Shown here: one piece after another, positions 1-37,769 of the stretch
Numbering within the stretch: position 1 is the stretch's first letter
Layout of the letters: each line of letters begins with the position of its first letter
NCBI GenBank assembly: GCA_021163265.1
Contig: JAGGXC010000001.1
Location: forward strand, 1 to 37,769
Length of the DNA stretch: 37,769 nucleotides
DNA from: a bacterium
GTDB taxonomy: Bacteria > Patescibacteriota > Minisyncoccia > Minisyncoccales > JAGGXC01
Direction: 5' to 3'
The notes under the pieces: model-generated
The model's input: the letters and a program-made list of their open reading frames with translations, nothing else
What the model was told of the DNA's origin: nothing
Database searches by the model: none
Translations under genes and position numbers: made by a program

Positions 1-314
1 GGTATTGCCAGTATTTCATCTCTCTGCAGTCTCTCTACATCCATTGAACGAAAAGCATACAGATTCCTTCTAAACTCAAAATAGAGTAAATCCCAATAAT
101 TTCCCTTCCTTATCCATAAAACAGGATTTGAAGATAAATTTCCTTTCATCTTAGCATACTCTTTTCCAAGTTTATCATGTTTTGTCCTCATAATAACTTT
201 GCATTCAGAACATCTCCATTCAACTGTTCTTGTTGTTTTTGTTTCAGAGACAATCTTACCTATAAAATATGTTTGACGATGACAAATAGGGCAATATATG
301 TTCTTAATCTTCAT
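1..314 (-). CDS. Zinc-ribbon protein, partial (runs off the left edge)
   Basis: The frame is open from an ATG at 314 to the window edge, giving at least 104 residues with no stop. Two CxxC pairs (C8/C11 and C35/C38) form a zinc ribbon near the N-terminus. The rest is rich in aromatic and basic residues (a WIRKGNYWDLLYFEFRR stretch). The start overlaps the last 11 nt of the upstream coiled-coil gene, so the two are probably translationally coupled. It is the last visible gene of the leftward early operon. The family is not recognised; a zinc-ribbon nucleic-acid or adaptor protein is only an inference. Confidence 0.7.
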   Translation of the reverse strand, partial: MKIKNIYCPICHRQTYFIGKIVSETKTTRTVEWRCSECKVIMRTKHDKLGKEYAKMKGNLSSNPVLWIRKGNYWDLLYFEFRRNLYAFRSMDVERLQRDEILAI

Positions 315-546
315 ATTCTTGTTGATTTTCTATTAAAGTATAAAGTCTATACTTTATCTTCTTCAAAGCATCAATTAAAGAAACAACCTTTCTCTTAGTA
401 TTATTGTTTAAACCAAGTAATGCTAAAGCAGAACCTTTTATCATCTGATACTCTTCAAGCAAGGCTTTATACTCCTTTATCTTCTCATCACATATATCAA
501 CAATAGTATTCAACTCTTCTTCAAATGATTCAACTTCTTTCTCCAT
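304..546 (-). CDS. Small coiled-coil protein, unknown function
   Basis: An 80-residue acidic, helical protein. Residues 1-45 show heptad-like spacing of L, I, V and Y with many E and K, followed by a basic patch (NNNTKRKVV) and a second helix. ATG at 546 is preferred over the TTG two codons upstream; no clear SD is visible. It lies downstream of the inverted repeat at 592-632 and its end overlaps the start of the zinc-ribbon gene. No cysteines, signal peptide or membrane segment. Family not recognised; from its place in the operon it may be a small accessory protein of the element's replication region. Confidence 0.6.
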   Translation of the reverse strand: MEKEVESFEEELNTIVDICDEKIKEYKALLEEYQMIKGSALALLGLNNNTKRKVVSLIDALKKIKYRLYTLIENQQEYED

Positions 547-591
547 ATTCAAAAAAAGATTAAAAAATCAAAACTCATAGAAGAAAATAAA

Positions 592-632
592 GTAGCCAAA
601 GAAGCTTAATCTAGAAAAACTCCTTTGGCTAC
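592..632 (-). terminator. Inverted repeat, probable terminator or attenuator
   Basis: Perfect 10-bp arms (592-601 and 623-632, GTAGCCAAAG with its complement) enclose a 21-nt loop. Read leftward the 3' arm is followed by a T-rich tract, as in an intrinsic terminator. The loop side contains an AAAGGAG SD-like sequence, so an attenuator role is also possible. It lies between the 68-aa and 80-aa genes of the leftward operon. Confidence 0.5.
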
Positions 633-661
633 ATATATTTAAAGAACACTCTTTGGAGGTT

Positions 662-868
662 TCACTGCTCATCTTCTATATATCTTGCTCTAAGTTCTCC
701 ATCCACCTTCTCGATAGTCTCCAGAATCTTTTCTACATCAACATTGGAATACTGTATCTCCCAACCATAACCACCTCTCTGACCACGACTCAAACAAACC
801 TTAAGTTCAGATGGCTGCTGCAAAGATACATGCTCATGACGAATAACCTGCTCAACATCTTTACTCAT
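662..868 (-). CDS. Small conserved-looking protein with GQRGGYGWEI motif
   Basis: A 68-residue protein with a central LSRGQRGGYGWEI segment followed by an acidic helix. The GYGWEI pattern followed by an E/D-rich helix resembles small hypothetical proteins of phages and mobile elements, by memory and without a named family. The start at 868 is chosen because GAAGGTG lies 6 nt upstream; an in-frame ATG at 889 has only a poorly spaced SD. With this start the gene begins 5 nt after the stop of the 133-aa gene, whose TGA lies inside the SD. No enzymatic motif is visible. Confidence 0.65.
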   Translation of the reverse strand: MSKDVEQVIRHEHVSLQQPSELKVCLSRGQRGGYGWEIQYSNVDVEKILETIEKVDGELRARYIEDEQ

Positions 869-873
869 ATCTT

Positions 874-1275
874 TCACCTTCTCTGCCATTTCTCATTCAA
901 CACCTCTATCTCCCGCAGCAAAAGATCTTTATTTCCATGTCTTGAAAGATCAATAAGCTCCTCAAGAATATCTGATGCCTCCTCCAAACTCAAATCATCA
1001 GGAATATTTTTCACCCCAAACCTATGCAATGTCTCCCTTTGCTTCCTAGTAGCCAATACACCATCAATCTTACAATTCCTCTCATCTCTATTTACCTGAT
1101 AATCCCTTCTTCTCATCTCAACGATCATCTCACTACGTAAATCCTTAGAAATCTCTTCAAACACTCTACCAGCAATATCTATACCATGCTCCGGCCACTT
1201 CCCAGATACCTTATACAAAATCCTTCCATACATCTCCAAATAAGAATCTATTCTTTCTTCTATCTCTTCATCCAT
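874..1275 (-). CDS. Mobile-element protein with C-terminal TxKQ...EAS helix motif
   Basis: 133 residues. The N-terminal half is acidic and helical; the centre is basic (EMRRRDYQVNRDERN). The C-terminal 60 residues contain ATRKQRETLHRFGV followed by LSLEEASDILEEL. This TxKQ...L-G...EA-I-L pattern is common at the ends of phage and plasmid DNA-metabolism proteins and is likely a small helical nucleic-acid-associated domain. ATG 1275 has an excellent SD (GAGGAGGT, 8-9 nt upstream); an upstream in-frame extension would cover the leader ORF and hairpins and is rejected. Precise function unknown. Confidence 0.65.
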   Translation of the reverse strand: MDEEIEERIDSYLEMYGRILYKVSGKWPEHGIDIAGRVFEEISKDLRSEMIVEMRRRDYQVNRDERNCKIDGVLATRKQRETLHRFGVKNIPDDLSLEEASDILEELIDLSRHGNKDLLLREIEVLNEKWQRR

Positions 1276-1276
1276 T

Positions 1277-1363
1277 CTACACAAACCTCCTCTTCGGTAG
1301 AGACAACCTAAAGGTTGCTCCACCAGCACAGCCCCCAAACTTTTCTTTGGAAGCTAGGCTCAT
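1277..1363 (-). CDS. Possible 28-aa leader ORF in a structured leader
   Basis: ATG at 1363 with an AAAGG SD, ending in TAG one nt before the ATG of the 133-aa gene; the codons for KRR near its end form the SD of that gene. The peptide has a GGCAGGA segment and a basic C-terminus. Its SD lies in arm 1 of the alternative inverted repeats at 1304-1375, so its translation could affect the structure in front of the next gene. It could equally be a chance ORF. Confidence 0.35.
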   Translation of the reverse strand: MSLASKEKFGGCAGGATFRLSLPKRRFV

Positions 1364-1375
1364 AGAACAACCTTT
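1304..1375 (-). promoter_or_regulatory. Alternative-pairing leader (three complementary segments)
   Basis: On the leftward transcript, segment 1 AAAGGTTG (1375-1368) can pair with segment 2 CAACCTTT (1317-1310). The CAACCT part of segment 2 can instead pair with segment 3 AGGTTG (1309-1304), forming a tight local hairpin with a 2-nt loop. The two states exclude each other. Segment 1 contains the SD of the 28-aa ORF, and segment 3 lies about 15 nt before the SD of the 133-aa gene. The pairing is seen directly; regulation is inferred. Confidence 0.35.
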
Positions 1376-1657
1376 TTACCCATCAAAAACCAGCCTCCAA
1401 CCATTATCATAAACCCAGAGTTGTTTTTTAACACATGAAGGAACCTTTAATCTCTTCAACCTCCTGATCTCTCTCTTGAACCTCCCTTTACCTGTTTTCA
1501 CCTGCACAAGCAAAACCTTCGACCTAGAAACAGCAACAATATCAAAAGGAGAACGAGAACCAGCTGAACGCAAAACCGTATGAAAAACCCTGTTTCTCCT
1601 TAACCTTCTAACTACCTCCAATTCCCTTAGATAACCTTTTTGATAAGAAGTAATCAT
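1376..1657 (-). CDS. Hjc-like Holliday junction resolvase / PD-(D/E)xK nuclease
   Basis: 93 residues, a single nuclease domain. Order of motifs: KGYLRELE helix with E12/E14, RSAGS at 30-34, FDIVA with D39, and QVKT with Q52/K54. This matches archaeal Hjc-type resolvases, where the motifs are an N-terminal E, RSAGS, D and ExK. Here the ExK glutamate is glutamine, a variant tolerated in some branches of the superfamily (Mrr has QxK). The start overlaps the stop of the upstream HTH gene by 4 nt (ATGA), so they are coupled. Likely role: resolving branched DNA during element replication or recombination. A general restriction-type nuclease is the alternative. Confidence 0.7.
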   Translation of the reverse strand: MITSYQKGYLRELEVVRRLRRNRVFHTVLRSAGSRSPFDIVAVSRSKVLLVQVKTGKGRFKREIRRLKRLKVPSCVKKQLWVYDNGWRLVFDG

Positions 1658-2331
1658 AACCTAAAAGTAGGATACAGTTTATCCAAGTAGAACTCCTGGA
1701 AAACATGCTCTCTCTTCCAGAGATTAATAATATTAGTTGACAAACAAACCGCTAGGGAATCACCAAGCCTCTGAGAATACTCTGAAGAAAGATACCAATC
1801 AATCAACTCCTTGATCTCCTCCACACCGTATTTCTTTAGCCTCTGCTTAACTAGTTTCCCATCCTTCGACCAGTTAACCTCAGGAACATAACCCTTTATC
1901 CTTCTAACCCTTGATATAAAATAAGAAACAATATCCCTAACAGAAGATGACTTTTTGTCATCCACTACAGTGTATATATTACTACTCTCTATTACTATAG
2001 GATCAGACACCCTTGTCTCCTCAAGAGAACCCCTATTTGTCTTCTCAGAAGTGGACAGATCTAAGGAAACCTTCCAGTCTGGTAGAAGATAACGATTATT
2101 TCTCCTAAGACCCACTCTTTTTATCCTCAAACCCGCTTTTTCTTTTAACTCCTTAATTGCTCTATCCACTGTTTTCACTGAAACACCTAAAACCTCAGCT
2201 ATATACTTCCTTGAAGGATAAGAAATAGATTCAGAATCCTTCATAGACCACAAAACCCCAGCAACAAGTTTCGCTCTAAAACCCAGGTCTCTTCTTTTAG
2301 CAATTAATTTAGGAATAGCCCAGAAACCCAT
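1654..2331 (-). CDS. Helix-turn-helix replication protein (HTH_36 / primosome-like)
   Basis: 225 residues. The N-terminal 100 form a winged helix of the HTH_36 type (FRAKLVAGVLWSMKD, SYPSRKYIAEVLGVSVKTVDRAIKELKE), typical of replication initiators and phage replisome organisers. A polar linker (about 95-130) leads to a helical C-terminal region (KDGKLVKQRLKKYGVEEIKELIDWYL ending near NIINLWK), which resembles the C-terminal domain of phage replication proteins acting with DnaC/DnaD-like loaders. It sits between the RepO-like gene (5-nt gap) and the Hjc-like gene (4-nt overlap). Likely role: origin recognition or helicase loading for the element. No SD is obvious. Confidence 0.7.
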   Translation of the reverse strand: MGFWAIPKLIAKRRDLGFRAKLVAGVLWSMKDSESISYPSRKYIAEVLGVSVKTVDRAIKELKEKAGLRIKRVGLRRNNRYLLPDWKVSLDLSTSEKTNRGSLEETRVSDPIVIESSNIYTVVDDKKSSSVRDIVSYFISRVRRIKGYVPEVNWSKDGKLVKQRLKKYGVEEIKELIDWYLSSEYSQRLGDSLAVCLSTNIINLWKREHVFQEFYLDKLYPTFRL

Positions 2332-2336
2332 AAAGA

Positions 2337-2672
2337 CTAATTAGATGTTTGAAATTGATTAATCCTTTGTCTCCTATCAACCCATTCCTTAAGATTCTTG
2401 TTTATACCAAACATTTGTCTATCAGGATTCCACTTAATTACTCCTCTCACCACCAAACCCTTCAGGATATCATCGACATGATAAGGCAAAATCCCTGCTA
2501 AGAAGAAATCTTTTTTATCAAAAACAGCAAAATCCCTGTTTAACCCAAAGGAAAACCTCATAATCAAAAGCAAAACCTTAAGCTCTCTCTTGGTAAAATT
2601 CGAGGTGATAATCTTATCTAATATTCTATTCTCAATATTAGTTGAAACCATAGTTTTTTTAGTAGATTTCAT
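2337..2672 (-). CDS. Phage replication protein O-like winged-helix protein
   Basis: 111 residues. The segment NRILDKIITSNFTKRELKVLLLIMRFSFGLNRD followed by ILPYHVDDILKGLVVRGVI fits the N-terminal winged helix of bacteriophage replication protein O: ILDxI...LS-RE-kVLL-I-R-TyG, then a recognition helix and wing. It ends just after the wing, so this is a stand-alone DNA-binding domain whose partner is probably the next gene. ATG 2672 has an AAGGAAGG SD, and the gene overlaps the preceding 54-aa gene by 14 nt. Inferred role: origin binding in a bipartite initiator. Confidence 0.65.
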   Translation of the reverse strand: MKSTKKTMVSTNIENRILDKIITSNFTKRELKVLLLIMRFSFGLNRDFAVFDKKDFFLAGILPYHVDDILKGLVVRGVIKWNPDRQMFGINKNLKEWVDRRQRINQFQTSN

Positions 2673-2823
2673 TAACCTTCCTTTTCAAAACATACTCAAC
2701 CAAAGCAAAAGCAAGAAGTCTAACATTTTTCCGTATCCTATCAATCTCTTCATCAGAAAGAGAAGGTTTCCTAAGAATCTCCCTATATTTATCATAGATT
2801 GAATTCCCTTTCTCCTTAGACAT
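2659..2823 (-). CDS. 54-aa helical protein in the replication operon
   Basis: 54 residues beginning MSKEKGNSIYDKYREIL. It contains a basic/acidic helix (LSDEEIDRIRKNVRLLAFALVEYVLKRK) and no cysteines. A longer overlapping frame (2685-2867) encodes an unlikely hydrophobic peptide; this frame has normal protein composition, sits 21 nt after the XRE stop and overlaps the RepO-like start by 14 nt, as expected of a coupled operon gene. The family is not recognised. Position between repressor and initiator suggests a small replication or regulatory accessory. Confidence 0.55.
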   Translation of the reverse strand: MSKEKGNSIYDKYREILRKPSLSDEEIDRIRKNVRLLAFALVEYVLKRKVNEIY

Positions 2824-2844
2824 AAGACAAAATAGGGTAGTAGT

Positions 2845-3054
2845 CTATAGTAGAAAGACTTCTTCAACTCTTTCTCCCAAAACCTTAGCTATCTTTAAAG
2901 CTAGATAAACGTTTGGTATACGATTACCTGTTTCAATCTCAGATATCTCTGACTGGAAAACACCTACTTTCTCTGCTAAAACAGATTGCTTCATCCTCTT
3001 CTTATCCCTTAGTTCTTTTATTCTATTAGTTAGTCTCCACCATATTTCAATCAT
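2845..3054 (-). CDS. XRE-family repressor-like regulator
   Basis: 69 residues consisting almost only of a Cro/C1-type HTH: RIKELRDKKRMKQSVLAEKVGV, then QSEISEIETGNRIPNVYLALKIAKVLG, ending EEVFLL. This is the compact regulator type widespread in bacteria, archaea and their elements. It is first in the leftward operon. A consensus promoter and a palindrome made of ACGAT/ATCGT half-sites lie directly upstream (3059-3102), which strongly suggests autoregulation and control of replication genes. Whether it represses or activates cannot be told from sequence. Confidence 0.85.
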   Translation of the reverse strand: MIEIWWRLTNRIKELRDKKRMKQSVLAEKVGVFQSEISEIETGNRIPNVYLALKIAKVLGERVEEVFLL

Positions 3055-3058
3055 AAAA

Positions 3059-3096
3059 ATACGATATTACCTTAGATTATATCGTATAAACACGAT
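3059..3096 (-). promoter_or_regulatory. Operator cluster of the XRE operon (three ACGAT half-sites)
   Basis: Half-sites at 3061-3065 (ACGAT), 3081-3085 (ATCGT) and 3092-3096 (ACGAT). The last two form a 16-bp dyad ATCGT-N6-ACGAT that fills the spacer between the -35 and -10 boxes. The first two form a 9-bp perfect inverted repeat (3059-3067 / 3079-3087) with centres 20 bp apart, two helical turns. This is the layout expected for a small C1-type dimer binding its own promoter. Confidence 0.65.
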
Positions 3097-3102
3097 TGTC
3101 AA
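3076..3102 (-). promoter_or_regulatory. Promoter of the leftward early operon
   Basis: Leftward TTGACA (3102-3097) and TATAAT (3081-3076), both perfect consensus, with a 15-bp spacer, shorter than the usual 17. The expected start is about 15 nt before the XRE ATG at 3054. The short spacer and the overlapping dyad suggest that bound regulator shapes activity. Confidence 0.65.
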
Positions 3103-3135
3103 GTGGAAAATTAGAGATTTATGATAAATTCTAGT

Positions 3136-3161
3136 TATAATTTCCAGAGAATATATTCTCT
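3136..3161 (+). promoter_or_regulatory. Rightward -10 box and 16-bp perfect palindrome
   Basis: TATAAT at 3136-3141 followed 4 nt later by AGAGAATATATTCTCT (3146-3161), a perfect 8+8 dyad covering the expected transcription start. No good -35 is visible, so activation may be needed. The palindrome differs from the XRE operator and suggests a second regulator. It lies 70 nt before the PRC-barrel gene. Confidence 0.45.
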
Positions 3162-3231
3162 TGGTCTTTTAGAAAAATTTATTTATGAGAATTTTTATGT
3201 CGCCTCTTGAATCCACGAGGGAGAAAGGTAT

Positions 3232-3795
3232 ATGAAGATATCTAATCCAAAGGATATGATAGGTAAGTTGGTTACTGATTTTAACGGTGTAACCATTGGT
3301 GTTGTAGATAAGATTTGGAAGAGCTGGAACGAGGAGTACCCTGGGTGGTTTTTTGGCGTAAGACTAAACGAGGAAGTAAGAAACGCATGGTTTAGAGGTA
3401 CAACAAAACTTATACCAATATATAACGACTATATCCAGGATATTGCTGAACATATTATGCTTAATAAAACAGCTGAGCAACTCAGTCGTTATTTGAATAA
3501 AACAGTTTCTTGCAGCGATGCTGCTCATCCAATTGATCACCTCATGGACATGCCTGTTTATGATAGAAACAATTCCCGTGTTGGAACATTCTATGGTTGG
3601 GTCGAGAGTGACGGAATATACAAACACTATGGTTGCTTCGTAGATCCCTATCTATGTGATATCTGGGATATACCACATAATATCGTTATGCCACTCCAAC
3701 CTTCTATGATTCATCAAGTTTTTGATACGATTACTCTCAATAGAACCCTAAAGGAGCTCAGAGAGTATTGGCAACAATATTCTGAGAAACACTAA
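3232..3795 (+). CDS. Two-repeat PRC-barrel domain protein
   Basis: 187 residues. The N-terminal repeat begins NPKDMIGKLVTDFNGVTIGVVDKIW, the classical PRC-barrel opening (IGk-V-d-nG-eiG-V--i). A second repeat starts near residue 105 (DMPVYDRNNSRVGTFYGWV). Both are followed by PI/MP-type strands. PRC barrels are small beta barrels that bind RNA or protein partners (RimM, photosynthetic H subunit, archaeal division proteins). No signal peptide or membrane segment. SD AAAGG lies about 5 nt before the ATG. It opens the rightward cargo, but a strong hairpin separates it from the PAS-GAF gene, so it may be its own unit. Confidence 0.65.
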   Translation: MKISNPKDMIGKLVTDFNGVTIGVVDKIWKSWNEEYPGWFFGVRLNEEVRNAWFRGTTKLIPIYNDYIQDIAEHIMLNKTAEQLSRYLNKTVSCSDAAHPIDHLMDMPVYDRNNSRVGTFYGWVESDGIYKHYGCFVDPYLCDIWDIPHNIVMPLQPSMIHQVFDTITLNRTLKELREYWQQYSEKH

Positions 3796-3798
3796 GGA

Positions 3799-3831
3799 GG
3801 AGTTTAAGGGAATAGCCGCATTCCCTACTCC
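3799..3831 (+). terminator. Strong hairpin after the PRC-barrel gene
   Basis: GGAGT (3799-3803) pairs with ACTCC (3827-3831), and AGGGAAT (3807-3813) with ATTCCCT (3820-3826) around a 6-nt loop; a 3-nt bulge lies on the 5' side. The tail is pyrimidine-rich rather than pure T, so this could be a weak terminator or a 3'-end stabiliser. The rest of 3832-4048 holds the promoter-like palindrome and no ORF of note. Confidence 0.45.
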
Positions 3832-3908
3832 TCTCCCTCCCTCCATCTCCCCCCTATTTTTGAGGGAGTAGATGATTTTGTGCAATAAAAGAATTTATGA
3901 ATCAGATG

Positions 3909-3946
3909 TTGATAATTTGATTAGAAGAAGAGCTAAAATATTTTAG
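3909..3946 (+). promoter_or_regulatory. Promoter-like site with CTAAAATATTTTAG palindrome
   Basis: TTGATA (3909-3914) and TAAAAT (3934-3939) with a long 19-bp spacer. The -10 is embedded in a perfect 14-bp palindrome (3933-3946). The 17-mer GAGCTAAAATATTTTAG is repeated exactly at 36008-36024, again at a -10 box. It lies 103 nt before the PAS-PAS-GAF gene. Confidence 0.4.
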
Positions 3947-4048
3947 GTAGTTACCATAAAACAGTGGGATTTATATCAGCAGAAGGTTTAGTAGAAATTA
4001 CACAAGTTATTGCAAAATTTCGATGATTTTATATAGGACCTAATTCTT

Positions 4049-5584
4049 ATGATAAAAGACCAATTGAAAGATAGGGATGGGATGAAGCTGAGATTGAATA
4101 ACGATGAGGATGTTGATTTGAGTTTAATCTTGGATTCGAAGTCTTTCCCTTCTTTTGTTACCTATATCTGTAGAGGTGATGGTAAATGGTCTCCTATCTA
4201 TGTAAGTAAGAATATTCTAGACTTTGGTTTCACTAGAGAGGAATTCTTGGAGAAAACCGATTTCTGGATTAATCATATACATCCAGATGATCAACAAAAG
4301 TTTCTAAATGAGCTATCTGATGTTTTTGAAAAAGGTTTTCATACCAGAGAATATAGAGTTTTAGATAAAAATGGTTGCTATAGATGGGTGAAAGATGAAC
4401 GTAGATTGATTTATGATGAAGATCGTAAAACCGATAGATATATTGGCTTCATATATGATATAACCAGGGAGAAAAAACTGGAGGAATCCCTACTTGAAGT
4501 TGAAAAACGATTTGAGGATATACTGTCGGTTTCTGCGGATTGGTTCTGGGAAGTTGATAAAAATGGAGTATATACTTTTGTAGCTGGTAAAGTCGAAGAA
4601 ATCCTTGGATATAAACCAGAGGAACTCATAGGTAAAACACCTTTTGATCTTATGCCGGAGGATGAAGCAAGACGAATAGAAGAGATATTCAAAAAAATTG
4701 CTGGCGAGAAAAAAAGGATTATGAACTTAGAAAATTGGAATATAACTAAACAAGGTAGAAGAATCTGCTTACTAACAAATGGAGTACCTCTATTGGATAG
4801 AGAAGGGAATCTAATAGGCTATAGAGGTGTAGATAAAGATGTTACTGATATTAAACTAGCGGAGATAGAGAGAAAAAATCAAGTCGAAAGGATCAAAAGA
4901 TATCAATCAGCTATTGTGAAGATATCAACTGATGAATCAATGATTGAAGGAAAATTTGATATCTTCTGTAAACATGTCACTGAAGTAATTGCCCATGCCA
5001 TGGATGTAGAACGAGTTAGTATATGGTTGTTAAATGATAAGCAAACTGAGTTGATATGTATCGACTTATATGAGAGAAGTAAGGATAAACATTCAAAAGA
5101 TATTACGCTTTCTGTAAATAATTATCCTAATTATTTCAATACTCTTCGAAACACTACAGCTATTGATGCAGAAGATGCGCTTAATGATGATAGAACCAAA
5201 GAATTTAAAGAAGATTATTTGATTCCACTAGGTATTGTTTCTATGCTTGATGCAACTATTAGAGTTCATGGCAAAACAAGAGGAGTTGTATGTCATGAAC
5301 ATATAGGAGAAAAAAGAAAGTGGTTACCCGATGAAATTATTTTTGCAGGTGAAGTCTCAGATCAAATTGCAAATGCTTTACTTACTTCTGAACGGATTTA
5401 TACTATAAAAGAGTTAGAGCAGAGAATGAAAGAACTTGAACTCTTTCAATCTTTTACTGAGGAAAGGGAACTTAAAATGATTGAATTAAAAAGAGAGATA
5501 AATGAGCTCTGCAAGAAATATGGAGAAAAACCTAGATATGAGATAACAGATGAGTTAAAGGAGGAGAAGGTGTTAAATCCTTGA
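4049..5584 (+). CDS. PAS-PAS-GAF sensor protein without a kinase domain
   Basis: 511 residues, predicted cytoplasmic. PAS 1 is about 30-145 (FWINHIHPDDQQKF and YIGFIYDITREKK are typical of PAS_3 with its PAC end). PAS 2 is about 150-275 (VSADWFWEVDKNGVYTFV, GVDKDVTDIK). GAF is about 285-447 (ERVSIWLLND, GVVCHEHIG). A coiled-coil tail follows (FQSFTEERELKMIELKREI), a pattern seen in PAS sensor proteins of archaea and bacteria. HisKA, ATPase, GGDEF and other outputs are absent. The SD is AGGA, about 10 nt upstream. FIST starts 16 nt after its stop, so the two are one operon. It probably passes a redox or ligand signal to the kinase by protein contact; the ligand is unknown. Confidence 0.85.
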   Translation: MIKDQLKDRDGMKLRLNNDEDVDLSLILDSKSFPSFVTYICRGDGKWSPIYVSKNILDFGFTREEFLEKTDFWINHIHPDDQQKFLNELSDVFEKGFHTREYRVLDKNGCYRWVKDERRLIYDEDRKTDRYIGFIYDITREKKLEESLLEVEKRFEDILSVSADWFWEVDKNGVYTFVAGKVEEILGYKPEELIGKTPFDLMPEDEARRIEEIFKKIAGEKKRIMNLENWNITKQGRRICLLTNGVPLLDREGNLIGYRGVDKDVTDIKLAEIERKNQVERIKRYQSAIVKISTDESMIEGKFDIFCKHVTEVIAHAMDVERVSIWLLNDKQTELICIDLYERSKDKHSKDITLSVNNYPNYFNTLRNTTAIDAEDALNDDRTKEFKEDYLIPLGIVSMLDATIRVHGKTRGVVCHEHIGEKRKWLPDEIIFAGEVSDQIANALLTSERIYTIKELEQRMKELELFQSFTEERELKMIELKREINELCKKYGEKPRYEITDELKEEKVLNP

Positions 5585-5600
5585 TTTGGGGAGGGAAAAA

Positions 5601-6947
5601 ATGTTTATGGGAAAGTTAAAGATTGTTGTGCTGTTGGTTGTTATCGCAGCTGGTATATTATCTGGATGTACAACTCGAGAGGAATTGAATATACAGGAGG
5701 GGGATAATGGTGTACAACAAATGGGTCCGGTGTTTGTTGGATATGGCTGGAGTATAAAATCTGATCCTGTAGAAGCGGTAGCTGAGGCTGTTTCATCAGT
5801 AAAAACTCAGCTTAAGGATAAAACTCCTGATTATATCGTTCTTTTTTCAACTGTTGATTATAATTCAACGGTTATCCTTAGAGAGGTTTCTAAATATTTT
5901 CCAGAAGCACAGATATATGGTGGTACTTCATGTACCGGTGTGTTAACTAAAGATGGGTATCATACTAGTGGAAATGGTTCTCTAGCTTTATTAGCTGTTT
6001 CTTCTGAGAATATTAGTTTTGGTGTTGGTGGAGCAGAGATAGGAGATTCTGCTAGAACAGCCGGAGCAGAAGCTATCTCAGAGGCTATTGTAAATGCTGA
6101 GAGAAACAATGAAACACCTGATCTTGTTTTGATAACCGCTGCTCCTGGGAAAGAAGAAGAAATACTACTTGGAATAGAAGATGTAATTGGTAAAGACACA
6201 CCAATATTTGGTGGGAGTTCAGCGGATAATACCATAGAGGGATATTGGAAGCAATTTGCAAATAATAAAGTATACTCCAATGGTGTTAGTGTAACCGCTA
6301 TTTTCACTAATTTAAAAATTGGTTACTCATTTGAAGCAGGGTATCTAATAAGTGAACAAGAGGGAACTATCACCGAGGCAGAAGGTAGAACCATCTATAA
6401 AATCGATGATAAACCTGCTGCAGAGGTTTATAATGACTGGACTTCCGGGGAGGTTATTGGTGAAAATCATTCATCTACTGGAGAATTAATCATTCTCTCT
6501 CAATCTACTTTTTATCCATTATCTAAGAAACTAGTTGGTTCAAATGGAGAGATCCACTATCTTTCTATACATCCACTCTCGGTTAATTTCTCTGATAAAT
6601 CCCTTACAGTTTTCACTAACGTAGAAAGCGGAGAAACTATACAACTAATGCATGGAACCTGGGAGTTATTACTTAACCGAGGACACAGTACACCATCGAA
6701 AGCATTAGAATTCGGTGAAATCGATAAAGGTAAGGGTGCATTTGGTATCTATACTTTTTGCGCTGGAACACTCCTAGGTATACCTGAAAATGAGAGGTTT
6801 AAACTTCCTTTATTGGTTTATCAAACTATTGGTATACCTTTCATTGGAACTTTTACTTTTGGTGAGCAAGGTTATATCAGCGGCGTTGGAAATAGACATG
6901 GGAATCTTGTTAATTCTATGGTAATAATCGGTGAAGAAGAAAAATGA
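5601..6947 (+). CDS. FIST-domain lipoprotein (exported ligand sensor)
   Basis: 448 residues from ATG 5601, chosen for the GGGGAGGG SD 5 nt upstream. Residues 5-23 form a lipoprotein signal peptide with an LSGC lipobox (acylated C23). FIST_N covers about 45-230 (VGYGWSIKSDP, IYGGTSCTGVLT, FGGSSADNT) and FIST_C about 230-425, ending GTFTFGEQGYISG and NRHGNLVNSMVIIG. FIST domains are proposed small-ligand (possibly amino-acid) sensors, normally cytoplasmic and fused or next to signalling proteins. A membrane-anchored exported form beside a kinase with an extracellular sensor suggests a ligand-binding partner. No enzymatic residues are known for the family. Confidence 0.85.
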   Translation: MFMGKLKIVVLLVVIAAGILSGCTTREELNIQEGDNGVQQMGPVFVGYGWSIKSDPVEAVAEAVSSVKTQLKDKTPDYIVLFSTVDYNSTVILREVSKYFPEAQIYGGTSCTGVLTKDGYHTSGNGSLALLAVSSENISFGVGGAEIGDSARTAGAEAISEAIVNAERNNETPDLVLITAAPGKEEEILLGIEDVIGKDTPIFGGSSADNTIEGYWKQFANNKVYSNGVSVTAIFTNLKIGYSFEAGYLISEQEGTITEAEGRTIYKIDDKPAAEVYNDWTSGEVIGENHSSTGELIILSQSTFYPLSKKLVGSNGEIHYLSIHPLSVNFSDKSLTVFTNVESGETIQLMHGTWELLLNRGHSTPSKALEFGEIDKGKGAFGIYTFCAGTLLGIPENERFKLPLLVYQTIGIPFIGTFTFGEQGYISGVGNRHGNLVNSMVIIGEEEK

Positions 6948-6974
6948 ACCACCTTTCTCATCTCCTCCAACGGG

Positions 6975-7004
6975 ATTACGGGTTTAATATCGTAATGTTA
7001 AACC
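6975..7004 (+). other. Two interlocked inverted repeats upstream of the kinase
   Basis: ATTACG (6975-6980) matches CGTAAT (6991-6996), and GGTTTAA (6981-6987) matches TTAAACC (6998-7004). They interlock and cannot both form as simple hairpins, so they are alternative structures. The 3' arm runs into CCTCCTT, complementary to an SD. The gap 6948-7089 otherwise shows no ORF. Confidence 0.3.
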
Positions 7005-7089
7005 TCCTTAATTCTCTTATGTCTTTAAACCAAGAGGATTTCCATGAAACAAAGGCTGCTGAGATAACTTTAAGTTTGGTGAATAAGAG

Positions 7090-8817
7090 ATGAAATTGAA
7101 AAGCATGTTTCATAAAGTATTCCTCTACATGGTTCTTATATCCCTCATCGGCGGAGGAACCACCTTAGGTATATTAATTACCGGGCAAACTCTCACCATG
7201 GAAGAAAATATTATCCGAGAACATCTAGTAATCGCTGATATAGTCTCACAAACCATTGAAACAGGTTATTTCGCTGGTAGATGGCCTTTTGAAACACTTG
7301 AAGAAATAAAGAAAGGGGAAGACATTGTATTTTGGTGGGTGACAAAACCCGATGGTGAGATTGTATTAGCCGATAATCCCGATATGTGGGGAAAACAAGT
7401 GACTAATAATTTCTTATATTCAAATGAAACCATTGTTAGAGATACTGTATTCAGTGAAACTGGAGAGAATATCAAATTAATCGTTCGCCCCCTTAATATC
7501 AAAGAAGAAGGAAAAAACTGGATGTTTTGTATGGGAGTATCTCTTAAACCAATTTCTATGGCAAGAAATTCATTAATTCAAAATGGTATAGCCGTTCTTA
7601 TAGGAGTAGTCTTCTTAACAGTTGTATTCTCTCTCATCCTCAGTAGAAGTATCATCAAACCAATTCAACAGTTATCTAAAGCAACAATAACCATAGCAAA
7701 AGGAAACCTCGATCAACATGTAGAAGTAGAAAGTAACGGTGAAATCGGTTTACTAGCAAATAACTTCAACAAGATGATTCAAGAGTTAAAAAAATCCAAA
7801 ACTAAATTAGAAGAATACAACAAACTCCTTGAGAAAAAAGTAGAAGAACGTACAAAGGAACTTAGAATAGCTAAAGAAAAATTAGAAGAACATGTTGAAA
7901 AACTTGAGAGAAACAAAAAGATGCTACTCAACCTCATGCAGGATCTTAAAAATACAGTAGATAAACTAAAAACTACACAAGAAGAATTAAAACATAGAAA
8001 TAAAGAATTAGAAATAGCTCATAATAAACTAAAAGAGATGAACAGAGAACTTGATAGAAAAGTTAAAGAAAGAACTAGGGAGGTAGAAAAACTATTGGAA
8101 CAAAAAAACGAGTTTATCCATCAACTAGGTCATGACCTCAAAACCCCTTTGACACCTATGTTAACTCTTCTACCTATTATTCGTAGCCGTGTCGATGACC
8201 CTAAGACTCAAGAGTTGTTGGATATATTGGTTGAGAGTTCTTCTCATATGAAGGAGTTGGTTACTAAGACTCTGCAGCTTGCTCGTCTTAATTCCCCGAA
8301 TATGCAATTCCAGATTGAGGAGGTGAATCTGCGGGAGGAGATAAATAGTGCTTTGAAGAGGAATAAAACTATTCTCCAAGATTGTAATATGGAGGTTGAG
8401 AATCTTGTTAGAGAAGATATTTTAGTAATGGCAGATAAACTTCGTCTCGGTGAGTTATTGGATAATCTAATTAGTAATGCAGTAAAGTATACTCCTAATG
8501 GTGGTAGAATAACTATCACTGCGGATTACGAGGAAGATGAAGTTAAAATCGCTATTCAAGATACAGGTATAGGTATGACTAGAGAACAAATAGAACATAT
8601 CTTCGATGAATTCTATAAAGCAGATGAATCTAGACATGATCTGGATTCTAGTGGACTTGGATTAGCAATCTGCAAACGTATAGTAGAGAAACACGGTGGT
8701 AGAATATGGGCTGAAAGCCCTGGTAGAGGTAAAGGTTCAACTTTCTATTTTACTTTACCTTGTAGTAGTAATTTGGAAGGTAGAACCTGTGAGCCAGTTG
8801 CTTTTGCCAAGAAATGA
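7090..8817 (+). CDS. Membrane sensor histidine kinase
   Basis: 575 residues. TM1 about 9-31, an extracytoplasmic sensor of about 130 residues (Cache-like size, containing WWVTKPDGEIVLADNPDMWG), TM2 about 163-184, and HAMP about 185-238. Then come a long coiled coil (239-340) and HisKA with the phospho-acceptor H348 in GHDLKTPLTP. The HATPase_c domain has an N-box (N459/N463), G1 DTGIGM (491-496) and G2 GLGLAICKR (522-530). All catalytic boxes are intact. The coiled coil contains two KKVEERTKEL-like segments 75 residues apart, suggesting internal duplication. The two receiver genes follow directly, so this is the likely phosphodonor for both. Confidence 0.93.
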   Translation: MKLKSMFHKVFLYMVLISLIGGGTTLGILITGQTLTMEENIIREHLVIADIVSQTIETGYFAGRWPFETLEEIKKGEDIVFWWVTKPDGEIVLADNPDMWGKQVTNNFLYSNETIVRDTVFSETGENIKLIVRPLNIKEEGKNWMFCMGVSLKPISMARNSLIQNGIAVLIGVVFLTVVFSLILSRSIIKPIQQLSKATITIAKGNLDQHVEVESNGEIGLLANNFNKMIQELKKSKTKLEEYNKLLEKKVEERTKELRIAKEKLEEHVEKLERNKKMLLNLMQDLKNTVDKLKTTQEELKHRNKELEIAHNKLKEMNRELDRKVKERTREVEKLLEQKNEFIHQLGHDLKTPLTPMLTLLPIIRSRVDDPKTQELLDILVESSSHMKELVTKTLQLARLNSPNMQFQIEEVNLREEINSALKRNKTILQDCNMEVENLVREDILVMADKLRLGELLDNLISNAVKYTPNGGRITITADYEEDEVKIAIQDTGIGMTREQIEHIFDEFYKADESRHDLDSSGLGLAICKRIVEKHGGRIWAESPGRGKGSTFYFTLPCSSNLEGRTCEPVAFAKK

Positions 8818-8858
8818 AATAGCTTTTGCTATTCCACTATATAATTGAGGGGATAGTG

Positions 8859-9254
8859 ATGGTAAAAATCATGGTTGTAGATGATAGCCGAGAGGTGTTG
8901 TTTTCTGTTGCAAGTAGCCTTAGGAAGCTAGATGAAAGTTATGAGGTTATAACAGCTGAGAATGGAAAGAAATGTTTAGAACTCCTGGAAGAAGAGACAC
9001 CAGATGCCATACTATTAGATATAATGATGCCCGGTATGAGCGGATGGGTAGTCTATGATAAAATACGTAGTAATCCAAAATGGGAGAGGATACCTATACT
9101 ATTCTTAACCGCTCGTACCGATAAACTTGCAGAGGAGGCTGGAAAATTCTTAGGTGAAGATTACATCGAGAAACCATTTGATCCAATTGACCTAAAAAAG
9201 AGAATTGAAAAAGCTATAGAAAAAAAGAGGAAAACAGGGGTGAGACAATATTAA
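8859..9254 (+). CDS. Stand-alone response regulator receiver (REC 1)
   Basis: 131 residues, a single REC domain: acidic pair in MVVDDSRE, phospho-acceptor Asp in AILLDIMMPGMSGW, switch Thr in PILFLTAR, Lys in DYIEKPFDP. No output domain follows, so it works CheY/Spo0F-like by protein interaction or as a phosphorelay step. ATG 8859 is chosen because GAGGGGAT lies 5-6 nt upstream; the longer frame from 8826 lacks an SD. It is 41 nt after the kinase stop. Its stop codon overlaps the start region of the second receiver. Confidence 0.92.
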   Translation: MVKIMVVDDSREVLFSVASSLRKLDESYEVITAENGKKCLELLEEETPDAILLDIMMPGMSGWVVYDKIRSNPKWERIPILFLTARTDKLAEEAGKFLGEDYIEKPFDPIDLKKRIEKAIEKKRKTGVRQY

Positions 9255-9642
9255 AAAGATTTTAATTGTTGATGACGAACCAATAATTATCGCTTCGATT
9301 AAGATAGCTTTAGAGGAAATAGGAGAAGATTATGAGATAATAGGTGCTAATAGTGGAGAGGAATGTTTCAAGCTGCTAGAGAAAGGAGAGAAACCAGATC
9401 TTATTTTATTGGACATCATGATGCCCGGTATGGATGGTTGGAAGGTACATGATAAACTTAAAGCTAAAGAATCACCTTATAATGATATACCCATTATTTT
9501 CTTAACAGCAGCGAATAACGAGGATTATCGAGAAGTAGGTACTTGGTTTGGAGAAGATTATATAGAGAAACCATTTGATATAATGGACCTCAAAAAGAGT
9601 ATAGATAGAGTGCTTGAGAGAAAGAATGAGAAGAAAAAATAG
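9250..9642 (+). CDS. Second stand-alone receiver (REC 2), probable ATT start
   Basis: The in-frame sequence upstream of the first standard start (TTG 9409) encodes the whole N-terminal half of a REC domain: KKILIVDDEPIIIASIKIAL and EEIGEDYEIIGANSGEEC, then the Asp in LILLDIMMPGMDGW, PIIFLTAA and DYIEKPFD. A TGA at 9241 closes the frame, leaving ATT at 9250 as the only plausible start. AGGGGTG lies 4-8 nt upstream, and the ATT overlaps the REC 1 stop (ATTAA), like an ATGA junction. Full length is 130 aa. ATT is a real but rare start (infC, pcnB in E. coli). A start-codon mutation or ribosomal slippage from REC 1 is the alternative. Confidence 0.75.
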   Translation: MKKILIVDDEPIIIASIKIALEEIGEDYEIIGANSGEECFKLLEKGEKPDLILLDIMMPGMDGWKVHDKLKAKESPYNDIPIIFLTAANNEDYREVGTWFGEDYIEKPFDIMDLKKSIDRVLERKNEKKK

Positions 9643-9652
9643 AAAATAAAAT

Positions 9653-9691
9653 AGTTTAATAAAAGGGGATTTTCCTCAAACCATTTAAACT
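9653..9691 (+). terminator. Nested inverted repeat after REC 2
   Basis: AGTTTAA (9653-9659) pairs with TTAAACT (9685-9691), enclosing a second hairpin GGGGA (9665-9669) / TCCTC (9673-9677). No clear T-run follows, so termination of the signalling operon here is only probable. The remaining sequence to 9800 shows nothing else. Confidence 0.35.
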
Positions 9692-9800
9692 CTTTGGATT
9701 TCGATATATTAAATTTTAAAGGAAAGATATTATAAAGTTGGGAATTGATTAAGCTTAAATACTATTTATCCGAGATGAAAAAGGATTTCTAAGTTTAAGG

Positions 9801-11018
9801 ATGTGTGATTATCAGATGATAAAAGAAAAACATCCATTAAGAGGGGCTAAAGGTGGATGTACAGGTTTTATGGCTTCTAAGAATGATAAGGTTTTAGTTG
9901 CCAGCAATATCGATGCTTCTGTTGTTGACCCTAAACTTGAGGTTTATAAACCAGATGAATCAAAAGGAACCTATGGAAGAATACTTTTTCGATACTGGTA
10001 TGATTGCGTAGATTGTAGGTCAACAGGTGTAAATGAAAAAGGATTATGGTTTGATCGATATGATCATCAATTTTGGCCTCAGCTAAAAACTATTTTTAAG
10101 AAACCATATAAAAAACCAATGCAGTTAGAAGCATACTGCCTGAGCATATGTTCCACAGTTGAAGAAGTAAAAGAGGAGATGGAGAAATATAATCTTTTTC
10201 AGATGTCAAGGTATAATGCTTTCTTTGTTGATAAAACAGGGGATTGGGTGATCATAGAAGGTGATAACCTCTATCAAAAAGATGAATATAACAAGTATGG
10301 AATCAAGTATGCAGTAAGTACAAATTTTATACCATCTAAACCCAATCTTCCTTTTTCTAGATTAACCGGATGGGAACAAGGTAAATGGCGATATAGACTA
10401 GCAAGATATATGCTTCAAAATATGGATGAATCTCAATTCAATAGAGAATATTTTAGAAGCATATGTGAGGCAACCCATACTGATGTCACCAATTATTCCA
10501 ATGTTTGCGATCTCAAAAATGGAATAATCTATCTTTATCATTTCAAAGACTATGAAAAAGAAAGAGAAATAAAAATAAGAGAATATATCAAGAAAATCCC
10601 AGAGATTCAAGACCCAGAAAGCCCAATGATAATTAAGATACCATCACTATTTGAACCCAAAAATAATAAACCACCTGAGAAACCGGTTTTATATGGACCC
10701 ACTAAAGGAAAAATTGGACAGAGTTATGAATATTTCGCAGTTTCCAAAGATCCAGAGAAACATCAGATCTATTTTCTTTTTGATTGGGGTGATGGAACAA
10801 CAAGTAAAATCTGTAAAAAATGGATTGAACCTCTAAACAATATCACCTGTCAATTAAAACATAGATGGATAAAAAGCGGTGACTATAAAGTAAAAGTAAA
10901 AACACGAGATATCTATGGAAAAGAAAGCCCATGGTCAGATCCACTATATGTTGATATTCAAAAGAAGAAACATCCTCGTATCCTACCTCCAGAGTTAATA
11001 AAAAAAGGATTAAGATAA
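9801..11018 (+). CDS. Ntn-hydrolase (C45/penicillin V acylase-like) fused to a PKD domain
   Basis: 405 residues. Residues 18-38 (GGCTGFMASKNDKVLVASNID) match the N-terminus of cysteine Ntn amidohydrolases, with C20 the likely nucleophile after removal of a 19-residue propeptide, D38 conserved, and an N in VSTNF (171-175). Residues 290-388 form a PKD-like domain (FDWGDGTTS at 327-335, KHRWIKSGDYKVKVKTRD, SPWSDPLYV), a type frequent in archaeal surface proteins. No signal peptide or anchor is visible. The start is uncertain: ATG 9801 has AAGG directly adjacent and ATG 9816 has a distant AGGA. Probable role: cleavage of linear amides; the substrate is unknown. It converges with the ectodomain gene, 8 nt apart. 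Confidence 0.7.
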   Translation: MCDYQMIKEKHPLRGAKGGCTGFMASKNDKVLVASNIDASVVDPKLEVYKPDESKGTYGRILFRYWYDCVDCRSTGVNEKGLWFDRYDHQFWPQLKTIFKKPYKKPMQLEAYCLSICSTVEEVKEEMEKYNLFQMSRYNAFFVDKTGDWVIIEGDNLYQKDEYNKYGIKYAVSTNFIPSKPNLPFSRLTGWEQGKWRYRLARYMLQNMDESQFNREYFRSICEATHTDVTNYSNVCDLKNGIIYLYHFKDYEKEREIKIREYIKKIPEIQDPESPMIIKIPSLFEPKNNKPPEKPVLYGPTKGKIGQSYEYFAVSKDPEKHQIYFLFDWGDGTTSKICKKWIEPLNNITCQLKHRWIKSGDYKVKVKTRDIYGKESPWSDPLYVDIQKKKHPRILPPELIKKGLR

Positions 11019-11026
11019 AAATAGGG

Positions 11027-12394
11027 TTATTTCTTCTTAGACCTATGATTGTATAGATAATCATAGATTAAAAACACAGTTAATCCTGTGACCCCTGCTG
11101 TTATCAGAATCTGGATATATATCAGAAACTCCTTAAAACCCTCAAGTATAGTTTTATTTATCTTGAGAAGTATATCCGGTAGCATACTAGATATATTTGT
11201 TGAGAAATTGATGGAGATATTTTCATAACCTACATTACCTGGTATGTAGATGGAAACAACACTTTTTTCTTTATTGGCGATATGGCGATAGATACAATCA
11301 TCTAATAATGTATTGTCTATTTTTAGGGTCATATTAAATCTTTTTTCTTTCCACCAATCTCCGAATAGTCTATGTTTTTCCTCATAAGGCTCGAGAAATA
11401 TTTTGATGATGCTTAAATTATCAAGATCTATTTGTAGTTCCTGTGGGAAATATTTTTTATAGAAAAAATTAAGCCTCGTGCTTTTATTTAAACTGAGATT
11501 ACAATTAAAAACAGTGATATCGCTACTAACCTCGCTGTTATATAACTTGTCAAGTAGATAGATTGCCCAAATAATACACCTATGATCAAAGAAAGGATTT
11601 TCAATACGGGATTCTAAGAATATTTCTCTAGCATGTTTTATTACGTTAAGAGTTATCTTAGTGTTAAATATGTTTTTCTCCAAAAATCTTTCATTCAAAT
11701 CTGCTGACTCAAGAGCATCATTTAGTCTATCTATGATATCTAATGATATATCTTCTCTCCATATACCTGGATATAATATCTTTATAGTTGTATTTAAAAT
11801 CTCAAATGTAAATGAGATGTTAACTAAAATCTCTCCTTCTTTGTTCTTCAATTGATCACGCCAGATGAAAGGTATTTCACAGTTATATAATCGAAAATAT
11901 ATACGTGGAGTAATCGAAGTACCAGGTTTTAACTCAAATACTCTCTCTACTTTTCTTTCAGGTTCACCAGATATGGATTCTGAAAAAACCTTATCTTTTT
12001 CTTCCCATGGAGGAATAAAAGAGACATCACCTATTCGTCGTTTACCATCTGATTTACTTTTGTAATAAATTTCTCCATCTACAAATCTATCCGTAGGGAT
12101 GATTAATCTTGTTGTGTTGTTTAGAAAACCAATGAACTGTTTCCTTGGATAGCTAATATTAATTTTTGCACTAATAACCGTATATGCCTCATCAGAGTTT
12201 TCATAATCTACATTCCAGTCAGAGATTTCACCAATAACAGGTTCAGGTAGTATCTGCCTGAGATTTTCTACTAAAATAAATGAAATCAAAAGAACTATAA
12301 TTAAAATTATTACCGCCGTTCTCCCCCTTATCTTCACAAAAGATAAATTGATACTATTTATATAAATTTGTTGTATTATATTCTGTGTATTCAA
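11027..12394 (-). CDS. Membrane-anchored protein with large ectodomain, unknown
   Basis: 455 residues. TM1 about 27-44 (TAVIILIIVLLISFILV), then some 380 residues of predicted extracytoplasmic beta-rich sequence with many N-glycan-like NxT/S motifs and few cysteines. TM2 is about 428-447, followed by a basic tail (NHRSKKK). Both ends are therefore inside. A TTG start is proposed with GGAG about 10 nt upstream; no ATG lies near. It is the only leftward gene between the cargo and the immunity module. Family not recognised. The topology recalls surface proteins of archaea and some bacteria; host-surface interaction is a guess. Confidence 0.6.
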   Translation of the reverse strand: MNTQNIIQQIYINSINLSFVKIRGRTAVIILIIVLLISFILVENLRQILPEPVIGEISDWNVDYENSDEAYTVISAKINISYPRKQFIGFLNNTTRLIIPTDRFVDGEIYYKSKSDGKRRIGDVSFIPPWEEKDKVFSESISGEPERKVERVFELKPGTSITPRIYFRLYNCEIPFIWRDQLKNKEGEILVNISFTFEILNTTIKILYPGIWREDISLDIIDRLNDALESADLNERFLEKNIFNTKITLNVIKHAREIFLESRIENPFFDHRCIIWAIYLLDKLYNSEVSSDITVFNCNLSLNKSTRLNFFYKKYFPQELQIDLDNLSIIKIFLEPYEEKHRLFGDWWKEKRFNMTLKIDNTLLDDCIYRHIANKEKSVVSIYIPGNVGYENISINFSTNISSMLPDILLKINKTILEGFKEFLIYIQILITAGVTGLTVFLIYDYLYNHRSKKK

Positions 12395-12467
12395 ATTTGA
12401 ATTACTCCAAGGTCGAATGAATCTAAGGGGGATAAAAAGTAATGAGGAATAATTCTTATAGATTGGG

Positions 12468-12496
12468 TTGACAAAGATTTCTATCTTAGTTAATAT
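12468..12496 (+). promoter_or_regulatory. Promoter of the immunity (XRE/ImmA-like) operon
   Basis: TTGACA (12468-12473), 17-bp spacer, TAATAT (12491-12496). The expected start near 12503 leaves a leader of about 8 nt before ATG 12511 with no SD, so the repressor mRNA would be nearly leaderless, as lambda cI is from PRM. The rest of 12395-12510 shows no gene. Confidence 0.6.
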
Positions 12497-12510
12497 CAGT
12501 TATAGATGAT

Positions 12511-12858
12511 ATGAAATTTGGAGAGAAACTAAGAAAAATTAGAGAAGAGAAAGGCATTACACAGCAAGAGTTAGCTGAAAAACTTGGATATGTAACCAAT
12601 AGCTATATTGCCGAGGTAGAGAAAGGAAAGTTTATCCCCTCAGAGAAGAAACTAAGGATGATAGCCAAAGCCCTAGGTGTTCCCTTTAGAGAACTTGATA
12701 GCCTTTTATTAGAAACAAAGATCGAAGAACTTGGAGTAAAGGAAACTGAGCTCATTAGCTTATTCAAGGATATCCCAAAACTACCCAAGGAGGATAAACA
12801 AGCTATCATCAAAGCCTATCTCTCCATCAAAAAAAGAAAGAAAAAACAGAAAACATGA
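12511..12858 (+). CDS. XRE-family regulator of an immunity module
   Basis: 115 residues. C1-type HTH at about 5-62 (LRKIREEKGITQQELAEKLGY, SYIAEVEKGKFIPSEKKLRMIAKALG), then a helical region with LFKDIPKLPKEDKQAIIKAYLSI, which probably mediates dimerisation, and a KKRKKKQK tail. The stop overlaps the next start by 4 nt (ATGA). The pair matches the ImmR/ImmA layout of ICEBs1 and many prophages, where the XRE protein represses excision genes and the metalloprotease inactivates it. Its own start has no SD, in line with the short leader. Confidence 0.88.
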   Translation: MKFGEKLRKIREEKGITQQELAEKLGYVTNSYIAEVEKGKFIPSEKKLRMIAKALGVPFRELDSLLLETKIEELGVKETELISLFKDIPKLPKEDKQAIIKAYLSIKKRKKKQKT

Positions 12859-13334
12859 GATGGATAATTGAAAAAGCCAATGAAATACGCAAAAAATATG
12901 GTTTAGATGACCTATATTTTGTTGCTGAGAAACTAGGAGCAAGAGTTGTCGAGCATCCCCTGGGTAGAATAATCAAGGAAGCCTATTTCAAAGACCTAAG
13001 AGTTATTGTCATTGACCCAAGTCTGCATCCATATAAAAAACGTCACCTCATCGCTCATGGTCTGGCTCATCATCTGTTCCACAGAAACAGGAAGGTAAAT
13101 TATTTTCTTGACCAAGGTAGGTGTTTCCTTAAAAACCTAGATGTTATACAACAAGAAAGAGAAGCAGAGGTTTTCGCAGCATACCTTCTCATACCAGAGG
13201 ACAAACTAAATATTCTTCTAAAAGAGGAATGGATAAAAGAATCCCTAGATCCAATACCTGAGCTGGCTGAAGAATTCCAAGTATCAGAACATTTCATGAA
13301 AAAGAGACTAGGATTTGAAAAAATGTTGAGATAA
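12855..13334 (+). CDS. ImmA/IrrE-like metallopeptidase with HGxxH in place of HExxH
   Basis: 159 residues. Family features: KKRHLIAHGLAHHLFH (about 62-76) and EREAEVFAAYLLIPE (about 101-115), the zinc-binding helix and the third-ligand/FA-LLMP region of ImmA/IrrE. Canonical ImmA has HELGH; here H68-G69-L70-A71-H72 keeps both histidines but replaces the catalytic glutamate by glycine. The protein could bind zinc yet would not be expected to cleave. It might act by binding the upstream regulator, or use another residue. Coupled to the XRE gene by an ATGA overlap. A sequencing error is possible but needs a codon change. Confidence 0.85.
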   Translation: MRWIIEKANEIRKKYGLDDLYFVAEKLGARVVEHPLGRIIKEAYFKDLRVIVIDPSLHPYKKRHLIAHGLAHHLFHRNRKVNYFLDQGRCFLKNLDVIQQEREAEVFAAYLLIPEDKLNILLKEEWIKESLDPIPELAEEFQVSEHFMKKRLGFEKMLR

Positions 13335-13387
13335 AGGATTTAAACCATGAATTCATAATTATCATACCTTTATTGGAGAGAAGATAC

Positions 13388-13993
13388 ATGAACAAAAACC
13401 TTAGGGAGTTTGTAGATAAGGAACACAGAGTGATGAGTGATTTTTATGACATATGTGAGAGATACAATGAGAGAAACAAGGCTTTAATAAAAAGAGAGCT
13501 GAGACAGTTGATTGAAGAGGATCCTGATTTTTTGGATCCCTATCTTTTTCTTTATCAGATACTGGAAGATGAAGGTAATCTCAAGGAGGCAGAAAAGATT
13601 TTAAACGAAGCATATAGGAGAGCAATAGCTTTGATAACAGACAAAGATGGAAGTTGGCCTGATATTTTGAAATGGGGTTGGCTGGAAAACAGGCATATTA
13701 TTAGAACTATTCTAAACAAAGCCTTGTCTCTCTGGAGAAATAATAAGATAGAAGAATCATTAGACTTATTTAGAAAACTTCTAAAAACAAACCCCAATGA
13801 TAATATTGGAGCAAGATTCTATATCCTGGCAATCAGGATGGGTATGAGCTTAGATGATTTTGAGGATCGTTTCAACAAAGGTGGCTACTATGATTCAGAG
13901 ATGATTGATTGGTTTGATAGAAACTACAAAGATTTCCTAGATGAGTTTAGCTGGTGGGAGAAAGCCATCGAGGAGGAAGAGTATATCTCATAA
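13388..13993 (+). CDS. TPR-like helical repeat protein
   Basis: 201 residues from ATG 13388, which has GGAGAG 8 nt upstream; the TTG at 13373 is rejected. Helical repeats are visible: DPDFLDPYLFLYQILEDEGNLKEAEKILNEAYRRAI (about 40-80) and LNKALSLWRNNKIEESLDLFRKLLKTNPND (about 115-145), with the W/L-G-Y/A-P pattern of TPRs. A YN-rich acidic end follows (NYKDFLDEFSWWEKAIEEEE). TPRs are protein-protein scaffolds; the partner is unknown. It lies between the immunity pair and the recombinase, so a role in element maintenance is possible. No signal peptide. Confidence 0.6.
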   Translation: MNKNLREFVDKEHRVMSDFYDICERYNERNKALIKRELRQLIEEDPDFLDPYLFLYQILEDEGNLKEAEKILNEAYRRAIALITDKDGSWPDILKWGWLENRHIIRTILNKALSLWRNNKIEESLDLFRKLLKTNPNDNIGARFYILAIRMGMSLDDFEDRFNKGGYYDSEMIDWFDRNYKDFLDEFSWWEKAIEEEEYIS

Positions 13994-14082
13994 GAGACAC
14001 CTCCTTGTTTTTTCTCCAACCAAGTTATATAATACCAAGATCACCAGCTAAAATCACTGACCAAATAATTTTTTAGAATTCC

Positions 14083-15603
14083 ATGAAAAACGCACTAGCT
14101 TATGCTAGAGTATCAACCAAAGAGCAGGCAGAGAAAGGACTCTCTATTCCTGCTCAACTAAAAGCAATAAGAGAGTATGCAAAATCTCATGATTTTTGTA
14201 TTCTTCAAGAATACACCGATCTTGGAGAATCAGCCAAAACCGCTAATAGACCCGGATTCAAAAAGATGATCAAAAGGTGTCAGAAAGATAAAACAATTGA
14301 TGCTGTTATCGTTCACAAAATAGACCGATTTTCTAGAAACAACATTGATTTCTTTGCCTACAAAGCTATCTTAAAAAAAGAAGGTATCAGACTCATATCG
14401 GCTTCAGAAAACATCGAAGAAACACCTTCTGGTGAGTTCATAGAAAATGTTTTAGTAGCAATGGCACAGTTTTACTCCTCCAACCTTGCTGAGGAAGTAC
14501 TTAAAGGTATGAAAGAAAAGTTTAGAAAAGGAGAATGGCCATATAAAGCACCTATTGGATATAAAAATATAAGAGATGAGAAGGGACATGCCTATATAGT
14601 TGAGGACAAAAAGACCTCCTATCTGATAAGGCAGATGTTTAAACTCTACGCCACCGGGCAATATTCCTTTGCTTCCTTGTCCGAAGAGATGGCAGAAAGA
14701 GGACTAAAAACAAAGTATGGTAAACACCTTTCACCTGAGAGAATAAAAAGCACCCTTACCAACCCCTTCTACATAGGTATACTAAGACTCTGGAACGAGA
14801 AAAGAAAAGGGAAACATAAACCATTAGTTGATGAAACACTTTTTAGACAAGTTCAAAATGTGATGAAAGAAAGAAAAATTACCCAAGATAGATGGCAAAA
14901 AAGAGATTTCCTTCTTAGAGGATTGCTTTACTGCCAAAATTGCAAAAGAAGATTAACCGCAGAGGTACATGAGAGAGGAAGCTACTACAGATGTCCATAC
15001 AATGTCAACAACCCAATATGTAAAGAACCATATATCCCCACAAAACACCTTGAATCTCAAATTGAAAAACTATATAATCTAATGGAACCCACACCAAGGC
15101 TTCTTAAAATCCTTAAAGCAGAGATTGAGGAGGTTCAAAACAATTTCAAGGCGAAATCTTCAAACGAGATACAGAATCTCAAAAGAAGAATCAGGGAAAA
15201 TGAAGCAAAGATGGACACCCTTGTTGATAACCTTGCTACCAAGACAATTACCCCAGAGATTTACAAGAAATACAGCCAAAGATATGAAAAAGAAATCAAA
15301 GAAGCAAGAGATAGACTAGCAGTATTAGAGAAAGATTATAGCAGAAACTTTGATTTCATCGATAAATGCATGATACTAGCATCAACCCTATCTAAGCTAC
15401 ACAAAATATTCAGCTTCCAGCAGAAAAAGAAACTTGCTAAAGCTCTCTTTAGAAGAATCTGGGTGAAAAACAAAGAAATCAAAAGGATAGAGCTTAACCC
15501 ACCATTTGATTTCCTACTTAGAAATCAGACCAGAAAAATTCATAAAGTTTTTCCGAATCTTGTATTCGAACATTATCCCATTAAGTCCACCCAGCCGCGG
15601 TAG
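14083..15603 (+). CDS. Large serine recombinase (element integrase)
   Basis: 506 residues. The resolvase catalytic domain (1-145) has nucleophile S11 in YARVSTKEQ and the DRFSRN motif (81-86). The recombinase DNA-binding domain (about 150-270, GEWPYKAPIGYKN) follows. The zinc ribbon has C284/C287 and C304/C313, and a coiled coil spans about 335-420. Length and order are those of large serine integrases; the catalytic residues are intact. The last codons lie inside tRNA-Phe: the TAG stop uses tRNA positions 8-10. This suggests that the recombination site coincides with the gene end. No SD is visible before ATG 14083. The partner att site is not in the window. Confidence 0.95.
   Translation: MKNALAYARVSTKEQAEKGLSIPAQLKAIREYAKSHDFCILQEYTDLGESAKTANRPGFKKMIKRCQKDKTIDAVIVHKIDRFSRNNIDFFAYKAILKKEGIRLISASENIEETPSGEFIENVLVAMAQFYSSNLAEEVLKGMKEKFRKGEWPYKAPIGYKNIRDEKGHAYIVEDKKTSYLIRQMFKLYATGQYSFASLSEEMAERGLKTKYGKHLSPERIKSTLTNPFYIGILRLWNEKRKGKHKPLVDETLFRQVQNVMKERKITQDRWQKRDFLLRGLLYCQNCKRRLTAEVHERGSYYRCPYNVNNPICKEPYIPTKHLESQIEKLYNLMEPTPRLLKILKAEIEEVQNNFKAKSSNEIQNLKRRIRENEAKMDTLVDNLATKTITPEIYKKYSQRYEKEIKEARDRLAVLEKDYSRNFDFIDKCMILASTLSKLHKIFSFQQKKKLAKALFRRIWVKNKEIKRIELNPPFDFLLRNQTRKIHKVFPNLVFEHYPIKSTQPR
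15594..15603 (+). other. Recombinase/tRNA-Phe overlap, candidate right attachment core
   Basis: The 3' end of the recombinase gene and the 5' end of tRNA-Phe share these 10 bases. If integration occurred in this tRNA, the element supplied its 5' part. Neither this sequence nor the longer GCTCAGGCAG stretch recurs in bases 1-14,000, so the left attachment site would lie outside the window. Confidence 0.5.
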
Positions 15604-15666
15604 CTCAGGCAGTAGAGCGCAGCTCTGAAAAAGCTGAGGTCACCAGTGCAAGTCTGGTCCGCGGCA
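15594..15666 (+). tRNA. tRNA-Phe(GAA), probable attachment site
   Basis: Acceptor GCCGCGG/CCGCGGC, D-stem GCTC/GAGC, anticodon stem CAGCT/AGCTG with loop CTGAAAA (GAA), T-stem ACCAG/CTGGT, discriminator A, no CCA. The T-loop reads TGCAAGT, with G where the nearly invariant T55 should be. The first 10 bases overlap the recombinase ORF, so any promoter must lie in or before that ORF. Confidence 0.92.
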
Positions 15667-15673
15667 CAAATAA

Positions 15674-15748
15674 GCGGGAGTAGTTCAGTGGTAGAACGTC
15701 TCGTTGCCAACGAGAAGATCGCGGGTTCGAATCCCGTCTCCCGCTCCA
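15674..15748 (+). tRNA. tRNA-Gly(GCC)
   Basis: Acceptor GCGGGAG/CTCCCGC, anticodon stem TCTCG/CGAGA with loop TTGCCAA (GCC), T-loop TTCGAAT, discriminator T. It is the only tRNA in the window with an encoded CCA (15746-15748). Seven nt after tRNA-Phe, likely one transcript. Confidence 0.96.
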
Positions 15749-15768
15749 CAAAAATTTTTGAGAAAATC

Positions 15769-15802
15769 GCTCAAAAAATCTATTTATTTGAGCATTTTTT
15801 TT
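15769..15802 (+). terminator. Terminator after tRNA-Gly
   Basis: GCTCAAA (15769-15775) pairs with TTTGAGC (15787-15793), followed by A and a run of eight T. Confidence 0.7.
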
Positions 15803-15818
15803 ATCTCCTAAAAAGATC

Positions 15819-15847
15819 TTGACAAGCATATTAGGATAGGTTAATTT
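15819..15847 (+). promoter_or_regulatory. Promoter of the 3D-domain gene
   Basis: TTGACA (15819-15824), 17-bp spacer, TAATTT (15842-15847). ATG 15854 comes 6 nt later, where transcription would start, so the mRNA is probably leaderless. No SD is present. Confidence 0.55.
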
Positions 15848-15853
15848 AGTGGA

Positions 15854-16354
15854 ATGTTTAGATTATCAAGAAAATCAATATGTGTTTTTTTGATTGGCGC
15901 TATTGCTTTGGCTTCGGTTTATTTTTTTCTTGATATTAAGAAAACAGAAGCAGATTTTGAGGATGAAACTGTTCAGGAATTTCCTCCAAGACAAGTAGGA
16001 GATAGTCTTGTTTTTCTTCAGGGTAATACTTTGGTGTCAATCAAAAATAAAGTCATAGCCAAAAGAATGTTTGTGGTAGTTACAGCTTATTCTTCTTCTC
16101 CCGACGAAACAGATGGTACTCCTTTCGTTACTGCAAGCGGAAAATATGTAAGAGATGGAGTAGTGGCTAATAATCTCTTACCTTTTGGAACTGAAATAAA
16201 AATACCTGAGCTTTTTGGTGATAAAATTTTTGTAGTTGAAGATAGAATGCATTACAAAAAAGGGTATTATCATATAGATATCTGGTTTCCTTCAAAACAA
16301 GAAGCTCAGAAATTTGGAGCAAAAAGAACTTACATAGAGATTTTAGAAGGATAG
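15854..16354 (+). CDS. 3D-domain (double-psi beta-barrel) cell-wall protein
   Basis: 166 residues. One N-terminal membrane segment (about 9-26) anchors or exports the protein. The C-terminal 90 residues form a 3D domain: VVTAYSSSPDETDGTP, then TASGKYVRDGVVANNLLPFGTEIKIP, then FVVEDRMH and YHIDIWF with the acidic residues that name the family. 3D domains occur in peptidoglycan lytic transglycosylase-like proteins (MltA catalytic fold, Bacillus YocH type). Likely role: cell-wall remodelling at the surface. Monocistronic, between the tRNA-Gly terminator and a bidirectional terminator. First clear host-core protein gene right of the element. Confidence 0.82.
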   Translation: MFRLSRKSICVFLIGAIALASVYFFLDIKKTEADFEDETVQEFPPRQVGDSLVFLQGNTLVSIKNKVIAKRMFVVVTAYSSSPDETDGTPFVTASGKYVRDGVVANNLLPFGTEIKIPELFGDKIFVVEDRMHYKKGYYHIDIWFPSKQEAQKFGAKRTYIEILEG

Positions 16355-16377
16355 ATTTTTACCATTCACCTACACAC

Positions 16378-16404
16378 AAAAAATCCGCAGTCTGCGGATT
16401 TTTT
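16378..16404. terminator. Bidirectional terminator
   Basis: Perfect stem AAAAAATCCGCA (16378-16389) and its complement (16393-16404) with a 3-nt loop, giving a U-run in both directions. It ends both the 3D gene and the leftward tRNA/translation block. Confidence 0.9.
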
Positions 16405-16416
16405 GTGATTTTTGTG

Positions 16417-16502
16417 TGCCGGGGGTGGGACTCGAACCCACACGGGGATAAATCCCCAGCAGATTTTAAGTCTGCGCTGTCTACCAATTCCAGCACCCCG
16501 GC
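16417..16502 (-). tRNA. tRNA-Leu(UAA)
   Basis: 86 nt, class II with long variable arm. Acceptor GCCGGGG/CCCCGGC, anticodon stem GCAGA/TCTGC with loop CTTAAAA (TAA), discriminator A, no CCA. Last gene of the leftward block before the terminator. Confidence 0.95.
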
Positions 16503-16515
16503 TTTTTATTTTTTG

Positions 16516-16587
16516 AGGCCAGGGTGGGAATCGAACCCACGCATAAGGGTTTTGCAGACCCTTGCCTTACCTCTTGGCTACCTGGCC
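16516..16587 (-). tRNA. tRNA-Cys(GCA)
   Basis: Acceptor GGCCAGG/CCTGGCC, anticodon stem AGGGT/ACCCT with loop CTGCAAA (GCA), T-loop TTCGATT, discriminator T as usual for Cys, no CCA. It follows rbfA by 35 nt. Confidence 0.95.
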
Positions 16588-16622
16588 ACTTTATTTTAGT
16601 TTTAGCACTTTTTCTATATTTT

Positions 16623-16964
16623 TCAATTCTTTTTGATTTCCTCCAGAAGTTTTTCTATTTCTTGAGCTTTTTTTGTTTCTTTTTCTTCTATGAATATTAT
16701 TTTTGGGACAGGTCTCATTCTTAGACGACTGTTTAATTCTTGTTGAATATCAAAAATTTTTTTGTTTAGAATAGAAAGAACTTCTTTGCTTTTTTCCTGA
16801 GGAAGAATACTTATATATACTTTTGCTTGAATTAAGTTACTAGAAGTATTAATACGTGTTATCGTTGCTAATGCTTCTTTTGGTAAACTAATATCTCGAA
16901 AAATAATTTTCCCTAATTCCCTCTTGATTAGTTCATTTACTTGAAGAATGCGTCTCTGTGACAT
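16623..16964 (-). CDS. rbfA: Ribosome-binding factor A
   Basis: 113 residues, the usual size. A single KH-type domain: [18 protein letters not shown] at the start, ATITRINTSSNLIQAKVYISIL in the middle, LNSRLRMRPVPKIIFIEE near the end. RbfA binds the 30S subunit and helps mature the 5' end of 16S rRNA. The ATG at 16964 lies inside infB, overlapping its end by 32 nt; infB-rbfA is the classical bacterial order, so translation is coupled. tRNA-Cys and tRNA-Leu follow. Nothing unusual. Confidence 0.93.
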   Translation of the reverse strand: MSQRRILQVNELIKRELGKIIFRDISLPKEALATITRINTSSNLIQAKVYISILPQEKSKEVLSILNKKIFDIQQELNSRLRMRPVPKIIFIEEKETKKAQEIEKLLEEIKKN

Positions 16965-18444
16965 ATGCCTTGATTATTAATATATCTCCCTCTTTTATTT
17001 TTGTGTTTCCTTCGTATAAAATACCGCATTCTTTTCCTGTTTCTACCTTTTCTACTTCTTTTTTGTTTTGTTGGAGACTGATTAATCTTCCCTCTCCCTT
17101 TTTTTCTTCGTTCTCAAAAACTTCAATCTTTGAACCTTTCTTAATTTCTCCCTCGATTACCTTACCTCCTACAATCTGGCGGTTTTTTTCTGTTCGGAAA
17201 ATAGCCAATACCTCGAGTTTTCCTATTTCCTTTAGTTCTTCTCTTGGCCTAAAAGCTTTTTCCATTAAATTTCTTACTGCCTCCGCTAAGTCATAGATTA
17301 CATCAAAGGTTAATATTTTTATCTTTTGAAATTGAGCCAATCGTAAGGCTTGAGAATTTATCTTTGTTCTGAAACCTATAATTCTTGCTTTGCAAGATGT
17401 AGCCAACTTTATATCTCCTTCGCTTATTTCTCCTACTTCTGCTTTGATTATACGAAGCTTTCCTCTTTCTTGTGGTAGACTTTTTAAGACTTCTTCAATT
17501 GCTTCGAGAGATCCTAAAACATCAGCTTTTATGATTAGATTGAGAGTCTTGTCGGTAGAAGGTGAAGGAGTAAATTCTATTTTCTTCCCTCTTGCCGGTT
17601 TTATATATTGCTGAGCTGATTCACTGTCCGGAAATTTCTTAAATTTCTCACCGATTATTGGCACCTTTTCGAATCCTACAACAATAGCAGGCATAGAAGG
17701 GAAGACTTTCTCTATTGGATTGCTTTGAAAGTCTTCCAGAATTCTAATTTTTCCGAAAGTAGAATCTGTTCCTATAATATCACCTTTTTTTAAAATACCT
17801 TCTTTTAAAAGGAGAGTAGCAGTAGGGCCTCTTTTAGAATCAAGATATGATTCTATTATTACTCCAGAAGGTGGTTTGGAGAGATCTGCTTTTAAATCTT
17901 CCATTTCTGCTACCAGAAGTATTAAATCCAGAAGATCATCGATGCCTTGCTTTGTTTTTGCTGATACTTCCACACAAGGAATCTTACCTCCTTCTGATTC
18001 TACTAAAATACCATTTTGAGCTAATTCTCTTTTTACTCTTGGAGGATCTGCTTCAGGTTTATCTATTTTGTTTATAGCCACGATAACCGGGATTGAGTAG
18101 GTCTTTATATGAGAGATTACTTCTTTTGTTTGGGGCTTTACTCCTTCTTCTGCTGCTACAACCAAAATAGCAATGTCGGCTACTTTTGCTCCGCGGGAGC
18201 GCATAGCTGAAAAGGCTTCATGACCAGGGGTATCAATGAATGTAATCTTTTTTCCTTCATGTTCAATTTCATAGGCTCCTATATGTTGAGTAATACCCCC
18301 AGACTCTTTCTCAGTGATTTTGAAATCTTTAATAGCACACAAAAGGCTAGATTTTCCATGGTCAACATGGCCAAGTACTACTACCACCGGTGGTCTTGAT
18401 ACTATGTTATTTTCTGTATTGGGTTCCATAAAAATAAAAAACAC
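16933..18444 (-). CDS. infB: Translation initiation factor IF-2, short form
   Basis: 503 residues, lacking the long N-terminal region of E. coli IF-2. It begins almost at the GTPase domain: G1 GHVDHGKS (25-32), G3 DTPGHEAF (71-78), G4 NKID (125-128), then IF-2 domains II, III and IV. It brings initiator tRNA to the 30S P-site and promotes subunit joining. GTG 18444 has AAGGA about 8 nt upstream; ATG 18429, five codons later, lacks a spaced SD but is also possible. It follows DUF4446 by 30 nt and overlaps rbfA. The reduced N-terminus is common in small-genome lineages. Confidence 0.95.
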
Positions 18445-18474
18445 TTTTTAAATTCCTTTTTATCTTACTTGTTT

Positions 18475-18840
18475 TTATCTTTGAGTTTGAGCTTTTTCTA
18501 TTGCCTCTTTCTCTTCTTTTGAGAGTAGATAACTTGACTTTCCATTTTTAATCGGTTTTCCGTATATATGATTACTTTCTCTATTATATAGACATGTGAT
18601 TACTACTCCATCATTCTTATTGTTAAGGAGAGCAATGGAAAAACTTTGATTTCCTCCTACATTTTTGAAGGGATTGAATCGTACTACACCTACTTTCTGA
18701 ATAGCTAATCTACTGCGTTGCTTTAATTCTTCTAATTCTTTTGATAGCTTACCAAAGTTTTTTTTAAGCTCACGGAATTCCTTGAGAATATCTTCTATAT
18801 TTTCTGGATTGTTTTCTTTTTTCTTTTTGAAGTTAAACAT
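18475..18840 (-). CDS. DUF4446 family protein
   Basis: 121 residues. A coiled coil (about 15-45) precedes the DUF4446 core: VGVVRFNPFKNVGGNQSFSIALLNNKNDGVVIT, then YGKPIKNGKSSYLLSKEEKEAI. The family is known from Firmicutes and many CPR genomes; its function is not established. Many members have an N-terminal membrane segment, not present here. ATG 18840 is 12 nt after the 3' end of tRNA-Ser(CGA); an upstream in-frame extension would read through the tRNA and is rejected. Processing of the tRNA would give this mRNA a very short leader. infB follows. Confidence 0.85.
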   Translation of the reverse strand: MFNFKKKKENNPENIEDILKEFRELKKNFGKLSKELEELKQRSRLAIQKVGVVRFNPFKNVGGNQSFSIALLNNKNDGVVITCLYNRESNHIYGKPIKNGKSSYLLSKEEKEAIEKAQTQR

Positions 18841-18852
18841 AAGCGGAGATAG

Positions 18853-18938
18853 CGGAGAGGGTGGGACTCGAACCCACAATCCCGGTAAACGGGAGCCGCT
18901 TTTCGAGAGCGGTACCTTACCATTCGGTGCACCTCTCC
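18853..18938 (-). tRNA. tRNA-Ser(CGA)
   Basis: 86 nt, class II. Acceptor GGAGAGG/CCTCTCC, anticodon stem CCGCT/AGCGG with loop CTCGAAA (CGA), discriminator G, no CCA. With Ser(UGA) and Ser(GCU) elsewhere in the window, a near-complete Ser set is visible. Confidence 0.94.
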
Positions 18939-18958
18939 TTTCTGAATTTTTAATTTTG

Positions 18959-19031
18959 TGGGCGGTGCAGGATTTGAACCTACGACCTCTTCGGTGTAAA
19001 CGAAGCGCTCTGCCAACTGAGCTAACCGCCC
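18959..19031 (-). tRNA. tRNA-Val(UAC)
   Basis: Acceptor GGGCGGT/ACCGCCC, anticodon stem CTTCG/CGAAG with loop TTTACAC (TAC), T-loop TTCAAAT, discriminator A, no CCA. Between tRNA-Leu(GAG) and tRNA-Ser(CGA) in the leftward block. Confidence 0.95.
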
Positions 19032-19047
19032 TTATTGAAAGATAATG

Positions 19048-19131
19048 TGCCCAGGGCGGGACTTGAACCCGCACGCTCCAAAGGAGCCATGGCCCTCAAC
19101 CATGTGTGTATGCCAATTCCACCACCTGGGC
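19048..19131 (-). tRNA. tRNA-Leu(GAG)
   Basis: 84 nt, class II. Acceptor GCCCAGG/CCTGGGC, anticodon stem CATGG/CCATG with loop TTGAGGG (GAG), discriminator A, no CCA. Starts 9 nt after the rplS stop, so it is probably cotranscribed with rplS. Confidence 0.95.
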
Positions 19132-19140
19132 TTTTTAAAT

Positions 19141-19599
19141 TTACTTTTGTTCTTTTTTCTTTTCTTCAGTTATTTCCGACTCTTCTCTTTTCTCTTGTGA
19201 GTTTTCTTCTGTTTCTTTCGTGATACCCTTGTTGTCAAGGTCTGATTTGTCTTTGATATCTATTTTTTTAAGCCTTGCTCTTTTCCCTTTTGCTTCTCTT
19301 AAATAATATAGTTTTGCTCTTCTTGTTTTTCCTCTTCTTATTATTTCTATTTTTTCAATTACAGGAGAATGAAGAGGGAAAATTTTTTCTACTGCAATAC
19401 CTGAGACCATTTTTCTTACAGTAATAGTAGCAGAAATTCCTTTCCCATGTTTTCTAGCAAGAACAGTACCTTCAAATACCTGAATTTTTTCCTGTTTTCC
19501 TTCTTTAATCTTCTGGTAGACTTTTACTGTATCGCCAGGGCGTATATCTGGGATGTTTTTTAGAAAAGGCTTTATGATATTTTCAGTTTTTGCAGTCAT
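19141..19599 (-). CDS. rplS: 50S ribosomal protein L19 with extended C-terminus
   Basis: 152 residues. Residues 1-112 are a normal L19 ([49 protein letters not shown]-like segment, RRAKLYYLR). L19 sits at the 30S-50S interface. The last 40 residues are a low-complexity charged tail rich in E, K and S, beyond the usual 115-120 residue length. The start overlaps the end of the pseudouridine synthase gene by 17 nt, suggesting coupling. No trmD or rpsP neighbours are present. tRNA-Leu(GAG) follows. Confidence 0.95.
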
Positions 19600-20296
19600 T
19601 TTCTTTTAGGGTTTTAATTATATTTTTCAAATCAGAAGGAAGATCTGATTTAAATTCTTTTTCTTTTTTATTGGGTAAAGTTACCTTTAAATAGCTGGCA
19701 TGAAGGAAGTGTCTATTGAGAGAAAGAGACGAACTATTCTTAAACCCATACAATTTATCTCCCACAATTGGGTGATGAATCCAGGCAAGATGACATCTTA
19801 TTTGGTGTTTTCTACCTGTCTTTGGTTCTATTTCAAGAAGAGTGTGACTGCTAAATCTTTCGATTACCTTATAGAAGGTTTCTGCTTCTCTTTTTCCTTT
19901 AGATTTTGGCTCACCATACAAATAGACCCTTTGTTTTTTTCTATTGCCAGGAGATCGTCCAATTAAAGTTTTAATTTTACCTTCCTTTTCTTTAATAATT
20001 CCTTCTACTAAAGCAATATATTTTTTTTTAACTTTTCTTTCTTTGAACTGATTTTGCAGAAGTAATAAGGAGTTGTTATTTTTTGCTATCAGTAGGATTC
20101 CTGAAGTGTCTTTGTCTAAACGGTGCACTATTCCATATCGTGGCGGTTTTCCTATTTTTTTTAATTCAGGATATTTTTCAATTAAGTGTTCTATTAAAGT
20201 CTTGGAGGTCTCTTTTTTTTCTGGATATACTATCCATCCAGCAGGTTTGTTAACAACTAATACATCTTTATCTTCATAAATTACTTTTAGATCCAT
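19583..20296 (-). CDS. RluA/RluD-family rRNA pseudouridine synthase
   Basis: 237 residues. Catalytic motif [12 protein letters not shown] with Asp at 61; other family segments are [12 protein letters not shown] (14-25), [24 protein letters not shown] (about 180-205) and the LHASYL end. The N-terminal S4 RNA-binding domain of RluD is absent, so this is a minimal synthase. Probable substrate: uridines of 23S rRNA; the site cannot be told. ATG 20296 lies 1 nt after the 3' end of tRNA-Val(GAC), so tRNA processing would leave a nearly leaderless mRNA. It overlaps rplS by 17 nt. Confidence 0.9.
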
Positions 20297-20297
20297 A

Positions 20298-20371
20298 TGG
20301 GCGCGACAGGACTTGAACCTGTGACCTTCTCGATGTCACCGAGACGCTCTAGCCAGCTGAGCTACGCGCCC
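20298..20371 (-). tRNA. tRNA-Val(GAC)
   Basis: Acceptor GGGCGCG/CGCGCCC, anticodon stem TCTCG/CGAGA with loop GTGACAT (GAC), T-loop TTCAAGT, discriminator A, no CCA. The loop opens with G32, which is uncommon. Its 3' end abuts the start codon of the pseudouridine synthase gene. Confidence 0.94.
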
Positions 20372-20380
20372 TCTTCTGGA

Positions 20381-20454
20381 TGGGCGCACCTGGGCTCGAA
20401 CCAGGGACCTCGACTTTATAAGAGTCGCGCTCTAACCAACTGAGCTATGCGCCC
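20381..20454 (-). tRNA. tRNA-Ile(UAU)
   Basis: Acceptor GGGCGCA/TGCGCCC, anticodon stem CGACT/AGTCG with loop CTTATAA (TAT), T-loop TTCGAGC, discriminator A, no CCA. Most bacteria read AUA with a CAU tRNA modified to lysidine by TilS; a genuine UAU anticodon is rare and makes TilS unnecessary for it. First gene of the leftward block. Confidence 0.94.
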
Positions 20455-20481
20455 TTTTTAGAAGAAGATTGAACACTTTAT

Positions 20482-20510
20482 AGTTTATCTGATTTTGTTT
20501 ATCTAGTCAA
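20482..20510 (-). promoter_or_regulatory. Promoter of the leftward tRNA/translation block
   Basis: Leftward TTGACT (20510-20505), 17-bp spacer, TAAACT (20487-20482). The expected start is about 20 nt before tRNA-Ile. It could drive tRNA-Ile, tRNA-Val, the pseudouridine synthase, rplS and further genes. Confidence 0.55.
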
Positions 20511-20512
20511 TC

Positions 20513-20540
20513 TTGACATTGTGTTTTGGGAGTATAAAAT
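20513..20540 (+). promoter_or_regulatory. Promoter of purC
   Basis: TTGACA (20513-20518), 16-bp spacer, TAAAAT (20535-20540), divergent from the tRNA-block promoter. Downstream, AAAGCTCTT occurs twice as a direct repeat, at about 20549 and 20564, in the purC leader, a possible regulator site. Confidence 0.6.
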
Positions 20541-20600
20541 AACAGCAAAGCTCTTTAAATAAAAGCTCTTAAAATAGAGGAAATATAAGGGGAGGTAAAA

Positions 20601-21407
20601 ATGGAAGAAGAAAAATGTAAGGAAAAAGAGAAAATTGTTGAAGGAAAAACAAAGATCATTTGGAGAGTTAATGCTTCAACTGTTGAGATTGAAAGCAAGC
20701 CTGATATTACCGCAAGAAACGGAAAGAAAAGAGACAAGATTCCAGGGAAGGAGATTCTTGCTAACAATATTGCCTGCAATGTATTTGAATTTCTAAACTC
20801 AAAAAGGGTTAAGACACATTTTATTAAGAGATATTCTGAGAAATCTTTTTTGGCAAAGTTGTGTGAAATGGTTCCTGTTGAGGTTGTTGTGCGTCGGTAT
20901 GCTTTAGGAAGTTATCTGAAAAGACACCCTGAAATTCCTAAATTTTTCAGATTCAAGAAACCAATAGTTGAATTATTCTATAAATCAGATAAACTTCGGG
21001 ATCCATATATTATTACTCAAGGAAACCAGAAAAGAATTGACTGGATTCTTTATGAAGCTAAAGAGCCACTCTCAACCAACTCTTTTCTTGGAAGAATAAG
21101 TGCTTCTTGGTCGTTAAAAGAAGAAAAATTAGCAATTAAAAAAGCAAAGAAAACTTTTATTTTACTGGAAAGAGTGTTTCGGGATTTAGGATATATCTTG
21201 GCAGATCTAAAAGTAGAGTTTGGCCGAACTACGGAAGGAGAGATTGTGATAGCCGATGTTATTGATAATGATAGTTGGCGCCTTCTTACAGAAGAAGGAG
21301 AGCATTTAGATAAACAGCTTTATCGCGAAGGCAAAGACTTGGATACAGTCCGAACGAAATATGAGATTGTTTCTCAGATTACCAATTCTCTTAAAAATTA
21401 TATTTAA
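20601..21407 (+). CDS. purC: SAICAR synthetase, PAICS-like type
   Basis: 268 residues. Catalyses ATP-dependent joining of CAIR and aspartate in purine synthesis. Motifs: EGKTKIIW (14-21), PVEVVVRRYALGSYLKRHP, and DLKVEFG...IVIADVIDNDSWRL. The VIDNDSWRL end and the RR-A-GSYLKR form resemble the animal PAICS-type domain more than the Bacillus or E. coli enzymes, from memory of those sequences. Strong SD GGGGAGGT precedes the ATG, unlike the SD-poor neighbours. No other pur gene is in the window; CPR bacteria often lack the pathway, so the enzyme may be a transferred remnant or salvage a supplied intermediate. Confidence 0.92.
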   Translation: MEEEKCKEKEKIVEGKTKIIWRVNASTVEIESKPDITARNGKKRDKIPGKEILANNIACNVFEFLNSKRVKTHFIKRYSEKSFLAKLCEMVPVEVVVRRYALGSYLKRHPEIPKFFRFKKPIVELFYKSDKLRDPYIITQGNQKRIDWILYEAKEPLSTNSFLGRISASWSLKEEKLAIKKAKKTFILLERVFRDLGYILADLKVEFGRTTEGEIVIADVIDNDSWRLLTEEGEHLDKQLYREGKDLDTVRTKYEIVSQITNSLKNYI

Positions 21408-21412
21408 ATTTT

Positions 21413-21444
21413 AAAAAACCGCCTTGCTCGGCGGCTTTTTTTTT
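21413..21444. terminator. Terminator between convergent purC and ftsH
   Basis: CCGCC (21419-21423) pairs with GGCGG (21430-21434), flanked by an A-run and a run of nine T, so it can work in both directions. Confidence 0.85.
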
Positions 21445-23290
21445 ATTTCCTTCCTTTCTTATTTTTGCTTTTTCTTTTCCCGCTAGCTACAATTTTTTCA
21501 AATTCTTCTTTTTCGATTGTTTCTTTTTTTATCAATGTCGTTGCTAACTTATCTAAAAGTCTTCTGTGTTTTGTAAGTATAAGACGAGCTCTCTTTTCTG
21601 CCCCTTTTATAATCTTGGCTACTTCTTGATCAATTTTTAGAGCGACCTGCTCAGAGTAGTTTCTTTGCTCAGATATTTCTTTTCCTAAGAAAATTAATTC
21701 CTCTTTTTTACCAAAAGAAATAGGTCCTAGAGAAGACATTCCATATTCCTTTACTAGCTTTCGGGCAATTTCTGATGCTCTTTCTAGATCACTGGAAGCG
21801 CCGGTAGTTATTTCTTTGAACTTTATATCTTCTGCCACATATCCTCCCAGAAGCACTGCCATTTCTGATAGAAATTCCGATTTCGTCTTTAATTTTCTTT
21901 CTTCTTTCGGCATCTTAAGGGTATACCCTGCTGCCATTCCTCTTGCAATAATGGATATTTTTCTTACAGGCTCAGTATTGGGAAGCATTGTTGAAACGAG
22001 AGCGTGACCAGCTTCGTGATAAGCAGCGATTTCTTTTTCTTTTTTTGAAAGGATATGACTCCTTCTTTCAGGTCCCAAAAGAACTTTCTCTATTGATTCT
22101 AAAAATTCTGTTTGATAAATTTTGTCCTTATTTCTTCTTGCAGCGAGAATTGCAGCTTCGTTCACTACATTTGCCAAGTCAGCTCCTGAAAAGCCTGGTG
22201 TTCTTTCTGCCACTTCCCTCAGATTAACATCTGAAGCAAGAGGTTTGTTTTTGCAATGAATTTTAAGAATTTTTTCTCTTCCTTCGATATCCGGAAGATC
22301 TAAGATGACTCTTCGATCAAACCTTCCTGGGCGAAGAAGAGCTGGATCTAAAATATCTGGTCGATTTGTAGCAGCCATCACTATACAAGTAGCGTCTTTC
22401 TCGAATCCATCAAGTTCTACAAGGATTTGGTTTAAAGTCTGTTCTCTTTCATCATGTCCTCCTCCAATACCTGCTCCTCTAATTCTTCCGATAGCATCTA
22501 ATTCGTCAATAAAAACGATACTTGGCTGATGTTTTTTTGCTGTATTAAACAGGCTTCTTACCCGTCCCGCTCCGACTCCTACGAATAGTTCTATAAATTC
22601 GGATCCCGAAATTGAGAAAAAAGGCACTTTTGCTTCATTTGCTACTGCTCGAGCTAATAAAGTTTTTCCTGTTCCTGGAGGACCTACTAATAGAATTCCT
22701 CTCGGTATCTTTGCTCCCATTTTTAGAAACTTTTTCGGAGTCTTTAAGAATTCTACCACTTCTTTCAGTTCTTCTTTTGCTTCTTTTAGGTTTCCTACAT
22801 CATCGAATGTAACCTTTTCTTTTTTAGTATCCACTCCAAATAGGCGAGGACGAGCTTTTGTGAAATTTAAAGCTTCCATTGCTCCTGTCTTTGCCCTTCT
22901 GAAGATCATCCAGAAAAAGAGAATAAAGAAAATAAAAGGAATAACTATAAGAAGCTGGAGAATCCAAGAGCCAAACTCAGGTTCCTTTTTCTCTCTGATA
23001 TCTACTTGAAGGATCTTTTCTTTAGGAACCCCGTAGTTAAGTAACGATTGGGTTAGAGCAAGATCTTTTTCTTTTCTTGAGATTGCTTTGGAATTATCTT
23101 TGTAAAGAATAGAAAGATTATCTCCTACTACAATAACTTCTTTAATAGATCCCTGATTTATTTCTTTAGCAAGCTGAGTAAGAGAGATTTCTTTTGTTTC
23201 TTCCAAGGGACCAGAGAGGAGAGTAAAAACCGCTGAGATTGTTAAGAAAATTGCAATAATAATTAAAAAGTTCTTGATAAGGTTTTTCAT
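21443..23290 (-). CDS. ftsH: ATP-dependent zinc metalloprotease FtsH
   Basis: 615 residues, normal length. TM segments at about 7-26 and 109-130 flank a small periplasmic domain. AAA+ domain: Walker A GPPGTGKT (203-210), pore FVGVGA, Walker [12 protein letters not shown], and SRH with RPGRFDRR. The peptidase domain has the zinc motif HEAGH (425-429). It degrades unassembled membrane proteins and short-lived regulators at the inner membrane. It follows the S1 gene by 22 nt on the same strand, so they are probably cotranscribed. A basic tail ([11 protein letters not shown]) ends it. All catalytic residues are present. Confidence 0.97.
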
Positions 23291-23312
23291 TTTGGGATTA
23301 AAAGTTTTTAGA

Positions 23313-24371
23313 TTATTTTTCTAACTTAAGAACAATTTTTCTCTCAGAAGGATTAACTAAAGAGATCTTGAAATTATAGGTTTCTCCTATTTTGAGAGTT
23401 TTTTCCATTTCTTGATGAGAATTAAATTCCGAAATATGGATAAGTCCTTGAATATCTTTCTCTATCTGAACCAGAGCTCCAAATGGTCTAAATCTTGTTA
23501 CCTTTCCTTTTATTATATCGCCTTTCTTGTATTTCTTCTCGATGTCTTTCCAAGGATCATCTTTTAATGCTTTGAGAGAAAGAAATACTCTATCGTTGTC
23601 AATGTTTATAATCTTTGCTTTTACTTTTTGTCCCACCTTGACGATTTCAGCGGGATTTTCTACTAATTTCCAATCCAGTTCTGAAATATGGATTAATCCT
23701 TCGAGAGGGCTCTCTTTGCCAAATCTTATAAAAGCACCAAAATTTGATATTCCTGTGATTTCTCCTTCAATTATATCTCCTATTTTATATTTTTCTAAAG
23801 CGCTCTTTACTTCTTGAGCAGTTTTTGCTTTTTCTGAAAGTATAAGTTTATTTTCCTTGGGAGAAAAGTCTAGTATTTTTACCTCCATTTCTTGGCCTAT
23901 AAACTTCTGTAATTCTTGAAGAATCTGTGCAGGATTACCTCCTTCAACCCGAGGATAATTTTGAGCTGAGAGCTGTGATACAGGCAAAAAAGCAGGAATT
24001 CCGAAAAGCTCAGTAAGAAGTCCTCCTTTATTTGCGTTGGTAATTTTTACTTTTACCGGTTCATCCTTTTCTTTCTTTTCTTTGATATTCTCCCATGCCA
24101 TTTGTTGATAGGCTTCTCTGATCGACAATTCAACAAAACCCTCTTCTGTTTCTTGATCTATAATCTTTGCAGAGATTTTATCTCCGATGTTGAGTTTCTT
24201 TAATGTATCTTTTGCCTCTTTGAATTCCTTGCCATAAATAATTCCTGTGCCAAAAGGATCTAAATCAATATAAACAGCAGACCTTCCTATACCAATTACT
24301 TTTCCTTCCACTACTTCTCCTACCTTGAGAGGACGGATAATTTCTTTTTTGGAATATTTTTTGTTTTCCAT
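23313..24371 (-). CDS. rpsA: S1 RNA-binding domain protein (ribosomal protein S1-like)
   Basis: 352 residues with four S1 (OB-fold) repeats: about 15-75 ([20 protein letters not shown]), 95-165 (degenerate), 190-260 ([31 protein letters not shown]) and 275-350 ([28 protein letters not shown]). Fewer repeats than E. coli S1 (six), like many low-GC and CPR proteins. S1 helps mRNA binding on the 30S subunit. ATG 24371 is preferred over GTG 24380: the -10 box is only 10 nt upstream, so the leader would be about 4 nt with no SD. Cotranscribed with ftsH. Confidence 0.88.
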
Positions 24372-24381
24372 AATATTCACT

Positions 24382-24410
24382 ATAATATATTAAAAAAATA
24401 ATTTAATCAA
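24382..24410 (-). promoter_or_regulatory. Promoter of the S1-ftsH unit
   Basis: Leftward TTGATT (24410-24405), 17-bp spacer, TATTAT (24387-24382). ATG 24371 lies 10 nt beyond the -10, giving an almost leaderless mRNA. Confidence 0.6.
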
Positions 24411-24524
24411 GTCTTTAAAGAAGCAAGCTTTTGTTTGAAAGGAAACAAGAATTATGATAAATTAAATTATGGTGACCTTTTCTTTTTATGAGATAAGAAT
24501 TAAAAGAAATAAAAGAAAAAAAAC

Positions 24525-25178
24525 ATGAAAATTAATTGGTATGGTCAATCAATGTTTGAAGTTATTGCGAAACAGCGTCAGAACCATGAAGTAAAGATTG
24601 TGATAGATCCCTTTGATAAGAGTATCGGTCTCCGTGTTCCTCAACCAGAAGCCGATATTTTACTTGTATCTCATTTTCATCACGATCACTCCAATATAAA
24701 AGCAGTGAAAGGAAATCCATTTGTAATTGATGGACCAGGCGAGTATGAAATAAAGGATATTTATATCAAAGGAATCCCTGCTTTTCATGATAAATCACAA
24801 GGGAAAGAAAGAGGAAAAGTAACGATGTTTACTATCGAAGCGGAAGAAATAAAGCTATGCCATCTTTCAGATATCGGACAGGATGAGTTAACAGAGAAAC
24901 AATTGGAAGAAATAGGAGAAGTTAATATTTTGATGATTCCCATCGGTGGGGTCTACACGATTAACGCCAAAGAAGCTTCCCATATTATTAATCAAATTGA
25001 ACCTCAAATTGTTATCCCGATGCATTATCAGATTCCAAAGCTAAAATTGAAACTAGAAGGAATAGACAAGTTTCTAAAAATAATGGGAGTAAAAGAAGCA
25101 GAGCGTGTAAACAAACTTTCAATTAAGAGAAAAGACTTAGGTGAAGGCAAAACAAGGATTGTTATTCTAACTCCTTAA
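24525..25178 (+). CDS. MBL-fold metal-dependent hydrolase (UlaG-like)
   Basis: 217 residues. The metallo-beta-lactamase signature is HFHHDHSNI (71-79), followed by DGPGEYEI, H94-type ligand region (GIPAFHDKSQG), LCHLSDIGQ and IPMHYQIP, where the later His and Asp complete the dimetal site. It lacks the beta-CASP insert of RNase J. The short MBL group it resembles (UlaG/YtnP-like) includes lactonases and phosphodiesterases; the substrate here is unknown. No SD precedes the ATG. It is 6 nt upstream of a small membrane protein and then gyrA, apparently one operon. Confidence 0.85.
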   Translation: MKINWYGQSMFEVIAKQRQNHEVKIVIDPFDKSIGLRVPQPEADILLVSHFHHDHSNIKAVKGNPFVIDGPGEYEIKDIYIKGIPAFHDKSQGKERGKVTMFTIEAEEIKLCHLSDIGQDELTEKQLEEIGEVNILMIPIGGVYTINAKEASHIINQIEPQIVIPMHYQIPKLKLKLEGIDKFLKIMGVKEAERVNKLSIKRKDLGEGKTRIVILTP

Positions 25179-25184
25179 AAGACA

Positions 25185-25520
25185 ATGAAGTTTTCTGATA
25201 AAATATCAAAACTTCCTCTCAAGACAAGAAAGATTATTTTATGGATCATAGTAATAACTGTAGGAATAGTGTTGGTTTACTTCTGGACAAAATACAGCAT
25301 AAGAAGTTTGAAAGAGACATGGCAGCCCGGAGAATTAGAACAGCAATTTAAGATTTCTGAATTAAAAGAAAAATTGAGAGAAGGTTTTCCAGAACTGAAA
25401 AGAATGCAGAGCTTACTGAAATCATGGTCTAATCCTCAAAACTTCTCTCCCAATATTTTAGGGAGCACTTCTTCGGATGTAAACTTTCCTAACGAAAATT
25501 TTCCTAATTTTCAAAAATAA
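25185..25520 (+). CDS. Small single-pass membrane protein upstream of gyrA
   Basis: 111 residues. A basic N-terminus (SKLPLKTRKI) precedes one membrane helix at about 18-37 (IILWIIVITVGIVLVYFW), then an amphipathic, charged segment (SELKEKLREGFPELKRM) and an N/P/S-rich tail. Likely N-in with the tail outside. The family is not recognised. It is 6 nt after the MBL gene and 3 nt before gyrA; such a small membrane gene beside gyrA is seen in other CPR genomes from memory, without known function. No cleavable signal peptide is apparent. Confidence 0.65.
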   Translation: MKFSDKISKLPLKTRKIILWIIVITVGIVLVYFWTKYSIRSLKETWQPGELEQQFKISELKEKLREGFPELKRMQSLLKSWSNPQNFSPNILGSTSSDVNFPNENFPNFQK

Positions 25521-25523
25521 AAA

Positions 25524-27983
25524 ATGTCAGAAAAAAAGAAAACTTCAAATTTGAATAGTGAAATTGGTTATGTAAAGCCTCGCGAAATTACCGAGGAGAT
25601 GAAAGAATCTTATATAGACTATGCGATGTCAGTGATTATTTCCCGAGCTCTTCCTGATGTAAGAGATGGATTGAAACCAGTGCACCGTCGCATTCTTTAT
25701 GCAATGTTAGAAGAAGGTTTGCGCTCAGGTGCGAAATTTAGAAAATCAGCTACAGTAGTAGGAAGCGTCTTAGGACGCTATCATCCTCATGGAGATCAAG
25801 CAGTTTATGATGCTTTAGTAAGAATGGCTCAAGATTTTTCTTTGAGGTATCCGCTGGTTACTGGACAAGGAAATTTTGGATCAATTGATGGAGATCCACC
25901 TTCAGCAATGAGATATAGCGAAGTAAAACTTTCTCGAATTGGAGAAGAAATGCTAAAGGATATTGAGAAAGATACGGTTGATTTTGTTGATAATTACGAT
26001 GGCACAAGGAAAGAACCAAAAGTTCTTCCTTCTCCGTTACCACAGCTTCTATTAAATGGATCCTTGGGGATTGCAGTAGGAGTGGCCACAAATATTCCTC
26101 CGCATAATCTTTCTGAGATAGTAGATGCAGCTGTTTATCTAATTGACAATCCTAAAGCAGCTACTGAGGATCTTTTTCAGTTTATTAAAGGGCCCGATTT
26201 TCCTACAGGAGGAGAGATTTATAATCAGAAAGAAATTATCACTGCTTATTCTCAGGGTAAAGGTCCTATTTTAATAAGAGGAAAAGCAGAGATAGTTGGC
26301 AAAGGAGAAAGATCTCAAATTATAATTACTGAGATTCCTTATCAGGTTCAAAAAGCAAGTCTAGTTGAGCAGATAGCAAATTTAGTACAGCAAAAAAAGA
26401 TTGAGAAAATAAGAGATATCCGTGATGAGTCAGATAAAGAAGGATTAAGAGTGGTAATTGATCTTCAACGAGGTGCTTTCCCTCAGAAAGTTCTTAACCG
26501 TCTTTATAAATTCACTGATTTACAGAAAGTTTTTTATCTTAATATGGTTGCCTTAGTAGAGGGAATTCAGCCTCGGGTTTTATCTCTGGTAGAAGTACTT
26601 TCTTATTTCTTGCAACATAGGCAAGAGGTAGTTAGGAGAAGAACAAAATTTGATTTAGAAAAAGCAAAGGCACGATGTCATATCTTGGAAGGATTAAATA
26701 AGTGTTTATCTAGAATTGATGAAGTAATCAAGACAATTAAATCTTCAAAAACTCGCGAAATTGCTCAGAAGAATCTTATAAAGAAATTCAAGCTGACTGA
26801 GATTCAAGCCAATGCTATTTTAGAGACAAAACTTTCGGCGCTTGCTAAATTAGAAAGAGAAAAAATTGCTCAAGAACTTGCTCAGAAAAAGAAAGAAATA
26901 AAAGAACTTTCAGCAATACTTAAGAGTCCTAAAAAAATAAAAGAGGTGATGAAAAAGGAATTAAAGGAACTTAAGGAAAAATATGGTGATCAAAGAAGAA
27001 CAAAAGTTTTTGTTCAGAAAGTCGGAGAAATTCCGGAAAAAGATCTTATTCCTCAGCAGCCTACTATCATAACTTTAACAAAAGGAGGTTATATTAAAAG
27101 AACCAGTCCTCAGGTCTACAAAATTCAGAAGAGAGGAGGTAAGGGAATTTTGGGAATGAAAACATTGGGAGACGATGTGGTAGATAAGTTTCTTTTGTGT
27201 AATACTCACGATTATTTGCTTTTCTTTACTGACTCCGGAAAAGTTTTTCAAACACCTGTTTACGAAATACCAAAAGAGGGTAGAGTGGCAAAAGGAAGGG
27301 GGCTTGCCAATTTCTTGGAAATTTCTGCTGATGAGAAAGTTCTTTCTATAATAGCTAGACGCCAAGATCAAGATTCCAAGACTAAATATTTAGTAATGGT
27401 GACAAAAAATGGTATAATCAAAAAAACTCCTCTTTCTGATTTTAAGAATGTCAGAAGATCTGGATTAATTGCTATCAGATTGAGGAAAGGTGACCTCTTA
27501 AGAAAGGTAGTAGAGGCAAAAGATGGAGATGAAATTATTTTAGTAACAAAATATGGTCAATCTATACGATTTAAGGAAAAAGATATAAGACCAATGGGAA
27601 GGCAAGCGTCGGGAATAAAAGGAATGAGACTTAAGAAAGATGATGAAATTGTTGGAATAGAAGTAATAGATCCTAACCAGAAAGATAATTATTTGCTTAT
27701 TATTACAGAAAACGGATACGGCAAGAGAACAAAACTGAAAGAGTATAGGCTTCAGAAAAGAGGGGGTAGCGGTATTAAAACAGCCAACATTACCTCAAAA
27801 AGCGGATTTGTGGTTGGTTCAAAGCTGCTTGTGGATCAAAAAGACTTAATTGTTGTTTCTCGTAAGGGACAAGTAATAAGAACAAATATTTCTTCGATTT
27901 CTGTTCTAAGCAGAGCAACGCAGGGAGTTAGGATTATGCGCTTAGATAAAGAAGATAAGGTAGCTTCTTTTGATTGTATTTAA
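25524..27983 (+). CDS. gyrA: DNA gyrase subunit A
   Basis: 819 residues. The breakage-reunion domain has catalytic Tyr131 (SAMRYSE), the [17 protein letters not shown] segment (45-61) and the quinolone-region [26 protein letters not shown] coiled-coil arm lies at about 370-490. The C-terminal domain has six beta-pinwheel repeats, beginning with a GyrA box QKRGGKG near residue 535; the box argues for GyrA rather than ParC. It forms A2B2 with GyrB and introduces negative supercoils. Starts 3 nt after the small membrane protein gene and has no SD. gyrB is not in the window. Confidence 0.96.
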
Positions 27984-28003
27984 ATAAATATTTTATTTTT
28001 TAT

Positions 28004-28537
28004 ATGACTCAACCTTTGAAGTTTCTAAATCCAGAAGAGATTTTAAAAAAGATGAGGATTGAAAAGCATATGCTGGCAGCTGATTTTGGCTGTGGGGCAG
28101 GTGGTTGGGCAATTCCGTTGGCTAAGAAGCTTACTCGGGGAAGAGTATATGCATTTGATGTGCAAGAAGAAATGCTTTCAGCGCTGAAGAGTCGAGCCAG
28201 GCTTCTAAAGGCTTTCAATATTGAGCCTATTCTTTGCGACTTAGAAGATTCCAGAGGAGTAAATCTTGCAGACAAAACTATGGATTTGGTTTTGATAACA
28301 AATCTTTTATTTCAGGTAAAAGAGAAAAAGAGAATATTAAAGGAGGCCAAGAGGATTTTAAAAAAAGGAGGTCAACTTCTTGTAGTGGATTGGTATGAGA
28401 ACAGTTCTTTCGGTCCTAAAGAAAAAAGAGTTTCTCCAGAAGAGGTTAAAAAACTTGCTAAAAGTCTTGGTTTTGAATTGGAGCAAGAATTAGAAGCAGG
28501 GGATTATCATTATGCCTTGATATTTACTAAACCATAG
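28004..28537 (+). CDS. Class I SAM-dependent methyltransferase
   Basis: 177 residues. Motif I AADFGCGAGGWAIPLAKKL (about 26-44), motif II AFDVQEEML, and motif IV-like MDLVLITNLLFQV followed by ILKKGGQLLVVDWY. This is the Methyltransf_11/25 fold related to UbiE and ArsM-like enzymes; the substrate cannot be inferred. ATG 28004 is chosen; a TTG at 27974 would overlap gyrA and adds a hydrophobic stretch without an SD. It is 20 nt after gyrA and so may be cotranscribed. No signal peptide. Confidence 0.85.
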   Translation: MTQPLKFLNPEEILKKMRIEKHMLAADFGCGAGGWAIPLAKKLTRGRVYAFDVQEEMLSALKSRARLLKAFNIEPILCDLEDSRGVNLADKTMDLVLITNLLFQVKEKKRILKEAKRILKKGGQLLVVDWYENSSFGPKEKRVSPEEVKKLAKSLGFELEQELEAGDYHYALIFTKP

Positions 28538-28669
28538 GTTTGTTTTATACTTAAAAAGAAGGTGTGGAAAAAAAGATTTAAAAACTTTTTTAGATGTGTT
28601 AATCTTTAGAGTAAGATAAAAAAAATTAAAAAAACAAAAAGGTCGAAAAAAATTATCTAAATATCTCAT

Positions 28670-29137
28670 ATGAAAAAGACAATAATAGCTTCAGTCATAA
28701 TAGGTCTTTTGATCGGATTTGTTGTTCCTTTACTGGTTGCAGGGCAAGCGACAGCTCCTGATAGTTGTGTAATTCGAAAAGATCTATCAAGAATCGGTTT
28801 AGACGATTGTCCTGCGCCTGGTAATGTTGCTAATTTCGAGCTGTTTTATGGAGCAGGGGTAGGACAGCCTACTCCGGATGCTACTCACAAAGTAGGAGGC
28901 GGTATGTGTTGTTTGTTTAATACCGTACTGTATGCAACTGACTGGATTTTCATTATTATTCTTGCTATTGTGATTATCTTTGTATTGATGGGTGCGTTTA
29001 CTTTGCTTACTTCTGCTGGTTCTGATGAGAAGGTGAATACAGGAAGAAATTATATTATCTTTGCGTTGATAGGATTGGGTGCTGCTTTGTTAGCAAGAGC
29101 TTTTCCTTATATCTTGAGGACGATAATGGGTGTGTAA
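28670..29137 (+). CDS. TrbC/VirB2-like small membrane pilin candidate
   Basis: 155 residues. A signal peptide (about 1-24, IIGLLIGFVVPLLVAGQA) is followed by an exported segment with four cysteines (C32, C47, and the CC pair in GGGMCCLFN). Two hydrophobic helices follow at about 91-113 and 128-147, separated by a short polar loop (SAGSDEKVNTGRNY). This is the arrangement of TrbC/VirB2 type IV secretion pilins, a family frequent in CPR genomes, although the cysteine-rich segment is additional. No other T4SS gene is nearby. It might contribute to cell-surface or DNA-uptake structures. Confidence 0.7.
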   Translation: MKKTIIASVIIGLLIGFVVPLLVAGQATAPDSCVIRKDLSRIGLDDCPAPGNVANFELFYGAGVGQPTPDATHKVGGGMCCLFNTVLYATDWIFIIILAIVIIFVLMGAFTLLTSAGSDEKVNTGRNYIIFALIGLGAALLARAFPYILRTIMGV

Positions 29138-29176
29138 GGTTTGTATTGCGAGAGAGAAGATTGAAATTTATATAAT

Positions 29177-29206
29177 TTGACTTTATTTCCAAGAATGTGT
29201 TAGGCT
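29177..29206 (+). promoter_or_regulatory. Probable promoter of tRNA-Leu(UAG)
   Basis: TTGACT (29177-29182), 18-bp spacer, TAGGCT (29201-29206), about 11 nt before the mature tRNA 5' end. Confidence 0.4.
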
Positions 29207-29217
29207 GAAAAAGCCTT

Positions 29218-29301
29218 GCCCTCGTGGCGGAATTGGTATACGCGCAACGCTTAGGACGTTGTTCCTGTAAAGGATTGGAGGTTCGAATCCTCCCGAGGGC
29301 A
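29218..29301 (+). tRNA. tRNA-Leu(UAG)
   Basis: 84 nt, class II. Acceptor GCCCTCG/CGAGGGC, anticodon stem CAACG/CGTTG with loop CTTAGGA (TAG), T-loop TTCGAAT, discriminator A, no CCA. Confidence 0.95.
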
Positions 29302-29333
29302 TCAAAAATCCCGACGATGTCGGGATTTTTGAT
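29301..29333 (+). terminator. Terminator after tRNA-Leu(UAG)
   Basis: ATCCCGAC (29308-29315) pairs with GTCGGGAT (29319-29326), extended by A-run/T-run pairing, with a T-tract. It also works leftward for the hsp20 unit. Confidence 0.88.
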
Positions 29334-29357
29334 TTTAGGAGGACTTTTTCTTGTTTT

Positions 29358-29807
29358 CTATATTATCTTTATCTTCTTTTTCTTTGCTTTCTCTTTTTTT
29401 GTCTTTGGTATTCTGATTACAAGAATTCCTTCTTGAATCGAAGCGTGAACTTTTCTGCTATCTATCTTTTCTGGCAAAATAATTTTTCGAGAAAATGGTC
29501 CCCACCAACATTCTTGCAAGAGATATTCTTTGTTTTTATTTTGTTCGTCGGGTTCTGGACGCACGCCTCTTATTTCCAGCATGTCTTCTTCTACGGAGAT
29601 ATCTAAGTCCTTTTGTTTTACTCCTGCTATAGGACTTTGCACGATAATCTCGGAATCTGTTTGATATACATCAACAACTAATTCTCCTTCTATATCAAAC
29701 CACTTATCTTTGACTTCTTCTTTTGCCTTTTCTTTTTTTCTTCCTCTTTTTCTTTTTTTTGAGGAGGGATTTTTTGAGTTTATTTCTATTTTTCTGAAAA
29801 AAAACAT
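29358..29807 (-). CDS. Hsp20/alpha-crystallin small heat-shock protein
   Basis: 149 residues. A basic N-terminal arm (KKRKRGRKKEKAKEEVK) precedes the alpha-crystallin domain at about 48-140: GELVVDVYQTDSEIIVQSPIAGVKQKDLDISVEEDMLEIRG, then WGPFSRKIILPEKIDSRKVHASIQEGILVIRIPK. The ending lacks a clear IxI/V oligomer tail but has KKIKII. It is an ATP-independent holdase. ATG 29807 (8 nt after the prsW stop) is preferred; a TTG-type start at 29840 would overlap prsW. Probably translated from the prsW mRNA. Confidence 0.88.
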   Translation of the reverse strand: MFFFRKIEINSKNPSSKKRKRGRKKEKAKEEVKDKWFDIEGELVVDVYQTDSEIIVQSPIAGVKQKDLDISVEEDMLEIRGVRPEPDEQNKNKEYLLQECWWGPFSRKIILPEKIDSRKVHASIQEGILVIRIPKTKKEKAKKKKIKII

Positions 29808-29814
29808 ACCTTGT

Positions 29815-30525
29815 TTATTTAAGTTTGCAAATACTAGCAATTGTTTTCAGTTTTTGGAAGCCCCAGAATACAAACATTCCCATTCCTAAGAGGAGAAAGG
29901 AGGGAAAACTGATTTGTGTTGCACCTCTGAGTTTTATTATAGAGATATCAAAAACGCCATGCAAGGAAACGGCAAGAGCAATTCCAGCAATAATGAGCAA
30001 TGTTTTATTTTTATTCTCAAAAAAAGAAAAAGCAAGGAAAAATCCTATAATACCTCCGCAAAGAGCATGGAGAAATGTTGCTCCGACAAATCTTAAAGTA
30101 GTTAAAATCAGGGTATTAATAACAGGTTGAGCCTCCCCGATAAGATAGAAGATATTTTCAATAGCGGCAAAACCAAGACCTGCTATTACCATATAGAGCA
30201 TAGCATCTAGCGGTTCATCAAACTCAGGGTCCGAGATAGCTATTTTTCTAACTACTATATACTTTGATAATTCTTCGATAAAAGCTACAGCTAAAAAATA
30301 TTTCAAAGCTATGCTTATCCAGGAAGAATTATTAAAAAAAGAATGAAGAGGGCTTAATCTAATAGCTGCTCCAGCGATTATAGCAACAGAAGCTGCTATG
30401 AGTCCATAGAGAAAAACTTTAAGAATCATTTGATTTGATTCTGGATGGACGTCTTCTTTTAAAAAAAATGAAAGCCAAATAATGCTAGGTAAAATTCCTA
30501 AAATTATATAAAAAAACATTAACAT
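29815..30525 (-). CDS. prsW: PrsW-family intramembrane protease
   Basis: 236 residues, about seven to eight membrane helices. Family motifs: AFIEELSKYIVVR (about 85-97) with the EE pair, GLGFAAIENIFYL (about 116-128), FLHALCGGIIGFFLAF, and LHGVFDISI. These Glu and His residues form the presumed active site of this CAAX-like protease family. In Bacillus PrsW cleaves the anti-sigma factor RsiW; the target here is unknown. A consensus TATAAT lies 6 nt before the ATG, so the mRNA is likely leaderless. hsp20 follows 8 nt after the stop, pointing to a membrane-stress unit. Confidence 0.88.
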   Translation of the reverse strand: MLMFFYIILGILPSIIWLSFFLKEDVHPESNQMILKVFLYGLIAASVAIIAGAAIRLSPLHSFFNNSSWISIALKYFLAVAFIEELSKYIVVRKIAISDPEFDEPLDAMLYMVIAGLGFAAIENIFYLIGEAQPVINTLILTTLRFVGATFLHALCGGIIGFFLAFSFFENKNKTLLIIAGIALAVSLHGVFDISIIKLRGATQISFPSFLLLGMGMFVFWGFQKLKTIASICKLK

Positions 30526-30531
30526 ATCTTA

Positions 30532-30537
30532 ATTATA
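30532..30537 (-). promoter_or_regulatory. -10 box of prsW
   Basis: Leftward TATAAT (30537-30532), 6 nt before ATG 30525. A weak TTAGAC lies 19 bp upstream. This predicts transcription starting at the start codon. Confidence 0.5.
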
Positions 30538-30552
30538 ATTCTTTTGATTCTG

Positions 30553-31704
30553 TTAGTCTAATTTTAAATTGGCAATTGCTTTAATTTTTTGCCATGATTT
30601 TTTCTCTTTCCTGTGAAAATAAGCAGCAATTGCTGTCATTACCGCATTATCTGTGCAATAACGAACAGGAGGAATATAAAGAGCACAATCCTGCAGTTGT
30701 TCTCTAACTTTTTTTGAAAGCTGATTTTGTAATTCTTTGTTAGCGGAAACTCCGCCTCCCAAGATAATTGATTTTACTCTAAAATCCTTTGCTGCTTTTA
30801 TTGTTTTTTTAATCAATACATCTATTATTGCTTGCTGTGCTTCAAAACACATTTCCCTAATGTAGTTTTTGTTTTTTTGAAAAGAAGAGCTTCTCTTTTT
30901 GAAATCATACAACACAGCAGTTTTTAGACCCGAGAAACTGAAATCGTAATCTTTGCTGTATATCATTGGTCGGGGGAGAGAAATACCTATTGTTTTCTTT
31001 TTTAATTTCTCTGCCTTTTTGGCAATAATTGGACCTCCGGGGTATCCAAGACCTAATATTCTTGCAATTTTATCCAGACATTCACCTGCTGCATCATCTC
31101 TTGTTTCTCCTATAATTTTGTAGTCTTTTTGTTTTTTGATATAAATAAGTTGAGTGTGCCCTCCAGAGACTATTAAAGCAATAGCTGGAAATCTAAATTT
31201 CTTGTTATTTAAAAGGTTGACATAAATGTGAGCTTCAATATGGTTTACAGGAATGAGAGGCACGTTCCATAAAAAAGATAATGCACGAGCGAAATTTATT
31301 CCTACCCAGAGGCATGGTTCCAATCCTGGTCCGATAGTAATAGCTATAGCATCAACTTTTGGTTTTTTGGATTTTTCTACAAACTCTAAGATATTGTTTA
31401 GTAGTTCAGGTTCCTTTATTAATATTTTTTTTAGTACTTGTTTTTGTGTCTTTTTGATTTTTTTAAGAGAGACTTTTTTTATTCCTTTTGCTTTTCTGAT
31501 AACTGTCTGGAGAACAGGTATTAGATTTTTTTGATGGGCTCTTTTTGCAAGTGTAGGCCAGATACCACCCCATTTTTTATGAATTTCTATTTGAGAGGAG
31601 ACAATTTCAGACAAAATATTAAAATCTAACTCCTTGTTTTTTTGAGCTTCTATTATAGCAATACAGGTATCATCGCAAGAAGTTTCAATAGCTAATATTT
31701 TCAT
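30553..31704 (-). CDS. tsaD: tRNA threonylcarbamoyltransferase TsaD
   Basis: 383 residues. The N-terminus AIETSCDDTCIAIIE, the metal-binding NHIEAHIY, the GGGVSANKEL segment and PPVRYCTDNAVMTA are all diagnostic. TsaD transfers threonylcarbamoyl to A37 of ANN-decoding tRNAs with TsaB and TsaE, an essential modification. Usual length is about 335-345; the excess is a lysine-rich insertion at about 70-115 (GIKKVSLKKIKKTQKQVLKKIL), after the AHQKNLIPVL helix. No partner tsa gene is in the window. The promoter is close to the start and no SD is present. Confidence 0.95.
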   Translation of the reverse strand: MKILAIETSCDDTCIAIIEAQKNKELDFNILSEIVSSQIEIHKKWGGIWPTLAKRAHQKNLIPVLQTVIRKAKGIKKVSLKKIKKTQKQVLKKILIKEPELLNNILEFVEKSKKPKVDAIAITIGPGLEPCLWVGINFARALSFLWNVPLIPVNHIEAHIYVNLLNNKKFRFPAIALIVSGGHTQLIYIKKQKDYKIIGETRDDAAGECLDKIARILGLGYPGGPIIAKKAEKLKKKTIGISLPRPMIYSKDYDFSFSGLKTAVLYDFKKRSSSFQKNKNYIREMCFEAQQAIIDVLIKKTIKAAKDFRVKSIILGGGVSANKELQNQLSKKVREQLQDCALYIPPVRYCTDNAVMTAIAAYFHRKEKKSWQKIKAIANLKLD

Positions 31705-31712
31705 ATTAGTTT

Positions 31713-31740
31713 AATTTAGCAATTATAAAAAAATAAGCAA
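31713..31740 (-). promoter_or_regulatory. Probable promoter of tsaD
   Basis: Leftward TTGCTT (31740-31735), 16-bp spacer, TAAATT (31718-31713), 8 nt before ATG 31704. Weaker than the others; a TATAAT 17 nt before the ATG is an alternative -10. Confidence 0.4.
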
Positions 31741-31816
31741 TCTTTAATATTCAATACTTAATTAGGTAAAACTGGTCTATTATTTTGAATGCTACGAAAA
31801 TATTAATTGTTTATCC

Positions 31817-31845
31817 TTGATATTTTTTTAATTTTAGACTAAAAT
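31817..31845 (+). promoter_or_regulatory. Promoter of tRNA-Glu
   Basis: TTGATA (31817-31822), 17-bp spacer, TAAAAT (31840-31845), 12 nt before the tRNA. Confidence 0.7.
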
Positions 31846-31857
31846 TTTATCAATTGA

Positions 31858-31929
31858 GGCCCCATCGTCTAATGGCCAGGACAGCAGGCTTTCAATCTGC
31901 TAATAGGGGTTCGATTCCCCTTGGGGCCG
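31858..31929 (+). tRNA. tRNA-Glu(UUC)
   Basis: Acceptor GGCCCCA/TGGGGCC, anticodon stem GCAGG/TCTGC (one G-T pair) with loop CTTTCAA (TTC), T-loop TTCGATT, discriminator G, no CCA. Confidence 0.95.
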
Positions 31930-31981
31930 CTTATTTTAAAAGTGAGTTTTAATCTCGTCTTTTTTTTGTTAACATAATTTA

Positions 31982-33520
31982 ATGTCAGAAGAGTATTATC
32001 TTAAGATTGGAAGAGCGTCAGATATAGAAAATCCGAGAGAAAGAATCATTTATAGATTACTAGAAATATTTCCTGGAGCTCTATCATGGGGAAGCCTGAT
32101 AGCTCTTTTTTTGTTGGCTTGGAAAAGACCTCTTTGGGTAGCGGTATTTGCTATAGCATTTGCTTTCTTTTGGTTGCTTAGAATGATTTATCGGAGCTTA
32201 TTGCTTCGTGTTGGTTTTAAGAAAATGAAAGAGCACGAAAAGATTAACTGGATTAAAAGGTTAGAAGACCTTAAAGAAAAAGATTGGCGGAGATATTACC
32301 ATTTAGTAGTTTTTCCGGTTTATAAAGAGCCTTTAGAAGTTTTGAGAGCAAGCTTGCTTGCGATAGAGAAAAGTGATTATCCAAAAGATAGGATAATTTT
32401 AGTTATCGGAGCAGAAGAAAGAGCTAAAGAAAAAATGAAACTAGTGATAGCCGCTTTAGAAAAAGAGTTTTCAAGTAAGTTTTTTAAATTTTTAGTAGTT
32501 TGGCATCCTGAAGGTATTCCAGGAGAAATAGCAGGTAAAAGCTCTAATGAAACTTGGGCCGTGAAGAAAGCGAAGAAAGTAATTATAGATCGGCTTGGTA
32601 TTCCCTACGAAAATATTATTTTTTCATCGTTTGACGCTGACACAGTAGTGTTTCCTAAATATTTCAGTTGTCTTACTTTTCATTATCTTACATCTAAAAA
32701 TCCTAACCGTAGAAGCTTTCAGCCGATTCCCCTGTTTATTAATAACATATGGCAAGCTCCGTTTTTCTCTCGTCTTTTCTCGTTTTCTTCTACTTTTTGG
32801 AACACAATGAATCAAGCAAGTCCAGATAATCTAGTTACTTTTTCTTCACATTCTATGAGCTTCAAAACTTTGGTAGAGGTTGGTTTTAAGCAAACAAATG
32901 TAGTCAGCGATGACTCTCGGATTTTTTGGCAGTGTTTTTTAAAATATAATGGAGATTATCGTGTTCAACCTCTTTATTATCCTGTTTCAATGGATGCGGT
33001 AGTTGCGAAAGGATATTTTCAAACTATGAAGAATGTTTATAAACAACAAAGAAGATGGGCGTATGGAGCGGGAGAAGTTCCTTATCTTTTATTTGGCTTT
33101 TTAAAAAATAAAAAAATTCCTCTTCTAAAAAAGATTCGTTATGGTTTTGTGACTATCGAAGGGTATTGGTCTTGGGCAACATCAAGTTTTATTTTATTTT
33201 TTATTGGATGGCTTCCTTTAGTTTTAGGGGGTCATGAATTTACTCAGACTTTGTTTTCTTACAATCTTCCTTGGGTTCTTAGAAATATGATGACTTTGGC
33301 AATGGTTGGGTTAGTTGTATCGGCTTATTTTAGTATAGTGCTTCTTCCTCCGAAACCTCCTGAGTATGGAAGATTAAAATATCTTGCTCTTGCACTTGAA
33401 TGGTTGGTTGTGCCAGTGGTAATGCTTATCTTTACTCCTCTTCCAGCACTTGAAGCTCAGACTCGTTGGATGTTGGGAAAATATATGGGTTTTTGGTATA
33501 CCGAGAAGGTAAGGAAATAG
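31982..33520 (+). CDS. Membrane family-2 glycosyltransferase (cellulose synthase-like)
   Basis: 512 residues. Two N-terminal membrane helices (about 33-50 and 53-68), then a GT-A catalytic domain: VVFPVYKEP (about 110-118), SSFDADTVVFP with the DxD-type metal site, VVSDDSRIFWQ with the general-base ED/DD motif, and QQRRWAYGAG, the QxxRW product-binding motif. Three or four C-terminal helices follow from about 385. This is a processive-type GT2 making an extracellular or lipid-linked glycan; the sugar is unknown. Convergent with recG, adjacent without spacing. Surface polysaccharide is a plausible role in an episymbiotic lifestyle. Confidence 0.88.
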   Translation: MSEEYYLKIGRASDIENPRERIIYRLLEIFPGALSWGSLIALFLLAWKRPLWVAVFAIAFAFFWLLRMIYRSLLLRVGFKKMKEHEKINWIKRLEDLKEKDWRRYYHLVVFPVYKEPLEVLRASLLAIEKSDYPKDRIILVIGAEERAKEKMKLVIAALEKEFSSKFFKFLVVWHPEGIPGEIAGKSSNETWAVKKAKKVIIDRLGIPYENIIFSSFDADTVVFPKYFSCLTFHYLTSKNPNRRSFQPIPLFINNIWQAPFFSRLFSFSSTFWNTMNQASPDNLVTFSSHSMSFKTLVEVGFKQTNVVSDDSRIFWQCFLKYNGDYRVQPLYYPVSMDAVVAKGYFQTMKNVYKQQRRWAYGAGEVPYLLFGFLKNKKIPLLKKIRYGFVTIEGYWSWATSSFILFFIGWLPLVLGGHEFTQTLFSYNLPWVLRNMMTLAMVGLVVSAYFSIVLLPPKPPEYGRLKYLALALEWLVVPVVMLIFTPLPALEAQTRWMLGKYMGFWYTEKVRK

Positions 33521-35686
33521 TTATTCTAAGTGTATTCTTTTTCTAAAATCTTCTAGTTTTTTTCTCAAAATAGGATGTTTCTCTAGGTTTGGATCTCTCT
33601 CTAGAATTTCTTTTGCTATTTTTTTTGTTTTTTCCACTAAAAATATATCTGTGAGAGCGGACATGGCAAGATCTGGAATACCCCATTGCCGTGTTCCGGA
33701 AAGGTTTCCAGGACCTCTTATTTTTAAATCTTTCTCTGATAAAGCAAAACCATCTTCCGATTCTACTAAAGCCTTGAGTCGTTGTCGTGTTTTTTTAGCA
33801 GGAGAATCTGTAAAGAGAAAACAGAATGATTGATATTTTGATCTTCCTACTCTTCCTCTAAATTGATGTAGTTGTGCTAATCCAAATCGTTCAGCTCCTT
33901 CGATGATCATTACCGTGGCATCAGGGACATCTACTCCTACTTCAACTACTGAGGTAGAAACAAGAATATCTATCTTCTTGTTTTTGAAATCATTCATTAT
34001 TCTTTCTTTCTCTTTTGATGGCATCTTTCCGTGCAACATTCCTACTTTAAGATCGGGGAATATTTCTTTTGAGAGTTTTTCGTATTCTTCTTTAACTGCT
34101 TTTACTTCTGCCCAGCTCAAAATCGCTCTTTTCTTTTTAGTCAAACGGGAAGAAGTAATTTTTTCTAAATCTTGGTTTTGAGATTCTATTCGTGGGCAAA
34201 TTACAAAAGCCTGCCCCCCCTTTTTTATTTGTTTTCTTACAAAATCATAAGCTTTTTGACGGTTGGCAGGACTTACTACTTTTGTAATGATTTTTTTTCT
34301 TCCTTTTGGCATTTCGTCAAGAAGAGATAGATCTAGATCTCCGTAAATACTTAAAGCCAATGTTCGGGGGATGGGAGTAGCTGTCATGGAAAGAAGGTGA
34401 GGAATTGCTTGGATTTCTGTTTGTTTTGTTGGATTGAGAAGTTTTGCTCTTTGTTCTACTCCAAAACGATGTTGTTCATCCAGAATTACCAACGCTAGAT
34501 TTTTGAATTTCACTTTATCTTGAATTAAGGCATGGGTTCCAATAAGGATATCTATTTCTCCATTTGCTGTTTTCTCAAGGATTTTTTTTCTGGAGATTTC
34601 AATAATTTCTTTCAGTTTTTTGGATACGAATTTATCTGTTTTGCCTGTAAGAAGGCCAATGTTGAGTTTGAAGTCTGCTAGTAGTTTAGTAATTTCTTGG
34701 AAATGTTGTTTTGCGAGAATTTCAGTAGGTGCCATAAAAGCTACCTGATAACCTGCTTTTGTAACATTAAGCGCTGCAATTGTTGCTACCACTGTTTTGC
34801 CTGATCCAACATCTCCTTCTAGTAGTCTGTTCATAGGATGGGGTTTTTCCATATTCTTTAAAATTTGCCAAACACATTTTTTTTGGGCACCTGTAAGAGT
34901 AAAAGGCAAAGAATTTATAAATTCTTTGATTAATTCAATGTTGATAGGAATTGCTATTGCTTTCTGCTGCGCTATTTTCTGTCTTTCTTTTAGAACTGAT
35001 AACTGGATTAGGAAAAGTTCTTCAAAAGCAAATCTCTCTTGAGCTTTTTTCGCTAGAGCTTTTGAGCTAGGAAAATGAATTTGCCAAAGAGCTTTGGTTA
35101 ACTCCATTAGTTTGTATTTTTGTCTTATATCTGGCGGAATTGGGTCTTGAATTTTGTCTTTCAACTTTATCAAAAGTGGTTTGATAATATATCTTAACCA
35201 CCGTGAAGAAAGTCCTTCTGTTTCAGGATACACCGGAACTAATCTTCCGGTATGAGTGAATCCTGAAAGCTCTTTTTTGTCGGTTATTTTTTCACGGGCA
35301 GGATTGCTTAAATAAAGACCGTCTTCTCCTCTTACTACTTTTCCTGCCAAACAAAGAGTGTCTTTTTCTTTAATCGTGTTTGTGAGATATGGCTGGTTGA
35401 ACCATACTACTTTGATTGCTCCAGTTTTGTCTTCGACTATAGCTTGGGTTAAAAACATTCTTTTTTTCCATGTTCTTGATGTCTCTATTTTCAGTACTTT
35501 TCCTAGAATGCAGCAAACCTCTCCTACTTTAACTTCTGCAATGGGAACTATTTTCGAGAAATCATCATAACGATGAGGAAAATGAAATAAAAGATCGCGG
35601 AGCGTTTTTATTCCTAATTTCTTTAATTTCTTTTGGTAAGTCGGTCCAATCCGAGGAATATTTTCAATTGATGTAGACAAATCCAT
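33521..35686 (-). CDS. recG: ATP-dependent DNA helicase RecG
   Basis: 721 residues. Order: N-terminal helices and HhH-like segment (IPRIGPTYQKKLKKLGI), wedge OB domain (about 60-150), SF2 helicase domain with Walker A EGDVGSGKT, DEQHRFG (motif II DExH), SMTATPIPRT (motif III), then the second RecA-like domain with STSVVEVGVDVPDATVM and QLHQFRGRVGR, and a C-terminal TRG region. RecG reverses stalled forks and processes branched DNA. All helicase motifs are intact. The -10 box lies 7 nt before ATG 35686 and no SD is present. Confidence 0.96.
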   Translation of the reverse strand: MDLSTSIENIPRIGPTYQKKLKKLGIKTLRDLLFHFPHRYDDFSKIVPIAEVKVGEVCCILGKVLKIETSRTWKKRMFLTQAIVEDKTGAIKVVWFNQPYLTNTIKEKDTLCLAGKVVRGEDGLYLSNPAREKITDKKELSGFTHTGRLVPVYPETEGLSSRWLRYIIKPLLIKLKDKIQDPIPPDIRQKYKLMELTKALWQIHFPSSKALAKKAQERFAFEELFLIQLSVLKERQKIAQQKAIAIPINIELIKEFINSLPFTLTGAQKKCVWQILKNMEKPHPMNRLLEGDVGSGKTVVATIAALNVTKAGYQVAFMAPTEILAKQHFQEITKLLADFKLNIGLLTGKTDKFVSKKLKEIIEISRKKILEKTANGEIDILIGTHALIQDKVKFKNLALVILDEQHRFGVEQRAKLLNPTKQTEIQAIPHLLSMTATPIPRTLALSIYGDLDLSLLDEMPKGRKKIITKVVSPANRQKAYDFVRKQIKKGGQAFVICPRIESQNQDLEKITSSRLTKKKRAILSWAEVKAVKEEYEKLSKEIFPDLKVGMLHGKMPSKEKERIMNDFKNKKIDILVSTSVVEVGVDVPDATVMIIEGAERFGLAQLHQFRGRVGRSKYQSFCFLFTDSPAKKTRQRLKALVESEDGFALSEKDLKIRGPGNLSGTRQWGIPDLAMSALTDIFLVEKTKKIAKEILERDPNLEKHPILRKKLEDFRKRIHLE

Positions 35687-35693
35687 TATTCTT

Positions 35694-35721
35694 ATAATAG
35701 TTTATTGGAATTAATAATCAA
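35694..35721 (-). promoter_or_regulatory. Promoter of recG
   Basis: Leftward TTGATT (35721-35716), 16-bp spacer, TATTAT (35699-35694), then 7 nt and the start codon. Predicts a leaderless mRNA. Confidence 0.6.
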
Positions 35722-35754
35722 CAAAAAACACTGTTTATTTCCAGTGTTTTTTGT
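35721..35754 (-). terminator. Terminator after tRNA-Arg
   Basis: Thirteen-bp stem (35721-35733 with 35742-35754) containing CACTG/CAGTG and A/T runs, loop of 8 nt. Read leftward it ends the tRNA-Ser(UGA)/tRNA-Arg transcript just before the recG promoter. Confidence 0.85.
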
Positions 35755-35758
35755 GTTG

Positions 35759-35830
35759 CGTCCTCGAGAGGAGTCGAACCTCTATCTGAGGCTCCGCAAG
35801 CCTCTGTTCTATCCATTGAACTACGAGGAC
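35759..35830 (-). tRNA. tRNA-Arg(GCG)
   Basis: Acceptor GTCCTCG/CGAGGAC, D-arm GTTCAATGGATAGAAC as usual in Arg tRNAs, anticodon stem GAGGC/GCCTC with loop TTGCGGA (GCG), T-loop TTCGACT, discriminator G, no CCA. Bacteria normally use ACG edited to inosine by TadA; GCG reads CGC/CGU without editing. Confidence 0.94.
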
Positions 35831-35835
35831 AGAAG

Positions 35836-35921
35836 CGGTGGGGGTGGGACTCGAACCCACAAGCCCCTCGCGGGGCGCTGGTTTTCAAGACCAGTTCCTT
35901 ACCAATTCGGAGCACCCCACC
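35836..35921 (-). tRNA. tRNA-Ser(UGA)
   Basis: 86 nt, class II. Acceptor GGTGGGG/CCCCACC, anticodon stem CTGGT/ACCAG with loop CTTGAAA (TGA), T-loop TTCGAGT, discriminator G, no CCA. Five nt upstream of tRNA-Arg. Confidence 0.95.
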
Positions 35922-35989
35922 TTTATTTCTTGAATGTGATTCTTCTGTAGAGTATCATATTTTATTTAGATTCGCAACCTCTAAATTTA

Positions 35990-36024
35990 TTGACATAGCA
36001 ATTGATTGAGCTAAAATATTTTAG
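35990..36024 (+). promoter_or_regulatory. Promoter of the 171-aa zinc-ribbon gene with palindrome
   Basis: TTGACA (35990-35995), 16-bp spacer, TAAAAT (36012-36017). The -10 lies in the palindrome CTAAAATATTTTAG (36011-36024), within a 17-mer shared with 3930-3946. Confidence 0.65.
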
Positions 36025-36044
36025 TTCTTTGAGAAGGTGAAAAA

Positions 36045-36560
36045 GTGGAAATATGTAAGAGAATGAAAATATACATATGCAACGAGTATAGAGGTTATAA
36101 TACTTTTGACGAGAAAATACCTCCGGTTCTAGAAGAATTACGCAGTGGTATTCTGGGGAAAAGATTATTTAGTTCAAGTAAGTCTCTTCAAATTTATGGT
36201 GGATGGAGAAGTAGCAATATTCCTTATTCGTATGAAGTTTTTGAGAAAAATGGTTCTCTTATTCTTTTAGAAATCTGTTATGACGCTTGGAATCGTAGTA
36301 GACCTCATGATATTCATCTGGAGATTATCAATCCAAAACCCGAACTGGTTGAAGCGATTAGAGAGGTAATGTATAAATATCCTGTTTATTCTGAAGGAGA
36401 ATCGGAATGGGATCATTATGTCAAATATAAATGTTGTCCTATCTGTGGATGCTCTCCAGAGAAAGACAGGTTAGGTTTTTATATGGGAGAATGGAAAGAT
36501 GGTCAGTGTCCTAACTGCGGTTGGAGATTTAAATCTGCGCGAACAATACCTCTTGAGTAA
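36045..36560 (+). CDS. Zinc-ribbon protein of unknown family
   Basis: 171 residues. The N-terminal 120 residues are mixed alpha/beta with no recognised motif (IPPVLEELRSGILGKRLFSSSKS, SYEVFEKNGSLILLEICYDAW). The C-terminus holds a zinc ribbon: CCPICGC around residues 130-136 and CPNCGW around 154-159. GTG 36045 is favoured because AAGGTG lies 6 nt upstream; ATG 36063 is the alternative. The gene has its own promoter and a strong SD, unlike nearby core genes, and sits between two tRNA-Ser genes together with another small zinc-ribbon gene. It looks accessory. Function unknown; nucleic-acid binding is a guess. Confidence 0.7.
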   Translation: MEICKRMKIYICNEYRGYNTFDEKIPPVLEELRSGILGKRLFSSSKSLQIYGGWRSSNIPYSYEVFEKNGSLILLEICYDAWNRSRPHDIHLEIINPKPELVEAIREVMYKYPVYSEGESEWDHYVKYKCCPICGCSPEKDRLGFYMGEWKDGQCPNCGWRFKSARTIPLE

Positions 36561-36571
36561 AGTTAAAAAAT

Positions 36572-36606
36572 AGCTGAAGTAAAGACTTCAGCTTTTTATT
36601 TTTTTG
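36572..36606 (+). terminator. Terminator after the 171-aa gene
   Basis: AGCTGAAGT (36572-36580) pairs with ACTTCAGCT (36585-36593), 4-nt loop, followed by a T-rich run. Confidence 0.85.
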
Positions 36607-36613
36607 GGAGTTA

Positions 36614-36757
36614 CTAATGAGCTAATTTCTCAAAGCAGGCTATATTAATTCTGTATTTTTCTAATCTCTCTGTGGTAAGTAATGCTCCACACTTACATTG
36701 AAGAGATGGAGGATTTTTTCCATATCTTCTACCACAATTCTTACAATACCATTCCAT
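36614..36757 (-). CDS. 47-aa zinc-ribbon microprotein
   Basis: 47 residues. An N-terminal ribbon has C5-x2-C8 (WYCKNCGRRYG) and C22/C24 (LQCKCGALL), followed by a short helix (TTERLEKYRI) and a lone cysteine near the end. ATG 36757 has a strong SD (GAGGAG, 7 nt upstream), and a TTGACA/TAAAAA promoter lies directly in front. These signals and the paired cysteines support a real gene despite its size. It converges with the 171-aa zinc-ribbon gene across that gene's terminator. Function unknown; small rubredoxin-like or nucleic-acid-binding roles are possible. Confidence 0.65.
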   Translation of the reverse strand: MEWYCKNCGRRYGKNPPSLQCKCGALLTTERLEKYRINIACFEKLAH

Positions 36758-36779
36758 ATATTATTTCTCCTCTAATCTC

Positions 36780-36808
36780 TTTTTAGTTTCTTTTTTAAAA
36801 TGTGTCAA
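36780..36808 (-). promoter_or_regulatory. Promoter of the 47-aa gene
   Basis: Leftward TTGACA (36808-36803), 17-bp spacer, TAAAAA (36785-36780), immediately after the 3' end of tRNA-Ser(GCU). Confidence 0.55.
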
Positions 36809-36815
36809 ATTTCGG

Positions 36816-36903
36816 CGGAGGAGGTGGGACTCGAACCCACAAGCCGCTTTTTACACGGCTACGGTTTAGCAAACCGCTGGCTTACCATTCGCCGCACTCC
36901 TCC
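36816..36903 (-). tRNA. tRNA-Ser(GCU)
   Basis: 88 nt, class II. Acceptor GGAGGAG/CTCCTCC, anticodon stem GCGGT/ACCGT (one G-T pair) with loop TTGCTAA (GCT), T-loop TTCGAGT, discriminator G, no CCA. Confidence 0.94.
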
Positions 36904-36942
36904 AGCAATCTAAATACAGAGTATCAGTTTTTGCTAAATCAG

Positions 36943-37677
36943 TCAATTAGATAATGGTTCCCTGGCTACTACTACTCCCCATACTTCTTTTGCTCCTGCT
37001 TTTTTCAGAATTTTTGCTGCTTCTTCCATGGTAGCACCGGTGGTATATATATCGTCTACTAGAAGAATTTTCTTGTTTTTTATTAAATGCTCATTTTTTA
37101 TCCAAAAAACGCCTTTAATATTCTCTTCTCTTTCTTTCTTTGAAAGTTCTGCTTGAGGAGAAGTTGTTTTTGCTTTTTTGAGACAGTTGAGCAATAGGGG
37201 AATTTCTAACCTATTTGCAAGTTCTTTCGCTATTTCTTCTGCTTGGTTGAAACCTCTTTTTCTTAATTTCTTCTTATGAAGAGGGATAGGAATTAAAATT
37301 TTGTCTTTCCATACCTCTTTATCTATTAGTTGAAAGTGTGTTATAATTAATTCAGCCAATGGTTTGGCTAATTCTTTCACAAAAGGATCATACTTGAATT
37401 GTCGGATCAATTCTTTGACGAGGTTGTTTTGATAAGACAAAGGAAAGAAAAGTCCATTTAATTTTTTTGAAAGGCATTGTGTACATTTTGCAGAGTTCAT
37501 ATTGCGAGAGAAGACAAGTCGTTTTGGTACAGAGCAAAGACAAAAGATGTCTTCGGTTATATCTAAACAAGATTGACAATCTTGACAAAGATAGCTTCCT
37601 TCTTTACCGCAACCAAAGCAAAATCGAGGGAAGAGGATATCAAGAAGAATTTCTTTTGTTTTCTTTAAAAGAGACAT
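36943..37677 (-). CDS. comFC: ComFC-like phosphoribosyltransferase-fold protein
   Basis: 244 residues. An N-terminal zinc finger (CFGCGKEGSYLCQDC, with more cysteines in CLCS and CTQC) precedes a type I PRTase domain: IPLHKKKLRKRGFNQAEEIAKELA (the RGFNQ signature of ComFC) and the PRPP loop ILLVDDIYTTGAT. ComFC is needed for DNA uptake and transformation in Bacillus, Haemophilus and Helicobacter, acting in the cytoplasm on incoming single strands. ATG 37677 is preferred over TTG 37707. No SD. The TrbC-like pilin and recG are the only other possibly related genes here. Confidence 0.9.
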   Translation of the reverse strand: MSLLKKTKEILLDILFPRFCFGCGKEGSYLCQDCQSCLDITEDIFCLCSVPKRLVFSRNMNSAKCTQCLSKKLNGLFFPLSYQNNLVKELIRQFKYDPFVKELAKPLAELIITHFQLIDKEVWKDKILIPIPLHKKKLRKRGFNQAEEIAKELANRLEIPLLLNCLKKAKTTSPQAELSKKEREENIKGVFWIKNEHLIKNKKILLVDDIYTTGATMEEAAKILKKAGAKEVWGVVVAREPLSN

Positions 37678-37769
37678 TTTGATATTTTTGTTTTTCTTTG
37701 GTAACAAAATCAGATATAATGGATTATATAAATAAAATAAATTAATTAAAATTAATCAATGTTTTTTGA

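Follow-up and report, generated by a model that had tools for sequence, protein, structure and literature searches.

A serine integrase gene predicted to exchange its C-terminal tail for host sequence on insertion at a tRNA-Ala gene

Introduction

Three described systems come closest to the locus reported here. Large serine recombinases of the A118, Bxb1 and phiC31 type share with it their domain order, a short core and a 5-bp shift of the outer motif, the A118-type rule being that the zinc-ribbon motif lies 5 bp further inward in attB than in attP (PMC3783163); our case differs from them in having attP within the coding sequence of the integrase, in targeting the 3′ end of a tRNA and in an enzyme C-terminus that changes on integration. 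Archaeal SSV-type "suicidal" integrases likewise have attP within the integrase gene, target a tRNA and have their gene split (PMC8371274). These are tyrosine recombinases (Phage_integr_3) whose split parts the catalytic domain from the remainder and inactivates the protein, whereas here a serine recombinase in a bacterial host keeps residues 1-503 of 533 together, all Pfam domains included. Because only the last 30 of the 533 residues are lost, the enzyme is probably not inactivated, as judged from its sequence. The third parallel is the integration-dependent immunity of mycobacteriophages, in which attP also lies in a coding gene and the free and integrated forms differ at their C-termini (PMC8092301, PMC9262239). 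There a repressor loses a degradation tag, whereas here the gene is that of the integrase, and by inspection the lost tail, which ends ...ELIKSVSRC, is not an ssrA-like tag. No prior report of a tail swap by a serine integrase was found in the open-access PMC literature, which is weak evidence of novelty. A tail-trimming serine enzyme in bacteria, with relatives in archaea that are 75% identical, would mean that this design had been invented independently, and it offers a possible route to setting directionality without a separate factor.

Results and discussion

A recombinase gene that ends inside tRNA-Phe

The window analysed, 37,769 nucleotides in length, is the whole of contig C14 of a 674-kb genome in 30 contigs (G000). 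At 14083..15603 on the + strand it carries the integrated form of a large serine recombinase (integrase) of 506 aa, assigned by its Pfam domains and by alignment with unsplit relatives. The protein matches Resolvase (1.8e-35), Recombinase (4.8e-14) and Zn_ribbon_recom (5e-9) as well as the phrog_95 integrase (1.8e-101), and by these domains it is a complete large serine recombinase. Two long helices, candidates for the coiled-coil insertion that follows the zinc ribbon in such enzymes, are predicted at residues 338-384 and 390-436; parts of them have a local pLDDT of mostly about 80, in a full-length model that is poor overall (pTM 0.29) and too poor to locate the tail.

The sequence-only reading of this DNA had placed the integrase stop at positions 8-10 of tRNA-Phe, and the coordinates bear this out: the TAG occupies 15601-15603 in the ORF, and ARAGORN places tRNA-Phe(gaa) at 15594..15667 (+), so that the first 10 nt of the tRNA are codons for the last residues and the stop of the integrated enzyme. 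Residues 1-503 come from the element, and Gln-Pro-Arg-stop comes from host DNA. By BLAST, tRNA-Phe is present in a single copy in the genome. It is followed by tRNA-Gly(gcc) at 15674..15748 (+), as in the same-genus genome G001 and in many relatives. As far as sequence comparison can tell, the overlap is not a chance arrangement but marks an attachment-site junction, since an empty site exists in G001, a partner junction lies on contig C7 of the same genome, and relatives carry the gene unsplit.

Junctions and empty site point to the 3′ end of tRNA-Ala

In G001, which has no match to the integrase, tRNA-Ala(ggc) is separated from tRNA-Phe by 4 nt (...GGGTTCAAGTCCCACTGGGTCCA CTGA GCCGCGGTAGCTC); the tRNA-Ala end reads GGGTCCA, then CTGA, then tRNA-Phe, which gives GTCCAC at the core position. 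In G000 an intact tRNA-Ala (99% identity) lies on C7 (C7:2498-2572), where it directly precedes mobile-element genes and not tRNA-Phe as in G001. The host genes bordering the two sides of the insertion are adjacent in G001 (HtrA 79%, the next gene 67% and an IF-2-like gene 83% identical between the genomes), and the host tRNA order on C7 and C14 agrees with that of G001 at either side. The C7 junction reads CCCACTGG GTCCACC AAAAAGGAAAAGTTCGAACATTTGAG and the window junction GTATTCGAACATTATCCCATTAA GTCCACC CA GCCGCGG. The core GTCCACC, within which crossover would occur, is thus common to attR (15585..15591, +) and attL (C7:2567-2573); it is short, 7 bp, and its two copies are on separate contigs. 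From the core to tRNA-Phe, comparison with G001 leaves a 2-nt host remnant of the tRNA-Ala/tRNA-Phe spacer (15592..15593, +). Since the core occurs in both junctions, the element occupies the tRNA-Ala(ggc) 3′ end, next to tRNA-Phe, and tRNA-Phe itself is native host DNA. The exchange point is the tRNA-Ala 3′ end, 3-9 bp before tRNA-Phe; on insertion that end was replaced by the identical bases of the element, and the old end was moved to just before tRNA-Phe.

Elsewhere in this order of bacteria, tRNA-Val(tac) usually precedes tRNA-Phe and tRNA-Gly in a conserved tRNA cluster. In the genus of G000 and G001, the stretch that runs from tRNA-Phe to tRNA-Ser(cga) has the opposite orientation to that in the other members of the order (window 15594-19131; L052 24-4643); this inversion is older than the element, and because of it tRNA-Phe directly follows tRNA-Ala(ggc).

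The sequence-only reading had taken the 5′ end of tRNA-Phe as the target, with the element supplying the first bases and the promoter of that gene. Part of this picture stands: a serine-integrase element does end here, its gene terminates within tRNA-Phe, the attR half-site, like the right half of attB, takes in the start of tRNA-Phe, and the element now separates tRNA-Phe from its former upstream DNA. As an account of the target it is nevertheless highly improbable, because the att site maps elsewhere, to the tRNA-Ala end that both junctions have in common, an outcome that this reading had itself named as refuting it. The uninterrupted tRNA-Phe locus that this reading looked for in a relative is present in G001, directly after tRNA-Ala(ggc), and there the near-identical tRNA-Phe has the same start without any element to provide it. 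The second copy of the tRNA-Phe start expected at the far end of the element was absent from the genome and, apart from one match with 3 mismatches at 5772, from the window. The proposed departure from the usual rebuilding of tRNA 3′ ends holds for the use of a serine enzyme and fails for the site, as the 3′ end of the neighbouring tRNA-Ala is still rebuilt. We regard it as equally far-fetched that the junctions are an assembly chimera or reflect misbinned contigs. The assembly is in 30 contigs and the nearest integrase relatives are archaeal, but on either flank of the insertion the tRNA order of the two contigs is that of G001, and two archaeal assemblies, independent of each other, conserve the attP that the junction matches.

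A further claim, that retention of the element is tied to host survival, does not follow from this layout: precise excision would restore the original Ala-Phe order, so the element is not an addiction device. The 4-nt spacer in G001 leaves no room for a promoter, and tRNA-Phe therefore probably depended on transcription from further upstream, since displaced by the element. A promoter scan found nothing above chance, neither promoter nor terminator, near tRNA-Phe in the window. By its position the gene is at present probably expressed either from a start inside the integrase gene or by transcription that passes through it, and tRNA-Phe may depend on the element to some extent.

The integrase gene is split relative to archaeal homologues

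Joining the element ends into a circle gives an open frame for a predicted integrase of 533 aa, compared with 506 aa when integrated. The last 30 codons now lie at the other end of the element, where KKEKFEHLRIV... directly follows tRNA-Ala on C7, the sole location of this tail in the genome; in the window it gives way to three residues and then a stop running into tRNA-Phe. A genome-collection search found archaeal relatives, about 70-75% identical, that have the gene unsplit across an intact attP. One is the uncultured archaeon LFW-280_3_1 (L077), a Methanoperedenaceae genome (PMC8561730) whose integrase has 537 aa and is 75% identical; another is a Bathyarchaeota MAG (L078) whose integrase lacks its N-terminus. 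Both read KSTKK..FEHL where the window has KSTQPR and the stop. Alignment is conserved to Lys-x-Thr, and G000 diverges exactly after Lys-Ser-Thr, while the relatives continue with KK..FEHL and a tail. Both also retain an uninterrupted attP in the gene, TTCGAACATTATCC..TTAAGT.CAC.AAAAAGGA..TTCGAACAT. Past the att arm, the tail is poorly conserved among G000, L077 and L078.

Within its own class, the best other match found for the integrase reaches about 35% identity, compared with 75% for L077, which points to transfer between archaea and these bacteria, in either direction. Relatives in phages and plasmids are remote (about 25-32% identity), and viral contigs yielded no close relative of the integrase or of its attP. 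Truncated or frameshifted remnants of the integrase occur in L078 (9816-10532) and in an Aenigmatarchaeota MAG recovered by the same search, where the gene is decayed (L079, 1-260); their sequences point to past invasions of archaea.

Layout of the attachment sites

In the attP of G000, L077 and L078, TTCGAA occurs at −20/+19, and in all three the best dyad symmetry is at the core. The left outer motif lies at 15565..15570 (+) in the window, 20 bp before the core and with the spacing seen in both archaeal sites; its partner is on C7, 19 bp after the core start. In attB the T-loop of tRNA-Ala provides TTCAAG at −15, a 5-bp shift inward relative to attP. No outer motif is present in the right half of attB, to which the 5′ end of tRNA-Phe belongs, and the shift is seen on one attB side only. 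Across 48 other elements, symmetry of a shared outer motif was not significant (P about 0.07), and for this reason our reading of the T-loop is confined to the G000 element and one other, L037, at tRNA-Gln. The far end of the L037 element is clear, marked by a 16-bp core repeat, and the element shows the same 5-bp motif shift; its integrase would go from 512 aa in the circular form to 496 aa on integration. Among the elements searched for far ends by direct repeats it was the sole clear case. An empty-site comparison of G072 and G091 at tRNA-Gly was limited by insufficient conservation of the flanks.

Reading into the target tRNA recurs across the order

Within the same order, 48 of 50 large serine recombinase genes convergent with a tRNA 3′ end are open into the tRNA on its antisense strand, with no prior stop, and the integrase reads into the tRNA likewise in all five further cases from the class. 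The controls were non-integrase ORFs, 150 aa or longer, that stop close to the 3′ end of a convergent tRNA, with the integrase in L054 excluded; one of 21 reads into its tRNA (Fisher P about 2e-14 against the integrases, a value that overstates independence because the integrase genes are mutually related). Reading into the target tRNA thus looks like a general design of these integrases. The window integrase is the only case that reads into a tRNA on the sense side, because its element is inserted the opposite way relative to its own tRNA and the integrase points into the next gene in sense. For annotation, the C-terminus of the integrated form of such integrases should be read as host tRNA sequence and not as native enzyme, a correction relevant to mining them as genome-engineering tools.

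Many of these genes have GC-rich inverted repeats in their 3′ end, just before the att site, in roughly the 55 bp that lead up to the tRNA (L027, L031, L035, L036, L041 and others). The contigs of many relatives (L026, L029, L032, L033, L039, L044 and others) break 100-600 bp ahead of the integrase start, which would fit DNA that is repeated there or that varies within the population.

A proposed mechanism for the tail exchange

The locus is very probably an element, putatively of conjugative type, with a serine recombinase, inserted at the tRNA-Ala(ggc) 3′ end and carrying attP in its integrase gene 30 codons before the stop. Its host is a bacterium of small genome, probably one of the Patescibacteria. 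The 533-aa enzyme would recombine attP with attB, inserting the element and restoring the tRNA-Ala end at the C7 junction. At the other junction the same event would cut the integrase gene and leave an enzyme of 506 aa that ends in host-derived residues and in which the catalytic, recombinase, zinc-ribbon and helical segments are predicted to be kept. The 30-codon tail would be left beside tRNA-Ala, and the truncated gene would run via the host spacer into tRNA-Phe, the source of its new stop. The sequences themselves contain the target, both junctions, the empty site, the unsplit relatives and the frame; from these we infer activity of both enzyme forms, a circular form in this host and the timing of the steps. 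No junction of a circular form was seen.

If the circular and integrated forms differed in activity, a family of integrases with attP in its own gene, spread over archaea and bacteria of small genome, could act as a putative integration-state switch, a tentative proposal that we consider rather doubtful. A tail swap without any regulatory role is reasonably probable: attP within the gene would make a compact module of enzyme and site, with any tail tolerated, an idea already proposed for suicidal integrases (PMC8371274). The poor conservation of tail sequence beyond the att arms argues for such a module, and the ends of integrated integrases are highly varied, supplied by whichever tRNA is hit. 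Against it, an open frame into the tRNA in nearly every element of the order exceeds what mere proximity of gene and site would need, and this near-universal frame leaves room for the switch.

Gene content of the element

The element is at least 21.9 kb long, its middle being unassembled; its right-hand part is 1..15591 of the window and its left-hand part C7:2567-8930. Window genes include a Cro/CI-type HTH regulator (12511..12858, +; 60% identical to L077 9114-9452), an ImmA/IrrE-type metallopeptidase (PF06114; 12855..13334, +; 43% to L077 and 78% to a G048 contig, L025), an Hjc/PD-(D/E)XK-like nuclease (1376..1657, −; 55% identical to L077 6735-7001), an HTH replication-initiation-like protein (1654..2331, −) and a phage replication protein O-like gene (2337..2672, −). 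The C7 part encodes a coupling protein (PF02534, 3.5e-11; 36% to L077). One short stretch of L077 (7 kb) matches this coupling protein together with the C14 regulator, peptidase and nuclease, and another C14 gene also matches it at 31%. From their sequences, the C7 and C14 parts appear to belong to one insertion. An AAA_10/VirB4-like match lies on contig C4 without a link to the element.

At window positions 4049-9254 the element carries a signalling block (PAS/GAF, FIST, histidine kinase and response regulator) that is unusual for so small a genome. On C7 (L076) it encodes, in this bacterial genome, an archaeal-type histone of 69 aa (4101-4310, +; PF00808, 2.6e-16) and a tyrosine integrase (5866-6897, −) with a weak SSV-type match (PF16795). 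At about 6710-6752, in the N-terminal coding sequence of the latter, there is a stretch resembling the 3′ half of tRNA-Gly(gcc), the last 23 nt of which are one base off two sites in the Bathyarchaeota MAG; this tyrosine integrase appears to be a second one that carries an attP of its own within the gene.
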